Below are positions 1 through 64,000 of a stretch of DNA of 64,000 nt, in pieces; positions within the stretch are counted from its first letter, which is position 1; every line of letters begins with the position of its first letter. This stretch comes from Aquimarina sp. MAR_2010_214 (GTDB lineage Bacteria; Bacteroidota; Bacteroidia; Flavobacteriales; Flavobacteriaceae), in the NCBI RefSeq assembly GCF_002846555.1, contig NZ_PJMS01000001.1, forward strand, positions 2,170,001-2,234,000, given 5' to 3'. Made by a program: the position numbers and the translations under genes. The notes beneath the pieces were generated by a model, which saw only the letters and a program-made list of their open reading frames with translations, was not told the DNA's origin and did no database searches.

Positions 1-179
1 AACTTGTAATTTACAATAATAAAAACTATGATTTTTGCAATTTGAAACAATCCTTTGTAGAATATAAATAAATCTTAAATTCATTTTAAGGGTATTTTTA
101 TCGTTTTTAAGAGCGTTTTTTGTTTTTCTAGTACTATTCTTAACTAATTGTTGATAACTCGTTAAATCCTTCTAGGTAA

Positions 180-2192
<2,013 letters not shown>

Positions 2193-2213
2193 ACAATAGT
2201 TTAAAATTTATAT

Positions 2214-2250
2214 AAAAAATCCGCTATATAATAGGTATAGCGGATTTTTT
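2214..2250 (+). terminator. Rho-independent terminator after gyrB
   Basis: The inverted repeat AAATCCGCTATA / TATAGCGGATTT has a short loop and is flanked by an A-run and a T-run. It lies 22 bases after the gyrB stop codon. Confidence 0.85.
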
Positions 2251-2282
2251 ATATATTGCAATGCCTATTAAACCCAAATCTT

Positions 2283-3284
2283 ATGAAAAAATGTACTTTG
2301 CTGTTGACATTACTTCTAGGTCACGCTACTTTTTCGCAAACAGATATCGATCAAATTCTTGAAATTGGAATTGAAAATGCCCAGAGATTTAGTGAAGATT
2401 ATTTTGCACCAGCAGGAGAATCGTTGGTAAATGCTATGTCAAATGGCTGGTATAATACAGCAGAAACAAAGAAATTATGGCACTTCGAAGCAGGAATCGT
2501 AGGTAACCTTTCTTTTGTAAGAGAAGAGAAACAATCTTTTATTCTAAATGTACAAGACTATACAGATTTAACATTTAGAGATGGGCAAACCCGTCAAGTA
2601 GTTGCAAATGCATTGGGTGTAAATCAAGAAGAAACGGTAGTGGTAATAAATCAAGGTCTACCCACAGAATTAGAAGTTATTTTACCAGATGGAATCGGAG
2701 ATTCTGAAATTGGTTCTTTACCAAGTGGGTTTTTGCAAGGATCAATGGGGTTAATAAAAAGTACAGAAATAAAACTTAGGTTTTTACCTAGGATCAAAGC
2801 AGTGCAAGATGCAGAAATACAACTGTATGGTGTTGCATTTCAGCATGAGTTTACCGATTGGGTTTTTCCGTTAAAGAGATGGCCTGTTAAGCTATCAGCT
2901 CTATTGGGATATACTAATGTAAAAGGTTTTTATGATATCAATGCCAGTAGTGGGATAGAAGGTGCAGATCAGGAAGTACGTCTAAATACTAATTCATGGT
3001 TAATCACAGGTATTGTATCTACCAAATTACCAGTTTTAAACTTTTATGGAGGGCTGGGGTATTATTTTGGTTCTAGTGATGCAAATTTATTAGGTACTTA
3101 TCAAATCCAAAATGGGCCACTGAGTTCACAAACGGTAACAGATCCAATAAGCGTGAAAAACAAAACAAAAGGAGTTAAGGCATCAATTGGAGCAAAAGTA
3201 CAATTTGGTGTTTTTAGAGCTAATCTGGATTATACATTGCAAAACTATAATAATCTTTCTCTAGGACTTAATTTTGGCTGGTAA
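2283..3284 (+). CDS. DUF6588-like secreted / outer-membrane protein
   Basis: The product has 333 residues with a signal peptide (MKKCTLLLTLLLGHATFSQ) cleaved before TDIDQ. The ATG at 2283 is chosen because it directly precedes this signal peptide; the frame stays open a few codons further upstream without adding a plausible leader. The conserved N-terminal block (AQRFSEDYFAPAGESL, then NGWYNTA) resembles the flavobacterial DUF6588 family, whose function is unknown. The C-terminal half alternates hydrophobic and polar residues and ends with an aromatic residue (NFGW), as expected for an outer-membrane beta-barrel. The family name is from memory and unchecked. No neighbour suggests a function. 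Confidence 0.7.
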   Translation: MKKCTLLLTLLLGHATFSQTDIDQILEIGIENAQRFSEDYFAPAGESLVNAMSNGWYNTAETKKLWHFEAGIVGNLSFVREEKQSFILNVQDYTDLTFRDGQTRQVVANALGVNQEETVVVINQGLPTELEVILPDGIGDSEIGSLPSGFLQGSMGLIKSTEIKLRFLPRIKAVQDAEIQLYGVAFQHEFTDWVFPLKRWPVKLSALLGYTNVKGFYDINASSGIEGADQEVRLNTNSWLITGIVSTKLPVLNFYGGLGYYFGSSDANLLGTYQIQNGPLSSQTVTDPISVKNKTKGVKASIGAKVQFGVFRANLDYTLQNYNNLSLGLNFGW

Positions 3285-3295
3285 TTAACACTCTA

Positions 3296-3331
3296 TTTGT
3301 TAATTAATTAATCAAAGAATTCGTATTTTCG
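3296..3331 (+). promoter_or_regulatory. Possible mdh promoter
   Basis: TTTG at 3296-3299 and TATTTTCG at 3324-3331 resemble the Bacteroidota -33 and -7 boxes, but the 24-base spacing is longer than usual. They lie 39 bases before the mdh ATG. Confidence 0.4.
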
Positions 3332-3370
3332 CGGAATAAATAAGTTTAATTACATTCAAAAAAATATACC

Positions 3371-4297
3371 ATGAAAGTTACAGTAGTAGGAGCTGGGGCA
3401 GTAGGTGCTAGTTGCGCTGAATATATAGCAATAAAGAATTTTGCTTCAGAAGTAGTAGTGTTAGATATTAAAGAAGGGTATGCAGAAGGAAAAGCAATGG
3501 ATCTGATGCAAACAGCTTCTTTAAACGGGTTTGATACCAAAATTACTGGTACTACAGGAGATTATTCTAAAACTGCAGGAAGTGATATTGCTGTAATTAC
3601 TTCAGGAATTCCCCGTAAACCAGGAATGACAAGAGAAGAATTGATTGGTATTAATGCAGGAATTGTTAAAACAGTATCCTCTAATTTGATAGAACATTCT
3701 CCTAATGCTATTATTATTGTGGTTAGTAACCCTATGGATACGATGACCTATTTAGTACATAAAACAACCAATCTTCCTAAAAATAGAATTATTGGTATGG
3801 GTGGTGCTTTAGATAGTGCTCGTTTTAAATACAGATTAGCAGAAGCATTAGGTGCTCCTATTTCTGATGTTGACGGAATGGTAATTGGCGGTCATAGTGA
3901 TAAAGGTATGGTGCCATTAACAAGATTAGCTACAAGAAATAGTGTGCCTGTTTCAGAATTTATTTCAGAAGAAAGAATAGAACAAGTAGCTGCAGATACT
4001 AAGGTTGGTGGGGCTACATTAACCAAATTATTAGGTACATCGGCATGGTATGCTCCGGGGGCTGCAGTATCTGGTTTAGTACAGGCAATTGCTTGTGATC
4101 AAAAGAAAATTTTCCCTTGTTCTGTATTATTAGAAGGAGAGTACGGGTTAAATGACCTTTGTATCGGTGCACCAGTTGTATTAGGTAGAAATGGAATCGA
4201 AAAGATTGTAGAGATAGAACTTAACGATGCAGAAAAAACTAAACTTGCAGAAAGTGCAGAAGGTGTTAAGAAGACAAATGGATTGTTAGAATTATAA
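3371..4297 (+). CDS. mdh: Malate dehydrogenase
   Basis: This NAD-dependent malate dehydrogenase interconverts malate and oxaloacetate in the TCA cycle. It is the 308-residue LDH-like type. The Rossmann glycine motif GAGAVGASCA is at residues 7-16, and an Asp (VVLDI) closes the second strand as in NAD-specific enzymes. The substrate arginines are in the mobile loop (GIPRKPGMTREEL) near residue 80, the NPMDTMTYL segment follows near 120, and the catalytic His is in GGHSDKGMVPL near 175. The gene stands alone between a possible promoter and a hairpin terminator. Confidence 0.95.
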   Translation: MKVTVVGAGAVGASCAEYIAIKNFASEVVVLDIKEGYAEGKAMDLMQTASLNGFDTKITGTTGDYSKTAGSDIAVITSGIPRKPGMTREELIGINAGIVKTVSSNLIEHSPNAIIIVVSNPMDTMTYLVHKTTNLPKNRIIGMGGALDSARFKYRLAEALGAPISDVDGMVIGGHSDKGMVPLTRLATRNSVPVSEFISEERIEQVAADTKVGGATLTKLLGTSAWYAPGAAVSGLVQAIACDQKKIFPCSVLLEGEYGLNDLCIGAPVVLGRNGIEKIVEIELNDAEKTKLAESAEGVKKTNGLLEL

Positions 4298-4319
4298 TAC
4301 ATCCTAAATACATAAGTTT

Positions 4320-4349
4320 AATAAGAGCTGCTTTTATGCCGCTCTTATT
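4320..4349 (+). terminator. Terminator after mdh
   Basis: AATAAGAGC pairs with GCTCTTATT around a GC-containing inner stem and is followed by GTTTTT. It sits 22 bases after the mdh stop. Confidence 0.75.
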
Positions 4350-4533
4350 GTTTTTAATGCGTTTGTATGGTTAGATTTCTTTAATTAAGAAGCCTTTACT
4401 GTAGAGCAAGATTTGGATTTTGAGGTTATTTTGAATAGAGATAAATACCAAAATTGAAACTTATACGTTTTGATGTTCGAAGATTGCAAAAGATATTTAT
4501 TTCAAGACTTAAGAAATGCAGTTTTAATTTTTT

Positions 4534-4541
4534 TATATTTG
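4534..4541 (+). promoter_or_regulatory. TATATTTG -7 box next to a start codon
   Basis: TATATTTG ends only four bases before the ATG at 4546. If used, transcription would begin at or near the start codon and give a leaderless or almost leaderless mRNA. No clear -33 box is visible. Confidence 0.45.
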
Positions 4542-4545
4542 CCGC

Positions 4546-5166
4546 ATGAAGAAAAAATGGTACTTCGGGATTTTAATTTCTGCTTTAGCAACACTTGTTG
4601 TTATTCAGCAACAAACCGTAGTACCTAATCAGGAAATTGTATTAGAGTTTGTTAATAGTGAAATTACTTCTCTAGAAGCCGAAAATGCGATAACAATTGT
4701 AAAAAAACAATTGCAATCCATTGGGGTTCAGTATACCAGGATAACAAAGGGATTAAAAGATGGTAAACTCAAGATTGCATATTATAGTGATGCAGATGTA
4801 GAGTATATAAAAAGAATACTTTCCGAAGAACAAAATGTGCGGTTAGATCATGTTTTTTATGATCAAAATGAAGATGACAATCCATTTCCTTTAGAAAAAA
4901 AATCAAAAGACTATAATTTTGATGTTTATGAAATCCAGAAAAGTACAGATTTTGATGCTGACTTTAATGGTAAGTATGTTTTAGAAGTAACGCATGAACG
5001 CGATGGCTATTCTGGTTCTAATTCGTATAGTTTTGTTAAAGAAATTGATGCCGATTGTATAAATAGGCTTATAAAAATAGCCGAAAAAGTAAATACAAAT
5101 ATTGCAATTGCAATAGATAATACTTCACATAAAATTCCAGAAGTAAGAGCTGGACCAATCTCCTGA
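4546..5166 (+). CDS. Uncharacterised membrane-anchored protein upstream of secDF
   Basis: I do not recognise a named family. The 206-residue product has an N-terminal hydrophobic segment (residues 4-22: YFGILISALATLVVIQQQ), so it is either anchored in the inner membrane or exported. The rest is soluble and charged. Residues about 30-80 have the pattern of an alpha/beta sandwich: a helix rich in IVKKQL, then GVQYTRITKG, then a strand and a helix with VEYIKRIL. This loosely recalls the first periplasmic domain of SecD, which is encoded 180 bases downstream; that is a structural guess. The gene may be co-transcribed with secDF, although the 179-base gap leaves room for a separate promoter. Confidence 0.6.
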   Translation: MKKKWYFGILISALATLVVIQQQTVVPNQEIVLEFVNSEITSLEAENAITIVKKQLQSIGVQYTRITKGLKDGKLKIAYYSDADVEYIKRILSEEQNVRLDHVFYDQNEDDNPFPLEKKSKDYNFDVYEIQKSTDFDADFNGKYVLEVTHERDGYSGSNSYSFVKEIDADCINRLIKIAEKVNTNIAIAIDNTSHKIPEVRAGPIS

Positions 5167-5345
5167 TTGGAATTCAAAGCTTTTAAGGAATTCCTAAAAA
5201 CTAATCATATTTTTAAAATAAGGCTTTTATCAATAGTTTGATAGAGCTTAATTACACAGTATTAAATAATTAAAAATAATTGTCAAATCTTGAGTACATA
5301 TTATCATTACTCATTTTTAACAGATTTGACTAAAATAAATAAATA

Positions 5346-8300
5346 ATGCAAAATAAAGGACTTGTTAGGGTATTTGCTATTTTATTTGGCTTGGTATGTA
5401 TTTACCAATTGTCATATACATACATGGCCTACACAAAAGAGACAGAAGCTGAAGCCTTTGCACAGCAAAAATATCCGGAAAGCGTAAAAGACTATTCGAA
5501 ATTAAGGGAGACCGCAGAGCGTAATTATTTAGATTCTATTGGTAAAGAAGAAATTTTTGCCGGTATTACATATAATGATGCAAAGGATAAAGAACTTAAT
5601 AAGGGGCTTGACCTTAAAGGAGGGATTAATGTTATTCTACAGATCTCTGTAAAAGATATCTTAAGTGGGCTTGCTAATAAATCTAAAGACCCATCGTTTA
5701 ATCAAGCATTACTTGCTACCGATGAGGTGCAGAAAAATAGCCAAAATAATTATATCGATGATTTCTTTACCGAATTTGAAAAAATCCCGGATGCAAAGCT
5801 AGCATCGCCGGATATTTTTGCAAACAAAAACTTAAGTGATGATATCACTTATGATATGACTAATGAACAGGTTGAGCCTATTCTGAAACGTAAGATTGAT
5901 GAATCTGTAACATCAGCATTCGAAGTATTGCGTAAGCGTATTGATAAGTTTGGAGTTACACAGCCTAACATTCAACGTCTAGGGGAATCTGGTCGTATTT
6001 TGGTAGAACTTCCTGGTGCTAAAGATATAGAAAGAGTAAAAAGTTTGGTGACTAGTACAGCTCAATTAGAATTTTGGGATGTATATAAAATGGAAGAAGT
6101 TTTTAATCACCTTATTGCAGCCAATAATTTGATTAAAGAAGATCTTGAAGGTGTAGATAAAATAAAGGAAAAAGTTGCAGAGACTAATGAAGCAGTAGTA
6201 GATTCTACAGAAGTAGATACTGCAAAAGTTGATTCTACAACAACTGATGCAGATGCAGCTATTGAAAACTTATTAGAGGATGCAGAAGATTCTACAGATA
6301 TTGAAACACAGGTAAATCCATTATTTGATCTAATTGTAGGACAAGGAAGACAAGGAGGGCCTGTAGTAGCTACTGTAGAGAAGAAGAATGCAGATCAATT
6401 TTTGGCATACCTTAATGATCCTAGGGTAAAAGCTTTATTACCGGTAGAACAGCGTTTTGTGAAATTTGCCTGGGGAAAACCTGAAAAAGATTCTGAGTTT
6501 TTAGATTTATATGCTATAAAAGGAAATAGAGATAATGAGCCAGAATTAAGTGGTGGTGTTATTACAGATGCAAGACAAGAATATAGCCAACTAGGTAAAG
6601 TAACAGTTACCATGCAAATGGATGGTAAAGGAGCTAAAAAATGGGAAGAAATGACTGGTCGTGCTTTTAGTCAAAGCAGTCAGATAGCTGTGGTATTAGA
6701 TGATATAGTATATTCTGCACCAGGTGTTACAACAGGAGCGATTAGTGGAGGAAGAAGTGAGATTACTGGAGACTTTTCTATAGAAGAAGGTCAGGATTTA
6801 GCAAATGTATTAAGAGCAGGTAAATTACCAGCCTCTGCAGATATTATCCAAAGTGAAGTAGTGGGGCCATCATTAGGTCAAGAAGCTATTGATAGTGGTA
6901 TCATGTCTTTTGCAATAGCATTAGTATTGATTTTGATCTGGATGGTATTTTACTATGGTAAAGCGGGACTTTTTGCAGATGTAGCTTTGGTAGTTAATAT
7001 CTTATTCATTTTTGGAGTATTAGCAGGATTAAAAGCGGTATTAACGCTTCCTGGTATTGCAGGTATCGTATTAACAATTGGTATGTCGGTTGATGCAAAC
7101 GTATTGATATTTGAACGAATTCGAGAAGAGCTGGCAAAAGGAAAATCTCAAGTAGATGCTATAAAAGATGGATTTAGTAATGCATTATCATCGATACTTG
7201 ATGCGAATATAACTACAGGTCTTACAGGTCTTATCTTATTAGTTATTGGTACTGGACCAATTAAAGGATTTGCGACTACCTTATTAATAGGTATTTTAAC
7301 CTCTTTGTTTACTGCGATTTTTGTAACCAGATTATTTATAGATGGTTATGGTAAAAATGGTAAAGAACTAGCGTTTTCTACAGGAGCAACCAAAAATTTA
7401 TTTAAGAACGTTAATGTTAATTTCTTAAAGAAGCGTAAAATTGCCTACGTCATTTCTGGTATTATTATCGTAGCTGGTATTGGTTCTTTATTTACCAATG
7501 GCCTGGATCAAGGGGTGGATTTTGTAGGAGGAAGAACGTATACTGTTCGTTTTGCAAAAGATGTTGTTCCTACAGTAGTTGAGAAAGATCTTGTTGCTGC
7601 GTTTGAAAGTGCACAAGCAAAGACCTATGGGACAAATAATCAATTAAAAATTACAACAAAGTATAAAGTTGATGAAACAGGTGAAGAAGTAGATGCAGAA
7701 ATTTCAAATAAATTATTTACAGCTTTACAACCTTATTTAACAGATGGATTAACGTATGATCAGTTTGCTAATGGCGGAGATGATAAGCAAGTAGGTATTA
7801 TGCATTCTATGAAAGTAGGACCAACAATTGCAGATGATATTAAGCAAGCAGCTTTCTGGTCTGTACTTGCGTCTCTTATAGTTGTATTCTTATATATCTT
7901 ATTGAGATTTAGAAGATGGCAGTTTAGTTTAGGTGCAGTTGCAGCGGTATTCCATGATGTATTGATTGTGCTGGGGATATTCTCTATAACCTATAAATTT
8001 ATGCCCTTTAACATGGAAATTGACCAGGCATTTATTGCAGCTATCCTTACCGTAATTGGATACTCATTAAATGATACCGTGGTTGTATTTGATAGAATTA
8101 GGGAGTTTTTAAATGAACATACTTCCTGGCCATTAGATAAAAGTGTTAATGGGGCTTTAAATAGTACATTAAGTCGTACTTTAAATACATCTTTAACCAC
8201 ATTATTGGTACTTATCGCGATCTTTATATTTGCAGTACCTTTAAGAGGGTTTATGTTCTCATTAATTATTGGTGTGATTATAGGTACCTATTCGTCACTA

Positions 8301-8384
8301 TTTATTGCAACTCCGGTAATGTATGATACAGTACGTAAAGTTGGTTTAAAAACTAAAGAAAAAGAAACTGAAGAGAAGAAGTAA
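5346..8384 (+). CDS. secDF: Fused protein translocase SecDF
   Basis: SecDF is the RND-like inner-membrane subunit that uses the proton gradient to pull secreted proteins out of SecYEG. The 1012-residue protein fuses SecD and SecF, as is usual in Bacteroidota. The SecD half has an N-terminal membrane segment, the GLDLKGG motif near residue 86, a large periplasmic domain and a membrane bundle with GMSVDANVLIFERIREE near residue 580. The SecF half starts near 690, has GVDFVGG near 720 and GYSLNDTVVVFDRIRE near 905. Residues about 265-320 form a low-complexity acidic insert rich in Asp, Glu, Ser and Thr. The C-terminus is a charged Lys/Glu tail. Confidence 0.97.
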   Translation: MQNKGLVRVFAILFGLVCIYQLSYTYMAYTKETEAEAFAQQKYPESVKDYSKLRETAERNYLDSIGKEEIFAGITYNDAKDKELNKGLDLKGGINVILQISVKDILSGLANKSKDPSFNQALLATDEVQKNSQNNYIDDFFTEFEKIPDAKLASPDIFANKNLSDDITYDMTNEQVEPILKRKIDESVTSAFEVLRKRIDKFGVTQPNIQRLGESGRILVELPGAKDIERVKSLVTSTAQLEFWDVYKMEEVFNHLIAANNLIKEDLEGVDKIKEKVAETNEAVVDSTEVDTAKVDSTTTDADAAIENLLEDAEDSTDIETQVNPLFDLIVGQGRQGGPVVATVEKKNADQFLAYLNDPRVKALLPVEQRFVKFAWGKPEKDSEFLDLYAIKGNRDNEPELSGGVITDARQEYSQLGKVTVTMQMDGKGAKKWEEMTGRAFSQSSQIAVVLDDIVYSAPGVTTGAISGGRSEITGDFSIEEGQDLANVLRAGKLPASADIIQSEVVGPSLGQEAIDSGIMSFAIALVLILIWMVFYYGKAGLFADVALVVNILFIFGVLAGLKAVLTLPGIAGIVLTIGMSVDANVLIFERIREELAKGKSQVDAIKDGFSNALSSILDANITTGLTGLILLVIGTGPIKGFATTLLIGILTSLFTAIFVTRLFIDGYGKNGKELAFSTGATKNLFKNVNVNFLKKRKIAYVISGIIIVAGIGSLFTNGLDQGVDFVGGRTYTVRFAKDVVPTVVEKDLVAAFESAQAKTYGTNNQLKITTKYKVDETGEEVDAEISNKLFTALQPYLTDGLTYDQFANGGDDKQVGIMHSMKVGPTIADDIKQAAFWSVLASLIVVFLYILLRFRRWQFSLGAVAAVFHDVLIVLGIFSITYKFMPFNMEIDQAFIAAILTVIGYSLNDTVVVFDRIREFLNEHTSWPLDKSVNGALNSTLSRTLNTSLTTLLVLIAIFIFAVPLRGFMFSLIIGVIIGTYSSLFIATPVMYDTVRKVGLKTKEKETEEKK

Positions 8385-8406
8385 TCTCTTTGAGATCTAT
8401 AATTAC

Positions 8407-8441
8407 AAAAAATCCTTTCTAAGCAATTAGAAAGGATTTTT
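8407..8441 (+). terminator. Terminator after secDF
   Basis: AAAAATCCTTTCTA and TAGAAAGGATTTTT form a perfect stem around a six-base loop, followed by T-rich sequence. Confidence 0.85.
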
Positions 8442-8457
8442 GTTTACTATTATTTTT

Positions 8458-8491
8458 AGACCTCATAAGTTTTTAAAAACCTATGAGGTCT
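8458..8491. repeat. Dispersed 34-bp palindrome (GACCTC...GAGGTC family)
   Basis: AGACCTCATAAGTTTTT pairs with AAAAACCTATGAGGTCT with a single mismatch. It lies between the convergent secDF and DUF192 genes and may serve as a second, bidirectional terminator. Related copies are at 25666-25698 (perfect) and, degenerate, at 28986-29012 and 36373-36403. Confidence 0.75.
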
Positions 8492-8502
8492 AATTGTTTT
8501 TT

Positions 8503-9000
8503 TTACATTTTGGTGAAAGAAATAGAATCACCAGCCTTAAGATTCCAGGTGTCAGTAAGTTTGGCATTAACTTCTAGCACATATTGTGCAGGTCCTTCAG
8601 ATGGTAGTGAAGATTCATCAAGAGGTTGCGCGTTTTTTTGGATACTTACTACTTTGTTTTTTGCATTTATATAAATGATATCTAAAGGGAATTTTGTGTT
8701 TTTCATATAAAATGAATGCGGAGCCTCTTCAGAAAATATAAATAACATACCCCGATCATTCTGCATAGATTTGCGATACATCAACCCCGTTTCTCTTTCG
8801 TAATCAGAGTCGGCAATTTCGATATCTAGTTTGGTTATTGGATTAGGGATTGAATCCTTTAGATCAAATAAAGAAAGTTCACCTTCTTTGGTAAATGTGA
8901 CCTCCTTAGTTAGGTTCTGATTGTTTTTAGAATCTGTTTTGCACGAAAACATGCTTAGTGTTGCACATGCTATGATAGAGATATAAATGCTTTTTTTCAT
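8503..9000 (-). CDS. DUF192 family lipoprotein
   Basis: The 165-residue protein starts with a lipoprotein signal (MKKSIYISIIACATLSMFSC) with the lipobox Cys at 20. It then carries a DUF192 domain: KLDIEIADSDYERETGLMYR, the GMLFIF core and FYMKNTKFPLDIIYINA, all of which I recognise from this family. DUF192 proteins are small extracytoplasmic proteins without an established biochemical role. The gene stands alone, reads toward secDF, and its promoter region is separated from the upstream xrtK operon by a terminator. Confidence 0.85.
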   Translation of the reverse strand: MKKSIYISIIACATLSMFSCKTDSKNNQNLTKEVTFTKEGELSLFDLKDSIPNPITKLDIEIADSDYERETGLMYRKSMQNDRGMLFIFSEEAPHSFYMKNTKFPLDIIYINAKNKVVSIQKNAQPLDESSLPSEGPAQYVLEVNAKLTDTWNLKAGDSISFTKM

Positions 9001-9030
9001 CGGTTTATTTTAACAGGGTTAAAAGTAGAT

Positions 9031-9069
9031 AAAAAAGCCGCACTTCAAAAATCTGAAGCACGACTTTTA
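9031..9069 (-). terminator. Terminator of the xrtK operon
   Basis: On the minus strand AAAAGTCGTGCTTCA pairs with TGAAGTGCGGCTTTT with small bulges and ends in TTTTTT. It begins five bases after the stop codon of the MSEP-CTERM gene at 9074. Confidence 0.8.
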
Positions 9070-9073
9070 TTAA

Positions 9074-11899
9074 CTAACCCAGAAGGTGTTTTAATGTTAT
9101 TCTTTTTTTATAACATAATATAATTAGTAACAAAATCAGAGTTATGATTATATTAGGTTCACTCATTCTAGTTGTTTCATCACCAATGTCCAGTGATTTT
9201 TTTCCAGATAATACTTGTTCTTGTTTCTTTTTAAGAATTGCTTTTTGTGCTTCATTTTCAACTACCAAAAATGAAGTAACAGGTGTCATGATATGATTAG
9301 AAAAACTGTTTTTGACTAGTTCAATCCATTCTTTATCTGATGTTTCAGGATGTAGGATCTGAGAAATCCAAAGCCCTTGCATCATTAATCCTTTATCCCA
9401 TTGGGATTGTGAGGGAGTATTTTTAATATTTTTATAGATTCCATCTTTTAAGATAATACTAGGTTCTCCATTATCAGGTAGGTAAGCAATAGAGTGAGTA
9501 TCATATTTATATTCGAGAACCTTTTGATCAAATCTAACTTCTGTTTTTTCATCAAGTGGGAAACTTGGGTTTTTTATAAGTGAGTATGGCTGTAAACCCC
9601 CTTTTTTAGACAAATTATAAAATTGATTATTTTCTGGAAAAGTCATACTGAAATCAGAAAAATCGTTATCAAGAATTGCGTTTTGAATTGTATCTGTAAC
9701 CACTACCAGAATTGGGTATGAGTGGGTATTGTTTTGATAAGAATTAAATAAAGTTGTTTTTATTGCTCTATCTAGATAGAATCCACCTTGAAATTCTTGA
9801 TTTTGGTAATCTTCTTTCCATTTTTTATTTGATGAAGCTTGCGAAATATAACTGTTAACAAAAGTGATTTGAGCATTTGCGCCAAGAGTTTTTTCTTTAT
9901 GGACCAACTTTTCAATTCTTTTGGTGAACTCATCAATAGATTGATGTTTTTCTTTAGAAATATCTACCAGAAAATGAAAATAAGGTGTGCGTTGGACTTT
10001 TTTGAGTTTTTGTTTTTGTTGAGCAGAAATATATATAACCTGTTTTTCTTTAGAAGGGTTTTCAATGTTTTTGTGATTTGTGTCGCCTAATGTTAATACA
10101 TTTTGATCGATCGTTAATTGAATTGGAGTTTTATGTAAAAATTCAATTCCTGTTTTTCTGATTTCGTTTCTGAAAAATGGAAAAATTCTGAAAGCAACTT
10201 TGTTTCCGGTAAGATAATATAGAATTCCAGGATCTTTATTTTCATTTTGTATTTGAGAAAAAACCCACATTGCAGCCTTTTTTTCTGCTAGAATTCCCAT
10301 TTCTTTTTTATCACCTACATATAAATAATAATCACTGATCCAGCAACCTTCAGGTAATTTAAAAGTAGTTGCATATTCAGCAAAATTTGTATTACTATTA
10401 TTGGTGATTTCTATATCAACCCAACTTTTCCACACATTTTTAATGGGGTCATAAGTACTTTTGCTTTGTATTTTAGAAACATTGACTTCTTCATTTCTTA
10501 AGTTTTCTGGAGTGACTTGCTCAGCATTGATTCCGTTAAAAATATGTGCTATTTTGTCAATTTTTGAACTAGATAAAGTTAAGTTTCCTAAGACAATTTT
10601 ATTGAAATAAGATGATAGATATGGAATCTGATTACCAAAGATCATATCTCCATTTCTTTTTTCTCGATTCTTTTTAACAACTTCTAGTGTTTTTACCAAT
10701 GATTTTTTATTGACTTTATATGTTTTAGAATAATCTGGGCTATATATATAATCTAAGGTTTCATGTAAAATATTTCTATCCGTTATAAAAGAAACTGTAA
10801 TACACAAAGGGATAATTAAAAAACTAAGAACTGAAATAATTCGCAATGTGTTTTTTGAGAAATAATCTGTTAAAAGAGCAAAGTTTTTAGTAAGTTCATT
10901 AATATGAATTATGAAAAGAACAAGAGGGGTAAGCATTAAAAAACCAGATCCCATTGCTATAATAGCTATAACTGACAAAGGAAGAAAAGGTAAAAAGACA
11001 ATGAAAAAATAGAAAGTGTACATAAAGGTGATACATCTTCCTATATATAAAAGAATTTGATAAGTCTTTTGAGCTTTATTAGGTAAACAAATAAGAATAC
11101 CATTAAGCACGGCAAGAATGTAAAACCAAATAGTATTGAAATCTCCAAATATCCCTAAAGTATTTGCTGTGTCAGAATCATTAAATAGAACTTCATTATT
11201 GATTAATAACCCAAGTAATGGAAATACGAGCGCTATAGGTATTTTCCATACGAGTTCATATTTTTGAAAGACAGTAGCTTTTTTTGTGGCTAGGATAAAA
11301 ACTCCTCTGACTAAGAAAAAAAGAAATATGATAGTACCACTAATTATGAAAATAATTAACGCATGGGTTTCAAAATTACTATTTAGGGGTTTCCATAATG
11401 GAAGGATAACAAGAAAGAATACGTACCAAAAAACAGGGGTTATAATAGCAATTAAAAAGTTTTTCCATGCTGTATGATTTTTATCTTTTGGAGTAAAATG
11501 AATGACCAAAATAAATATGGAGTATGCTAATGTTGGCATCAGAAATGTTCCTACATATAAAATGATATTATTAGAAACCATCCATGAGGGAATAGAGAAA
11601 GGAATAATTTGGTCATAATATGAGTTGTAGAGGTATATGTAAGGAATATAGCTTAGCAATGCAATGACACCGTAAAGGAAAGAAACATTTTGTTTTTTTA
11701 GTGTTAGGTATATAGCATATGCTAGATTTAGAATACCTAGTATCATTAGTGAGCTGCCAAAAACTTTCCAACACTTGATACTTTCTTGATCAAGTAAACT
11801 TTTGATAATGGTATATTCTTCTGAAAAAAGGAAGAATAATAACACGATTGGTAATGTGTTAATTATAAAAATCCATCTGGGGTTAAGCAAGTTTCTCAT
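9074..11899 (-). CDS. MSEP-CTERM protein with VIT-like domain (exosortase K substrate)
   Basis: The 941-residue protein is the presumed sorting substrate of exosortase K. Roughly the first 380 residues form ten or more membrane segments. A VIT-like domain follows near residues 480-600 (LPEGCWISDYYLYVGDKKEMG, then EKKAAMWVF). A von Willebrand A-like stretch (YFHFLVDISKEKHQS) is near 640. The C-terminus begins at about residue 912 with MSEP, followed by a hydrophobic helix and a basic tail (CYKKRITLKH). That is the MSEP-CTERM signal (motif, helix, basic cluster). Its start overlaps the end of xrtK by 17 bases, so translation is probably coupled. The protein's role beyond the sorting pair is unknown. 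Confidence 0.85.
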   Translation of the reverse strand: MRNLLNPRWIFIINTLPIVLLFFLFSEEYTIIKSLLDQESIKCWKVFGSSLMILGILNLAYAIYLTLKKQNVSFLYGVIALLSYIPYIYLYNSYYDQIIPFSIPSWMVSNNIILYVGTFLMPTLAYSIFILVIHFTPKDKNHTAWKNFLIAIITPVFWYVFFLVILPLWKPLNSNFETHALIIFIISGTIIFLFFLVRGVFILATKKATVFQKYELVWKIPIALVFPLLGLLINNEVLFNDSDTANTLGIFGDFNTIWFYILAVLNGILICLPNKAQKTYQILLYIGRCITFMYTFYFFIVFLPFLPLSVIAIIAMGSGFLMLTPLVLFIIHINELTKNFALLTDYFSKNTLRIISVLSFLIIPLCITVSFITDRNILHETLDYIYSPDYSKTYKVNKKSLVKTLEVVKKNREKRNGDMIFGNQIPYLSSYFNKIVLGNLTLSSSKIDKIAHIFNGINAEQVTPENLRNEEVNVSKIQSKSTYDPIKNVWKSWVDIEITNNSNTNFAEYATTFKLPEGCWISDYYLYVGDKKEMGILAEKKAAMWVFSQIQNENKDPGILYYLTGNKVAFRIFPFFRNEIRKTGIEFLHKTPIQLTIDQNVLTLGDTNHKNIENPSKEKQVIYISAQQKQKLKKVQRTPYFHFLVDISKEKHQSIDEFTKRIEKLVHKEKTLGANAQITFVNSYISQASSNKKWKEDYQNQEFQGGFYLDRAIKTTLFNSYQNNTHSYPILVVVTDTIQNAILDNDFSDFSMTFPENNQFYNLSKKGGLQPYSLIKNPSFPLDEKTEVRFDQKVLEYKYDTHSIAYLPDNGEPSIILKDGIYKNIKNTPSQSQWDKGLMMQGLWISQILHPETSDKEWIELVKNSFSNHIMTPVTSFLVVENEAQKAILKKKQEQVLSGKKSLDIGDETTRMSEPNIIITLILLLIILCYKKRITLKHLLG

Positions 11900-12422
11900 G
11901 ATGTAGATGTTTAAGCGTTAGTTTTTTAGTGAAATAGTATATGAGAATCAAAAATGATAGATTAGTAATTACTCCAACAGTTTCATGAATAATATGTTGT
12001 TGACCTTTTACTAAGTTATTTGTTTGTTGCTGTATAATGATTGAAACAAAAATTCGGGATGTATTTACAAAAATGGTTACAACATAGGCATATACCATAG
12101 AAATAGGAATTGATATTATTTTTAAGAAATGCGTATTCAGATGTTTTAATAATAAAAAGCTTATCATTACAAATGATAGTATCCAAAAATTGAAACCAGA
12201 ACAAGATTTATCAATCACAATATTTAAAGAAGAATGATAGTGCCCAATAGTTTTTATAAATACTGAATTCGAGTTCATTAGGATTTCTACAAATTTGTTT
12301 GTTGGTTTTAGTAAAAAACCTAGAGTTGTAATATCAGAAAACTTGTAGCCTAGTTTCAATAAAAGAAAGATTACTATTGAAATGATAAAGTATAAATTGT
12401 TTTTGTTTGCAACAGAATACAT
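11883..12422 (-). CDS. xrtK: Exosortase K
   Basis: This polytopic inner-membrane cysteine transpeptidase is predicted to cleave the MSEP-CTERM signal of the protein encoded just downstream. The 179-residue size fits the compact XrtK type. The exosortase catalytic triad is visible: Cys74 in DKSCSGFNF, Arg123 in VNTSRIFVS and His146 in IHETVG. Five or six hydrophobic segments surround these. The gene is first in a two-gene operon with its apparent single substrate, the arrangement described for dedicated exosortases. The assignment to XrtK rather than another class rests on the MSEP partner. Confidence 0.87.
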   Translation of the reverse strand: MYSVANKNNLYFIISIVIFLLLKLGYKFSDITTLGFLLKPTNKFVEILMNSNSVFIKTIGHYHSSLNIVIDKSCSGFNFWILSFVMISFLLLKHLNTHFLKIISIPISMVYAYVVTIFVNTSRIFVSIIIQQQTNNLVKGQQHIIHETVGVITNLSFLILIYYFTKKLTLKHLHHEKLA

Positions 12423-12458
12423 ATAGAGATGGATAATAAAATTAGTATGATAATGGAT

Positions 12459-12499
12459 GACACTATCTCGTTAAGTTATATATTTAATGAGATAGTGTC
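12459..12499. repeat. Inverted repeat between creD and xrtK
   Basis: GACACTATCTC and GAGATAGTGTC form a perfect 11-bp stem, with extra pairing of TTAA-type bases in the loop. It lies between the creD stop and the xrtK start, both on the minus strand. No T-run follows on either strand, so it may be an RNA hairpin, an operator or a weak terminator. Confidence 0.55.
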
Positions 12500-12507
12500 T
12501 AATGGGA

Positions 12508-13863
12508 TTAATCATTCCTCCAATCAATTTTACGAGATATCATCATTATTGCTCCCAAAATTAAGAATAATCCTATACTTCCTACTAATAACGCATAACT
12601 CTCTAATTGAATAATCACAAAAATGAATGCATATAATGCTGTTAAAGAAGCGGCAATGAATCCCATAAATTTGTAGCTTCTAAGTATTGCTTTCGAATAC
12701 ATAGAAATTAGCAAGACTACTGCGCTACCAGCTATGGCATATGCTTGTAAAAAACTTGAATGTTCTGATATAGAAATCAATAATGTATAAAACATAGTTA
12801 ATGCTAATCCAACCATTAAATATTGAAAAGGATGAATATGAATTTTGCTAATTGCCTGAATTAAAAAGAATACCAAAAAGGTAAGAGCAATTACAAGATA
12901 CCCATACTTGGCGGCACGTTCACTTTTTTGATATTCATCAACTGGGATTAGTAATTTAACACCAAAAGCAGAGGCGTTAATATGTGGTAATTCTCCAAAA
13001 AATTCCTGTTCAAATTCTCTGTTAATTTGTAGTACTTTCCAATTAGCTTTAAAACCTTGATCAGATATCTGTTTGGTCTTAGTGTCGGGTAGATAATTGC
13101 CATTGAAACTCGGTGAAGCCCAATTTGATGTCATAGATACATTGGTCTCTCGACCTACGGGAATAAATCGTAACTGTTCACTCCCATTAATCAGGAGATC
13201 CAGGCTAAAATCGATCGTACGCTCCTTAGGTAAAGAATTTTCTTTTAGAAATTTAGTTTCCAAAGTATTTGTATATGAGTTTTGTGCATATCGAGAGCGT
13301 AAAGGATATTGATCTGTTCCCAATTTTAACTCAAGATTACTTCGTATACCTTTTAAGTTTGTTGAGTTCACTTGTACAGTAGCTTTATTCCATAAAATAT
13401 CTGCTGCTGCAATATCCTGCGTTTCAAAGTTTGGAGTAGTGAAAGAACCTGTTATTTTCATGTCAGATGTATATACTACAGACTCGTAAATACTTCTTCC
13501 TAAGGTTTCGGACTCGATATTGGCTTTTATGTCTAATGTATTAGGAAAGAAAAAGGCATGTTTTATGGTAATAATATCTTCTTCGTTATATGATTTTGTT
13601 TTGTCATCCCAGGTTTTTTTTAAGGTATGTATCTGATAAGGGATTTTAAGAATCGGACCATATAATAATACTTCATTTCCCCATTTTTGATTAATCTCTT
13701 TGACAACTTCTTCTTGCCTATGGGAACGCTCTTGTATTAAGTTTTTAATATAGGACAAGGGAATTAATAGTACTAAAATTAGTATTCCGACCATTAACAT
13801 TCGAACAGTAATTGAAGTCTTTAACCATTGTCCAAAGGACTTTTTTTGTTTTTGGGTTTCCAT
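12508..13863 (-). CDS. creD: CreD-like inner membrane protein
   Basis: The 451-residue protein belongs to the CreD family of cell-envelope proteins. Its exact biochemical role is not known. It has an N-terminal membrane helix (residues 18-42), a large periplasmic domain with the family signature RSHRQEEVVKEINQKWG near residue 50, and the segment LLIPVDEYQKSERAAKYGYL near 305. A C-terminal bundle of about five helices (residues 322-445) ends the protein. It is the last gene of a long minus-strand operon that starts at 16712. Confidence 0.88.
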   Translation of the reverse strand: METQKQKKSFGQWLKTSITVRMLMVGILILVLLIPLSYIKNLIQERSHRQEEVVKEINQKWGNEVLLYGPILKIPYQIHTLKKTWDDKTKSYNEEDIITIKHAFFFPNTLDIKANIESETLGRSIYESVVYTSDMKITGSFTTPNFETQDIAAADILWNKATVQVNSTNLKGIRSNLELKLGTDQYPLRSRYAQNSYTNTLETKFLKENSLPKERTIDFSLDLLINGSEQLRFIPVGRETNVSMTSNWASPSFNGNYLPDTKTKQISDQGFKANWKVLQINREFEQEFFGELPHINASAFGVKLLIPVDEYQKSERAAKYGYLVIALTFLVFFLIQAISKIHIHPFQYLMVGLALTMFYTLLISISEHSSFLQAYAIAGSAVVLLISMYSKAILRSYKFMGFIAASLTALYAFIFVIIQLESYALLVGSIGLFLILGAIMMISRKIDWRND

Positions 13864-13893
13864 AGATATAATATTTATTGTGATTGTGTTTTT

Positions 13894-14541
13894 TTAATTG
13901 TTTTTTTCTTGATAATATTGAATCATTCGATAGGTGATCATCAAAAAACCGCCAAAACCTATCGTAAATGCCCAGGTGTTAATATGTTGAGTAGGGAATA
14001 AGATTCTTTTTAAAATATCGGCTAAAATCCCTGATGGATTTTGAAGTATATCCCAACTGTTCCATCTCAATACTCTTCCCAGATATATCCCAAAACCACA
14101 TAATAGTAGAATACTGTATGAGATGAGATTTGTAATCTTTTTAGAAAATTTTTCCAGAAGTAGTGTCTGCATCATCCATAAAGAAGCAAAGCCGATAACC
14201 AAACCATTGATGGCAAAGGATAGAATAAGCAAAACATCAAACCAAACAGATTCCAGAGTACTTGATCTAATATGTTGTAAATCGGTTAAGATGTATGGAG
14301 AATTAGGCAAAAATATCAACCATATCACAAAACCTAACCAGAAAATAAATTGATTTGTTTTACGTACACTTAATAGCATTGTAATGCCATAAGGTATACA
14401 TGCTAAAAAGAGATTCCATACCAGGAATAAATAAAAATAAGATTCTGTTTTTAAAGCTCTGATTACTAATAATAGCAAACTAAATGTTACTGAAAACGTA
14501 AATAGTTTTATGAAAGGCGTTTGTTTTTCTATAATATTCAT
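13894..14541 (-). CDS. DUF1361 family membrane protein
   Basis: The 215-residue polytopic protein has about six membrane helices. Motifs typical of DUF1361 are visible: LFLVWNLFLACIPYGI near residue 35, WLIFLPNSPYILTDLQH near 75, and GRVLRWNSWDILQNP near 160. DUF1361 proteins have no known function. It sits 12 bases after the preceding gene and 30 bases before creD, so it is probably translated from the same operon mRNA. Confidence 0.85.
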   Translation of the reverse strand: MNIIEKQTPFIKLFTFSVTFSLLLLVIRALKTESYFYLFLVWNLFLACIPYGITMLLSVRKTNQFIFWLGFVIWLIFLPNSPYILTDLQHIRSSTLESVWFDVLLILSFAINGLVIGFASLWMMQTLLLEKFSKKITNLISYSILLLCGFGIYLGRVLRWNSWDILQNPSGILADILKRILFPTQHINTWAFTIGFGGFLMITYRMIQYYQEKNN

Positions 14542-14553
14542 GATAATTAGTAT

Positions 14554-14850
14554 TTATGCGATTTGGATATATATAAGTGTAATTGGGATGTTGAGTAAAA
14601 AGAATAGAATGGTGATTAGATTCTCTTTGGTATCTTTTGAAAAGAAAATCGCATTAATGATCAGAAATGCCAGATAAATTATATTAACCAAAAAAGCAAT
14701 TCTGATATAATTAAGTCCTATATGTCGAAGGGTACTTCTTTCTATATAGGTTATATGAAATATATAAAGTAGTAATAGGGAGGTTCCGATAAGAAAACTA
14801 ACTAAGGCTAGGATGATAGCAATTTTATTAATAGGCTGTGCTATTTTCAT
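14554..14850 (-). CDS. Small membrane protein, paralogue of 14861-15172
   Basis: The 98-residue protein has three hydrophobic segments and starts MKIAQPINKIAIILALVSF. The next gene upstream begins MKIIQPINKNALIVATISF and shares the same layout through the LLNIPIT segment near the end. The two are tandem duplicates only 10 bases apart. I do not recognise a named family. Position in the operon suggests an envelope role. Confidence 0.75.
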   Translation of the reverse strand: MKIAQPINKIAIILALVSFLIGTSLLLLYIFHITYIERSTLRHIGLNYIRIAFLVNIIYLAFLIINAIFFSKDTKENLITILFFLLNIPITLIYIQIA

Positions 14851-14860
14851 AATGATGAGA

Positions 14861-15172
14861 TTAAAAATATTTTAGAAAAGGGTTGTTGATGATAATGATG
14901 GTATATCCAATAGTAATTGGGATGTTAAGGATAACTAATATGATTGTAGTTAGATTCTCTTGGTAATACTGATAGTTGATAATGGCATTAGTGATGAGTC
15001 CTATAAAGACGATTATGTTAAGGACAGATGCTATAATGACATAAAAAAGACCTATGTCGAATACTATATTAGATTGAGAAATTAGAAAAAACAGTAATAA
15101 TAAAGTTCCTAAAAGAAAGCTAATGGTTGCAACAATAAGTGCATTCTTATTAATTGGTTGTATGATTTTCAT
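14861..15172 (-). CDS. Small membrane protein, paralogue of 14554-14850
   Basis: The 103-residue protein has three membrane helices and is homologous to its downstream neighbour (shared QPINK start, LLGTLLLLF and LNIPITIGY). Its start codon overlaps the stop of the preceding Coq4-like gene in an ATGA arrangement, which argues for translational coupling. No function can be assigned. Confidence 0.75.
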   Translation of the reverse strand: MKIIQPINKNALIVATISFLLGTLLLLFFLISQSNIVFDIGLFYVIIASVLNIIVFIGLITNAIINYQYYQENLTTIILVILNIPITIGYTIIIINNPFLKYF

Positions 15173-15630
15173 AATGATGTGATTAAAAATGTGGTTTTCA
15201 AAGTTTGTACAGGCTGATGCAAAAGTTTTTTGTAATCCAGTTGATAAAAAGGATAGGCTGTTTTGCCTTTTCGATATGCTTTTTTAAAAAGTTTAATTTT
15301 ATCTGGATAAAACAAGGTGCCTATTATGATGACTGAAACCAGGTATATTGTTAGTTTACCGTTTCCTAAAAGGTAATATTGCATAGCTACCTCTTCGGGC
15401 ACAGATATGCCAATACTGGTTAATACATGAAAAACATCATGATTTTCTAATTTGGGTTGTGGACTAAAATCATGCTGTAGTAAGAAGCATCCTAAATGAA
15501 ACCCAAGACTTCCCTTAGGATATGTAATAAGTGTTTTCGCCGAAATATCCCAAGATGGTTGTTTTTTAAACCATTTCTGATACGGTTTTTTACTTAATTC
15601 ATAAATCATTTCTAAAATATATGCTCTCAT
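15169..15630 (-). CDS. Coq4-like protein
   Basis: The 153-residue protein carries the Coq4 signature HDxxHx11E exactly: His64, Asp65, His68 and Glu80. In proteobacteria and mitochondria Coq4 acts in ubiquinone biosynthesis, and the motif binds a divalent metal. Flavobacteria normally make menaquinone, so a different role is likely here. A short hydrophobic stretch is near residues 94-106. One copy of the operator-like palindrome TACTTTGTATTTCAAAGTA lies 20 bases before the start, so the gene may have its own regulated promoter inside the operon. Confidence 0.7.
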   Translation of the reverse strand: MRAYILEMIYELSKKPYQKWFKKQPSWDISAKTLITYPKGSLGFHLGCFLLQHDFSPQPKLENHDVFHVLTSIGISVPEEVAMQYYLLGNGKLTIYLVSVIIIGTLFYPDKIKLFKKAYRKGKTAYPFYQLDYKKLLHQPVQTLKTTFLITSL

Positions 15631-15650
15631 TGTTTTTTTTTGTTTAAAAG

Positions 15651-15669
15651 TACTTTGTATTTCAAAGTA
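15651..15669. promoter_or_regulatory. Operator-like palindrome, copy 1
   Basis: TACTTTGTATTTCAAAGTA has perfect 7-bp arms (TACTTTG / CAAAGTA) and a 5-base spacer. It lies 20 bases upstream of the Coq4-like start and directly after the winged-helix regulator gene. It is the reverse complement of copy 2 at 16722-16740. Confidence 0.7.
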
Positions 15670-15688
15670 AAATAATAAAAAAATATAG

Positions 15689-15982
15689 CTACTGTTTTAG
15701 TAATGTTTCAATAGCTTCTACGTGTTTTTTAAAGGCTTCTCGGCCTTTTTTGGTAACACTGTATCTTGTATTTGGCTTTCTACCTATAAATGATTTTTCT
15801 ACCATAATATATTCGTCTTTTTCCAAAGCTTTGGTGTGGCTTGCCAGGTTGCCATCGGTAGCTCCTAGAAGCTCTTTTAACATTTTAAAATCGGCATATT
15901 CATTTACAATCAAAATCGACATAATTCCTAATCGAATTCGATGATCAAAAGCTTTGTTTATATTATCAATTATATTTTTCAT
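15689..15982 (-). CDS. Winged-helix transcriptional regulator
   Basis: The 97-residue protein is a single winged-helix domain. Helices are followed by the recognition region LGATDGNLASHTKALEKDEYI (residues about 39-59) and the wing KSFIGRKPNTRYSVTKKGREAF (residues 63-84). This matches the ArsR/MarR-like single-domain regulators that bind DNA as dimers. Identical-arm palindromes lie upstream of the first gene of the cluster and directly downstream of this gene, so it is the obvious candidate to bind them. No metal-binding cysteines are present. The ligand is unknown. Confidence 0.85.
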   Translation of the reverse strand: MKNIIDNINKAFDHRIRLGIMSILIVNEYADFKMLKELLGATDGNLASHTKALEKDEYIMVEKSFIGRKPNTRYSVTKKGREAFKKHVEAIETLLKQ

Positions 15983-16091
15983 TCTGTATTCCCATGAGGG
16001 AAGAAACTTTTCAAATTTTATATTCAGACTTATTTGATAGTACTTAGGGATAAATTAAAACTAACCTATCATATCAGATCCAATGTTTTGC

Positions 16092-16712
16092 TTATGCAGA
16101 CTTCGAATTTGAATTCTCATTAAAGTATATTAAACTTCCGTATATAATGTGCATTACACCAAATCCAAACACCCAGAACCAAAAACCATATCCGGGATAG
16201 ATTGCACAGGCTAAACCTAATGCAATTTCTATATATCCTAAATATTTTACATTACCGATTGTATACTTTGAAGCATTAACCAGAGCAAGCCCATAAAAAA
16301 TAAGCATTAAAGAACCGGTTAGACCGTAATGATGGCTGGATATCTTTATGATAATATAAATACCTCCGGTAATCAAAGGGATTAAAAAGGCAGTAAGCAA
16401 TCGTTTTGAGGCGCTATTCCATAAGGTTTCGTTATTTTTTTTTGCTTTTCTAACGCTTAAAATAATAGCAGTTACAATGCTCAGTAATGCTATAATGACT
16501 AAATCTATCAGGACATAATAAAAGAGCTTACTGTTTAGAATTAGATACCCTCTACCGATAATGCTGTCTAAATAAAAAGCAACAGCAGCACCAATTAGTG
16601 CATAGATGCCAGCCATTATTCCCGATAAACCACTAAGTGAGAAAAAACGAGATGATTTGTTCATCATATCTTTGATCTCTGTGATGTCTTTTAAGTATTC
16701 TTCTGTGCTCAT
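16092..16712 (-). CDS. Polytopic membrane protein, first gene of the creD operon
   Basis: The 206-residue protein has a cytoplasmic N-terminus (MSTEEYLKDITEIKDMMNKSS) and about six membrane helices. I do not recognise a named domain. The ATG at 16712 is preferred because an in-frame TTG eight codons upstream lies within the operator palindrome at 16722-16740. It is probably co-transcribed with the regulator 109 bases downstream. In other Bacteroidota similar membrane proteins often accompany such single-domain regulators (from memory). Confidence 0.75.
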   Translation of the reverse strand: MSTEEYLKDITEIKDMMNKSSRFFSLSGLSGIMAGIYALIGAAVAFYLDSIIGRGYLILNSKLFYYVLIDLVIIALLSIVTAIILSVRKAKKNNETLWNSASKRLLTAFLIPLITGGIYIIIKISSHHYGLTGSLMLIFYGLALVNASKYTIGNVKYLGYIEIALGLACAIYPGYGFWFWVFGFGVMHIIYGSLIYFNENSNSKSA

Positions 16713-16721
16713 ATTAAAAAG

Positions 16722-16740
16722 TACTTTGAAATACAAAGTA
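16722..16740. promoter_or_regulatory. Operator-like palindrome, copy 2
   Basis: TACTTTGAAATACAAAGTA has the same 7-bp arms as copy 1 and a reverse-complement spacer. Its edge lies nine bases upstream of the ATG at 16712, where a bound repressor would block initiation. Confidence 0.7.
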
Positions 16741-16867
16741 AAATTAAAATATTGAATTGTGCAAATTTAATTTTCAGGAGCATTTTTTATAGTAGGAGGA
16801 GAGGCCTCTTTTTAAGGTGTTTAGTTTTGATAACTATATTAGGTAATACCATTTTATGATAAAACGG

Positions 16868-16875
16868 TATTTTTG
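16868..16875 (+). promoter_or_regulatory. TATTTTTG -7 box next to a start codon
   Basis: TATTTTTG ends four bases before the ATG at 16880. Another candidate, TAGTTTTG, lies at 16822-16829, so a normal leader is also possible. Confidence 0.4.
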
Positions 16876-16879
16876 AGGT

Positions 16880-17242
16880 ATGAATCCAGCAGAAGAATAT
16901 ATTTTAAGACAATCAGAACCATTTAAATCTATATTGCTTCATCTACAGGTGGTGGTCGAAACGACACTACCAGAAGTTGAATTATTGTTTAAATGGAGAG
17001 TTCCTTTTTATTACGTAGGCAAAAGTCCAATCTGTTATCTTAATGTGACCAAAGATTATGTAGATGTAGGGTTTTGGAGCGCACAATATTTTACCAAACA
17101 CCAGGAGAAACTAGAATCTGATAAAAGAAAATATGTAAAATCTCTACGATATCAAAACATAGATGATATCAATGATCAGGTACTTATAGAAGTCCTCAAA
17201 GAAGCTTATGTTTTTAGAAATGAAAAATTTATAACTGATTAA
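16880..17242 (+). CDS. DUF1801 domain protein
   Basis: The 120-residue cytosolic protein fits the DUF1801 / YdhG-like fold. Visible features are the N-terminal helix with VVVETTLPEVELLFKWRVPFY, the strand around CYLNVTKDYVDVGFW and the C-terminal helix VLIEVLKEAYVFR. The biochemical role of the family is not established. The gene converges on kdsA, and their 3' ends overlap by 14 bases. Confidence 0.8.
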   Translation: MNPAEEYILRQSEPFKSILLHLQVVVETTLPEVELLFKWRVPFYYVGKSPICYLNVTKDYVDVGFWSAQYFTKHQEKLESDKRKYVKSLRYQNIDDINDQVLIEVLKEAYVFRNEKFITD

Positions 17243-18047
17243 CCGTTTGTCTAATGGCAACCAAATTACTCAATAGTTTTTCTAGGTGATCAATATGTAA
17301 CATATTGGCACCATCACTCTTGGCATTAGCAGGATCAAAGTGTGTCTCCATAAATAAACCATCTACTCCTGTAACTATTCCTGCACGTGCAATAGTTTCT
17401 ATCATATCAGGTCTTCCTCCAGTCACACCACTAGATTGGTTAGGTTGCTGTAACGAATGTGTTACATCAAGTACAGTAGTACCATATTGTTTCATCGTAG
17501 GGATTCCTCTGAAATCAACAATCATATCCTGATAACCAAACATAGTTCCACGATCTGTGATCATTGCATTATTATTGCCACTATCTTTCACCTTTTTTAC
17601 AGCATGTTGCATAGCTTCAGGACTCATAAATTGTCCTTTCTTTAAATTAACTGTTTTTCCTGTTTTTGCAGCAGCCACTACAAGATCCGTTTGGCGTACC
17701 AAAAAAGCCGGGATTTGTAAAATGTCTACATACTCGGCTGCAAGTGCTGCATCCTCATTTTCATGAATATCAGTAACCGTTGGAATTTCAAAAGTTTCTC
17801 CAACTTTACGTAAAATTTTTAATGCTTTCTCATTACCTATCCCTGTAAAGCTATCAATACGGCTACGGTTAGCCTTTTTAAATGATCCTTTAAAAACATA
17901 AGGAATTTTAAGTTTAGAAGTAATAGTAACTACTTTTTCTGCAATACGCAATGCCATCTCTTCTCCTTCAATTGCACAAGGGCCGGCCAGGAGAAAAAAG
18001 TTGTTTGAATCTAGGTTCTTGAGGTTTGGAATATTTTCTAATTGCAT
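17229..18047 (-). CDS. kdsA: 3-deoxy-8-phosphooctulonate synthase (KDO-8-P synthase)
   Basis: The enzyme condenses phosphoenolpyruvate with arabinose 5-phosphate to KDO 8-phosphate for the lipopolysaccharide core. The 272-residue TIM barrel shows AGPCAIEGEE at 21-30, KGSFKKANRSRIDSFTGIG near 55, the TDIHE strand, QIPAFLVRQTDL near 112, NLKKGQFMSPEAM and DVTHSLQQP near 195. Cys24 in GPCAIE is at the position that in the Aquifex enzyme binds the metal, where E. coli KdsA has Asn. This points to the metal-dependent class. A TATCTTTG box lies 19 bases upstream. Confidence 0.95.
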   Translation of the reverse strand: MQLENIPNLKNLDSNNFFLLAGPCAIEGEEMALRIAEKVVTITSKLKIPYVFKGSFKKANRSRIDSFTGIGNEKALKILRKVGETFEIPTVTDIHENEDAALAAEYVDILQIPAFLVRQTDLVVAAAKTGKTVNLKKGQFMSPEAMQHAVKKVKDSGNNNAMITDRGTMFGYQDMIVDFRGIPTMKQYGTTVLDVTHSLQQPNQSSGVTGGRPDMIETIARAGIVTGVDGLFMETHFDPANAKSDGANMLHIDHLEKLLSNLVAIRQTVNQL

Positions 18048-18066
18048 GATAGCTTATTTTATGGCG

Positions 18067-18074
18067 CAAAGATA
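18067..18074 (-). promoter_or_regulatory. Probable kdsA -7 box
   Basis: TATCTTTG on the minus strand matches the Bacteroidota -7 consensus and ends 19 bases before the kdsA ATG. No clear -33 box is seen. Confidence 0.5.
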
Positions 18075-18166
18075 TAAGTTTTGTTAATGTATAAGTGATT
18101 TAACCATCAACATTTGGTATAAAATTTGATTAATAAGTTTTTTCTTCATCAACTAAACTTTTATAC

Positions 18167-18703
18167 ATGAAAAAAATACTTATTTCAATTTTTCTTTTAA
18201 ATACAATCGTTATTTCTGCTCAAAACAATAGTATATCTGTAAAAGATCATATGTTTAAAATAAATATACTAACCTCTCCTGGTATAGAGTATGAGGTAGG
18301 ATTAGGTAAGAATACTACTATAGATTTTAGATTAGGAACAGGTTTTGCCTACGTATCCAAAAATGGAAATGGTGAATATGGTATTTTTCCTTCAGTAGAA
18401 GTGGCTTATCGATATTACTATAATTTTGAAAGGAGAATTCAAAAAGGAAAGAACACGTTAAAAAACTCTGCAAATTACATTGCCTTATCTACTCTTTTTA
18501 CGCATGGAGATCCTGTTATTGGAGATATAGAGGTTAATATTGATTATTATGCCATAATAGCTCCTGTTTGGGGTTTTCAGCGTACGTATAATTCTAATTT
18601 TAATTGGGGATTAGAGTTAGGGCTTGGATATGGATTTAATAATGAAGAAAGTTTTTTAAGGCCTGTAATTGGTTTTAGATTGGGATGGGTATTGGGAAGA
18701 TAG
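18167..18703 (+). CDS. Small outer-membrane beta-barrel protein
   Basis: The 178-residue protein has a signal peptide (MKKILISIFLLNTIVISAQ) followed by alternating strands such as GIEYEVGLGKNTTIDFRLGTG and a terminal FRLGWVLGR. This pattern fits a small outer-membrane barrel of about eight strands. It does not match a named family that I recognise. The gene is divergent from kdsA and is followed by typA with its own promoter. Confidence 0.7.
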   Translation: MKKILISIFLLNTIVISAQNNSISVKDHMFKINILTSPGIEYEVGLGKNTTIDFRLGTGFAYVSKNGNGEYGIFPSVEVAYRYYYNFERRIQKGKNTLKNSANYIALSTLFTHGDPVIGDIEVNIDYYAIIAPVWGFQRTYNSNFNWGLELGLGYGFNNEESFLRPVIGFRLGWVLGR

Positions 18704-18823
18704 AATAGTTAGTAATGTTCTGATAATTAAAAAATAAGGAGCTTTCTTGTTCTGTTTAAGAGGGCAGATAATAAGGTTTTTTTAATAATTAAATTTTCGT
18801 ATACAACCTGTCAAAATATCTCG

Positions 18824-18831
18824 TACATTTG
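18824..18831 (+). promoter_or_regulatory. Probable typA -7 box
   Basis: TACATTTG matches TAnnTTTG. It ends 22 bases before the typA ATG at 18854. Between them lies a four-codon mini-ORF (18843-18857, MRRL) whose TGA overlaps the typA ATG. Confidence 0.5.
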
Positions 18832-18853
18832 CACCCTTAAAAATGAGGCGCTT

Positions 18854-20653
18854 ATGACAGCTATAAAAAATATTGCGATAATTGCTCACGTAGATCACGG
18901 TAAGACTACGTTGGTAGATAAGATTATGTACCATTGTCAATTATTTCGTGAAAATGAAAATACAGGTGATTTAATTTTGGACAATAATGACCTGGAGCGC
19001 GAAAGAGGAATTACCATTACCTCAAAAAACGTTTCGGTTATCTATAAAGAAACCAAAATTAATATCATAGATACTCCTGGTCACGCCGATTTTGGAGGAG
19101 AGGTAGAGCGTGTATTGAATATGGCAGATGGAGTATTACTACTGGTAGATGCTTTTGAAGGACCTATGCCGCAAACTCGTTTTGTACTACAAAAAGCAAT
19201 TGACCTTGGGTTAAAGCCTTGTGTTGTAGTTAATAAGGTGGATAAAGAAAACTGTACGCCAGACGAAGTTCATGAAAAAGTATTTGACCTGATGTTCGAA
19301 CTTGGTGCCGAAGAATGGCAGCTCGATTTTCCTACAGTATATGGTTCTGCTAAGAATAACTGGATGAGTGATGACTGGAAGAATGAAACAGATAATATAG
19401 AACCTCTGCTTGATATGGTAATTGAGCATATTCCTTCTCCGAAAATTGAAGAAGGTACTCCTCAAATGTTAATCACATCGTTAGATTTCTCATCATTTAC
19501 AGGGCGTATTGCTATTGGACGTTTACAAAGAGGTACTTTGACCGAAGGTATGCAGGTTTCTTTGGTAAAACGAGATGGAACGATAAAAAAATCTAAAATA
19601 AAAGAACTTCACACTTTTGAAGGCCTTGGAAGAATGAAGGTAGAAAAAGTAGAAGCTGGTGATATTTGTGCATTGGTAGGGCTTGAAGGTTTTGAAATTG
19701 GAGATACTGTAGCAGATATAGAGAATCCTGAAGGGTTAAAAACTATCGCTATCGATGAACCTACCATGAGTATGTTGTTTACAATTAATGATTCTCCTTT
19801 CTTTGGAAAAGACGGAAAATTTGTAACCTCCAGACATATTAAAGAAAGATTAGCAAAAGAACTAGAGAAAAATTTAGCACTTAGAGTTAATGATACGGAT
19901 AGTGCAGATAAGTTTTTGGTATTCGGACGAGGTGTACTGCATTTATCAGTATTGATTGAAACTATGCGTCGTGAAGGATATGAATTGCAGATTGGACAAC
20001 CACAAGTAATCATTAAAGAAATAGATGGTACTAAATGTGAGCCAATCGAAGAATTAACTATTGATTTACCTGAGAATGTATCAGGAAAAGCTGTAGAAAT
20101 GGTAACTATGCGTAAAGGAGAAATGCTTAGTATGGAAGCCAAAGGAGATCGTATGGTATGTGAATTTATGATACCATCCAGAGGAATTATTGGTCTACGT
20201 AATCAATTATTGACAGCAACTGCAGGTGAAGCAATTATGGCACACCGTTTTAAAGAATATCAACCACTTAAAGGAGATATTCCTGGGCGTATTAATGGCT
20301 CATTAGTTTCTATGGAAAAAGGTTCTGCAATACCATATTCTATTGATAAGTTGCAAGATAGAGGTAAATTCTTTGTAGATCCGGGAGAAGATATTTATGA
20401 AGGACAGGTGATTGGAGAAAATTCTAGAGGTGATGATATGACAGTTAATATCACCAAAACAAAGAAATTATCAAATGTACGTTCTTCGGGAGCAGATGAT
20501 AAGGCTAAGATTGTGCCTGCAATTAAGTTTTCATTAGAAGAAGCTTTAGAATATATCCAGAAAGATGAATACGTAGAAGTTACACCTAATCATTTAAGAT
20601 TGCGTAAAATCTACTTAACTGAAGTTGAACGTAAACGAAATAAAATCGTTTAA
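18854..20653 (+). CDS. typA: Ribosome-associated GTPase TypA/BipA
   Basis: TypA is a translational GTPase related to EF-G that binds ribosomes and assists 50S assembly and stress or cold adaptation. The 599-residue length is standard. G1 is [13 protein letters not shown] (residues 11-23), the switch region has [11 protein letters not shown] near 47, G3 is [15 protein letters not shown] near 75, and G4 is NKVDKE near 130. Domains II, III and V and the BipA-specific C-terminal domain follow, ending with the family segment [12 protein letters not shown]. Strong hairpins follow the gene. Confidence 0.97.
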
Positions 20654-20680
20654 ACTCTTTTGAGGTATACACATAAAAAT

Positions 20681-20712
20681 AAAAAACCCCGAGAATTTCT
20701 CGGGGTTTTTTT
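20681..20712 (+). terminator. Terminator after typA
   Basis: AAAACCCCGAGAA pairs with TTCTCGGGGTTTT, giving a perfect GC-rich stem with flanking A-run and T-run. It is a strong, possibly bidirectional terminator. Confidence 0.9.
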
Positions 20713-20750
20713 ATTACAGTAAAATCAAACTATAACTAGTGCCAAAAATA

Positions 20751-20774
20751 AAATCCCGAGCTAGCTCGGGATTT
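20751..20774. terminator. Second palindrome downstream of typA
   Basis: AAATCCCGAGCT and AGCTCGGGATTT form a perfect 24-bp palindrome with the same CCCGAG core as the preceding terminator. It may be a back-up terminator. The rest of the 399-base gap between typA and the next gene shows no other feature that I can support. Confidence 0.6.
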
Positions 20775-21052
20775 ATCGTCGATATTTTGGGGTATTTGGG
20801 GCTAATTCTATATTTTGGGGCGAATTACCGTGTACAATATTTTACTTGTGTGGTACAAATGTAAGAATAATTCCCGTAACTAAGCTTGTAAAAAACAACA
20901 AAATATCGGTAAAATACAATTAATAACGACAAAATACGCATAAAACATTGTTTTGATACGGTTTTTGTTGTTCTTTTGAAAGATTGATACTTAAAATGTT
21001 ATTTTTTTAAAGAACTTCAATATTTTTGAGAAATAATTTGAAATAAAAAATA

Positions 21053-21394
21053 ATGGATCGAGATTTAGAGTGGAAAGAATTTATGAATGTGGATATGCGA
21101 GTGGGTACCATAATACATGTAGAAATCTTTAAAGAAGCGCGAAATCCAGCATATAAAATGATTGTTGATTTTGGTGAATTGGGAGAACGAAAAACCTCTG
21201 CACAAATCACGAAACTCTATCAACAACCCGAAGAACTTATAGGAAAACAAGTCATCGCTGTAGTCAATTTTCCGCCAAAACAAATCGCTAATATAATGAG
21301 TGAATGTTTAGTTTTAGGTGCAGTAGGAGAAGATAAAGAAGTAACTTTGTTAAGTCCTGATTTATCGGTTACAAATGGATTGCGAGTAGGGTAG
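21053..21394 (+). CDS. CsaA-like tRNA-binding protein
   Basis: The 113-residue protein is a stand-alone tRNA-binding (EMAP/OB-fold) domain of the CsaA type. Signature segments are VDMRVGTIIHVEIFKEARNP (residues 12-31), MIVDFGELGERKTSAQIT, and VIAVVNFPPKQIANIMSECLVLGA. CsaA has been described as a small chaperone-like protein, and the fold is known to bind tRNA. The gene is monocistronic and converges on ftsE. Confidence 0.88.
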   Translation: MDRDLEWKEFMNVDMRVGTIIHVEIFKEARNPAYKMIVDFGELGERKTSAQITKLYQQPEELIGKQVIAVVNFPPKQIANIMSECLVLGAVGEDKEVTLLSPDLSVTNGLRVG

Positions 21395-21496
21395 TTACTT
21401 CAATTAAGGTAAATGTATACCTTTATTTATGTAGAAAATAGATAATAAAATCGCAAAAAAAAAGAGATGCTACATGTATTAAAAGAGTACATTTCT

Positions 21497-22180
21497 TTAC
21501 CCTTTCCTCTGTACAACTTCAAATACTTTATTTCCATCACATTTTAATGTTTTAGAAGGGTATTTAAGTAATAAAGCATAATCGTGAGTTGCCATAAGTA
21601 TGGTGTTACCATTCTTGTTGATATCCCTTAAAACTTCCATAACCTCTACAGATGTCTGTGGATCCAGGTTTCCGGTAGGCTCATCAGCTAATATTAACTC
21701 AGGATCATTAAGTAATGCTCTTGCAATAGCAATACGTTGTTGTTCTCCACCAGATAATTGATATGGATATTTAAAATCCTTAGTTTTCATACCTACTTTA
21801 TCCAATACATCATCAATTTTACTGTCCATCCCTTTTTCATCGGTCCAACCTGTGGCTTTAAGGACAAATAAAAGATTGCCTTTTACCGTTCTGTCGTTAA
21901 GCAATTTAAAATCCTGAAATACAATACCTAATTTTCTACGTAAAAAAGGGATTTGATTTTCTTGTAGTGTAGGTAGATCAAAGTCAACAATACTACCTTC
22001 ACCTTCTAGTAAAGGAAGGTCCCCATACAACGTTTTCATAAAGCTACTTTTACCTGTACCAGTCTTACCAATAAGATATACAAAATCACCTTTATTTACT
22101 TCAACATTGACATCAGAAAGAATTAAACTTTCGCGTTGATAAATTGAAGCATTTTTGAGGCATAATACCGTATTGGACAT
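21497..22180 (-). CDS. ftsE: Cell-division ATP-binding protein FtsE
   Basis: FtsE is the ATPase of the FtsEX complex that controls peptidoglycan hydrolases at the septum. The 227-residue protein has Walker A (GKTGTGKSSF, residues 38-47), a Q-loop (GIVFQDFKLL), the signature LSGGEQQRIAIARAL near 142 and Walker B (ELILADEPTG). The ftsX gene is not adjacent, which is usual in flavobacteria as far as I recall. The assignment over other LolD-like ATPases rests on the FtsE-like FQDFKLLNDRTV region. Confidence 0.85.
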   Translation of the reverse strand: MSNTVLCLKNASIYQRESLILSDVNVEVNKGDFVYLIGKTGTGKSSFMKTLYGDLPLLEGEGSIVDFDLPTLQENQIPFLRRKLGIVFQDFKLLNDRTVKGNLLFVLKATGWTDEKGMDSKIDDVLDKVGMKTKDFKYPYQLSGGEQQRIAIARALLNDPELILADEPTGNLDPQTSVEVMEVLRDINKNGNTILMATHDYALLLKYPSKTLKCDGNKVFEVVQRKG

Positions 22181-22590
22181 AGTTTATGATTCTGAATTAA
22201 TATACTTGGTAAAAGTAAAAAGTTTTCTGTTAAAAAAATCAGGTATAGAAAATAGTTTTTAATAAAATTCATTTAAAATTTTCATTCTAATTGAAAAAGT
22301 TTAAACGAATTCATTTACTCTATACCAATAACAGAGTTTCAGAATAAATATTTTGATTTTTAGAAAGTCAACCCTCAAATTGAAAGAAAATTACCCATTT
22401 TTATGAATCCATTTGAGGTAGATTATATCAAAAGTGAAGTTTTAATATTCATAAAGTATTCCCAATTCTAAATTCACTATGTAATTATATCCAAGATATT
22501 TCGTTATTAAAATGAAGATTAAGGTATCTTTAACACAAAATTTATTCGCGGGAAACGATATTTACTTTTTAGATTGTAATACTTACTTAA
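22181..22590. other. Intergenic region between ftsE and the TPR gene
   Basis: This 410-base AT-rich stretch separates two divergent genes and must hold both promoters. I see no convincing ORF, RNA gene or long repeat in it. Confidence 0.6.
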
Positions 22591-25500
22591 ATGAACAAAT
22601 ACATCACCTCGATGCTTTTTGTGATTGTAGTGTCTGCATATATGTCTGCACAGCAATCCGCAATTTACACCAATGAATTAGTACTGTATAATCAGGCTCT
22701 CGAATTGTATAACAATAAACAATTTCTAGCAGCTCAAAACCTATTTGATAAGGTCAAAGATGCCTCTGGAGATGAGAATATTGATGCTGATTGTACGTAT
22801 TATATTGCTAATTGTGCAGTATGGCTAAATCAAAAAGGAGCAGATCAACTTTTAGAAGATTTTGTAGTGCAATACCCTACAAGTATTAAGCGTAATGCAG
22901 CATACCTTGATGCAGCGACATACTATTTTGATAATGGTAAATATGCATACGCACGTAAATGGTATGATAAAGTTGATGAAAGTAATTTAGGTCGGGCAGA
23001 AAAAGAGAAATATAGTTTTAATAATGGGTATGCCTATTTTAAAATTCAACGATTTAATGAAGCAAAGAAATTTTTGAATCGTGTAGAAGATTCTCCAGAG
23101 TATGGAGCTAAAGCAAAATATTATCTGGGTTTTATTGCTTATGAAGGAGATAATTATAAAGAAGCCGATAAATTGTTTGACGAAGTAAAAGACCTGGATC
23201 AGTACAATAAGAATTTATCATATTTCCAGAGTGATATGAACTTCAAGTCAGGAAATTTTGAAGAAGCTATTAATGAAGGATTAGTACAATTGCCTAAATC
23301 GAAGCGTTCAGAAAGATCTGAGTTAAATAAAATAATAGGAGAAAGCTATTTTAATCTTGGTAAATATGATAAAGCAATTCCATACCTTAAGGAATATAAA
23401 GGACGAAAAGGTAAATGGAATAATACAGATTATTACCTATTGGGATATGCTTATTATAAACAAGGAGCATATCAGAATGCAATTTCAGAATTTAATAAAA
23501 TTGTAGATGGGCGTAATGCTACAGCTCAAAACGCATATTATCACCTGGCAGAATCGTATCTTAAAACAGATCAGAAGCAACAAGCGTTAAATGCTTTTAA
23601 GAATGCTTCAGAAATGGATTTTGAAGCTAAAATCAAGGAAGATGCTACGTATAATTATGCAAAATTAAGCTATGAAATAGGAAACTCCTTCGAGAGTGCC
23701 CCAAAAGTTTTACTATCCTATTTAGATCAATACCCTAAAACAGAATTTGAAGAAGAAATCAAAGAACTGCTGATCAGCTCATATATTACATCAAAGAATT
23801 ATAAAGAAGCAATGGATCTGCTTGAAGGAAGTAGAAATTTTGCAGATAAAGAGGTGTATCAAAAAGTAGCTTTTTATCGTGGGATAGAATTGTATTCTGA
23901 AAATAAGTATCCAGAAGCAATAGTCTATTTTGATAAATCTTTAAAAGAACAAGTCGATCCGACATTTACTGCCAAAGCTATATACTGGAAAGCTGAGAGT
24001 GATTACTTACTAAACAATTTTGATGATGCTTTGATTGGATTTAAACAATTTAAAGGCAGCACAGGAGCTTCATCGACCAGTGAGTATGAACATATAGATT
24101 ATAATATGGGATATACTTATTTTAAGTTGAAACAATACCCTCAGGCGGCTCAATATTTTGAAACTTTTTCTAAGAGTAACAAAGCCGATGAAACAAGACA
24201 AACAGATACCTATCTAAGATTAGGAGATAGCCATTTTATTTCTAGTAAATATTGGCCGGCAATGGAAGCTTATAATCTGGCAATCAAAAAAAATGGACCA
24301 GATTCTGATTATGCACATTATCAAAAAGCAATTAGTTATGGTTTTGTAAATAAGCATAATAAAAAGATCCAGGATCTAGAGATGTTCTTAAAAATGTACC
24401 CCAGATCCACGTATCGTGATGATGCTATGTTTGCCCTTGGAGATGTGTATGTTTCTGAAAATAAAACACAGCGAGGTATTGATGCTTATGATCGCTTAAT
24501 TAGAGATGTGCCCAGAAGTTCGTATGTGCCAAAAGCATTACTAAAACAAGGGTTAATTTATTATAATGGAAACCAGGGAGATAGAGCTTTGTCTAAATTT
24601 AAAAAGGTAGTTGCAGAATATCCAGGTACTGATGAAGCAATCCAGGCTGTAAATACGGCAAGATTAATCTACGTAGACTTAGGAAGAACAAATGAGTATG
24701 CTAGCTGGGTAAAGGGATTAAGCTTTGTAGATGTTAGTGATGCCGATTTGGATAATACGGCTTTTGAAGCTGCAGAAAAACAATTTGTAGAAAATAATGA
24801 AAATGGAGCAATTAGTGGTTTTGAGAAATACCTCAGTGAATTCCCTAATGGTTTGCATGCTCTTAAAAGTCATTTTCACCTGGCGCAGCTGTATTTCAAG
24901 AAAGGAAATAAAGATGCAACAATCCCACATTACGAATTTGTCCTGCAACAAGATAGAACCGAGTTTACAGAGCAAGCATTGGCAAGACTCTCACAAGTGT
25001 ATCTGGAGAATCGTAAATATGAAAAAGCAATCCCGGTGTTAGAACGTTTAGAGAGTGATGCTGATTATCCGCAAAATATCATTTTTGCACAATCTAATTT
25101 GATGAAGTCTTATTATCAATTGTTGAATTATCAAAAAACTATCGAATATGCTGATAAGGTTTTGGCGAATCCAAAAATTCAAAATGATGTAAAAAGTGAT
25201 GCTAAGATTTTTACTGCCCGCGCAGCATTTAAGACTGTAGATATGCAACGTGCAAAGAGAGCATATGCCGAGGTACAAAAAATTGCTACGGGAGAATTGG
25301 CTGCCGAAGCATTATATTATAATGCGTATTTTAAAAATCTTGACGGTAATTACAAGGTTTCTAATGAAACCATTCAAAAATTATCTAAAGATTTTCCCGG
25401 ATATCGATTATATGGTTCTAAAGGACTAGTGCTCATGGCCAAAAACTTTTACGGACTTAAAGATGCATACCAAGCCACATATATTTTGGAAAGTGTAATT

Positions 25501-25608
25501 AAAAATTTCACCGATTTCCCCGAGGTAATCGATGAAGCACAAACCGAACTTAGAAAAATCAAAGCCGAAGAAGCAAAAACAAATTCATCCATCCAAACCG
25601 AACAGTAA
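22591..25608 (+). CDS. Large periplasmic TPR-repeat protein
   Basis: The 1005-residue protein has a signal peptide (MNKYITSMLFVIVVSAYMSAQ) and then repeats of about 34-38 residues to its end. TPR hallmarks recur, for example YNLALEL-type helices, GESYFNLGKYDKAIPYLKEY, YYLLGYAYYKQGAYQNAI, and DDAMFALGDVYVSENKTQRG. Such proteins scaffold envelope assemblies. The next gene, an outer-membrane barrel, starts about 30 bases after the stop, so the two are probably one operon and may work together. I know similar TPR-barrel pairs in Flavobacteriia but no assigned function. Confidence 0.85.
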   Translation: MNKYITSMLFVIVVSAYMSAQQSAIYTNELVLYNQALELYNNKQFLAAQNLFDKVKDASGDENIDADCTYYIANCAVWLNQKGADQLLEDFVVQYPTSIKRNAAYLDAATYYFDNGKYAYARKWYDKVDESNLGRAEKEKYSFNNGYAYFKIQRFNEAKKFLNRVEDSPEYGAKAKYYLGFIAYEGDNYKEADKLFDEVKDLDQYNKNLSYFQSDMNFKSGNFEEAINEGLVQLPKSKRSERSELNKIIGESYFNLGKYDKAIPYLKEYKGRKGKWNNTDYYLLGYAYYKQGAYQNAISEFNKIVDGRNATAQNAYYHLAESYLKTDQKQQALNAFKNASEMDFEAKIKEDATYNYAKLSYEIGNSFESAPKVLLSYLDQYPKTEFEEEIKELLISSYITSKNYKEAMDLLEGSRNFADKEVYQKVAFYRGIELYSENKYPEAIVYFDKSLKEQVDPTFTAKAIYWKAESDYLLNNFDDALIGFKQFKGSTGASSTSEYEHIDYNMGYTYFKLKQYPQAAQYFETFSKSNKADETRQTDTYLRLGDSHFISSKYWPAMEAYNLAIKKNGPDSDYAHYQKAISYGFVNKHNKKIQDLEMFLKMYPRSTYRDDAMFALGDVYVSENKTQRGIDAYDRLIRDVPRSSYVPKALLKQGLIYYNGNQGDRALSKFKKVVAEYPGTDEAIQAVNTARLIYVDLGRTNEYASWVKGLSFVDVSDADLDNTAFEAAEKQFVENNENGAISGFEKYLSEFPNGLHALKSHFHLAQLYFKKGNKDATIPHYEFVLQQDRTEFTEQALARLSQVYLENRKYEKAIPVLERLESDADYPQNIIFAQSNLMKSYYQLLNYQKTIEYADKVLANPKIQNDVKSDAKIFTARAAFKTVDMQRAKRAYAEVQKIATGELAAEALYYNAYFKNLDGNYKVSNETIQKLSKDFPGYRLYGSKGLVLMAKNFYGLKDAYQATYILESVIKNFTDFPEVIDEAQTELRKIKAEEAKTNSSIQTEQ

Positions 25609-25638
25609 GAATCAGTTAGTAAAAACGAGTTGTATTGT

Positions 25639-27417
25639 ATGTTTACATATTTTAAAAAATTGAATAGACCTCACAGGTCTTCAAGACCTGTGAGGTCTAG
25701 AGTATTACTTTTTGTTCCTATTTTTATAATTGGACTAAAAAGCTTTGCTCAAGAAAAAGAAAATGAAACTCTGGAAACAGAACGTGTTGTTATTGTAAAA
25801 GCATACACACCAACAATTAGTGATGCATTTAAAGTAAAATCTACTCCCGTTCTTAATGATTCTGTGACACAGCAGAAAAAACAAATACGATATAGTATTT
25901 TTTCGGTACCAGTAGCATCTACATATACACCTGCAAAAGGAAGAGCAGCCAATATCGATAGACCAAAACCCATAGATATCTATGATAACTATGCTACATT
26001 AGGGTTTGGAAATTTTACATCGGTTCTTGCAGAGTTTTATAGCAATTTTCAGATTAACCGATCGGATAATATGGGATTGTATTTGCATCATAATTCATCA
26101 CAGGGAGGCATAGAAGAGGTGCAATTAGACGATAAATTTTATAATACTTTTCTTGATCTTAATTATACATCCCGTACAAGAGATTATACGTATGGGATTG
26201 AAGTAGGAGCAGAGCACCAATTATACAATTGGTATGGATTACCAGATGTTCCATCACTAACACAGGAACAGATTAATGCAATTGATCCACAACAAAGTTA
26301 TTTTGGAGCAAAGCTCGGAGGAAAACTACAATTTGATGATCTGTATTTTAAGAAAGCAGTAGTAAACTATAGATATTTTGGCGATGCTTTAAGTTCTGTA
26401 GAACATCATGTGATAGCGAAACCTACTTTTGAGTTCGAAATTGGAGATAACCTAATCACAACCAATTTTATCGCAGATTATTTAAAAGGAAGTTTTGAAC
26501 GTGATCTTGCGTTCCAAACACCTAATGAGTACGGCGTTTTAAATGTTGGGGTCAATCCAAGTCTTGTGATATTAAGAGATAACCTTACCGTAAATCTTGG
26601 AGCAGCAGTATATTATAGTATTGATACAGAAAATAGTGATAACGATTTCTTTATTTACCCCAAAGTAACTGCTTCTTATAGATTATTAGAAGAGGCTGTT
26701 ATCGCCTATGGAGGGTTAGAAGGAGATTTACAGCAAAATTCGTACAGAGATGCAGTACAAAAAAATCCTTTTGTATCTCCTACTTTAGTTATAGAACCTA
26801 CAAATATGTTGTATGATGCTTATGTAGGATTGAAAGGAAAAATATCTGATGTGGTAAGTTATAACTTCAGAGGAAGTTATATTTCAGAAGATGAGAAACC
26901 TTTGTTTGTTAATAACGTTAGACCAACATTACAACGAGAAGGGTTTGATTACGGAAACTCATTCTCGTACCGTTATGATGATGTTAATACACTAATAGGG
27001 TATGGAGAGCTAAATTTTGAAATTAGCAAAAAGTTTAAATTAGGAGCTTCTGCAGAATATTTTAATTATAGTTCAGAAGATGAACAAGAAGCATGGAATC
27101 TTCCAGAGCTAAAAGCTTCAGTACTTATGGATTACCAGATCAATAAACAATGGTATGTAGGAGCACAATTGTTTTATGTTGGCGAACGAAAAGATATTAA
27201 TAATCAAATCACTTCTTTACCTACTGTTCCTGAGTCTATCGTAACTCTAGATTCTTATTTTGATGCTAATGTAAATTTGGGATATCGGTTAAGTGACAAA
27301 CTATCTTTCTTCATTAAAGGAAACAATCTGGCAGGAGATAATTACGAACGTTGGGTGAATTTTCCAGTTCAAGGAATACAGGTTTTAGGAGGAGTTACAT
27401 ATAAGTTTAACTACTAA
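25639..27417 (+). CDS. Outer-membrane beta-barrel protein (TonB-receptor-like barrel)
   Basis: The 592-residue product has a long N-region, a signal-peptide core (LLFVPIFIIGLKSFAQ) and an otherwise strand-rich sequence ending in VTYKFNY with a terminal aromatic residue. The architecture resembles the barrel of TonB-dependent receptors but no plug domain is seen. The ATG at 25639 is chosen over an upstream TTG at 25630. Eleven codons between the start and the signal core (RPHRSSRPVRS) are encoded entirely by the 33-bp palindrome at 25666-25698. Without it the signal peptide would have a normal length. It is probably co-transcribed with the TPR gene upstream. Confidence 0.8.
   Translation: MFTYFKKLNRPHRSSRPVRSRVLLFVPIFIIGLKSFAQEKENETLETERVVIVKAYTPTISDAFKVKSTPVLNDSVTQQKKQIRYSIFSVPVASTYTPAKGRAANIDRPKPIDIYDNYATLGFGNFTSVLAEFYSNFQINRSDNMGLYLHHNSSQGGIEEVQLDDKFYNTFLDLNYTSRTRDYTYGIEVGAEHQLYNWYGLPDVPSLTQEQINAIDPQQSYFGAKLGGKLQFDDLYFKKAVVNYRYFGDALSSVEHHVIAKPTFEFEIGDNLITTNFIADYLKGSFERDLAFQTPNEYGVLNVGVNPSLVILRDNLTVNLGAAVYYSIDTENSDNDFFIYPKVTASYRLLEEAVIAYGGLEGDLQQNSYRDAVQKNPFVSPTLVIEPTNMLYDAYVGLKGKISDVVSYNFRGSYISEDEKPLFVNNVRPTLQREGFDYGNSFSYRYDDVNTLIGYGELNFEISKKFKLGASAEYFNYSSEDEQEAWNLPELKASVLMDYQINKQWYVGAQLFYVGERKDINNQITSLPTVPESIVTLDSYFDANVNLGYRLSDKLSFFIKGNNLAGDNYERWVNFPVQGIQVLGGVTYKFNY
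25666..25698. repeat. 33-bp perfect palindrome inside a coding region
   Basis: AGACCTCACAGGTCTT and AAGACCTGTGAGGTCT flank a single central C. The element starts on a codon boundary and spans exactly 11 codons, so it keeps the frame of the surrounding gene. It belongs to the same dispersed family as 8458-8491. Confidence 0.85.
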
Positions 27418-27520
27418 TTTTAACCTCGAATTTAGATAGATTTAAAATTTTTGGTACCTTATAGTAATAAAAATGCCAGGCATCTATACATATTTTGAAT
27501 ATAGAATGATCAGGTTTCTT

Positions 27521-27579
27521 TACCGATAATACCTTGTTAATTGATTAATTAACATATTGCTATCGGTATAGTTTTTGTT
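27521..27579 (+). terminator. Probable terminator before the M23 gene
   Basis: TACCGATA pairs with TATCGGTA, and inside the loop GTTAAT pairs with ATTAAC. GTTTTTGTT follows. It would end the TPR/barrel operon. The remaining bases of the gap contain no other evident feature. Confidence 0.6.
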
Positions 27580-27602
27580 ACTATTTAGATAAAATAAAGC
27601 TT

Positions 27603-28415
27603 ATGAAAGGTACTTTACTTCTTATTTTTTGCCTGTTTTCAATAGGTGTGTTTTCCCAGGATAACTTTAAACTCTATTATGAAGAAACAGAAAATGGGTT
27701 TAAGATTCTGGCAGATAATGATGAATATACTCCGGTATCTGCAAAAATAGATTTCAGATTAGAAAATCTTACATCAACTAATGGGAGTAATAAAGTTTTT
27801 GTAATACCAGCAAAAACCAAGAGACATACGATTACAGATTTAGAAGTAATTGATAGAAAGAAACGTATAAAACTGGGATATGAATCTACCTATAATCATG
27901 GAAATCATAACCAAAAAAAATACGATACTAGTTTTAAGTATTATTTACCATTTCAAAAAGGAACAGAATATTGGTTGTCTCAAGGATATAATGGCGCTAC
28001 TTCTCACCAAAATGAAAATGCATTAGACTTTAAAATGCCTGTGGGAACTAAAATTTATGCGGCACGAGATGGAGTTGTTGTAGATATTGAAGAAAGCTTC
28101 AGTAAAAGTTGTACTTCAGCAGAATGTGCCAAGTATAATAATTTTATTCTCATTTATCATAGTGATGGTACTTTTGCCGAGTATACCCATATTAAAAAGA
28201 ATGGAGCACAAGTAAACATTGGAGATGAGATAAAAATAGGTCAATTTATAGGATATAGTGGTGATGTAGGTTGGGCTACAGGGCCGCATTTACACTTCAT
28301 CGTATTTTTTCAAAGATTAAAAGAAAGAATAACCCTAAAAACAAAATTTCTGATCGGAAAAGGAAAACAAGCTGTTGCACTTAAAGAAAAAGAGAAATAT
28401 ATTAGAGAATACTAA
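27603..28415 (+). CDS. M23 family metallopeptidase
   Basis: The 270-residue secreted protein has a signal peptide (MKGTLLLIFCLFSIGVFSQ), an N-terminal beta-rich region and a C-terminal LytM/M23 domain. The zinc ligands are visible in HQNENALDF (His and Asp) near residue 138 and in the GPHLHF motif near 231. The Cys pair CTSAEC near 175 may form a disulphide. M23 enzymes cut peptidoglycan cross-bridges. The gene stands alone on its strand, with a terminator upstream. Confidence 0.9.
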   Translation: MKGTLLLIFCLFSIGVFSQDNFKLYYEETENGFKILADNDEYTPVSAKIDFRLENLTSTNGSNKVFVIPAKTKRHTITDLEVIDRKKRIKLGYESTYNHGNHNQKKYDTSFKYYLPFQKGTEYWLSQGYNGATSHQNENALDFKMPVGTKIYAARDGVVVDIEESFSKSCTSAECAKYNNFILIYHSDGTFAEYTHIKKNGAQVNIGDEIKIGQFIGYSGDVGWATGPHLHFIVFFQRLKERITLKTKFLIGKGKQAVALKEKEKYIREY

Positions 28416-28592
28416 TTTATTTTTTGACAGATTTTAAATACACTATGATATACCAATAAATAGGGATTGAAACACCCCTGTTTTCAGTACGTTAATTTTC
28501 ATCGTTTACGGTGTTTTGGATACACCTAAACCGCTATATCTTGCACAGTATTAGGAACAGTTTTATTACAACTTTTAATACTAGATATACAG

Positions 28593-28949
28593 ATGAAAAA
28601 GATTAATATAAATACGTACATAACTACATTTGTTTTACTTTTTGTTTTAGCAACAATATGTAGTTTAATTGGATATGCTAATAATGAAGGAACACTTGTT
28701 TTTACTCCTACAACAGAATTCTTACTAAAATTACATTCTATAGTTAACCTTCCTACAAATACTATAGGATACCCTGAATTGGTTAAGGGTGTTTACGGTG
28801 TTATAGGAGGATTAGCCCTTAATGTAATGTTATACTCTCTGGTATTTGAGCGTTTTGTTTTTTGTCTAAAAGCCTTGAAAAGAAGTGTTTCAAAAACTAA
28901 AAAAATAACTATAAAAGAAAAACAAGCTATTTTACTTATTGAAAAGTAA
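28593..28949 (+). CDS. Small uncharacterised membrane protein
   Basis: The 118-residue protein has two hydrophobic segments (residues about 9-28 and 65-95) and a basic C-terminal tail rich in lysine (KRSVSKTKKITIKEKQ). I do not recognise a family. A degenerate copy of the GACCTC palindrome lies just downstream. Confidence 0.6.
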   Translation: MKKININTYITTFVLLFVLATICSLIGYANNEGTLVFTPTTEFLLKLHSIVNLPTNTIGYPELVKGVYGVIGGLALNVMLYSLVFERFVFCLKALKRSVSKTKKITIKEKQAILLIEK

Positions 28950-28985
28950 GCGTACCAAAATCGCATCAAAACCCAATACATCATT

Positions 28986-29012
28986 GACCTCACAGGTTTC
29001 ACAAGCTTGTGG
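28986..29012. repeat. Degenerate copy of the GACCTC palindrome
   Basis: GACCTCACAGGTTT begins the element, but the right arm is eroded to AAGCTTGTGG. It is followed by a T-run and may act as a terminator for the gene ending at 28949. Confidence 0.5.
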
Positions 29013-29032
29013 TTTTTTTAAAGTTTATCTCC

Positions 29033-29170
29033 TCATTGAATCTGAATTCCTACGGATAGATACTTATGGTGTTTTACTTTGTTTTTGAGGGCTAAAACAC
29101 CATTAACTATTATGTCATCTAATCGATTAAGAATGTATGTTACCAAGTTTTTGTTAAATTATAATTGGCA
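29033..29170 (-). pseudogene. Truncated tandem duplicate of the 3' end of the adjacent barrel gene
   Basis: On the minus strand one frame reads NKNLVTYILNRLDDIIVNGV, then ends KHHKYLSVGIQIQ and a stop. The intact neighbour reads TKNLVTYNLNGLDDIAVNGI and ends KHSKYLSAGIQIKLGINFK. The fragment therefore repeats the last 45 or so residues of the neighbour, with a frameshift at its left edge. It follows the intact gene directly in tandem, and the intact gene's last codons run into it. Confidence 0.8.
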
Positions 29171-30019
29171 TAAACACTTGTTTGTTTCTTTAAAATTTAT
29201 CCCCAATTTAATTTGAATTCCGGCAGATAGATACTTACTGTGTTTTACCGTATTATTAGCGGCTAAAATACCATTAACTGCTATGTCATCTAATCCATTA
29301 AGGTTATATGTTACCAAGTTTTTTGTTGAATTATGATCTTGTAAATCTGTTAAACCATAATCGGCATAAATACCTGTATACAACTTCGTTCCTTTCTTTA
29401 AAGAAAAACTAAGTCCACCTTCTAAACTTAATAAAACAGATGGTTTTAACGACAGGCTTCCTTTATCTTCCCAGTTGTTTAAAATTCCAAAACCATGATT
29501 TGGTAAATCATCAATTTCTAAATTTAAATCTGGATAATAACCACTTGTAGCTATTGTTGCTGCACTAGCCGACACTTGTTGATTGGTTGGTAGTAAAAGT
29601 TTTCCTCCAACCCCAAAATAAAACTCTGTTTTATTAGAAATTAGCGATCGATATTGAACAATCAATGGTATCGCAACAGAAACAAAAGATTGGTCTTCTT
29701 TGTAACCTGTTGTTTTTACCTGATAGTAAAAAGCAGATCTGTAATCATCAATTTTTGGTGTTGAAATAACCTCATCTGTATTTAGCTTATATTGGTTTTG
29801 ATTATAAGCAATTTCTGCTCCTGTTAAAATACCCCAATGAGCATTCAAAAAATAAGTGTAACCAACTCCTAAACCTCCTCCAAAACCTATTGTTCCTTTA
29901 CCATTTAAATCATCATATAAAATGCCAGAAAGACCACTACTTGTTTTTAATACAAACTCTTGTGTATGACCTATGAGTGTACAAAATAGACATAAACCTA
30001 TTATTACTTTTAATTTCAT
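29159..30019 (-). CDS. Outer-membrane beta-barrel protein, partner of the PKD protein
   Basis: The 286-residue protein has a signal peptide (MKLKVIIGLCLFCTLIGHTQ) and the strand pattern of the PorT/OmpW-like outer-membrane barrels common in Bacteroidota (GGGLGVGYTYFLNAHWGILTGAEI near residue 47; a strand ending IQIKLGINFK near 277). The last nine residues (ETNKCLCQL) look foreign and are read from the start of the duplicated fragment at 29033-29170. It begins directly after the stop of the PKD-protein gene, so both are in one operon. A role in anchoring or exporting that protein is inference. Confidence 0.8.
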   Translation of the reverse strand: MKLKVIIGLCLFCTLIGHTQEFVLKTSSGLSGILYDDLNGKGTIGFGGGLGVGYTYFLNAHWGILTGAEIAYNQNQYKLNTDEVISTPKIDDYRSAFYYQVKTTGYKEDQSFVSVAIPLIVQYRSLISNKTEFYFGVGGKLLLPTNQQVSASAATIATSGYYPDLNLEIDDLPNHGFGILNNWEDKGSLSLKPSVLLSLEGGLSFSLKKGTKLYTGIYADYGLTDLQDHNSTKNLVTYNLNGLDDIAVNGILAANNTVKHSKYLSAGIQIKLGINFKETNKCLCQL

Positions 30020-32047
30020 TTAATGCACTAATATATTCAATGTCTTACGGTTTCCATTAGATAAACCTAATGATAAAATATAAACACCTGCTGTTGATGG
30101 AGCTCTAAGTTTCATCGATGTATTATCTACTGTTTGAGTGGTGATTAGATTTCCTTTTAAATCAAATAACCTTAGTGTAGCTCCATTTAATATTGAATTT
30201 TCAAAATCTAAATCAGCAGTAAATAAACTTCCTGATTTTACGGGGTTAGGAATGATTGTCATTTTTCTTGAAAAATTAGATGCCGATACATCTAAATTAC
30301 ATGTTTGTACAATCTCTCCGTTTATAGTTGTAGCTTTTACGTAATAACGCCCTTCTAAAATCGCATTACTATAATATTGTTTAGTTGCCCCTGCAATAGC
30401 ACTCCCGTCTTTATACCATTGCCATGATACAAACCTATTGTCATAGTTGTCGAAAACTAATACATCATCCCAATGTTGATGAATTAATCCTGGTTTACTT
30501 ACAACAATTGTTTCACTAATTGCACTTCCAGATAAATTTTGACTACAAAATGGCTCATTTGAATGCCTAATTTTAATTAACGTATAAGTAGTATTTACAG
30601 TCAATAATGATGTTGAAATAAATGCTTTACCTGATTCGTTTAAGGTTATTGTTTCATCACTTCCTCCGTTTACTGTGTAAGTAACAATTGCATTTGGTGT
30701 TCCTTCAAAAGAAATAGAACCAGAATTGTTATGACAAACAACATCATCTGCTTCGATAGAAGCGATTGGCAACTTTTTTATAATAACATCAACTGGTTTT
30801 ATATCAGAACAATTTCCATTAACACTTTTAATATAATATGTACCACTTAAAGTAATTGATGTTGGATTAGATATTGAACTTGTTGCTGCTAAATCATTCC
30901 AATAGGTCAGTATTCCATTTCCTGTACTGCCATTTGTAATATATGGCGCAGTTATATCAACCGTATTGGACTCACAAATAGGATCAGGATTCGTAATAAC
31001 TAAATTTATTGGTTCGATTATAACGGATTGATTTTGAGTTGCTGTGTTTGTACCATCTGTATACGTCCAAACTACCGTTGTTGATGTTGTTATAGGAAAA
31101 GTTGTTAAGGTGGTTCCTGTTACTGTTCCACAATTATCAGTAGCTGTAGGTGCCGTTATACTTGTTACCTCACATTGTTCTGTTATTGTTGGTAACGTTG
31201 TAACATCTGTTACAGGTGCTATTACATCTGAAGTATCGATAAAAGCTGTTTGTGTAAATGTACGATCACAGCCATCTATATCGGTAACTCGTAACCTTAC
31301 ATTAAAAATTCCAGCAGTAGTGTAGGTGTGGTTAACATTCCCAATAGTATTACTGATTGTTCCATCCCCAAAATCCCACTCAAAAGAAGTGAGTGGAGCT
31401 CCGAATGTCGTTTCATTAACAAAATTGATAGTTAAAGGAAGGCAACCCGTAGTAGGATCTGTTGTAGAAAAGTTAGGGCTGGGTCCAATAACTTGTATAG
31501 CATTAGGACGAGATATCACATGAGTATTACCAAAATCGTCGGTAATTTCTAAAACTACTGAAAAGCTTCCTCTATTTTTATAAATATGTGTTGGATTTTG
31601 TTCTGTAGATGTTTCTCCATCTCCAAAGTCCCAATCCCAAGCCACAATAGGAGCTCCATTAGCTATAGAAGTATCTGTAAAATTGACCGTTAAGGGACCA
31701 CAACCGAAAGATGAATCCCTGGAGAAATCAGCTGCAGGAATAGATATGCGTACCATTTTAGTAATATTATCAGAAGTCCCAAAAAGAGTATCATCAACTT
31801 TAAGATTTACTTCAAATTCTCCCGTAGTAGTATATGAATGAACAGGGTTTTGAACAGTAGAAGTTGTTCCTCCATCTCCAAAAGTCCACAACCAGATATC
31901 TGGATTTATAGATTCATCTGTAAAAAACACAGTATGAGGCACACTAGACCCTAGAGTTGGGGCTGCTGAAAAATCTGCTGTAATAGATTGGCTATAGGAT
32001 AGTGTTTGAAATAAATAAAAAAGAAAAATAAGTAGACGTATTCTCAT
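30020..32047 (-). CDS. Secreted PKD-domain protein with type IX sorting domain
   Basis: The 675-residue protein has a signal peptide (ending TLSYSQ), three PKD domains in the first 270 residues (each with a WDFGDG or WTFGDGG motif), an HYR-like segment with PTATDNCGTVTG near 300, Ig-like strands, and a C-terminal type IX secretion domain. The last is recognised by MTIIPNPVKSG followed by LRLFDLKGNLI and the final GVYILSLGL. Such proteins are exported through the T9SS to the cell surface or medium. An IS element is inserted 70-80 bases upstream of the start, in the expected promoter area. Confidence 0.88.
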   Translation of the reverse strand: MRIRLLIFLFYLFQTLSYSQSITADFSAAPTLGSSVPHTVFFTDESINPDIWLWTFGDGGTTSTVQNPVHSYTTTGEFEVNLKVDDTLFGTSDNITKMVRISIPAADFSRDSSFGCGPLTVNFTDTSIANGAPIVAWDWDFGDGETSTEQNPTHIYKNRGSFSVVLEITDDFGNTHVISRPNAIQVIGPSPNFSTTDPTTGCLPLTINFVNETTFGAPLTSFEWDFGDGTISNTIGNVNHTYTTAGIFNVRLRVTDIDGCDRTFTQTAFIDTSDVIAPVTDVTTLPTITEQCEVTSITAPTATDNCGTVTGTTLTTFPITTSTTVVWTYTDGTNTATQNQSVIIEPINLVITNPDPICESNTVDITAPYITNGSTGNGILTYWNDLAATSSISNPTSITLSGTYYIKSVNGNCSDIKPVDVIIKKLPIASIEADDVVCHNNSGSISFEGTPNAIVTYTVNGGSDETITLNESGKAFISTSLLTVNTTYTLIKIRHSNEPFCSQNLSGSAISETIVVSKPGLIHQHWDDVLVFDNYDNRFVSWQWYKDGSAIAGATKQYYSNAILEGRYYVKATTINGEIVQTCNLDVSASNFSRKMTIIPNPVKSGSLFTADLDFENSILNGATLRLFDLKGNLITTQTVDNTSMKLRAPSTAGVYILSLGLSNGNRKTLNILVH

Positions 32048-32125
32048 AGAATAGTGTTTTAAATTAACTACCTCTTAAATAACAGGCTGTTTTGAATTTA
32101 AAATTCAACCTACAAATTAACTTTT

Positions 32126-33084
32126 TAGAGGTCAGTAGTTAGTTACTTATTAATTCTTTGTGATATATTTTATCTCCTTGTACCATTTTTGTTATTAAGT
32201 TATTGAAGATCGTAGCTTTACTTTGAGATCTGTTTATCCTAAAACAAAACTCATTAAAATATCTATTGAGATTCTCATCACTTACCCAAGAATAGGTTGT
32301 CCTAATCCAAGATTTAACTTGGTGTATCATCGTATGAAGTGCTTTAAAATTCAATCCCCTATTACTGGGTAGTTGAGTTATATTGTATGCCTTTGAAATA
32401 GGTCTATATCCTCTCCATTGGTCAGTTGTGACATTAGCCTCTCGGCTAATATGATTAACAAATATGTATTGTAGTGATTGCGCTGAAAAATCATTTATTT
32501 TCATAGCGTACATCCTCTTAACTTTACCGTCTTCTGTAAGCTGAACCGCTGTTACAGCCTTCTTTTTCTTACCGTCATAGCTTCTGCCTGTTTTGCCTTG
32601 ATCTCTACCACCCAAAACAAATTCGTCAACGTGAACATCACCATCCATTGGATTATTCCCACCTGAACCCATAGCCTCCCTAACTTTCAACATAAAAAGT
32701 CTGGCTGTCTTTTCTGTTACGCCATAGCGCACACCCATATAGCTTGCAGATAAACTTTTAGTGGTCGTGGACATCTCAAAGCAAATAAAAAATGCTTTTC
32801 TTACTCCAAACTTTACCTTATGGAAAAGTGTATTAGCAGTAGCCGATTCGATGTGACCACATATGTTACATTGCCTCGAAAAATCCTTACGAACTTGGCA
32901 AGCTGTATGATTACATCTCAAACACTTATAATCCATTTCTGACTTCATTGAAGCTAGGTATTCCTTGCAATCTTCATCGGTTTTGAACCGATCAGAGAAC
33001 TCTAGAAGATTTTGACCCTTAAAAACATTCATAAAACTATATATTTATTGATCTCCAAGTTAAGTATTTATATACTGACCTCTA
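32126..33084 (-). mobile_element. Complete IS1595-family insertion sequence
   Basis: The 959-bp element is bounded by perfect 12-bp inverted repeats, TAGAGGTCAGTA at 32126-32137 and its complement at 33073-33084. The 8-bp direct repeats TAACTTTT flank it at 32118-32125 and 33085-33092. An 8-bp target duplication is the IS1595-family norm. The intact boundaries point to a recent insertion. Confidence 0.93.
32139..33032 (-). CDS. IS1595-family transposase (ISXO2-like)
   Basis: The 297-residue transposase starts with a zinc ribbon (CLRCNHTAC then CNICGH, residues 36-59). A winged-helix-like region and an ISXO2-type catalytic domain follow, with VHVDEFVLGGRDQGKTGRSY near 132 and a later TTDQWRGYRPI near 200. 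The frame is intact and fills the element between the terminal repeats. The stop lies 13 bases from the IS end. Confidence 0.92.
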   Translation of the reverse strand: MNVFKGQNLLEFSDRFKTDEDCKEYLASMKSEMDYKCLRCNHTACQVRKDFSRQCNICGHIESATANTLFHKVKFGVRKAFFICFEMSTTTKSLSASYMGVRYGVTEKTARLFMLKVREAMGSGGNNPMDGDVHVDEFVLGGRDQGKTGRSYDGKKKKAVTAVQLTEDGKVKRMYAMKINDFSAQSLQYIFVNHISREANVTTDQWRGYRPISKAYNITQLPSNRGLNFKALHTMIHQVKSWIRTTYSWVSDENLNRYFNEFCFRINRSQSKATIFNNLITKMVQGDKIYHKELISN

Positions 33085-33142
33085 TAACTTTTTTTTAAAA
33101 TACCATAAAATACGTAGACCTACGTAATGGATAGTAAGGGTT

Positions 33143-33772
33143 TTAAGAAAAAAATGCAATATTCTTTTGTGCCCATAGCACCAAAGAATGTAGATTACTA
33201 TCTAATTCTAGCTTCTTTAAAATATTACTTCTGTGTTTTTCTACTGTTCGTTTTGAAAGAAATAAACAATTTGCAATTTCTTGTGAGGTCATATTCTTTG
33301 CTATAAGCCTAAGTATTTTTACTTCAGAAATTGTAAGTCTTTTTATTACTTCATTTTTAGTATCGAACAAATCTGAATTTACTAAAACAGAACTAATATA
33401 TTGCTTATTTAAAAAAACAGTATCAATGCATTTTATCAATTCTGATAATGCATCGTCTTTCAAAATATATCCATCAATACTTTTACCTACAGCTTCTACA
33501 ATTTCTTCACTTTTATGTAGCGATAAAATAATAATTTTTGTTTTGATTTGATTTGTTTTGCATGCCTCTGCTACTTCTATTCCATTTAAAATAGGCATAT
33601 CCATATCTAATATGGCAATATTAGGTTGTTGCTTACTAATCATATTATAGGCATCGTTTCCATTTGTTGCAACACCTTTTATAATGTAGCCCTTATTGGT
33701 TAAAAACGTGGTATTTCCTTCTAATATTAATGGATGATCATCTGCTAAAATAATAGATATGTTTTTTGTCAT
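33143..33772 (-). CDS. NarL/FixJ-type response regulator
   Basis: The 209-residue regulator has a receiver domain with the acidic pair in ILADDHPLI (residues 8-16), the phospho-acceptor Asp in IAILDMDMPILNG near 56 and Lys in GYILKDDAL near 103. A LuxR-type helix-turn-helix follows (TISEVKILRLIAKNMTSQEI, then KRTVEKHRSNILKKL). Its start overlaps the stop of the histidine-kinase gene by four bases (ATGA). The pair forms an operon and is the obvious output for that kinase. Confidence 0.93.
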   Translation of the reverse strand: MTKNISIILADDHPLILEGNTTFLTNKGYIIKGVATNGNDAYNMISKQQPNIAILDMDMPILNGIEVAEACKTNQIKTKIIILSLHKSEEIVEAVGKSIDGYILKDDALSELIKCIDTVFLNKQYISSVLVNSDLFDTKNEVIKRLTISEVKILRLIAKNMTSQEIANCLFLSKRTVEKHRSNILKKLELDSNLHSLVLWAQKNIAFFS

Positions 33773-35835
33773 TTTACAGGAACTTTTAAATGTATAATTG
33801 TACCTTTATTTTTAATGCTATTTATAGTTAGTATACTTTCAATCATTTTTGCCCGTCCTTGCATGGTTTTCATACCTAAAGACCTTTTGTTTGCTTCTGA
33901 AAAAACGAAACCAATGCCATTATCTTTTACAATAAAATTCACATATTCTAATTCTGAATAAACACTTAAATTACAGGCACTAGTTTTAGAATGTTTTAAA
34001 ACATTATTTAGCGCTTCTTGTAGTATTCTGTAAATTTGTAAATGTTTTTCTTTAGAGATCATCCCTTCAATGTTTTCTTTATTTTTTATTTCTTCAGAAA
34101 AAAAGATGGAAGTACTTTCTTGTAATAATTTTATAGTGTTTTTAAGAGATGCTTCTAACCCTATTTTTTCAAACCTGTATGGGTGTATGTTTTGCGATAT
34201 TTCACGAATTTCTTTTATTGTTTGATCTACTATTGAAACATCTTCATTTTCATTTTGAAGTAAAATTTTATTTTTTATAACTAATAAGTTTTGACCAATA
34301 CCATCATGTAAATCACTTGCAATACGTTTGCGTTCGGTTTCTATAGAATTGAGTAAATCTTGACCAAATTGTTTTAATAGTTTTTGTTGATGTTTTTGAA
34401 ACCTTTTAGACCTAATTAAATAGGTTATAAAAAAAATAGCTGTTAAAAAAATAACTATAATAATAATCCATTGCGATTTTAATTTACTTTCAACACTAAG
34501 TAATACTATATGTTTTTTTTGTTTTGCTATTTCTAGATCTTTTTTTTCTGCTTCAAACTGTGACTGTATGTATGCAAAACGCTTTCTAGAGGTACTTTTT
34601 TGTATAGAGTCTTTTAATCGAATATAGCTTTTGAAATGATGAATTGATTGATTAGCGTTTCCCATACTTTCATAGGTTTGTGCTAATAAATATTCGTAAT
34701 CTAATATGTTTTCGGATACCTTAGACTGCTTTACAATTTTAAGCCATTTTGCTAAACCCTTTTCTGCTTTTTTAAAGTTTTTATGGGCATACGCATTTTG
34801 ACTACTTGCTAGGGTGTAATATGTACTTAAAAAAGGACTGTCATTTGCTCCTATCATTAAATTATTTAATTTTTTTAAATTTTCATCCGATTCTTTTAAT
34901 AAATCATGCCGAGCAAATACATAAGTCGCACAGGCATGATTAAGAATCTCTACAATCTGTTTTTCAGATGATGTCATTTGACTATTAAACAAAAGCGCTT
35001 GACGTACATGATAAAGTTCTTTTTGAGTATCATTTTGCATAATAGCTTGAAGAGCGGCCGTTATGTGCGCCATAACCACTACACCTGTCTCGTTAATAAT
35101 ATCTATATCTGCCCATAAAAAAATTGGTTTTCGTACTTCATCAGCTTCCTTATATAAACCATTATTTCCTAATAACCTACTCAATCCGTTTTGCGACCAT
35201 AAAAAAGAAACAGTATCTTTTTGCTTTAAAAAAATATCAGAAGCCTTTTTAAAATAAGTAACACTGTTTATTAGATTGTTTGTTTTAGTACTAGTTTCTG
35301 CTGCTTTTAAATAGGCATATCCATATTCATATAATAAAGAATCTTTTTTGCTCTCTAAATAAGAAGTTGCTTGGGTTAATATTTTTAAAGAAGCGTGGTA
35401 TTTTTGAAGATAAATAGCAGCTTCTGCATAAGAAATATAATATTTAGCGACTTCTTTGGTGTTTTTAATTTCTGGTATATAATCATTAAATTTTTTTAAT
35501 GAATCATATACTGCTTTATGATTCATTTGAGAATATATACCTTCTTCTGCTAATGTATTTTGAATAACAATAGCAGATTCCCAATCATTATTATTTTTTG
35601 CTAATTCCAATTGTTTTGCTAAAAAAGGAACATATTGTTCATCTTTGACAAGTGTGTTGTTTTTTATTTTCGAAACGATACTTTCTTGATTTTCAGATTC
35701 TTCATTTTGAGCCCAGCAAAATGTTACAGAGAACAATAAAAAAACGAGTACTATTTGTAACTTCTTATAAATGTTTTTAAATTTTAAAAGTTGACTATTT
35801 ATTCTTGTTTTCAAATATAGATAAAAGACAATCAA
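33769..35835 (-). CDS. HisKA_3 sensor histidine kinase with TPR-like sensor region
   Basis: The 688-residue protein has a signal or membrane segment near residues 27-42, a periplasmic helical region with degenerate TPRs (residues 50-420), a coiled coil, and a membrane helix near 455-475. The cytoplasmic kinase follows. The phospho-acceptor His lies in IASDLHDGIGQNL near residue 508, typical of HisKA_3, and the ATPase has the N-box ALNNVLKHSKTSA near 607 and VKDNGIGFVF near 634. This architecture is common among Bacteroidota kinases paired with LuxR-type regulators. The first codons are uncertain, since the hydrophobic segment could begin later. Confidence 0.9.
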   Translation of the reverse strand: MIVFYLYLKTRINSQLLKFKNIYKKLQIVLVFLLFSVTFCWAQNEESENQESIVSKIKNNTLVKDEQYVPFLAKQLELAKNNNDWESAIVIQNTLAEEGIYSQMNHKAVYDSLKKFNDYIPEIKNTKEVAKYYISYAEAAIYLQKYHASLKILTQATSYLESKKDSLLYEYGYAYLKAAETSTKTNNLINSVTYFKKASDIFLKQKDTVSFLWSQNGLSRLLGNNGLYKEADEVRKPIFLWADIDIINETGVVVMAHITAALQAIMQNDTQKELYHVRQALLFNSQMTSSEKQIVEILNHACATYVFARHDLLKESDENLKKLNNLMIGANDSPFLSTYYTLASSQNAYAHKNFKKAEKGLAKWLKIVKQSKVSENILDYEYLLAQTYESMGNANQSIHHFKSYIRLKDSIQKSTSRKRFAYIQSQFEAEKKDLEIAKQKKHIVLLSVESKLKSQWIIIIVIFLTAIFFITYLIRSKRFQKHQQKLLKQFGQDLLNSIETERKRIASDLHDGIGQNLLVIKNKILLQNENEDVSIVDQTIKEIREISQNIHPYRFEKIGLEASLKNTIKLLQESTSIFFSEEIKNKENIEGMISKEKHLQIYRILQEALNNVLKHSKTSACNLSVYSELEYVNFIVKDNGIGFVFSEANKRSLGMKTMQGRAKMIESILTINSIKNKGTIIHLKVPVK

Positions 35836-35880
35836 TACATTTTTTCTCCTAATATATTTAAAACTTATTATTTTAAAATA

Positions 35881-36203
35881 TAGAGGTCAGTATATAAATA
35901 CTTAATTTAAGATCAATAAACATATAATTTTACGAATGTTTTTAAGGGTCAAAATCTTCTAGAGTTCTCTGATTGGTTCAAAATCGATAAAGATTGTAAG
36001 GAATATCTGGCTTCAATGAAGTCTGAAATAGGATATAATTGTTTTAGGTATAATCATACGGCTTGCCAGGTGTAAGGGTTTTTCGAAGCAATGTAATATA
36101 TGTGGTCATATCAAATAGGCTACTGCTAATACACTTTTCCATAAAGTAAACTTTGGAGTTAGAAAAGCATTTTTTATTTGCTTTGAAATGTCGACACTAC
36201 TAA
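35881..36203 (+). mobile_element. Truncated, decayed IS1595-type element
   Basis: The fragment starts with the same TAGAGGTCAGTA end as the IS at 32126-33084 and follows its 5' region in inverted orientation. Encoded traces match that transposase (SKSDWFK-like start, ASMKSE, HTACQV, HKVNFGVRKAFFICFEM), but in-frame stops and indels break the frame. Similarity ends near GAAATGTCGACACTACTA, and no right-hand terminal repeat is found before the next gene. Confidence 0.85.
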
Positions 36204-36243
36204 GGGCTTACGTAAAACATATCTTATCTATTTGAATCTAGCT

Positions 36244-36360
36244 ATGAAAGAAGATAGCAAATTACTATCTTCAAATTCTAATGATAAAGTATTACAAAGG
36301 TATTATATAGATCAAAAAGTAGTACCTAAGGTAGCACAAGAACTTTACCTTTTTAGATAA
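36244..36360 (+). CDS. Possible 38-residue ORF
   Basis: A short open frame follows the IS remnant and reads MKEDSKLLSSNSN, then YYIDQKVVPKVAQELYLFR. I see no ribosome-binding site or family, and it may be part of a decayed gene. Apart from this and the palindrome below, the stretch 36204-36451 holds nothing that I can support. Confidence 0.25.
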   Translation: MKEDSKLLSSNSNDKVLQRYYIDQKVVPKVAQELYLFR

Positions 36361-36372
36361 AAAATAGAAGTA

Positions 36373-36403
36373 GACTCCACAAACTTATAAAACCTGTGAG
36401 GTC
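36373..36403. repeat. Degenerate copy of the GACCTC palindrome
   Basis: GACTCCACAAACTT and AACCTGTGAGGTC form the imperfect arms of the same palindrome family as at 8458 and 25666. Confidence 0.5.
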
Positions 36404-36464
36404 AACGTTTGTTCAGAGAAGTTACTGCAGTGTTAAGATGTATTTCTTTTCATGCCAATTTTCC

Positions 36465-36472
36465 TATCTTTC
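36465..36472 (+). promoter_or_regulatory. Possible -7 box of the DUF885 gene
   Basis: TATCTTTC resembles TAnnTTTG and ends 27 bases before the ATG at 36500. Its location supports 36500 over the upstream ATG at 36452 as the start. Confidence 0.45.
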
Positions 36473-36499
36473 ATTCCTAAATCAAAAATATACCATATC

Positions 36500-38293
36500 A
36501 TGATCAAAAAGATGCTTTCTATAGCCTGTTTTGCTATGATTTTTACAGGTTGTAAAAATGAAGCGACTACAACCAAAGAACCTGTGGAAAAGATAGATGT
36601 TAGTGCCAAATTTAATGAGATGCTAGATAATTATTATGAAGAAGGTCTGCAGCTCAATCCGGTACAAGCTACCTTTGCCGGCGATAATAGATTTAACGAC
36701 CAATTTCCTAATCCTCTGGCAGAGGAAACAGTAAATAAAACTAAAGCTTATTTTAAAAAGTATAAAGAACAATTGGCGCAATTTAATGATACTACACTAT
36801 CTGAAAGCGAGAAGATGACTAAGGCAATTCTCAATTGGGAATGTGATATGAATTTGGAAGGTTTTAATTTTAATCAAGACTACTTTCCAATCGATCAGAT
36901 GTGGTCTATTAATCTTGTCGCCGGTCAATTGGCTAGTGGGGCAAGCGCACAACCTTTTAAAACTGTCGAAGATTATAACAATTGGTTAAAACGCCTTGAT
37001 GGCTATGTAGATTGGATGACCACTGCCGAAGCAAAAATGAAAGAAGGTATGACTGCAGGGTATGTGTTGCCAAAATCATTGATCGTAAAAGTACTTCCAC
37101 AATTAGAAGCATTAACGATTGAAGACTTAGATCAACATCTTTTCTATACTCCTGCAAAGAATTTTCCAGAAGAATTTTCTGATGAAGACAAAAAACAATT
37201 AACAGAAGCTTACGGTAAAATGGTTTCCGAAAAAATTGTTCCTGCGTATAAAAGTCTTCATAAGTTTATGAGTACAGAGTATTTACAAGCAGGTAGAGCA
37301 AGCTCTGGTATTGAAAGTATACCTGGTGGAAAAGAATTTTATCAATATCAAATCAAGTTGTATACGACAACGACCATGACAGCCGATGAAATTCATAAGT
37401 TGGGACTTTCTGAAGTTGCCAGAATCTCTTCTGAAATGGAAAAAATCAAAGAGCAAGTAGGATATACCGGCGATCTAAAATCATTTTTTGATTATGTGCG
37501 TAATAAGAAAGAATTGATGCCATTTACAGAACCAAAGCAAGTGATCGATAATTTTAATGCAATCCATGATCGCATGAAGCCACAGATTGAAAAACTGTTT
37601 GATGTAAAACCAAAAACACCATTTGAAGTACGTAGAACAGAAGCTTTTCGTGAGAACTCAGCTAGTGCAGAATATAATCCAGGATCATTAGATGGTACTC
37701 GCCCAGGGATTTTTTATACACCGATTCCAGAAGTAACCAAGTATAATACCTATAGTGATGAGTCGTTGTTTTTACATGAAGCAATACCGGGCCATCATTA
37801 TCAGATCTCATTAACTCAGGAAAGTGAAGAATTACCAAAATTTAGAAAAACATTATGGTACAGTGGTTATGGTGAAGGTTGGGCATTGTATAGTGAATCT
37901 TTGGGTAAAGAACTAGGTTTATATACCGATCCATATCAATATTTCGGGATGTTAGGAGCAGAAATGCACCGTGCTGTTCGTCTTGTTGTAGATACGGGGT
38001 TACATTCTAAGGGCTGGACACGTGAGCAGGCAATTCAATATTCATTAGATAATGAGGCAGAATCAGAAGCAGGGATTACTTCAGAAATAGAACGGTATAT
38101 GGCTAATCCAGGTCAAGCATTATCTTATAAAATCGGGCAGTTAAAAATAAGAGAACTTCGTGCTAAAGCAGAAGCGGCACTAGGAGATAAATTTGATATT
38201 CGCCAGTTTCATAATCAAGTGTTAGAAACCGGATGTGTACCATTAGCATTGCTAGAAAATAAAATCAATACGTGGATTTTAAAAAATAAGTAA
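36500..38293 (+). CDS. DUF885 family lipoprotein (putative zinc peptidase)
   Basis: The 597-residue lipoprotein has a lipobox (AMIFTGCK, Cys near 18) and a DUF885 domain over the rest. The metallopeptidase-like motif LFLHEAIPGHHYQ is near residue 425, and YGEGWALYSE near 465 is also typical. The conserved GSLDGTRPGIFY segment is near 395. DUF885 proteins are predicted zinc-dependent peptidases of the cell surface or periplasm, and the substrate is not known. It is monocistronic with a strong terminator downstream. Confidence 0.9.
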   Translation: MIKKMLSIACFAMIFTGCKNEATTTKEPVEKIDVSAKFNEMLDNYYEEGLQLNPVQATFAGDNRFNDQFPNPLAEETVNKTKAYFKKYKEQLAQFNDTTLSESEKMTKAILNWECDMNLEGFNFNQDYFPIDQMWSINLVAGQLASGASAQPFKTVEDYNNWLKRLDGYVDWMTTAEAKMKEGMTAGYVLPKSLIVKVLPQLEALTIEDLDQHLFYTPAKNFPEEFSDEDKKQLTEAYGKMVSEKIVPAYKSLHKFMSTEYLQAGRASSGIESIPGGKEFYQYQIKLYTTTTMTADEIHKLGLSEVARISSEMEKIKEQVGYTGDLKSFFDYVRNKKELMPFTEPKQVIDNFNAIHDRMKPQIEKLFDVKPKTPFEVRRTEAFRENSASAEYNPGSLDGTRPGIFYTPIPEVTKYNTYSDESLFLHEAIPGHHYQISLTQESEELPKFRKTLWYSGYGEGWALYSESLGKELGLYTDPYQYFGMLGAEMHRAVRLVVDTGLHSKGWTREQAIQYSLDNEAESEAGITSEIERYMANPGQALSYKIGQLKIRELRAKAEAALGDKFDIRQFHNQVLETGCVPLALLENKINTWILKNK

Positions 38294-38326
38294 TTAGATC
38301 TCGAACAATATTTTGATCCAAAAAAT

Positions 38327-38358
38327 AAAAAACGCGCATAAATTCATGCGCGTTTTTT
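38327..38358 (+). terminator. Terminator after the DUF885 gene
   Basis: AAAAAACGCGCAT and ATGCGCGTTTTTT form a perfect stem with a short loop and a T-run, 33 bases after the stop. Confidence 0.9.
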
Positions 38359-38387
38359 AATAGGTTTTTATATGCTTAGCTAGAAAA

Positions 38388-38525
38388 TTATAAAGTATCA
38401 CTCCATGCATTCTCTTCTAATTTTCCATCCAAAATAATAGTGCCATTCCCTAAAGGAACATCAATAACTTCTTGTGAAGATGATAATACGTTCACCATCA
38501 TACATACAACAAAAATAGACCTCAT
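38388..38525 (-). pseudogene. Truncated secreted protein with a CBM9/DUF5916-like start
   Basis: The 45-codon frame encodes a signal peptide (MRSIFVVCMMVNVLSSSQ) and then EVIDVPLGNGTIILDGKLEENAWSD before a stop. The pattern I-x-LDGKLxExAW is the usual start of CBM9 or DUF5916-type domains, which continue for hundreds of residues elsewhere. Here it stops after 45 residues, so it is probably the remnant of a longer gene. It could also be a real short secreted protein. Confidence 0.5.
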
Positions 38526-38857
38526 TTGATTTTCTGTTCGTTTTTTGATTGTTTAAAAGAGATCTATTCTTGTCTTTTTTTACCTAAAGGTTTTTAGATG
38601 CTTAACAACTTCTTTTGATTAATCATCACTCTATTTTGGGTGATGAAGAAATGTGCCCATGTGGTCCTTTTACATACAGTATTCGGAGTGAAAATTCTAA
38701 TATCGATTGATGATGTCGATCTTTCCGAAAAGAGCAGCGGTAAATACATGGTTTGAGCTTCATGATCCAATAGGTATTGAGCCAATTCTTTGTGCTCAAC
38801 AATACCTGTAGTTGAGAATTATTTCCTATCCATAATTAGTATTTTTATAAGGTGTTG
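38526..38857. other. Intergenic region without a supported gene
   Basis: The 332-base stretch contains a 63-codon minus-strand frame (38594-38785) with no recognisable domain, signal or ribosome-binding site. It may be decayed sequence left from the truncated gene next to it. I see no RNA gene or repeat. Confidence 0.5.
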
Positions 38858-39862
38858 TTAATCATCTAGTTTTACTTTTAAGATGGTAGGTTCATATAAT
38901 TTTTCCATAGAGAATAGGGATCCATCTTTATTAAAACTTCCGAATTGTGCATTTGCGATATAATACAATTCATTGTCTACCAAAACCCCTGTAGTAGGAT
39001 TGTTCATCATAGGATGATTATACTCTAGAGGTATAGTTTTTATAATCGTATTTTGCTCTGTATTGAGTACGAATTTTTTAACTGAGTTTTTACCTGGTTG
39101 TATACCGATCAAAGAGTTTTTATAAAAGTATAACCCATCTATGCCTTTGTTATCAGTTGTGTCAATATCCGCAGAATATTGTATGTTTTGCTTTTTTCCA
39201 GTTTTGATATGTATGCGAAGAATTCCTTCAGAATGTGCTATAAATAGATAAGTATTGTTATCAGAAATAGTAATACCATTAGGATATTTTATTTCAGAAA
39301 GAGAAGTTAAGACTTTTAATTCATCGTTGTCATTTTGGATCGTATACAATATTGGGTTAGAAAACATATGTGTAGCATATAGATTTCCTGATGTATCCAA
39401 AACGATGTCATTAAAAAAATGAACCTCTCCAGGAATATCGATCCAATATTTTTTGATGAGTTTTCCTGTTTGTAAATCATATTTAAAAATCCCTGCAGGA
39501 CGCCCTTCGTTTTTATCTTTTCTATTATATCCAATAAGGTTACTTCCTCCAGAGCTACATACCCAAAGATATCTTTGTATTGGATCGACTTTCATCCCGA
39601 TAATCATATGTAAGCCATCTTGTTGCGGTTTTGCAAAATCATGATATGCTCCATCTTTGGTTCGTTTTATGATTTTTCCTTTACGAGTACTACCAATATA
39701 AAAAGATGCATCTGCAGGATCATAAGCAACATTTTCGGGCAATATGTCTTTTTCGGGAATAGTATAGGCTATAAAACTCTTGTTTAATCGCTCAACTGGT
39801 TTTTGTGCGATACCATAAAAACCAAACCCGATAAAAAAAATAATACAAAAAACTGCTTTCAT
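38858..39862 (-). CDS. Secreted SMP-30/NHL-like beta-propeller protein
   Basis: The 334-residue protein has a signal peptide (MKAVFCIIFFIGFGFYGIAQ) and a repeated strand pattern typical of six-bladed propellers: PENVAYDPADASFYIGST, GMKVDPIQRYLWVCSSGG, FNDIVLDTSGNLYATHMFSNP, PNGITISDNNTYLFIAHSEG and GVLVDNELYYIAN. This is the SMP-30/gluconolactonase-like layout. Enzymatic activity cannot be inferred. The gene stands alone and is divergent from the LytS-like gene. Confidence 0.8.
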   Translation of the reverse strand: MKAVFCIIFFIGFGFYGIAQKPVERLNKSFIAYTIPEKDILPENVAYDPADASFYIGSTRKGKIIKRTKDGAYHDFAKPQQDGLHMIIGMKVDPIQRYLWVCSSGGSNLIGYNRKDKNEGRPAGIFKYDLQTGKLIKKYWIDIPGEVHFFNDIVLDTSGNLYATHMFSNPILYTIQNDNDELKVLTSLSEIKYPNGITISDNNTYLFIAHSEGILRIHIKTGKKQNIQYSADIDTTDNKGIDGLYFYKNSLIGIQPGKNSVKKFVLNTEQNTIIKTIPLEYNHPMMNNPTTGVLVDNELYYIANAQFGSFNKDGSLFSMEKLYEPTILKVKLDD

Positions 39863-40033
39863 CTATATTTGTTTTAAAAAATAAAATGTGTGAGATTGAT
39901 ACTACTTATTGTTTTTTCTTTTAACGAATGTATTTGATAAAAGAATTGAGAAGATCGATTTTATATTAAATTCCCCTTTTTTGATGTGTAATTGGTTTTT
40001 ACTTATGTGAATTCATTACACATGAATAGATTA

Positions 40034-40041
40034 TAGATTTG
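40034..40041 (+). promoter_or_regulatory. Probable -7 box of the LytS/LytTR operon
   Basis: TAGATTTG matches TAnnTTTG. It lies 57 bases before the ATG at 40099 and overlaps the area where an upstream TTG start (40057) would have to be read, which favours the later start. Confidence 0.5.
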
Positions 40042-40098
40042 CATAAATTATAGATTTTGGTAGGACTGAAATCCAAAAATCCTATAGCTTTGTTATTG

Positions 40099-41115
40099 AT
40101 GAAGATTAAAAGCATTTGGTTTCATATTGGTTTTTGGATTGTGTATACTGCTATATTTACCATAGTTGGGGCTAGCTATAAAGGGAAATATACTGAGGCA
40201 TTGACTTTTGAGCTTATGAATATGCCTATGCGACTTATTATTGTGTATTTTAATTATTTTGTGCTGTTGCCAAAACTTTTATTGCAAGGTAAAACGGCAA
40301 AATATTTTGCGTATACCTTACTCACATTAATTATCTCTGGATTTATTCAGCGAATTATTAATTATGAAATATTATCCACTCTTCACACTGATATGGTTGA
40401 TTCTGGAATATGGCTGCCGTATAAGTTTTTACAAGCTTCAATGATCATTGCTTCTCCTTTAATTTTTATTATTGGAATTTCGGTTATTTGGAAAGTAGCA
40501 GAATTACAAAAGAGGGCTAAAACTCTTGAAAATGAAAAATTGCAATCAGAATTGAAGTACCTAAAATCGCAAATTAATCCTCATTTTCTTTTTAATACCT
40601 TAAATAATATCTATGGGTTAACTTTAGAAAGCTCAAAAAAAGCACCTGAACTTATTCTCAAATTATCAGATTTCCTTAGTTTTTCTTTATACGAGAGTTC
40701 TCAAAGATTTATTCTTTTAGAAAAAGAAATCAGTTTGCTAAATGATTTTATTGATCTAGAAAAATCTAGGTTTGAAGATAGAGTAGATGTACAGGTTGAT
40801 ATCCCCGAACAAATAGATTCAGTATCTATTCCTCCTCTTATTTTGGTTCCATTTATAGAAAATGCTTTTAAACATAGTTTAAAAAACGAAACCAAAATTG
40901 CTCATATAATTGTTAAATTAGAGGTGATAAATGGTCAATTAATCTATGAAGTTATAAATTCAAAACCAGAAGATACTGTAGACGATTCTTCACTAAAAGG
41001 AATTGGTTTACAGAATATCAAAAAAAGATTAGATATCCTATATAATGATCGGTATCAATTGGATATTAAAGATGAAGAAAGATTATATACTATTGTATTA
41101 AGAATTACGATATAA
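40099..41115 (+). CDS. LytS-type sensor histidine kinase
   Basis: The 338-residue kinase has four membrane helices in its first 140 residues, a coiled linker, and a His_kinase domain. The phospho-acceptor His is in LKSQINPHFLFNTLNNIYG near residue 165. The C-terminal ATPase has the N-box PPLILVPFIENAFKHS near 255 and a GIGLQNIKKRL segment near 305. It controls the LytTR regulator encoded 30 bases downstream. The cue is unknown. The ATG at 40099 is preferred over a TTG at 40057. Confidence 0.92.
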   Translation: MKIKSIWFHIGFWIVYTAIFTIVGASYKGKYTEALTFELMNMPMRLIIVYFNYFVLLPKLLLQGKTAKYFAYTLLTLIISGFIQRIINYEILSTLHTDMVDSGIWLPYKFLQASMIIASPLIFIIGISVIWKVAELQKRAKTLENEKLQSELKYLKSQINPHFLFNTLNNIYGLTLESSKKAPELILKLSDFLSFSLYESSQRFILLEKEISLLNDFIDLEKSRFEDRVDVQVDIPEQIDSVSIPPLILVPFIENAFKHSLKNETKIAHIIVKLEVINGQLIYEVINSKPEDTVDDSSLKGIGLQNIKKRLDILYNDRYQLDIKDEERLYTIVLRITI

Positions 41116-41145
41116 TAAGTAAGTTGCGAAAAATAACATATACAG

Positions 41146-41841
41146 ATGAAGCTTCGATGTATTATTGTAGATGATGAACAGATTGCAAGAAATATTTTAA
41201 AAAAATATATTGGAGATGTCTCTACTTTGGATCTAATTGGGGAATTTAAAAATGCTCTGGAAGTCTTAGATTATATTCAGAATCATCCGGTAGATGTGAT
41301 GTTTTTGGATATTGAAATGCCTAAGCTATCAGGTTTAAATTTGGCCAAAATCATAGAGAATAAAATTAAAGTCGTATTTACAACCGCACATCGTGAGTTT
41401 GCTTTAGAAGGATTTGATTTAAGTGCAGTAGACTATCTTCTAAAGCCTTTTTCTTTTGATCGCTTTTTAAAAGCCATTCAAAAAATTAATCCTAATTTAT
41501 CAAATTCTACTGTTATATCTACGCCTGTAATTGATCATGTTTTTGTGAAAGCAGACAAAAAAATGGTTAAAATTAATTTTTCAGAACTACTATATATCGA
41601 AGGGCTGGGGAATTATGTCAAAATTCATACAATAGAGAATACTTTGATTGTTTATGAAAAGATGAGTGACCTTGTATTGCGATTACCTTCTCTTTCCTTT
41701 ATGCGTATACATAGATCTTATATTATAAATACCAAGAAAATAAAGACATATACCAAAGAGTACGTAGAAATTAAGAAAAGACATATTCCGATAAGCTTAA
41801 CATATCGAAATTCATTATTGTCATTTTTAGAAAAAGCCTAA
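41146..41841 (+). CDS. LytTR response regulator
   Basis: The 231-residue regulator has a receiver domain (acidic pair in IIVDDEQIA, phospho-acceptor Asp in VMFLDIEMPKLSG near 54, Lys in DYLLKPFSFDR near 103) and a C-terminal LytTR DNA-binding domain (LLYIEGLGNYVKIHT near 150, FMRIHRSYIINTKKI near 185). It forms an operon with the kinase upstream. In Bacteroidota such pairs control envelope, iron or carbohydrate genes, but the target is not visible here. Confidence 0.93.
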   Translation: MKLRCIIVDDEQIARNILKKYIGDVSTLDLIGEFKNALEVLDYIQNHPVDVMFLDIEMPKLSGLNLAKIIENKIKVVFTTAHREFALEGFDLSAVDYLLKPFSFDRFLKAIQKINPNLSNSTVISTPVIDHVFVKADKKMVKINFSELLYIEGLGNYVKIHTIENTLIVYEKMSDLVLRLPSLSFMRIHRSYIINTKKIKTYTKEYVEIKKRHIPISLTYRNSLLSFLEKA

Positions 41842-41875
41842 AGCTTCTTCTAAGAAAATTATTGTATTAATAAAG

Positions 41876-42631
41876 CTACTTGTTTTTAACGATCTCTTTA
41901 ACTATAATATCTGATCCCGAATATGCATCGGTGTCATATTCGTGCCAATGACGTATTCTTGGGGTTTTAACTCCATCAATGGTAATGTTACCAGAAAAGT
42001 AAAGACGTTCTCCTTTTGCAGGGTCATCAGGAAATACAATTTCGATACCTAATAGGGTATAGTCTTTTTGAGAAACAAATACATTCCAGTGTTTAGAAAA
42101 TATAGCTTCTTTCAATACAAGTTCAATTTTATAACTATCTGTATCATTAAATATAGCTTTACTTGTCTTACCAAAAGTATCAACTGTAACGTTGTTTAAA
42201 GACATGGGTAAACCAATTAAATGCTGATAAAATTTTTGGTAGTTGAGGTTTCGTTCTGGTTGTAATCGATATTTTTTTATTTGAATACTATCCGTATTAA
42301 TTTCTCCATCTAAAAGCGTTCTGGAGACCCCTTTTTCATCTATTATATGTGTAGATATATGCTTACCTCTATTTCTTTTTAATTCAAAGCTGTTATCAGT
42401 ATTATTCATTTTTAAGATAGAATATCTGTAAGGGTTAGATAAACGAGGCTCTTGTATATGAATTTTTAGATTTGCCACCAACCAACGATTATCAGGGTCA
42501 TATGTTTTTGTGCTTTTTTGAAGAATGACTTGAGTATCTAGTTGTTGTTGATTTTTTTGAGCGTTGCAATTCAAGCCAATACATACGGTTAATATTAAGA
42601 TATAGTATAATTTGTTGTGCTTGATCTTCAT
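41876..42631 (-). CDS. Secreted DUF6503-like protein
   Basis: The 251-residue protein has a signal peptide (ending NCNAQ) and a soluble beta-rich domain. Features such as ILQKSTKTYDPDNRWLVAN near residue 37, and a C-terminal KTPRIRHWHEYDTD segment, resemble flavobacterial proteins named DUF6503 (from memory, not checked). The function is unknown. It converges on the LytTR gene and the two stops are 34 bases apart. Confidence 0.6.
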   Translation of the reverse strand: MKIKHNKLYYILILTVCIGLNCNAQKNQQQLDTQVILQKSTKTYDPDNRWLVANLKIHIQEPRLSNPYRYSILKMNNTDNSFELKRNRGKHISTHIIDEKGVSRTLLDGEINTDSIQIKKYRLQPERNLNYQKFYQHLIGLPMSLNNVTVDTFGKTSKAIFNDTDSYKIELVLKEAIFSKHWNVFVSQKDYTLLGIEIVFPDDPAKGERLYFSGNITIDGVKTPRIRHWHEYDTDAYSGSDIIVKEIVKNK

Positions 42632-42740
42632 GTTTTTATTTTTATGAAATTTAAGTTTTTATTTTTAATTTCTCTGAATTCATCTTGATATAATAAAGCA
42701 AAAACTAATAAATAATGGTCAAGAGATTACTAAATAAAAT

Positions 42741-42771
42741 AAGCTACCTAAATACTATTTTTAAGTAGCTT
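42741..42771. terminator. Hairpin between 42631 and 42875
   Basis: AAGCTAC pairs with GTAGCTT with extra TTAA-type pairing inside the loop. It lies after the minus-strand gene ending at 42875 and can act as its terminator. The rest of the 243-base gap shows nothing else. Confidence 0.55.
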
Positions 42772-42874
42772 GTTTTTCTTTGTAAGATATAAAGTGATAA
42801 AAAAGGTATTGATTTAAGATCTTTTTTTAGAATATAGCTTTTACATTTTCGACCCTTACTACAGTAAATGAATT

Positions 42875-44065
42875 TTAAAACAAAGTATATCCTAATATTA
42901 CCGATAAACTTTCGTAATCAGAATTCCAAAAAGTATAATCACCTAAAATAGCTCTACCTGATCCGTATCGCATTTCTAAACTATATTTTTGGTTATAATT
43001 ATAACCAATACCAAAAGCTAAGTTTCCATCTGTTTTAATAGTGAGATCAGCATCTTTTTCAAAATTTATTTTTGAATCCATGTCTAAATCGATAATAAAT
43101 ACCCCATTTATAAATATCCTGGAATTGTTATTTAAGAAAAAATAATGTCTAAACCCTAACGGTAATTCTATAGATTTATAATCTACATTTATTACTTGTT
43201 GGTCTACTATTTTTTCAAATTTTGAGTATTGATAAGTAGGTTCGATAAGTAAGGCCCATTTGTTTTTGTTAAATGGCATAATGAATTCAGCTTCAACTCC
43301 AAACCTGAAACTTAATTTACTGCCAAAATCTATGATGTCTGGATAAGAAATAACATTTTGTATAGATAAAGACGTATTCTTTATCCCTGGTCTTATGGTT
43401 AGATTAAAAAGATCTCTTTTTTGTTTTTTTTCGAAATTTATAAAGGCAGAATCGCTACAACTATTATATTTGACAAATAAATTTACTAGTTCCTTTTTAG
43501 TATAGTTGGCATTTTTCAAATCTTTTACAGAAATGCTTTCGCATTTTAATATGTTCAATAATTGTTGTTTATACCTGTTGTTCTTTCCTTTTTGAACATT
43601 GGTAGTTCGATAACTTTTAAAAATTAATTGTCGAATAGAAGAGGTATCTGTCTTATAAAAATATCTTTTTAGATTACCATCTCCATATCGATATAAATTG
43701 GCTTTTCCTTCTACTAAAACCTTTAAAAAAAGCTGTTCTTCTTTAAATACAGGGTTTCTAAGAGTACTTAGATCTTTTAAATTTTCACTTGATCTGTCGA
43801 TATCTACTTTTCTTCTAACATATTTTGATTTGTTTATAATGCCAAATTCTTTGATAGAATTAATGTGCCCTTTTTTTGGCTCTGTATTTTCTGATAATTT
43901 ATAAAAGAATTTTGTAGGGTTGTTTTTCCAATCTAAATTTTTGATCAAGCAATCTATTCTTTGATCTGAATTATTAATATAATAGCCTTTTTCAAAATTT
44001 ATTTGTGAAAAACAGTTGCAGCTTAAAATTACAGCAAATAAAATAAAAATTTGTTTGTTCATCAT
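42875..44065 (-). CDS. Outer-membrane beta-barrel protein of unknown function
   Basis: The 396-residue protein has a signal peptide (MMNKQIFILFAVILSCNCFSQ), an N-terminal soluble part (GYYINNSDQRIDCLIKNLDW...) and a C-terminal strand-rich half ending with VILGYTLF. The soluble part is widespread in Bacteroidota proteins of unknown role. The second half fits an outer-membrane barrel (PorT/OMP_b-brl-like). It stands alone on its strand. Confidence 0.75.
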   Translation of the reverse strand: MMNKQIFILFAVILSCNCFSQINFEKGYYINNSDQRIDCLIKNLDWKNNPTKFFYKLSENTEPKKGHINSIKEFGIINKSKYVRRKVDIDRSSENLKDLSTLRNPVFKEEQLFLKVLVEGKANLYRYGDGNLKRYFYKTDTSSIRQLIFKSYRTTNVQKGKNNRYKQQLLNILKCESISVKDLKNANYTKKELVNLFVKYNSCSDSAFINFEKKQKRDLFNLTIRPGIKNTSLSIQNVISYPDIIDFGSKLSFRFGVEAEFIMPFNKNKWALLIEPTYQYSKFEKIVDQQVINVDYKSIELPLGFRHYFFLNNNSRIFINGVFIIDLDMDSKINFEKDADLTIKTDGNLAFGIGYNYNQKYSLEMRYGSGRAILGDYTFWNSDYESLSVILGYTLF

Positions 44066-44244
44066 AGTTTAGTTATTGCTTATTGTGCAAGAATACAAAA
44101 TCTCAGTTTCATTTTTCGTTACTGAGATTTATTAATGATAGCATATATTAAAGGTTTTAAATTCATAATTTCGATATTAAGAAAACTTTAACCACTACAC
44201 CCATCAGATATTTTTACATTTAGAATTCTAAAAAGTCAACAATA

Positions 44245-45867
44245 ATGAAAAGATTATCCCTACTATTGGTTCTTACTGTATTACTTTTTTCTTGCAAGAA
44301 ACCGATTGAAGTAGACTTATTGGTTATTAATGCGAATGTGTATACTGTAGAGGACACAAACCCAAGAGCAGAAGCATTTGCAATAAAGGAAGGTAAATTT
44401 GTTGCCGTAGGTAGTAACGATGAGATTTTGAAGGGATATATAACTGCTAATACTTTGGACGCAGGAGGAAAGACAATAGTGCCAGGGTTAATTGATGCAC
44501 ATTGCCATTTCTATGGTCTTGGATTACAACAGCAAAAAGTAGATCTTATGGGAACCAAGAGTTATGCAGAGGTATTGGATAGGATTGTAGCTTTTCAGAA
44601 AGAAAAAAATGTATCATTCATTACAGGACGAGGATGGGATCAAAATGACTGGGAGATAAAAGAATTTCCGACCAAAGAAAAACTAGATAGTTTGTTTCCT
44701 GATATCCCTGTAGCAGTAACCCGGGTAGATGGCCATGCAATGATAGCAAACCAAAAAGCATTAGATCTTGCTAAAATTACTATAAATACCAAAGTAGAAG
44801 GAGGGGAGATACTTCAAAAAGAAGGAAAACTTACAGGTGTACTGATCGATAATCCTATGGGGTTGATTGGTGCGGTTATCCCTAAACCTACAGTACATGA
44901 GCAAATACAGGCTTTAAAAGATGCCGAAAAGATTAATTTTGGTTATGGATTAACTACTGTAGATGACGCGGGATTGAGCCCCGAAGTGATCACATTGATA
45001 GATAGCTTACAGAAAATAAAAGAACTTAAGATCAGGATGTATGCTATGGTAAGTAATGTACCCGAATATGTAGATCATTATCTGAAGAATGGAGTGCACA
45101 AAACAGATAAGCTAAATGTTTCTTCTTTTAAAGTGTACGCTGATGGAGCACTGGGGTCTAGAGGAGCTACATTAAAACAACCATATGCAGATAAGGAAAA
45201 TCATTATGGAGCTATGGTCATAGGTAATGATGAATTTAAAACTCTGGCAAAACGATTAGCTGGGTCACCTTTTCAGATGAATACCCATGCCATTGGCGAT
45301 TCGGCCAATGCAGTAGTAATAAAGACGTATTATGATGTACTACAAAATAAATCAGATAGAAGGTGGAGAGTAGAGCATGCCCAAGTGGTTGCTCCCGAAG
45401 AATTTGAAGCCCTTAATAATAATCTGGTCATGAGTGTACAGCCAACTCATGCTACCAGTGATATGTATTGGGCAGATGAGCGATTGGGAGAAGAACGTAT
45501 TAAAGGAGCATACGCTTATAAGAAATTATTAGAAAAAACAGGTAGAGTTGCTTTAGGAACAGATTATCCTGTAGAGCATGTAAGTCCATTCTATACTTTT
45601 TATGCAGCAGTAGCTCGAAAAGATCTAAAGCAGTATCCAGAAGGTGGTTTTCAAAAAGAAAATGCACTTAGCAGGGAAGAGACCCTAAAAGGAATGACGC
45701 TTTGGGCAGCATATAGTAATTTTGAAGAGTACGAAAAAGGAAGTATTACTGCAGGGAAATTTGCAGATTTTGTAATTCTTGAGGATAACATCATGGAAAT
45801 TGATGAAGATCAAATTCCAAATATAAAAGTGAAAGCTACCTATATTGATGGGGAAAAGGTGTATTAG
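44245..45867 (+). CDS. Amidohydrolase family lipoprotein (YtcJ-like)
   Basis: The 540-residue lipoprotein has a lipobox (LLFSCKK, Cys near 17) and an Amidohydrolase_3 domain. The metal-binding HxH is in LIDAHCHFYGLG near residue 88, the WRVEHAQVV segment is near 373, and the metal Asp is in ALGTDYPVEH near 438. YtcJ-like enzymes hydrolyse amide or related bonds in small substrates. The exact substrate is unknown. Its 3' end overlaps the convergent sigma-factor gene by four bases. Confidence 0.9.
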   Translation: MKRLSLLLVLTVLLFSCKKPIEVDLLVINANVYTVEDTNPRAEAFAIKEGKFVAVGSNDEILKGYITANTLDAGGKTIVPGLIDAHCHFYGLGLQQQKVDLMGTKSYAEVLDRIVAFQKEKNVSFITGRGWDQNDWEIKEFPTKEKLDSLFPDIPVAVTRVDGHAMIANQKALDLAKITINTKVEGGEILQKEGKLTGVLIDNPMGLIGAVIPKPTVHEQIQALKDAEKINFGYGLTTVDDAGLSPEVITLIDSLQKIKELKIRMYAMVSNVPEYVDHYLKNGVHKTDKLNVSSFKVYADGALGSRGATLKQPYADKENHYGAMVIGNDEFKTLAKRLAGSPFQMNTHAIGDSANAVVIKTYYDVLQNKSDRRWRVEHAQVVAPEEFEALNNNLVMSVQPTHATSDMYWADERLGEERIKGAYAYKKLLEKTGRVALGTDYPVEHVSPFYTFYAAVARKDLKQYPEGGFQKENALSREETLKGMTLWAAYSNFEEYEKGSITAGKFADFVILEDNIMEIDEDQIPNIKVKATYIDGEKVY

Positions 45868-46535
45868 ATGGTCTTCATTACTTTATCTACGATAGTATCA
45901 CATTTGCTAAATCCGAATTCGAAAATATCAGTATCCAGAGAGAGTTCATAGAGTTCTTCTCTAATCATATCTTTGGCACGATGTAGGCGAACTTTTACAT
46001 TAGAAACTGTTAACCCCAAACAGTCTGATATCTCAGCCATACTCATACCTTCAGCTTCTCTAAGAACATAAACAGTTCTGTATTTTACATCTAATAAATC
46101 AATAGTTTTTTCTAAAATCTGTTTTGCTTCTTGTCGTATCATTTTTTTCTCGGGATTTAGTTGTTCAGCATCAGGAATTTCGAGAATAAAATCATTCGAT
46201 ACGCTATTTTCTGATTTATATAAGTTAAGATATTTTCCCTTTGTTTTTAATCGAGCCAGAGTTTCATTTATTCCAATTCGTATTAACCAAGTAGAGAATT
46301 GCGAGTTGTGTTTGAACTGGTGTAGTTTTTCATAGGCTTTGAGATAAGTGTTTTGCATTATATCTTCAATTTCGGTCAGATCGTCAATATAGCTTCGGAT
46401 AACTCGATACAGTTTTTGATTATTTCTTCTTAACAAGATTTCATACAACTCTTTTTCTCCAGAATGAATACGGAATATTACATCAGAATCTGATATTTTA
46501 TGAGTTTTATAATCATTGATTTTAATGGGCTCCAT
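45864..46535 (-). CDS. RNA polymerase ECF sigma factor
   Basis: The 223-residue sigma-70 family protein has region 2 (YEILLRRNNQKLYRVIRSY, then DIMQNTYLKAYEKLHQF near 60) and region 4 (LREAEGMSMAEISDCLGLTVS near 160, then VKVRLHRAKDMIR). A C-terminal tail with FGFSKCDTIVDKVM follows and is typical of one Bacteroidota ECF group. No anti-sigma gene is adjacent. It is divergent from the DoxX-like gene, and a palindrome lies in the shared promoter region. Confidence 0.92.
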   Translation of the reverse strand: MEPIKINDYKTHKISDSDVIFRIHSGEKELYEILLRRNNQKLYRVIRSYIDDLTEIEDIMQNTYLKAYEKLHQFKHNSQFSTWLIRIGINETLARLKTKGKYLNLYKSENSVSNDFILEIPDAEQLNPEKKMIRQEAKQILEKTIDLLDVKYRTVYVLREAEGMSMAEISDCLGLTVSNVKVRLHRAKDMIREELYELSLDTDIFEFGFSKCDTIVDKVMKTI

Positions 46536-46575
46536 AGCTTGTTATTTATAGCTTAGATGAAAAACTGTACAAAAA

Positions 46576-46593
46576 GTTACAAAACTTTGTAAC
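46576..46593. promoter_or_regulatory. Palindrome between divergent promoters
   Basis: GTTACAAAACTTTGTAAC has perfect 8-bp arms (GTTACAAA / TTTGTAAC) with a 2-base spacer. It lies 41 bases upstream of the sigma-factor start and 53 bases upstream of the DoxX-like gene, a plausible operator site. Confidence 0.6.
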
Positions 46594-46646
46594 CAAAAGT
46601 TGGATTTTTTATCTAAAAACCGAATAACAAAAAAATATTTGAAATT

Positions 46647-47021
46647 ATGGATTCGCAGATTAAGACAGTTTTTACCTTATTAAAATACACATACGGTCTT
46701 GTGCCTATAGTAGCCGGATTAGATAAATTTACCAATATACTTACAGATTGGAGCCAGTATATTTCTTCAGGATTTGTGGGTATATTACCTTTTGAAGCCA
46801 GAATATTTATGATTATCGTGGGAGTGATCGAAGTTATTGCTGGTATTATGGTGCTTTCTCGCCCTAAGATAGGCGGATATATAGTTATGGTATGGTTAAT
46901 AGCTATAGCATTAACTCTCCTGTTTGGAGGACATTATATTGATGTAGCGGTAAGAGATATTGTAATGGCAATAGGAGCATTCTCACTTGTGAAATTGGCA
47001 GATTCTAAAGTTGAACAATAA
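46647..47021 (+). CDS. DoxX-like small membrane protein
   Basis: The 124-residue protein has four membrane helices. Segments such as LKYTYGLVPIVAGLDKFTNIL and IIVGVIEVIAGIMVL resemble the DoxX/DUF-type membrane proteins found across Bacteroidota. No biochemical role can be assigned. The divergent arrangement with the ECF sigma factor suggests shared or linked control. Confidence 0.7.
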   Translation: MDSQIKTVFTLLKYTYGLVPIVAGLDKFTNILTDWSQYISSGFVGILPFEARIFMIIVGVIEVIAGIMVLSRPKIGGYIVMVWLIAIALTLLFGGHYIDVAVRDIVMAIGAFSLVKLADSKVEQ

Positions 47022-47122
47022 AAATATAAGCAGATTAAAAAAGAGAAAGATTAATTTTTAGGAATGCCAGTGATTTTTTTCAAGAAAGCATCATCAGAAT
47101 AATAAGATGGTGCTTTTTTATT

Positions 47123-47893
47123 TCATCTACCTCCATTTGCTTGCAAATCAGCAATGCATTGGGCATCTAGTTCTGGAATTACATCACCCATACCCATCAT
47201 CCCACTACCAAATTCTATAGCAGCTTCCATCAAACAACTTGATACATTACAATGGTTACTTGCGTCTGGATCTTCATGTTCAGATTGTAGAGGAGTACCT
47301 ATGTTTACTAACCCCATTAAATGAGAAAATTCATGATTTAGAGTAGCAGTCTCTATAGCATCAAGTGATGGAGAATTTGGCCTTGCGCTTAATGCACGTA
47401 ATGTACCTTCATAGATTACCATCGAAGTATTTAGGTATGCAGAACCTAAAGTTACTTGTTCATTGGTGTCATTCTCTTTGCTTCCATCAGCAAAATATAC
47501 ATATACGGTGATATCGTCTTCTTTATTAAATAGTGTTCTGGTAGTACTTTCTATTTCTGCGATCTCTTCAATAGAAAAAGGAGCTTTACCAGAGGAAGGT
47601 ATAGAACGTTGTGTGATCGTAATTCCGTCGGGTTTAAATAATCGATCTTGTAAAAATTCTCTAAACCCTTGTATTGCCGTTGTAGTGGGCTCGAACCCTT
47701 GTACAGCTATAATCTCGATCGTTATACTATTAAAATTGGTTGCACTTAGCAAATCATTTGCAGAACTACCCAAAGGTCTTTTGTTTCCTGATTGTAATGC
47801 GTTTGTAGCAAGGTTGTTATCATCGTCGTCAGAACATCCAATGAGAATAAAAGAAGAGATCAATAGGTAAACAATGAGCTTTGTTATTTGCAC
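47123..47893 (-). CDS. Metzincin-like lipoprotein protease
   Basis: The 256-residue lipoprotein has a lipobox (FILIGCSDDD, Cys near 20). The zinc motif HEFSHLMGLVN near residue 190 has the HExxHxxG form of metzincins. The following segment SEHEDPDASNHCNVSSCLMEAA supplies further His ligands and a Cys pair. Bacteroidota versions are annotated as membrane metalloproteases. The substrate is unknown. It is monocistronic. Confidence 0.82.
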   Translation of the reverse strand: MQITKLIVYLLISSFILIGCSDDDDNNLATNALQSGNKRPLGSSANDLLSATNFNSITIEIIAVQGFEPTTTAIQGFREFLQDRLFKPDGITITQRSIPSSGKAPFSIEEIAEIESTTRTLFNKEDDITVYVYFADGSKENDTNEQVTLGSAYLNTSMVIYEGTLRALSARPNSPSLDAIETATLNHEFSHLMGLVNIGTPLQSEHEDPDASNHCNVSSCLMEAAIEFGSGMMGMGDVIPELDAQCIADLQANGGR

Positions 47894-48033
47894 AGGATTT
47901 CTTTTTAAAGAGGTTATGACTAGTAAGTAAACGAATTTATATCGTGTCTTATTTCTAGTTTAACATTGTTTTGTTAAATGATTTCTTTGCCACAAAGATT
48001 GTACCATCAATATTATTATAAAGATTTTTACTA

Positions 48034-48744
48034 TTATGCTAAAGTAAATCTGGCCAGGTAATCACTATTTTCTCCTTCAATTATTAATTCTGATAGAAAA
48101 CCATTAGCGTTAGCAGCATTTTGAAGTGTATTATAATCAATATATAACCAATCAAACCATTCTGATTCTTGGTTTTTGTATTTTAATTTATATTGCATTT
48201 CTCCATAATATCCGGCAGAGGCATCTACCCAAAAGCCTCCATCTTCATCTTGAAAAAGATAGGAAATATCTGATGAATCCATTAAGATTTGACCTCCGGG
48301 AGCAAGAAGTGTTTTAATATGTGTGAAAAACCGATCGATATGATCCATAGTACCAATAATCCCACTTCCATTCATTAATAATAGTATGGTGTTATATGTG
48401 GCATCAGTATGATCATAAATATCTTGTACTATAGCATGTTGCACTCCTCTTTTTTTACAGATTTCGATTGCACCTTCAGAGATATCTATAGCTTTTACCT
48501 CTAGTTTTTGTTTATTCTGAAGAAACAAACTATGACTTCCAGCACCGCAACCTACGTCTAGTACTTTTCCGTGTGAAAGCTCTAATGCTTTTTGTTCTAT
48601 TTTTGGCATTTCAGCATAAGCTCTAAACAGGTAGGGGATAGGGATATGATCATCATCAAAATCATTTGCCTGTACAACAATATCTTCTGTGTATTCTTTA
48701 TTGTAAAAATCTTTGATGGCTTTTCCGAAGATATCTTTATTCAT
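48034..48744 (-). CDS. Class I SAM-dependent methyltransferase
   Basis: The 236-residue protein has the SAM-binding motif VLDVGCGAGSHSLFLQ near residue 62, the acidic second strand KAIDISEGAIEICKKRG near 85 and TILLLMNGSGIIG near 118. These are typical of a Rossmann methyltransferase. The substrate cannot be read from the sequence. The gene stands alone and is divergent from the cysteine-cluster gene. Confidence 0.88.
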   Translation of the reverse strand: MNKDIFGKAIKDFYNKEYTEDIVVQANDFDDDHIPIPYLFRAYAEMPKIEQKALELSHGKVLDVGCGAGSHSLFLQNKQKLEVKAIDISEGAIEICKKRGVQHAIVQDIYDHTDATYNTILLLMNGSGIIGTMDHIDRFFTHIKTLLAPGGQILMDSSDISYLFQDEDGGFWVDASAGYYGEMQYKLKYKNQESEWFDWLYIDYNTLQNAANANGFLSELIIEGENSDYLARFTLA

Positions 48745-48869
48745 GAGTAGCGGTTTATAATTGTGGGAAATGATTTTAGATGTTGGATTAAAATATTGTT
48801 ACAGATTCAAACTAGTCTTAATTGAAGTTGAATATGTTAGTAATTGGTAATCAAAACTCTCAAAAGTCT

Positions 48870-48877
48870 TACTTTTG
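48870..48877 (+). promoter_or_regulatory. TACTTTTG -7 box next to a start codon
   Basis: TACTTTTG ends four bases before the ATG at 48882. A TTG at 48844-48846 could be the -33 box. This supports the ATG at 48882 as the start and suggests a leaderless mRNA. Confidence 0.5.
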
Positions 48878-48881
48878 TACT

Positions 48882-49376
48882 ATGCAAGAATTTATAGACC
48901 AATTACCGAAACTGGCCAAAGATAAACATAACGAGAACAAAAAGTTCTTTGCTAAACTCAAAAAAAGAACACCTAAAAAACTAGATCATATCATGCAGGA
49001 GTTACATGATGAAGAGTTTAGCAATACAGATTGTTTAGAATGTGCGAATTGCTGTAAAACAACGGGTCCATTATTTACAGATAAAGATGTAGAGCGTATT
49101 GCAAAATTTTTAAGAATAAAGCCCCGAAAGTTTGAAGAACAATACCTGAGAACAGATGAAGATGGAGATTTGATATTGCAACAAACTCCATGTACTTTTC
49201 TTGGTGTTGATAATTACTGTGCGATATATGAAGTAAGGCCAAAGGCATGTCGAGAATATCCACATACAGATCGTAAAAAGTTTCAGCAGATATCTAATTT
49301 AACGTTGAAAAATGTAGCAATTTGTCCAGCAGCTTATAATATTGTAGAAAAAATGAAATCTAAAATGCCTATATAA
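48882..49376 (+). CDS. YkgJ family cysteine-cluster protein
   Basis: The 164-residue protein has the metal-binding pattern CLECANCCKTTGPLFT near residue 53. Further cysteines follow in PCTFLGVDNYCAIYEVRP and ACREYPH, and a last one in ICPAAYN. This is the YkgJ/CxxCxxCC family, thought to bind zinc or an Fe-S cluster, with no settled function. The start at 48882 is preferred over 48822 because the promoter-like TACTTTTG lies between the two. Confidence 0.88.
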   Translation: MQEFIDQLPKLAKDKHNENKKFFAKLKKRTPKKLDHIMQELHDEEFSNTDCLECANCCKTTGPLFTDKDVERIAKFLRIKPRKFEEQYLRTDEDGDLILQQTPCTFLGVDNYCAIYEVRPKACREYPHTDRKKFQQISNLTLKNVAICPAAYNIVEKMKSKMPI

Positions 49377-49382
49377 AACAAG

Positions 49383-49419
49383 TACTCCTATAGATACTTT
49401 ACAAGCATATATAGGAGTA
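49383..49419. terminator. Hairpin between convergent genes
   Basis: TACTCCTAT and ATAGGAGTA form the arms of a hairpin with a long loop. It lies between the convergent cysteine-cluster and LipL32-like genes and can serve both. Confidence 0.55.
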
Positions 49420-49447
49420 AATGTAAGTGTGTGTTTAATGAATTATA

Positions 49448-50131
49448 TTATAACCCTTTTTTTAATTCTTCGATAGTTTTAGCCATCACAACTCCTGGTA
49501 ATTTAATAGGAGCAGCAACTTGAGCTAAGAAAGTACCTTTTACTTCACCAGTTTTATATGTTGTGAAACCAATTCGATATAATCCAGCAGTTAATGCTTT
49601 AAGAGGATCTCCCACTTCACTTTTATATCTCAATAAAGAGTTGTAACTACTTCCGCTAGGCTGCTTAGGCATTTCACTACTGTCATCATTACGCTCTAAA
49701 ACAGTCCAGTTAGCACTTTTTGCTGCTTCTGCACTAATTTTATCTTTGCTGATGATATCAGAACGTTCTAAAGTAATGTAGGTATCAAAGAAATCACTAG
49801 AACCTGCATTTTCTGTATATGCTGCAGATTGAGTAGCTCCTTTTACTTTATTTTTACCTACTGGCGACATCATTCTTATACCAAGCTCTGGAGCCACGGC
49901 AGGAACCCATACATAGATATAGTAAAATTTCTTACCATCTTTTACTTCATCTTCATTACCTGGTGCAGCATACCCAAGATAAGTTACGATATCTGTATAA
50001 GGTACTTTTATAGTTTTTGGACCTATCTTTTTTTCAGTTAGACCACCAAATTTTTTTAGTTTTTGCGCTTGGGCATCAACAGAAGTTCCTAAAGCAAATA
50101 TGCTTAGTAAAATTAAAATTTTTGTTTTCAT
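49448..50131 (-). CDS. LipL32 homologue, copy A
   Basis: The 227-residue protein is homologous to LipL32, the major surface lipoprotein of Leptospira. YIYVWVPAV (71-79), ELGIRMMSP (82-90), FFDTYITLER (114-123), YNSLLRYK (163-170) and GLYRIGFTTYKTGEVKG (183-199) align with LipL32 from memory. Residues recalled as its calcium ligands are conserved in identity and spacing: Asp116-Thr117, Asp149-Asp150 and Tyr163. Unlike LipL32 it has no lipobox Cys: the signal peptide ends SVDAQAQ, so it should be a soluble exported protein. Copy B at 57674-58357 has the same length and is about 80% identical. The function is unknown. Confidence 0.85.
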   Translation of the reverse strand: MKTKILILLSIFALGTSVDAQAQKLKKFGGLTEKKIGPKTIKVPYTDIVTYLGYAAPGNEDEVKDGKKFYYIYVWVPAVAPELGIRMMSPVGKNKVKGATQSAAYTENAGSSDFFDTYITLERSDIISKDKISAEAAKSANWTVLERNDDSSEMPKQPSGSSYNSLLRYKSEVGDPLKALTAGLYRIGFTTYKTGEVKGTFLAQVAAPIKLPGVVMAKTIEELKKGL

Positions 50132-50673
50132 AAAAATTGATTTGATTTAATTTAAGCGATAAATACACACACACTTTTTATCACTATAGGTTAGTGTTAC
50201 GATAATCTATGATTATCAATTTAATTACAAATATGAGAGTTTATTATTAGAATAGGATAACTTATTTGTATTTAATCATTCTATTCTAACAATGGATTTT
50301 GTGTTTCAGTAGGTTATTTAAAAAATAGGCTGCATTCATTCTGAATATGTAATATTAGTGATATTAAAAGATAAGGTTATGAGAACTTTTATCCATTTGA
50401 TCAGATAAAGAAGGTTTAAGTAGATTGGTCGTTTTTTAGATTATTGTAGAGAATTTTTGATGTTTTTGACTTCTTAATTTTGAATCTCATTTTTAGGTTT
50501 AAAAATGTATAGAGTTCTTTTATTTGTTCACTATTTCTATAAACTTTTCTTCTTCTAAATTAGGAATTTCTGGTGCGGGATCATAATGTCCGCTAAGAGT
50601 GGAAAGAATTCTCACTTTGTTCAGCTTTATGCACTAGAGCATACACAGGACTTAAACCTGTTTATTTTTATAG
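50132..50673. other. Intergenic region upstream of the LipL32 copy A gene
   Basis: The 542-base AT-rich stretch lies between the LipL32-like gene and the second IS. It contains the promoter region of the LipL32-like gene and the left 8-bp target duplication of the IS at its end. I see no ORF or RNA gene. Confidence 0.5.
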
Positions 50674-51725
50674 GCTAAGTTCTAATTAGAATATGTTTTA
50701 TCTTTACTTTATAAAAACGGAGAAATGATACCAGAAGATTTTAGAGATTTTTTCATTAGTTCATCGGCTTTGGTTCAATCAGAAATTGTTTCCACATTAT
50801 TGGAGATCTCTACTGAGGGTTCAGCCCTGATTGATAGCAATCAGAGTAAAGCCATAAGCTGTCCTCATTGTAAGTGCAATAAAATTAAGGCTAATGGTAA
50901 GCTCAAAGGAGTACAGCGCTATGTTTGTAATACTTGTCATAAAAACTTTAGTGAAACTACCGGTAAGTTCTGGTACAACCTCAAGAAGAAAGACAAAGTT
51001 AATCGTTATTTATTCTGTTTACTCTCTGGATATAGTATTCGCAAGAGTGCCAAAGAAACAGGGATTTCTATTCAGACTTCTTTTGATTGGAGGCACAAAT
51101 TACTTGTCTCCTTTGGGAGCGTAAGTGTGGATGAATTCCAAGGAATCCTAGAGAGTGATGATCTTTTCTTTGCTTACTCTGAAAAAGGGAATCGAAATTT
51201 GGATCGTCCTGCTAGAAAACGTGGCGCAAAGGCAAGTAAAGCTGGTCTCAGTAATGAAAAAGTAGCTGTGATAGCCAGTTGTGACCGATCAGGGAACAAA
51301 GATTTCAAAGTAGCTACCAGAGGTCGCATTAGTAAAAGTGACTTGGAGACTATATTACAAGGGAAGTTGGCTAAAGTAGAAACCCTTTGTAGCGACAGTC
51401 ACAGAAGCTATACTGCATTTGCAAAAGACAAGAAGGTAGCACACAAAAAATTTAATGCTTCGAAGGGTCAAAGAGCTGTTGACAAAATATATCACGTACA
51501 AAATGTGAATAATATGGATATGCGTCTAAGGAAATTTATGGAGCCCTTCAATGGAGTGGCAACAAAATACCTTCAGAATTATCTGAATTGGTTTTTAGTC
51601 TTAGAAAAAATAAAAAATTCAACCAGTAAAATGGCAACCGTAGCAGCTATAGCCTTTGCTTCCAATACTGCCTGGATGGAATTTAAAAACATAGTAGTAA
51701 ATAATATGCTTTTTAGAACTTAGCC
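50674..51725 (+). mobile_element. Complete IS1595-type insertion sequence, second type
   Basis: The 1052-bp element has perfect 13-bp inverted repeats, GGCTAAGTTCTAA at 50674-50686 and its complement at 51713-51725. It is flanked by the 8-bp direct repeats TTTTTATA at 50666-50673 and 51726-51733. It is unrelated in sequence to the IS at 32126-33084. The exact ends point to recent insertion into the decayed duplicate module. Confidence 0.92.
50725..51723 (+). CDS. IS1595-family transposase
   Basis: The 332-residue transposase has an N-terminal zinc ribbon (CPHCKCNKIKANGKLKGVQR, then CNTCHKNF, residues 46-73). A helix-turn-helix region follows (GYSIRKSAKETGISIQTSF), and then an ISXO2-like catalytic domain with VSVDEFQGILESDD near 132, TLCSDSHRSYTAFAK near 220, and a C-terminal NYLNWFLVLEK. 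The frame is intact. Its TAG stop at 51721-51723 lies inside the right terminal repeat. Confidence 0.92.
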   Translation: MIPEDFRDFFISSSALVQSEIVSTLLEISTEGSALIDSNQSKAISCPHCKCNKIKANGKLKGVQRYVCNTCHKNFSETTGKFWYNLKKKDKVNRYLFCLLSGYSIRKSAKETGISIQTSFDWRHKLLVSFGSVSVDEFQGILESDDLFFAYSEKGNRNLDRPARKRGAKASKAGLSNEKVAVIASCDRSGNKDFKVATRGRISKSDLETILQGKLAKVETLCSDSHRSYTAFAKDKKVAHKKFNASKGQRAVDKIYHVQNVNNMDMRLRKFMEPFNGVATKYLQNYLNWFLVLEKIKNSTSKMATVAAIAFASNTAWMEFKNIVVNNMLFRT

Positions 51726-51775
51726 TTTTTATATCATACTTCGAAAGGTACTATCTTTTAATAACTATCTTCATG

Positions 51776-51870
51776 TTATATCATTTTTTTCAATTCAGGA
51801 AGTTTGGTATCAATTTCGGCTTGTCTTTTCTTACATTCCTGAGACTTATTGTTTTGGGGATGATTAGCCA
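51776..51870 (-). pseudogene. C-terminal fragment of the 52663/53574 family
   Basis: The minus strand encodes MANHPQNNKSQECKKRQAEI, then DTKLPELKKMI and a stop. The neighbours end NHPESNKSVECKKRQTEI / NTKLPELEKMM. The fragment is in frame with the SIMPL remnant that follows, so a deletion seems to have fused the two. Confidence 0.85.
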
Positions 51871-52085
51871 TTTTTTGAGCTTTTGTTTTTACATCTTCAA
51901 TCTCAGCGAGCGTTAAAGCAGTCCATTCTGTCTTGTTTTTTCTTTGGTGGTTACCTCGACCAGTATGGTTGTTGGATCATTCATTTTCTGTTTAAGGATT
52001 TTGACCATCTCTTCTTTAGAAGTTGTTGTGTAAATGTGGTACTAAACATCATTTATTTCTGAGAGAAGACATATACAATTGATAG
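51871..52085 (-). pseudogene. Remnant of a SIMPL-domain gene
   Basis: The DNA matches the intact SIMPL gene at 58405-59016 over about 200 bases. Encoded traces are MNDPTTILVEV, TEWTALTLAEIEDVKTKA and an eroded start. A one-base shift near the TTKEK region breaks the frame. Its gene order relative to the membrane-protein gene at 52094 equals that of the intact module at 58405-59901. Confidence 0.8.
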
Positions 52086-52093
52086 GGAACATT

Positions 52094-52528
52094 CTATGTG
52101 AAGAGTAAGAAAGATGCTATAATCTTCCAGCAGCTAATAATGATTCCTAAAACGCTTAACTTATTTTGTTTTAATGCTGATTTTTTTCTTAATTGACTTG
52201 CTTTTTCTTTTGTAGCTTTATTCTTGGATAAGAAAAACTTTTTTATTGAGGCAAAGACTAACATGAAACCTAATGCAGCTTCTATAATATTCTCTGCTAA
52301 TAAGGTGATCCACCAGATAGGAAATGTTGTAATCCATTCTAGATTCAAAATTGTCGAAATGACACCCCATGCACCCCAGAAACAGAATGGAAGTCCGATC
52401 ATAAATCTGATCACGCTTGGCAACGGTTCGATTTTTTCTAAAAATTGTTTTGTTTTTGATGTCTTTGATAGCAATAGTGATGGTGCCGCTATAATACTTA
52501 ATATAATTAATGTGATTCCTCCAATCAT
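52094..52528 (-). CDS. Small membrane protein, paralogue of 59482-59901
   Basis: The 144-residue protein has about four membrane helices and a basic linker (KNKATKEKASQLRKKSALKQ). Its paralogue at 59482 shares LIILSIIAAPSLLLSK, FCFWGAWGVIS and IIEAALGFMLVF. I do not recognise a named family. The gene is the membrane-protein end of the duplicated module and remains intact although its neighbours have decayed. Confidence 0.75.
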   Translation of the reverse strand: MIGGITLIILSIIAAPSLLLSKTSKTKQFLEKIEPLPSVIRFMIGLPFCFWGAWGVISTILNLEWITTFPIWWITLLAENIIEAALGFMLVFASIKKFFLSKNKATKEKASQLRKKSALKQNKLSVLGIIISCWKIIASFLLFT

Positions 52529-52662
52529 GGTTTTTAGTTTTAAGGTGTTAGTACTTATTTTTTGATCCCTGTTTTGAAACCTAAAACTCAGAATATAAAG
52601 ATGAGAGATATAGGTTTTGAGGTTATACTTAAAAAAATTATCTTTTAAGAGCTATCCTTATA

Positions 52663-53451
52663 TTACATCATTTTTTCTAACTCAGGAAGCTTGGTGTTAA
52701 TTTCGGTTTGTCTTTTCTTGCATTCCACAGATTTATTACTTTCGGGATGATTGGCAAGAAAATTGTTGAGAGCCATTTGCATATCTTTGAGGTATCTTAT
52801 TTTTAGAGATATTTTTTCTGCTTTTTGGTATTTTTGCCATGCTTCTTCAACATATTCATATTCTAATTCTTGTTGTTCTAATTGTTTAATTTCTTTCCAT
52901 TTTGGTAATAAATCCGCTAATTTTTGAGAATTTGGAAAAGCTTTAATCGCATCTTCAAGATCGGGAACAGCAGCATACGCTGGCTTTAAGTTAGTGTCAG
53001 AAAAGAAAGTGATAGCTTGTTGTTCAGAATCTCCAAGGAAAACAGTAAGAATTTCATCCCATCCATTCAAAATAAATAAAAAACTGCCATCAGGTATTGT
53101 CTTATCAGTAGTAAGCTTATACATGTTTTCTTTTTCTAAAGGTTCTATACTGAAATTTATAGTTTCATTAAACCCACCTAAAGCTAATTTTCTTGCTTTG
53201 ACTACAAGAGATGAACTTTTAAAATTATTCCAGTATAGTATAAGCTCTACCTTATTATTTCCTCTTAGTATCGATGGAGCCTTGTTAAGATCTTTAAACT
53301 CTGGGAAGTTGGTGTTATTGAGTGTTACAAATTTGATGTAGTCATCATTACTTTTAATATATACTCCAAAATCTTTTAGTTTTTGTGCACAAATATTAAA
53401 ACTACTTATTAGTGTAAGAACTGTGATTAAGATTAAATTTTTTGCTTTCAT
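52663..53451 (-). CDS. Secreted protein of unknown family, paralogue of 53574-54302
   Basis: The 262-residue protein has a signal peptide ending NICAQ and continues KLKDFGVYIKSNDDYIKFVT. The mature start (QKLKDFG) resembles that of the two LipL32 homologues (QKLKKFG). The N-terminal 150 residues are strand-rich. A helical C-terminal half follows, with the motifs LEDAIKAFPNS, EYVEEAWQKYQ and NHPESNKSVECKKRQTEI. I do not recognise the family. The paralogue next door lacks the signal peptide, so the two copies are probably in different compartments. Confidence 0.7.
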   Translation of the reverse strand: MKAKNLILITVLTLISSFNICAQKLKDFGVYIKSNDDYIKFVTLNNTNFPEFKDLNKAPSILRGNNKVELILYWNNFKSSSLVVKARKLALGGFNETINFSIEPLEKENMYKLTTDKTIPDGSFLFILNGWDEILTVFLGDSEQQAITFFSDTNLKPAYAAVPDLEDAIKAFPNSQKLADLLPKWKEIKQLEQQELEYEYVEEAWQKYQKAEKISLKIRYLKDMQMALNNFLANHPESNKSVECKKRQTEINTKLPELEKMM

Positions 53452-53573
53452 CTTTTTTTAATTTTATAGGAGTATTATATAAAGCTTATTATTACATCTT
53501 TATATGATATTAAAACGGTTAATGCGTATAATACCTTATTTCCATATGAAATAGACCCATCGTGTTTTTGCTG

Positions 53574-54302
53574 TCACATCATTTTTTCTAACTCAGGAAG
53601 TTTGGTGTCAATTTCGCCTTGCCTTTCTTTACATTCTTCAGATTTATTACTTTCAGGGTGATTAGCAAGAAAACCATTAAGTGCCATTTGCATATCTTTA
53701 AGGTATCGTATTTTTAGTGAAATTTTTTCAGTTTCCTGATATTTTTGCCATGCTTCTTCAACATATTTATATTCTAATTCTTGCCGCTCTAATTGTTTAA
53801 TTTCTTTCCATTTTGGTAATAGATCTATTAATTCCTGAGAATTAGGAAAAGCTTTAATTGCATCTTCCAGATCAGGAACAGCAGCATATGCTGGCCTTAA
53901 ACTAGTATCAGAAAAGAAAACGATGGCTTCTTGTTCACTATCTCCAAGAAAAACGGTTAAGATTTCATTCCATCCTGTCGAAATAAATAAAAAACTGCCA
54001 TCAGGTATTGTCTTATCGGTAGTAAGCTTATACATGTTTTCTTTTTCTAAAGGCTCTATATTGAAATTTATATCTTCATTAAACCCTCCCAAAGCTAGTT
54101 TTCTTACTTGTGCTAACAGGGATCCACTTTCAAAATTTTGTAGATATACAATAAGCTCTATTTGATCATTTTCTCTTAGTACCGATGGAACCTTGTTAAG
54201 GTGTTTAAACTCTGGAAAGCTGGTGTTGTTGAGTGTCACAAATGCCAGATAACGATCTTTACTTTTAATATGTACTCCGAATTGTTTGATATTATTTTCC
54301 AT
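53574..54302 (-). CDS. Cytosolic paralogue of the 52663 protein
   Basis: The 242-residue protein starts MENNIKQFGVHIKSKDRYLA and lacks a signal peptide. The rest is about 80% identical to the upstream-facing paralogue at 52663 (shared KLALGGFNE, LTTDKTIPDGSFLFI, YAAVPDLEDAIKAFPNS). The ATG at 54302 is preferred over a TTG eight codons upstream. Its 3' third is also present as a fragment at 51776-51870. The family is unknown. Confidence 0.72.
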   Translation of the reverse strand: MENNIKQFGVHIKSKDRYLAFVTLNNTSFPEFKHLNKVPSVLRENDQIELIVYLQNFESGSLLAQVRKLALGGFNEDINFNIEPLEKENMYKLTTDKTIPDGSFLFISTGWNEILTVFLGDSEQEAIVFFSDTSLRPAYAAVPDLEDAIKAFPNSQELIDLLPKWKEIKQLERQELEYKYVEEAWQKYQETEKISLKIRYLKDMQMALNGFLANHPESNKSEECKERQGEIDTKLPELEKMM

Positions 54303-54414
54303 GATTATTTTTGTTTTCAAAAACAAGATGACCCGATTTCACCATTCAAGTAATGTAATGTTGTGGGTTTCTGATGAATCTCAGGCCATCTATACATAAA
54401 ACTTTGGTTTTCTT

Positions 54415-55485
54415 TTAAAAATCGATGTCGTCTCCTGCTTTTTCTGAAGCAAATTCGGCATTATATTTTTCCATTAATTCTCCCATTTTTAATGCCATGC
54501 GAGTATCTGTAGCCATTTTGGGAGTCCAATGCATACCTACAGAACTCCAATCGGTAACTGTAAGTCCATATTCTTGTAAGATTGAAGCAGCATCTTTTCC
54601 TTGTGCCGCTCCCATATTTTGATGACACATAACTTTAATATAAAGTTCGAAATCTTCATAAATATCATTGTTTCCGGCAGGAGAACCAGTTTCAGATTCT
54701 TGATTGGTTCCTGCATCTGCAAATTTGCCAATGTTCGAATTCATAAAAGCATCACCATATACCTTAGAAATCGCAAAAGTTGTATCCTGAGACATTCTTG
54801 CAGTCCATTCTGCAGATACTTCATCCCAGATTGGTTTTTCTGTTCCTACAATTTTAAGTACTTCTTCTAAATCCATACCACCAGCTATTTTTGCATTGGC
54901 AGCAGCCCAGGTTTCCATATCAATACCATTTATAGGATCTAATAATCCACCAGCTTCTGCTGCTTCTATATGAGTATCCATTTGAGCATCTAGCTTGGCT
55001 TTTTGCTCTTTTAAAAAGTTGTCAGCATCGTCGTATGCTTTTTCTTCAGCAGAATCTAGTAACGATATTCCCCATAAAAAATGATCTTCATCAGAGAATC
55101 CATATTCATGAATCTGATCATTAAATTCTGAAAGGTCACTATTTTTAAGGTTTTTGATATCATTAAGAATATTGGTAGCATCATCATGAGAAAGCTCACG
55201 AACCTGCTCTGGCATTTCGAGTTTATTTACATACCCATATCTTCTGATACCGGACTTAAATTGGTTATTAAGATCCACCCAATGTGGTTCATTTAAGTTT
55301 GGTTTAAATGGCCAAACATCATAATCTTCATCATCTTCAAGATCCTGAAAAGAAAGATCTGCACATGGCCATGTTGTGTAATCATAATTATGCCAATCCA
55401 TACGACCTAGGATCGTTAGGTACCCTCTATATTCGTCTTTTTGCTTTCCTGAAACGTCTTGATGTAATTCATTAACTGTACTCAT
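54415..55485 (-). CDS. Acidic protein with an internal duplication (DUF6620-like)
   Basis: The 356-residue protein is soluble and very acidic. Two copies of a 65-residue block occupy the second half: about residues 170-235 (W-x-AxxNAKIAGG, WDEVSAEWTARMSQDT) and about 280-345 (CHQNMGAAQGKD, WSSVGMHWTPKMATDT). The shared pattern is W, five or so residues, then W-x-x-[RK]-M-x-x-DT. The N-terminus has WHNYDYTTWPCADLSF. The name DUF6620 is recalled and unchecked. The gene is the last of a minus-strand operon that starts at 57563. Confidence 0.65.
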   Translation of the reverse strand: MSTVNELHQDVSGKQKDEYRGYLTILGRMDWHNYDYTTWPCADLSFQDLEDDEDYDVWPFKPNLNEPHWVDLNNQFKSGIRRYGYVNKLEMPEQVRELSHDDATNILNDIKNLKNSDLSEFNDQIHEYGFSDEDHFLWGISLLDSAEEKAYDDADNFLKEQKAKLDAQMDTHIEAAEAGGLLDPINGIDMETWAAANAKIAGGMDLEEVLKIVGTEKPIWDEVSAEWTARMSQDTTFAISKVYGDAFMNSNIGKFADAGTNQESETGSPAGNNDIYEDFELYIKVMCHQNMGAAQGKDAASILQEYGLTVTDWSSVGMHWTPKMATDTRMALKMGELMEKYNAEFASEKAGDDIDF

Positions 55486-55519
55486 AATGTATAATTTTTA
55501 AAGATTTATTTTCTGTTTT

Positions 55520-56557
55520 TTAGAATTGAGATAATATTTCCTGTTTCTTCAGTTTGTATTCCTGTTCGTCGATTAGGCCAGCATCAAATATTTTCTTAAG
55601 TTTTTCTAATTTTTGTACTGGGTCGTCGTTTTGAGGTTGAGATTCAGGTTGAGGAGGAGTATTCTGTTGAGGTGTAGATTGTTGACCTTGATTGTTCATC
55701 ATATTTCCTAGCATTTGACCCATTCCTAGTCCAGCTCCCATTTGCATACCGATATTACCACCACCTTCGTTTTTTGCCATATTTTTTAATGCTTCGAGTT
55801 GTTGATAATCCTGGTAGCTTACCCCAAGTTCTTTCATTGCCTGGGCTTCGGCACTCATATCTGTGATTCGACCAATTCTTGTTTTAGTTTCTTCATCAAA
55901 ACTGGTTCCTTCTATTCTAAAGTCAAGTAGTTCAAAACCTAGCTCATTAAAGATTTGCGCACTCGAATTCTGAGAGAATGCTGCAATTTCATTACGATGT
56001 TTATCAATTTCTACATAGCTAAATGAAGCGTTGGCAAGAAAATCACTGATAGGTTGGGTAATTCTGGATAGAATAACTTTTTGTATCGCTTTTACAGGAT
56101 AGTAGTCGTCACCTGCAATAACGTTGATGAAAAAATCAACTGGTTTAGTAATTTTGAAAGAAAAATTACCAAAAGAACCTAATCCCACAGGGAAGTTATA
56201 AACGGGATCTTTATAGGTAATAGGAGAAGGGGTTCCCCACCGTATATTTTGCATTTCTGCTTTTCTATAGAAAAAGATACCTACTTTATGGGAAGACTCA
56301 AAGGTATACATGATACTTTTGATGGTCGTCCAAAAAGGAATATTACCCGTTTTAAGATCGTAAAGCCCTTCTTCTTCAAAAACGCCTTCTACTTTGCCCT
56401 CGTATACAAAAAGACATCCTTGTCCGGGCCCTACGATCAATTTTGAAGCATTTTTAATTTCGTCCCCGTTTTCTGTCCATTTTTCAAAAAGAGTTTCGGG
56501 TTTTGGGTTTTGCCATTCGATTACCGAACGTAATTGACTTCTAAATGAGTTTGACAT
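55520..56557 (-). CDS. SPFH-domain protein with C-terminal SHOCT motif (YdjI-like)
   Basis: The 345-residue protein has an SPFH domain of the YdjI or virion-core type (residues about 20-230: VIEWQNPKPETLFEKW, then VGPGQGCLFVYEGKVEGVF, and RIGRITDMSAEAQAMKELG). A Gly/Met/Gln-rich linker follows near 265-310. It ends with a SHOCT motif (LEKLKKIFDAGLIDEQEYK). SPFH proteins form membrane-associated oligomers. B. subtilis YdjI belongs to an operon with a PspA homologue and zinc-ribbon proteins, which is a useful comparison. It sits 20 bases downstream of the zinc-ribbon gene at 56578. Confidence 0.87.
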   Translation of the reverse strand: MSNSFRSQLRSVIEWQNPKPETLFEKWTENGDEIKNASKLIVGPGQGCLFVYEGKVEGVFEEEGLYDLKTGNIPFWTTIKSIMYTFESSHKVGIFFYRKAEMQNIRWGTPSPITYKDPVYNFPVGLGSFGNFSFKITKPVDFFINVIAGDDYYPVKAIQKVILSRITQPISDFLANASFSYVEIDKHRNEIAAFSQNSSAQIFNELGFELLDFRIEGTSFDEETKTRIGRITDMSAEAQAMKELGVSYQDYQQLEALKNMAKNEGGGNIGMQMGAGLGMGQMLGNMMNNQGQQSTPQQNTPPQPESQPQNDDPVQKLEKLKKIFDAGLIDEQEYKLKKQEILSQF

Positions 56558-56577
56558 ATTTTTTTCTTTTAGGATTA

Positions 56578-57342
56578 CTAGTAGTTAGTTAAAAATGCAA
56601 TTTTAGCTTTAAGATCTTTTTCATACCTGTCTTTATAATCTGGTATGATTTCGATTCTTTTTTTTAAGTAGGTTTCTACATATTTTTGATATAGAGGGGT
56701 TAATTCATCGGTACCATACGTTTCTGAATCTTGTATATAATTTTGAAACTTAAGTTCTTCGTAATGCAGATAATATTCTAAAGCGGCCTCTTCTCCAAGA
56801 GCATGAATAGCAAAATGTTCGATGTTTCTGGCTTTAGTTCCTGGTTCGAACGTATTTACTGTCTGACAATATTCACAAGTGCTGTAATAGGATCTAAAAA
56901 AATTATCTTTTACCGGGAGTTTAGCTTGACATTGGGTACAACAAAAATCTTTGGATAAAGTATTCTTTACTTCTTTCAGTAATTTTTTTGCAGCATCTGC
57001 GAAAATTTTAACCTCGTAGGATTTTAGTTTTTGTTCAAGTTCAAATTTTGTTAAATATCCTTTATCTCTTTCTTGTATAAATTTTTTAGAACCAAATTCT
57101 GCTCCTGCATCTTCAAAGGCTTCTTCAACCTTATCTTCCCATGTACTGTCTATTTTCCAGATAAGCTCATTGGCTTGAGAATAGATTCCTTGCCAGGCGT
57201 TATGAAATGTAGTAGTTTCAAAATCGGTGGCTTCAAATAACAGTGGTAATACAGCTTCTGTTTTCTCCAATATCTCCTCGAATCGATCTTTGATTTTTTT
57301 AAGGAAACCGTCCCATCTGTTTTGTGTTTCACTGAATGACAT
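56578..57342 (-). CDS. Helical zinc-ribbon protein of the SPFH operon
   Basis: The 254-residue protein is mostly helical, with one zinc ribbon in the middle: CCTQCQAKL near residue 138 and CEYCQTVNTF near 160. The flanking helices are charged (for example KSYEVKIFADAAKKLLKEV and the C-terminal YKDRYEKDLKAKIAFL). I do not recognise a family. Its position between the small zinc ribbon and the SPFH gene, with spacings of about 20 bases, suggests that the three proteins act together. Confidence 0.7.
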   Translation of the reverse strand: MSFSETQNRWDGFLKKIKDRFEEILEKTEAVLPLLFEATDFETTTFHNAWQGIYSQANELIWKIDSTWEDKVEEAFEDAGAEFGSKKFIQERDKGYLTKFELEQKLKSYEVKIFADAAKKLLKEVKNTLSKDFCCTQCQAKLPVKDNFFRSYYSTCEYCQTVNTFEPGTKARNIEHFAIHALGEEAALEYYLHYEELKFQNYIQDSETYGTDELTPLYQKYVETYLKKRIEIIPDYKDRYEKDLKAKIAFLTNY

Positions 57343-57359
57343 ATTTTTAAAAGATTTTT

Positions 57360-57563
57360 TTAGTAGAATTGGTCTCCACAGAAATCACAATATTTTAGAT
57401 CTGTGTCTTCTGGTCTTGCTGCTCCGCAGCTTTTACATTTTTTGGTTTCAAGACCTGCATTTGTCTTTTTATATTTTTTTGTAGAAGAGAGCGCGTTGGC
57501 CAGAATATCATCGAGAAGATTTTTTTTTTCTTCTTTAGAATTTTGTTTATCGTTTTCTTGCAT
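57360..57563 (-). CDS. Small zinc-ribbon protein, first gene of the SPFH operon
   Basis: The 67-residue protein has a charged N-terminal half (KEEKKNLLDDILANALSS) and a C-terminal zinc ribbon CKSCGAARPEDTDLKYCDFC (residues 43-62), as found in many partner or adaptor proteins. It starts the operon that runs through 54415. The 5' end is preceded by the terminator of nothing on its own strand, so its promoter should lie in 57564-57603. Confidence 0.75.
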   Translation of the reverse strand: MQENDKQNSKEEKKNLLDDILANALSSTKKYKKTNAGLETKKCKSCGAARPEDTDLKYCDFCGDQFY

Positions 57564-57603
57564 CTTAAAATTGGTGGTTTAGAGAGAAGACTAAAAAAAA
57601 AGA

Positions 57604-57646
57604 GGTTATTCCCATATTTTTTGGTCTAAAAAACATAGGAATAACC
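57604..57646 (-). terminator. Terminator after LipL32 copy B
   Basis: GGTTATTCC and GGAATAACC form the outer arms, with AAAAAA/TTTTTT pairing inside. It lies 28 bases after the stop of the gene at 57674-58357. Confidence 0.75.
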
Positions 57647-57673
57647 GTAGGTGCTACTATTCCAATTTACGTT

Positions 57674-58357
57674 TTATAGCCCCTTTTTTAAGTCTTCGAT
57701 AGTTTTTGCCATTACTACTCCTGGTAATTTGATAGGAGCCGCAACTTCTGCTAGAAAAGTACCTTTTACCTCACCAGTTTTGTATGTAGTAAAACCGATA
57801 CGATACAATCCAACAGTTAGTGCTTTAAGAGGATCACTTGCTTCACTTTTATATCTTAATAGAGAGTTATAACTGCTTCCACTTGGTTGCTTTGGCATCT
57901 CACCGCTGTCATCGTTACGCTCTAAGGTAACCCAGTTAGCACTTTTTACTGCACCCTCGTTAATATTATCTTTACTAACGATATCTGAACGTTCTAAAGT
58001 AATATAGGTGTCAAAATAATCAGTTGACTTTGCATTTTCTGTATATGCTGCTGATTTTATTGCTTTTTTGATTTTAGTTTTTCCTACAGGTGACATCATT
58101 CTCACACCTAGTTCTGGAGCAACAGCAGGAACCCATACATAAATGTAATAGAATTTCTTACCGTCTTTTACTTCATCTTCGTTACCAGGAGAGGCATATC
58201 CCATATAAGATACAATATCTGTATAAGGCACTTTTATAGTTTTAGGTCCAATCTTTTTTTCGGTTAAACCGCCAAATTTCTTTAGTTTTTGTGCTTGAGT
58301 GTTGAAACTGCTTCCAAGAGCAATGACTAAGACTAAGGCTAAAATTTTTGTTTTCAT
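57674..58357 (-). CDS. LipL32 homologue, copy B
   Basis: The 227-residue protein is collinear with copy A and about 80% identical, without gaps. It has the same LipL32 blocks and the same candidate calcium residues (Asp116-Thr117, Asp149-Asp150, Tyr163). The signal peptide ends SFNTQAQ, again without a lipobox Cys. Variation is concentrated in the signal peptide, residues 92-112 and 131-145. Copy B heads the intact module that continues with the SIMPL, zinc-ribbon and membrane-protein genes on the same strand (reading order starts upstream at 59901). Confidence 0.85.
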   Translation of the reverse strand: MKTKILALVLVIALGSSFNTQAQKLKKFGGLTEKKIGPKTIKVPYTDIVSYMGYASPGNEDEVKDGKKFYYIYVWVPAVAPELGVRMMSPVGKTKIKKAIKSAAYTENAKSTDYFDTYITLERSDIVSKDNINEGAVKSANWVTLERNDDSGEMPKQPSGSSYNSLLRYKSEASDPLKALTVGLYRIGFTTYKTGEVKGTFLAEVAAPIKLPGVVMAKTIEDLKKGL

Positions 58358-58404
58358 TTTTATGATTTTAATTTATTAACTAATTTGTGTTACACACTTT
58401 TTTA

Positions 58405-59016
58405 TTATTCAATTGTAAAGGTTACGGTTACAAGATGTTTTTGTATTTCATCTGGTTTATACATATTTATGTATTGCGTTCTAGAATTAGGGTTTTCAAT
58501 TTTTATAATATGCCCTAATTTTTTATTGAGAAGATCTGCAGTTTTTTTAGCTTTCACTTTAGCGTCTTCAATTGCAGTGTGTGTTAAAGCAGCCAATTCT
58601 GTATTATTTTTTTCTTTGGCTTTTGCTTCGACCTGTATGATTGTTAAACCATTCATCTTCTGTTTAATGATTTCTACCATCTCTTCTTCAGAAGTTGTTA
58701 CATAATTGTAATGCGAAATTTCACTTACTTGTGAGTAAGAAGAATACAGCTGATAGAGGACATTCTTTTGAAACTTACTAAAATCAACTCCTATGGATTT
58801 TAACTTATCACTGTATAATTGTTTAACCTGTGATAAGCTTTTGGGTTCGAGTTGTTGATATCCATCTGCAACAATTTGCTTTAGCGAAATGGTAAGAGAA
58901 TAGGTATTAACTTCTATTTGCTTATTGGCTTCTCCTATTATCGTTATAGTTTTAGTATTTTCTTGCGATATAACAGATGTAACTGTTAGGAGTATTATAA
59001 AAACGATTTTTTTCAT
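58405..59016 (-). CDS. SIMPL-domain periplasmic protein
   Basis: The 203-residue protein has a signal peptide (MKKIVFIILLTVTSVISQ) and a SIMPL (DUF541) domain: TITIIGEANKQIEVNTYSLT near 23, the LTIIQVEAKAKEKNNTEL segment near 122, and AIEDAKVKAKKTADLLNKKL near 148. SIMPL proteins are periplasmic or outer-membrane proteins of loosely defined function in stress or signalling. A decayed copy lies at 51871-52085. It is 47 bases upstream of the LipL32 copy B gene and probably co-transcribed. Confidence 0.87.
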   Translation of the reverse strand: MKKIVFIILLTVTSVISQENTKTITIIGEANKQIEVNTYSLTISLKQIVADGYQQLEPKSLSQVKQLYSDKLKSIGVDFSKFQKNVLYQLYSSYSQVSEISHYNYVTTSEEEMVEIIKQKMNGLTIIQVEAKAKEKNNTELAALTHTAIEDAKVKAKKTADLLNKKLGHIIKIENPNSRTQYINMYKPDEIQKHLVTVTFTIE

Positions 59017-59047
59017 TTCGTAAATATTTTTTTGGTTTATCTAGATT

Positions 59048-59389
59048 TTACCTTAAATAAGATAGAATGGTAAGTAAAGAAATACCTGTTAATAAAATGG
59101 CTAACCCTATGAAGTGATACCATGGAGTTTTGATATCATTATTTTTTGAATATTCAAAACTCTGTATCAATTCCTGACTTTGTATCTCATTTTTTTCAAA
59201 TGCTCCTTTACAATGACCGCAAACTGAGTATACTTTTTTTCCGATGGGAAAGAATGGTATCCAAAACACATGAACATATTTTTTATATCCCTGTATCCAC
59301 ATATTATTTTCTGTATTACAATACGGGCAATTCCCTCCTTCTAATTTTTTAGGTTGAATAGTTGAAGAACCTGTTCCAAATATGATCAT
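59048..59389 (-). CDS. Zinc-ribbon membrane protein
   Basis: The 113-residue protein starts with a zinc ribbon of the zinc_ribbon_15 type (FGTGSST, CPYCNTENN, HVFWIPFFPIGKKVY, CGHCKGAF), with Cys pairs near 21-24 and 57-60. One membrane helix lies near residues 92-110. Such proteins are common and of unknown function. It sits between the SIMPL gene and the small membrane-protein gene and has no counterpart in the decayed module. Confidence 0.8.
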   Translation of the reverse strand: MIIFGTGSSTIQPKKLEGGNCPYCNTENNMWIQGYKKYVHVFWIPFFPIGKKVYSVCGHCKGAFEKNEIQSQELIQSFEYSKNNDIKTPWYHFIGLAILLTGISLLTILSYLR

Positions 59390-59481
59390 AGTGTTTAGTT
59401 TTTCTAAGAAATTACAGATGTAATTATCTGTTTTTTTAATGAAAATGAACGGTTTGCGGTTTTGTATAGCTTATACTTTCT

Positions 59482-59901
59482 CTAGTAAGGTAAAAATGAT
59501 AACACGATCATCAAAGCACCTATGATTAAACCTAAAACTCCTAGTTTACCTTGTTTAGGTGCTAATTTTTCTCTTAACTGGTTAGCTTTTTCTTTGGCTG
59601 CTTCATTTTTGGATAATACAAGTTTATTGATCATACCAAAGCCTAACATGAAACCTAGGATTGCTTCTATCGCATTTCCTGCTAAATAAACTGACCATCT
59701 AATAGGAAATGTTGCTAACCAACCTATACCTAAGATAGAACTGATTACTCCCCATACACCCCAGAAACAAAATATAAGCCCAATCCAACCTTGATATGGT
59801 TCGATTTTTTCTAAAAGCTCTTTTGCATTTGGTTTTTTAGATAATAATAATGATGGTACTGCTATAATACTTAATAAAATTAATGTGATTCCCCAAGTCA
59901 T
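59482..59901 (-). CDS. Small membrane protein, paralogue of 52094-52528
   Basis: The 139-residue protein has about four membrane helices and a basic linker ([20 protein letters not shown]). It is clearly homologous to the protein at 52094-52528 (see shared segments there). It is the first gene of the intact four-gene module. The function is unknown. Confidence 0.75.
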
Positions 59902-60137
59902 GATTTTTAGTTTTAAAGGGTTAGTACTTATTTTTTCTTTTGTGATTTTATAAATGACTTCTTATATCTATGTTTTTGATACTTGTTTTGAAGACCATAA
60001 AATCACAGTACAAAGATGAGAGAGAAGCATCAGGATGGAAACACCTTTTCTAGTGAAAAAGCATACCCTGAAAACAGGGGGACGTTTACATGTGGTAAAA
60101 CCCTACTTATAGTGAGTATTAATTCTAATGGAAAATA

Positions 60138-60145
60138 TAGTTTTG
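60138..60145 (+). promoter_or_regulatory. Possible -7 box of the giant surface protein gene
   Basis: TAGTTTTG matches TAnnTTTG and ends 22 bases before the ATG at 60168. No clear -33 box is seen. The rest of 59902-60137 holds nothing else that I can support. Confidence 0.45.
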
Positions 60146-60167
60146 TCATAAACATTTTTTTTCAAGG

Positions 60168-63100
60168 ATGAGAAATATAAAAAGGAATAATAAGACTTTA
60201 TCATATATAGTACTGTGTACAATCTATTACTTTATAAATAGCAATAGTTTTGCCCAGCAGTTATACCCGGCAAGTTTTGATACTACTACTCTTAATGGTA
60301 TTAACGGGTTTAGAATACCGGGGATTGATCCAGAATCTCAGTTTGGGGCTGAAACTACTTTCATTGGAGATATTAATAGTGATGGCTTCGAGGACATTGG
60401 CATTGGAGTGAATAATGCAGATATTGATGGATTAGATCTAGCTGGTGCTGCATATATTATTTTTGGGACAAATGTTGGTTTTCCTGCTACATTTGATATT
60501 ACTACTCTTGACGGGACTAATGGATTTGTTGTTAAAGGAATAGTTGGCAGTACTCGAATGGGGAGTTCTGTTGAAGGAGTAGGAGATATTAATGGGGATT
60601 CAATTGATGATTTGATTATTCGCGCTTCAGGAATCGCTTTAGTAATATATGGAAAACCTATTGGAGACCCATTTGATGCTGAATCAAATATTAATGATAT
60701 TAATGGAATAAATGGTTTTAGAATTGAAATGCGAGGAAGTGAAATTAGAGCTCTTGGAGATGTGAATGGTGATGGTAGAAATGATTTTGTTATAGGACAC
60801 CCAAGTTTTTTTTCAGTCAGTGCTGGAATTGTATTTGGAAGATCAGAAAATTTCCCTTTAAGTATTGATCTTTCATGGTTAGATGGAATAAATGGTTTTA
60901 GAACCAGTTCATTTAGTAGCTCAAGAGCTGGCTTTAAAGTTGGAGGAGCAGGAGATATTAATCAAGATGGCTATAATGACATCATAATAGGAGAATGGTC
61001 TAGTGGAGGAACTCTGGCAACAGGAGGACAAAGGACACGTTTACTTTATGGAAGAGCATCTTTTGACCCATTAGAGGATTTGAATACTCTGGATGGAACA
61101 AATGGTTTTGCTATTGATAACTCGGGAGGTGGTTTTCTGGTATTTACAGGAACTTTGGGTGATATTAATAGTGATGGAGTTGATGATTTTTTCTCAGAAC
61201 AAAGTGCAATTTTTGGGAAAGAACGAACTGAACCACGTTTTCCTTCTTATATACCATTAAGTAGTATTGAAGATAATACTCTTGGGTTTAGAATTCCTGG
61301 ATTTTTGACTTCAGCTTCAGTAGGGGATGTAAATAAGGATGGAATTAATGACTTTATAGCTTGTTATGGGGGAAGAGGATTAGACCATGATGCCTATGTC
61401 ATATTTGGAAGTACTACAGGATTTCCTGACCCTATAGATGAAAGTACTCTTGACGGGACTAATGGATTTGTTATTCCTGGCCTTAGAACATCTAATATTG
61501 GAAGGCCTGTAAGTGGTGATGGTGATGTTAATGGGGATGGGATTGCTGACTTTATCGTTGGGAGCCCCAATGAAATACCGGAAGGAAGTACAGAACGAAC
61601 TGGAGAAGCATATGTGATTTTTGGTGGAGATCATTATGCAATACCATTAAATACTGGATACCCTCAAGCAATTGATGAAACTATATCTGGATTTACACTG
61701 GTTGTTAATGGACCAGAAACAGGAACGATACATTATGTTGTTTATCCAGGTAATTTTTCTGGAACTCCAGATCATGATAATATTCTAAATGGAACCGGAG
61801 CGACTACAAATGGAAATTTTCTAATGAATATTGCCAATACAGATGTCGAAGAAACAATTTCTTCACTAGCAGCTGGTACTACATATGATGTATATCTATT
61901 CTTAGAAGATGGTGTGGGAAATCAAGGGGAAATTTATCATATAGATAATGTAAGAACACTTAGCCCTACCCCTACAGTAACCCTTTCAGTTTCGTCAAAT
62001 ACAGGTACAGAAGCAGCTGGTACAGTAATAACGGTAACGGCTACTTCTTCGGCAGCTGTAGTAGGTGCTCAAACTATTGATCTTGCTACCACAGGAACCG
62101 GAATTACATCTTCAGATTTCATTTTAAGTAATGCGACTATTGCTATTACTGATGGGATGACCACAGGTACAGTAACTTTTACTATTGTTGATGATGCTCT
62201 TGTAGAAGGTACAGAAACAGCTACACTAACGATTAGTAATCCATCTACAGGTATTACCCTTGGAACGACTACAGCGCAAGATGTTGTTATTACGGATAAT
62301 GATTCAGCACCTATCCCTACAGTGAGTCTTTCAGTTTCGTCAAATACAGGTACAGAAGCAGCAGGGACAGTAATAACAGTTACAGCTACTTCTTCGGCAG
62401 CTGTAGTAGGCGCTCAAACTATTGATCTTGCTGCCACAGGAGTAGGAATTACGGCTTCAGATTTTACCTTAAGTAATAGTACCATTACTATTCCTGATGG
62501 TATGACCGCAGGTACAGTGACTTTTACTGTTGTTGATGATACTGTTGTAGAAGGTACAGAAACGGCAACATTAACGATTAGCAATCCGTCTACAGGTATT
62601 ACCTTAGGAACAACTACAACGCAAGATATTGTTATTACGGATAATGATTCAGCACCTATCCCTACAGTGAGTCTTTCAGTTTCGTCAAATACAGGTACAG
62701 AAGCAGCAGGGACAGTAATAACAGTTACAGCTACTTCTTCGGCAGCTGTAGTAGGTGCTCAAACTATTGATCTTGCTACCACAGGAGTAGGAATTACAGC
62801 TTCAGATTTCACCTTAAGTAATGCGACTATTACTATTCCTGATGGGATGACCACAGGTACAGTATCTTTTACGGTTCTAGATGATGCTCTTGTAGAAGGG
62901 ACAGAGACGGCTACACTAACGATTAGTAATCTATCTACAGGTATTGCTCTAGGTACGACTACAACGCAAGATGTTGTTATTACAGATAATGATTCAGCAT
63001 CTATCCCTACAGTTAACCTTTCAGTTTCATCAAATGCAGGTACAGAATCTGCTGGTACAGTAATAACGGTAACGGCTACTTCTTCTTCAGCTGTAGTAGG

Positions 63101-64000
63101 TGCTCAAACTATTGATCTTGCTACCACAGGAACCGGAATTACCGCTTCAGATTTCACCTTAAGTAATACGACTATTACTATTCCTGATGGGATGACCACA
63201 GGTACAGTAACTTTTACGGTTCTAGATGATGCTCTTGTAGAAGGTACAGAAACAGCTACACTAACGATTAGTAATCCATCTACAGGTATTGTTCTAGGAA
63301 CGACTACAACGCAAGATGTTGTTATTACAGATAATGATTCAGCACCTATCCCTACAGTCAATCTTTCTGTTTCAACAGATACAGGTACAGAAGCAGCAGG
63401 GACAGTAATAACAGTTACAGCTACTTCTTCGATAGCCGTTGTAGGCGCTCAGACTATTGATATTGCTGCCACAGGAGTAGGAATTACGGCTTCAGATTTT
63501 GCCTTAAGTAATACGACTATTACTATTCCTGATGGGATGACTACAAGTACAGTAACTTTTACTATTGTTGATGATGCTCTTGTAGAAGGTACAGAAACAG
63601 CTACACTAACGATTAGTAATCCATCTACAGGTATTACCCTTGGAACGACTACAGCGCAAGATGTTGTTATAGAAGATAATGACGACCTTGTAATATGTAC
63701 TATAAAAGCAGGGGAAGATCAAGAAATTACACAAGGGCAGGAAATACAGTTAAATGCAATCGCTTCTGATAATGGAACATATGTTTGGACACCTTCAACT
63801 GGTCTTACCAATGCTAATATTGCTAATCCTGTAGCAAGTCCAAATCAAACGACAACCTATACGGTTCTTTTTACAAGTGATCAGGGATGTATTGAAGAAG
63901 ATACGGTTACAATTTATGTAGAAGCACAACCAGAAGATCAAACACGATATGGTTTTTCACCAGATGGTGATGGAATCAATGAATATTGGGAGATTTATAA
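60168..64000 (+). CDS. Giant secreted protein: FG-GAP propeller, Calx-beta-like repeats, gliding-type C-terminus (partial)
   Basis: The frame stays open from the ATG at 60168 to the window end (1277 codons, 3' end missing). A signal peptide (ending SNSFAQ) is followed by seven FG-GAP calcium loops (for example GDINSDGFEDIGIG, GDVNGDGRNDFVIG, GDVNGDGIADFIVG), enough for one integrin-like seven-bladed propeller (residues about 30-490). A beta-sandwich linker (about 495-600) precedes five 115-residue Calx-beta-like repeats (602-1176) with D-x-LVEGTETATLTISN and ITDND motifs. A PKD/Ig-like domain follows. The last residues (FSPDGDGINEYWEIY) open the gliding-motility-associated C-terminal domain used by the type IX system. 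It is probably a surface adhesin. Confidence 0.9.
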   Translation, partial: MRNIKRNNKTLSYIVLCTIYYFINSNSFAQQLYPASFDTTTLNGINGFRIPGIDPESQFGAETTFIGDINSDGFEDIGIGVNNADIDGLDLAGAAYIIFGTNVGFPATFDITTLDGTNGFVVKGIVGSTRMGSSVEGVGDINGDSIDDLIIRASGIALVIYGKPIGDPFDAESNINDINGINGFRIEMRGSEIRALGDVNGDGRNDFVIGHPSFFSVSAGIVFGRSENFPLSIDLSWLDGINGFRTSSFSSSRAGFKVGGAGDINQDGYNDIIIGEWSSGGTLATGGQRTRLLYGRASFDPLEDLNTLDGTNGFAIDNSGGGFLVFTGTLGDINSDGVDDFFSEQSAIFGKERTEPRFPSYIPLSSIEDNTLGFRIPGFLTSASVGDVNKDGINDFIACYGGRGLDHDAYVIFGSTTGFPDPIDESTLDGTNGFVIPGLRTSNIGRPVSGDGDVNGDGIADFIVGSPNEIPEGSTERTGEAYVIFGGDHYAIPLNTGYPQAIDETISGFTLVVNGPETGTIHYVVYPGNFSGTPDHDNILNGTGATTNGNFLMNIANTDVEETISSLAAGTTYDVYLFLEDGVGNQGEIYHIDNVRTLSPTPTVTLSVSSNTGTEAAGTVITVTATSSAAVVGAQTIDLATTGTGITSSDFILSNATIAITDGMTTGTVTFTIVDDALVEGTETATLTISNPSTGITLGTTTAQDVVITDNDSAPIPTVSLSVSSNTGTEAAGTVITVTATSSAAVVGAQTIDLAATGVGITASDFTLSNSTITIPDGMTAGTVTFTVVDDTVVEGTETATLTISNPSTGITLGTTTTQDIVITDNDSAPIPTVSLSVSSNTGTEAAGTVITVTATSSAAVVGAQTIDLATTGVGITASDFTLSNATITIPDGMTTGTVSFTVLDDALVEGTETATLTISNLSTGIALGTTTTQDVVITDNDSASIPTVNLSVSSNAGTESAGTVITVTATSSSAVVGAQTIDLATTGTGITASDFTLSNTTITIPDGMTTGTVTFTVLDDALVEGTETATLTISNPSTGIVLGTTTTQDVVITDNDSAPIPTVNLSVSTDTGTEAAGTVITVTATSSIAVVGAQTIDIAATGVGITASDFALSNTTITIPDGMTTSTVTFTIVDDALVEGTETATLTISNPSTGITLGTTTAQDVVIEDNDDLVICTIKAGEDQEITQGQEIQLNAIASDNGTYVWTPSTGLTNANIANPVASPNQTTTYTVLFTSDQGCIEEDTVTIYVEAQPEDQTRYGFSPDGDGINEYWEIY
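61971..63695 (+). repeat. Five tandem 345-bp repeats in a coding region
   Basis: Units begin at 61971, 62316, 62661, 63006 and 63351, each with CCTACAGT and TTTCAGTTTC-type starts. All are exactly 345 bp (115 codons) and very similar. Each encodes one Calx-beta-like domain. Equal length and high DNA identity point to recent expansion or homogenisation. Confidence 0.9.

Follow-up and report, generated by a model that had tools for sequence, protein, structure and literature searches.

LipL32-superfamily proteins with a conserved calcium site in Aquimarina, and an apparent lip2 operon with a palindromic promoter element and a linked kinase-regulator pair

Introduction

LipL32 represents a poorly understood protein family. 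The calcium ligands of the Leptospira protein are D132, T133, D164, D165 and Y178 (PMC5566480). Orthologues in the flavobacterial genera Cellulophaga, Formosa and Ulvibacter were tabulated in 2014 (Table 2 of PMC4080168), together with work on the Pseudoalteromonas tunicata member PtlL32. On the regulatory side, the FimS-FimR system of Porphyromonas gingivalis employs a histidine kinase whose TPR sensor is periplasmic and is described as controlling surface structures (PMC11053733). Here we analyzed a stretch of 64,000 nucleotides from Aquimarina sp. MAR_2010_214 (hereafter the window), which encodes two LipL32-like proteins, lip1 and lip2. The new part is the genomic context, namely the operon, the promoter and a linked kinase-regulator pair, rather than membership of the family, and this context offers a testable control circuit.

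Results

Two LipL32-superfamily proteins with a conserved calcium site

Both genes lie at the positions given in the earlier note, lip1 at 49448..50131 and lip2 at 57674..58357, on the minus strand, and each encodes 227 aa; the plus strand at these coordinates is rich in stops. The two proteins are identical at 191 of 226 positions (85%). The homology to LipL32 proposed in that note was borne out by a profile search: PF12103 (Lipl32; cut-off 25 bits) matches lip1 with E 4.7e-81 (271 bits) and lip2 with E 5e-82 (274 bits), the full profile being covered in each case. As judged from these matches, lip1 and lip2 are members of the LipL32 superfamily. The NCBIfam LipL32 equivalog NF038394 scores 119 and 118 bits for lip1 and lip2, below its cut-off of 300. 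The two proteins are the only PF12103 matches of their own genome. A 227-aa open reading frame at 21497-22180, considered as a third copy, was rejected, as its Walker motifs (found by eye) point to an ABC-type ATPase and PF12103 matches two proteins only.

A PDB sequence search with lip2 identified 2zz8, 3frl and 2wfk at E of about 3e-30, and the single other match had E 0.43. The AlphaFold2 model of lip2 (mean pLDDT 86.4) was compared by Foldseek; chains of LipL32 take the top eight places, with E from 4e-19 to 2e-14 and TM-scores by query length of 0.64-0.69, followed by the first different match at E 5e-3. The closest fold is calcium-bound LipL32, and the lip2 model, the one on which this statement is based, is thus predicted to keep the LipL32 jelly roll. 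In the alignment, D132, T133, D164, D165 and Y178 of LipL32 correspond to D116, T117, D149, D150 and Y163 here, exactly the pairing given in the earlier note. D132, D164 and D165 are kept in all 240 homologues listed, T133 in 239 and Y178 in 237 of them. The residues of the calcium site are therefore conserved in both aligned sequences.

The cleavage sites of lip1 and lip2 are devoid of cysteine, and the missing lipobox cysteine noted earlier was confirmed in both sequences. A search at E 0.001 returned 1049 homologues, of which 120 are listed; a signal-peptidase-I (Q-rule-like) site takes the place of the lipobox in 119 of these 120 near relatives. The lipobox-less state, which had been presented as exceptional, is by these sequences the usual one among near relatives. 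Both proteins seem to be exported via Sec and signal peptidase I without a lipid anchor, as predicted from their signal peptides. For the near Bacteroidota members, the name 'Lipl32 family lipoprotein' used in databases appears to be misleading.

For their activity, it is possible, though we lean against it, that lip1 and lip2 serve at the surface as adhesins to the matrix of algae or animals, a role that has been put forward for PtlL32. Loss of PtlL32 in P. tunicata reduces matrix binding and algal colonization, and the regions discussed in the relevant part of PMC4080168 are conserved here; many host names of the homologues are also those of marine surface dwellers. However, the lipobox is absent and no type IX C-terminal domain was recognized, PF12103 being the sole Pfam family above cut-off, so that surface display is not evident. 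Such a role is a matter of activity and does not conflict with the regulatory circuit described below.

An apparent operon ending with lip2

Four minus-strand genes form an apparent operon, whose joint transcription we infer, with lip2 as the last member. The first gene encodes TM139 (59482..59901, 139 aa), a predicted four-helix membrane protein with four hydrophobic peaks and a helical model of pLDDT 82. Its Pfam matches are scattered and all below cut-off, 4 of 120 relatives listed have a precomputed match to the newer Pfam accession PF27362, and a PDB search at E 0.001 gave no match for its fold. It is followed by a zinc-ribbon protein (59048..59389, 113 aa; PF17032, E 6e-8) and a SIMPL (DUF541) protein (58405..59016, 203 aa; PF04402, E 1.6e-6), both above cut-off. 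After lip2, the terminator scan placed a terminator-like hairpin of 19 pairs with a T run (57604..57646, minus strand); such sites number 5 across the region against 4.5 in shuffles, that is, no excess.

The next gene group, also on the minus strand, begins with a small open reading frame of 67 aa with a CxxC-type cysteine ring (57360..57563), which has no Pfam match and is kept beside LipL32 in Aquimarina loci. Further along are a 254-aa protein with CxxC pairs (56578..57342; no Pfam family above cut-off), an SPFH (Band_7_1) protein of 345 aa (55520..56557; PF13421, E 8e-37), a DUF6620 protein of 356 aa (54415..55485; PF20325, E 2e-13) and TM144 (52094..52528), a paralogue with 62% identity to TM139. 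A defence role was considered and rejected, since PADLOC gave no match among the six proteins submitted (SPFH, 254-aa, DUF6620, 250-aa, TM139 and lip2).

A TM139 homologue is found in 58 of 72 lipL32 loci. TM139 as an obligate partner of LipL32 was rejected: 14 of the 19 TM139-bearing family genomes are without LipL32, and LipL32 is thus optional to TM139.

A promoter element of fixed geometry

Upstream of TM139, on the minus strand, lies an element composed of two 14-bp palindromes and a -7-like box. Palindrome 1, CCCTGTTTTCAGGG (60066..60079), is conserved upstream and is the sole exact match in the window; palindrome 2, CACTAGAAAAGGTG (60042..60055), follows 24 bp from it, start to start. 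In the box CATCTTTG (60011..60018), the TTTG begins 27 nt after palindrome 2. A weaker, half-palindromic candidate third site, CACTATAAGTAGGG (60101..60114), was seen by eye in some Aquimarina upstream regions.

The element recurs across flavobacterial genera upstream of TM139 or lipL32, and the distance from palindrome 2 to TTTG is exactly 27 nt in 55 of 58 sites. Within the genus this spacing holds in all 30 readable sites, including 7 that have no LipL32 gene beside them. A position weight matrix (PWM) was trained with 18 distinct sites from Aquimarina and tested on 37 other loci. Its best site falls directly before TM139 (26) or LipL32 (4) in 30 of them and misses in 7; among these 30, the sites of L047, L053 and L057 score lower than the best shuffled PWM. 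A pattern search of the genus gave 42 matches in 32 of 66 genomes and none in the reversed control. The LipL32 family is present in 42 of these 66 genomes, 12 of which have no element at up to one mismatch.

No element copy was found upstream of lip1, either by reading or by the PWM scan of L145 (best score -24.9), a scan in which TM144 is likewise without the element. The same holds for the third TM139 of the own genome (L120) and for two further LipL32 genes, one in G021 (L122) and one on contig 3 of G019 (L129), both genomes possessing the response regulator introduced below. At up to three mismatches, the own genome gave 8 matches against 5 in the reversed control, which leaves the exact site as the one safe match. 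Separately, the geometry of a site at 4614478 is supportive (palindromes 25 apart, TTTG at 27), and a match at window position 28476 is weak, with no TTTG at 27. The fixed-geometry motif provides a means to find further members of an envelope regulon.

A linked kinase-regulator pair

A TPR histidine kinase and a LuxR-type response regulator (RR) are encoded near the locus, just past the window end, the RR at C1:2235311-2235955 of the own genome; FimR is also LuxR-type. Of 72 lipL32 loci, 44 have members of the kinase cluster and of the RR cluster within reach. In support of RR orthology, a Nonlabens RR is 74% identical to the RR beside the locus over its full length, the next of 34 matches reaching 36%. 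For the kinase the comparison is less favorable: in the kinase core, two other own-genome kinases are closer to the Nonlabens kinase (50% and 47%) than the linked kinase is over its full length (38%). RR and TM139 occur together in 15 of 199 genomes (RR in 18, TM139 in 19; Fisher 2e-16), a co-occurrence that is partly linkage by descent, because the element frequently lies close to the genes for the RR and TM139.

That a single locus holds all the parts also speaks for an alternative that we regard as unlikely, in which the palindromes are the site of another regulator and the pair, a neighbor by descent, controls something else. Two genus genomes (G177 and G633) with element and RR but without LipL32 fit either reading. 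Against another regulator, RR is present in all 32 element-bearing genus genomes, the element is found in none of the 15 RR-less ones, and the three LipL32-bearing family genomes without RR (L007, L008 and L125) are all element-free. As in a regulon, the member genes have this operator-promoter in common and the RR is present wherever the element occurs in the genus. The linked pair is the most likely controller of the lip2 operon.

Paralogues and distribution

At least two LipL32-family matches were found in 20 of the 66 genus genomes, one of these via a partial match. In a phylum sample of 395 genomes TM139 occurs in 7 and LipL32 in the own genome alone, the sample being uninformative for LipL32. 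In the tree, lip1 and lip2 belong to old clades within the genus that are shared across species, with moderate support. The duplication and the multi-family neighborhood reported earlier were upheld, but the pair is less exceptional than had been suggested, given the orthologues tabulated in 2014, the 20 genomes and the age of the clades. We regard lip1 as an old paralogue outside the promoter of the lip2 operon. Gene conversion between lip1 and lip2 was also considered and set aside with at most a hint in its favor. Searches outside subscription journals found no description of the TM139–lip2 operon or its promoter and, for the motif string CTGTTTTCAGGG, papers with titles on other subjects; LipL32-family database names gave no mention in the literature searched.

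A recently acquired mobile island is very unlikely to explain the region, although a transposase gene (50725-51723) separates lip1 from the rest, two further identical copies occur in the own-genome stretches examined and the distribution of the LipL32 family is patchy: the flanking genes are the same in many Aquimarina, the lip1 and lip2 clades are common to several species (again with moderate support), and plasmid carriage was rejected with no match among 72,556 plasmid records. That CCCTG-TTTT-CAGGG with its T run is an intrinsic terminator rather than an operator can be practically dismissed, since the site does appear in the terminator scan (60079-60066) but the far-side gene in the window is divergent, leaving nothing to terminate, and a second palindrome and the TTTG box follow at fixed distance.

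Discussion

Taken together, lip1 and lip2 are probably signal-peptidase-I-exported, calcium-site LipL32 jelly rolls, with the TM139–lip2 operon as an output of the linked kinase-regulator pair via the palindromes. The sequences themselves show the family, the predicted fold, the calcium ligands, the type of signal peptide, the order of the genes, the geometry of the promoter and the co-occurrence. The kinase may sense an envelope signal through its extracytoplasmic TPR domain, and the RR would then bind the palindromes and activate the operon. The LipL32-like protein may act at the cell surface or within the periplasm, with TM139 as a possible partner. A bolder conjecture, which we hold quite doubtful, is that the LipL32 family was ancestrally a non-lipidated calcium-site envelope protein accompanying TM139 under a dedicated kinase-regulator pair, possibly feeding back on the TPR domain, and that the lipid anchor and host-facing role of Leptospira came later. 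In a marine relative that combines the linked pair with a precise promoter and an apparent operon, the role of the fold and its inducer become accessible to ordinary genetics.

Compared with known systems, Leptospira LipL32 (2wfk, 2zz8 and 3frl) has the superfamily, the predicted fold and the five calcium-ligand positions in common with lip1 and lip2, at about 37% identity over the alignment. In contrast, 13 of 14 Leptospira members have a lipobox (by regular expression), with Cys20 lipidated, where lip1 and lip2 have a signal-peptidase-I site. PtlL32 and its flavobacterial orthologues belong to the same superfamily, and for them the relevant part of PMC4080168 says nothing of an operon, a promoter, a regulator or an absent lipobox. 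The kinase-regulator pair resembles FimS-FimR as described in PMC11053733; FimS-FimR, unlike the pair here, controls FimA fimbriae.

Identity of the two LipL32 homologues

The minus strand carries both open reading frames, lip1 (49448–50131) and lip2 (57674–58357), whose products are 85% identical (191/226). In the profile search that the earlier note had proposed, both match Pfam Lipl32 (PF12103) strongly over the full profile length (E = 4.7e-81 for lip1 and 5e-82 for lip2), which confirms its claim of two LipL32 homologues in a flavobacterium; they are the two family members of this 5.98-Mb, single-contig genome. Aquimarina accounts for most of the nearest relatives that carry a name (best 92%), which places the host in that genus. 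A PDB sequence search with lip2 returned three LipL32 entries (E ~3e-30) and one further chance match. The proposed structural comparison points the same way: with an AlphaFold2 model of lip2 built on a 54-sequence alignment (mean pLDDT 86), the top eight Foldseek matches are all LipL32 chains, led by the calcium-bound 2wfk (E = 4e-19, TM 0.69 by query length), and the next match reaches only 5e-3. The identification by itself is ordinary; the interest comes from a promoter and a linked regulator conserved across genera.

The LipL32 calcium ligands named in passages of PMC5566480 align with D116, T117, D149, D150 and Y163 of the window's proteins. Among 240 homologues listed (two sets of 120, all used), D132, D164 and D165 are present in 240/240, T133 in 239/240 and Y178 in 237/240. 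The conserved site claimed for the pair is retained at all five positions; it is a constant of the family and no distinguishing mark of lip1 and lip2.

The lipobox Cys is absent, as had been noted. Its absence is no special trait, because 119 of the 120 near relatives listed carry instead a site exposing an N-terminal Gln (by regex; e.g. A-Q-A followed by Q-K-L) and the lipobox regex matches only one. The sole match has its Cys within the hydrophobic stretch, and the AQK site is present in that protein as well. In a more distant set the Gln site was found in 41/106 proteins and the lipobox in 17/106, several of these likewise inside a hydrophobic stretch; the 14 Leptospira proteins gave 0 and 13 matches, respectively, the fourteenth having its Cys at the same place by eye. 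Exposure of Gln through signal peptidase I cleavage is the Bacteroidetes Q-rule described in PMC5837995 and PMC10653852. The database name 'Lipl32 family lipoprotein' thus appears misleading for these proteins.

A duplicated, non-lipidated pair in a multi-family island had also been put forward as not known to be described. The case is less exceptional than that: a 2014 table in PMC4080168 already lists orthologues of Cellulophaga, Formosa and Ulvibacter, and PF12103 occurs in 42/66 genomes of the genus, with at least two matches in 20 (one of these via a partial match). It was found in 8/199 genomes of the family sample, our genome counted in, and in 1/395 of the phylum sample, our genome itself. 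In a 58-row tree (SH-aLRT 84–94, many open forks), lip1 clusters with ykgJ-adjacent and lip2 with TM139-adjacent copies from other Aquimarina, so the duplication seems old within the genus. In a second, quickly built tree (79 rows taken from the 240), with flagged long branches and an arbitrary root, the 14 Leptospira proteins hold together (99) and lie farther from the Bacteroidota rows than from a 19-row group.

The probable lip2 operon and its neighbourhood

TM139 (59482–59901, minus strand), a predicted four-helix membrane protein, a zinc ribbon protein, a SIMPL protein and lip2 follow each other with gaps of 92, 31 and 47 nt, and a 19-pair hairpin with a T run (57646–57604) lies downstream of lip2; the four genes probably share one transcript. 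Just beyond the window end, on the same minus strand, are a LuxR-type response regulator (RR; Response_reg and GerE domains) and a histidine kinase (HK) whose TPRs lie between two hydrophobic segments, one N-terminal and one at ~453, and which ends in HisKA_3/HATPase_c. An FG-GAP/Calx-beta/CHU_C gene and a PorP/SprF gene lie between on the opposite strand; the former, starting at 60168, contains five direct repeats with 345-bp spacing (61965–63645, plus strand).

Among 72 distinct lipL32 loci (from the best 80 of 151 stretches, all used), TM139 is found in 58, HK in 46, RR in 46, HK and RR together in 44, SIMPL in 30, the zinc ribbon in 23, DUF6620 in 22 and SPFH in 21; with ORF calling and loose clustering, paralogues may slip in, and several loci end at contig ends. 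Among the gene orders seen are HK-RR-TM139-SIMPL-LipL32 in Winogradskyella, Lacinutrix, Formosa and Algibacter, TM139-LipL32-HK-RR in Flavivirga, and RR-HK divergent from LipL32 in Reichenbachiella and Cyclobacteriaceae. The Nonlabens RR matches the linked RR at 74% over full length, the second-best of 34 matches in our genome reaching 36%; a separate 66-residue piece elsewhere matches at 76%. The latter degree of identity, to the DNA-binding part, is that of a 68-aa ORF (L144 8277–8483, near C1:4154300) adjoining bacteriocin-like transport genes. The Nonlabens HK shares 38% with the linked HK over 36–703; if only the kinase core is compared, two other kinases of our genome come nearer to it (50% and 47%).

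Other genes lie between lip1 and lip2. SPFH, DUF6620 and two cysteine-pair proteins occupy 54415–57563 (minus strand); the set recurs beside TM139 without LipL32 in another locus (L121), and PADLOC gave zero matches for its scanned members. Two similar ORFs of 262 and 250 aa (52663–54326, minus strand; DNA 86% identical over 300 nt), one with a signal-like N terminus and one without, gave no Pfam family over the cut-off, and a third, partial copy lies near 51774. A 999-bp transposase gene (50725–51723, plus strand), which recurs in identical form in L142 and L144 of this genome, separates lip1 from the rest.

A conserved promoter element

Upstream regions read across the flavobacterial genera sampled revealed one element preceding TM139 in most: CCCTGTTTTCAGGG, after 10 nt another palindrome similar to CACTAGAAAAGGTG, and then a TTTG box resembling the Bacteroidetes -7 consensus. 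The first palindrome (60066–60079) is the sole exact match in the window, where matches with up to three mismatches are as many as expected by chance. The TTTG starts 27 nt downstream of the second palindrome in 55/58 sites, 26 nt in one and 28 nt in two.

A position weight matrix (PWM) trained on 20 Aquimarina sites (18 distinct) was used to score both strands of 37 loci other than those titled Aquimarina (679 kb), a set not perfectly clean because it includes L015, which bears the title Bacteroidia but is Aquimarina-like by synteny. The top site lies directly upstream of TM139 in 26 loci and of LipL32 in four (L051, L052, L059, L060); seven are missed (L024, L030, L070, L074, L075, L079, L082). 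Scores exceed 0 in 27 of these 30 placed sites; L047, L053 and L057 fall below -7.6, the highest score reached by 20 column-shuffled matrices.

In the 66 genus genomes, up to one mismatch gave 42 matches in 32 genomes and none with the reversed control. For 29 of these, a LipL32 match follows on the same strand at a distance of at most 2.6 kb, a partly circular share because the pattern was derived from such promoters. All 30 examined of the 42 have TTTG at 27 nt (chance 2.3% for three positions), including seven not beside LipL32; two of the seven lie ahead of proteins in which a lipobox can be seen by eye. At this stringency the element was not found in 12/42 LipL32-positive genus genomes; nor was one seen upstream of LipL32 in L122 and L129, of lip1 and TM144 (a TM139 paralogue, 52094–52528, minus strand) or of a third TM139 of our genome (L120).

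Two further copies were observed in this genome. At 28476–28513 (plus strand) lies a weak one, CCCTGTTTTCAGTA...TTTTCATCGTTTACGGTG (PWM 8.5), with TTTG not at 27 nt; the 118-aa ORF downstream (28593–28949, plus strand) is a possible further regulon gene. A good copy, with palindromes 25 apart and TTTG at 27 nt, precedes a 144-aa predicted lipoprotein (L141 7949–8383, near C1:4614478).

Co-occurrence with the linked regulator

RR is present in 32/32 element-bearing genus genomes, and the element in 0/15 RR-less ones (Fisher 7e-6; 32/32 vs 0/10, 1e-4, among the 58 more complete genomes). LipL32 is absent from two of the 32 (G177, G633). Across 199 family genomes, with RR searched at E up to 1e-60, RR occurs in 18, TM139 in 19 and both in 15 (Fisher 2e-16; 1.9e-15 with our genome removed). 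RR is present in 5/8 LipL32-positive family genomes (1.6e-4; 1.1e-3 with ours removed); the three without it also lack TM139, and their stretches L007, L008 and L125 show no element, with best PWM scores of -32, -39 and -27. The core is RR and TM139, and LipL32 is a frequent yet optional member. We infer that the linked RR binds the element. A diverged LipL32 subtype in two Aquimarina genomes (L159 and L160; 127 and 143 bits to PF12103) sits behind the same element, beside HK-RR.

Comparison with known systems

Most probably, the LipL32-like protein is exported without a lipid anchor, folds as a jelly roll with a calcium site and is one of the outputs of a two-component system that senses the envelope. 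For PtlL32, an environmental family member, the abstract of PMC4080168 gives lower matrix binding and algal colonisation as a mutant phenotype. In layout, the linked HK-RR is analogous to FimS-FimR of P. gingivalis, whose kinase is described in PMC11053733 as having a periplasmic TPR sensor with unknown signal.
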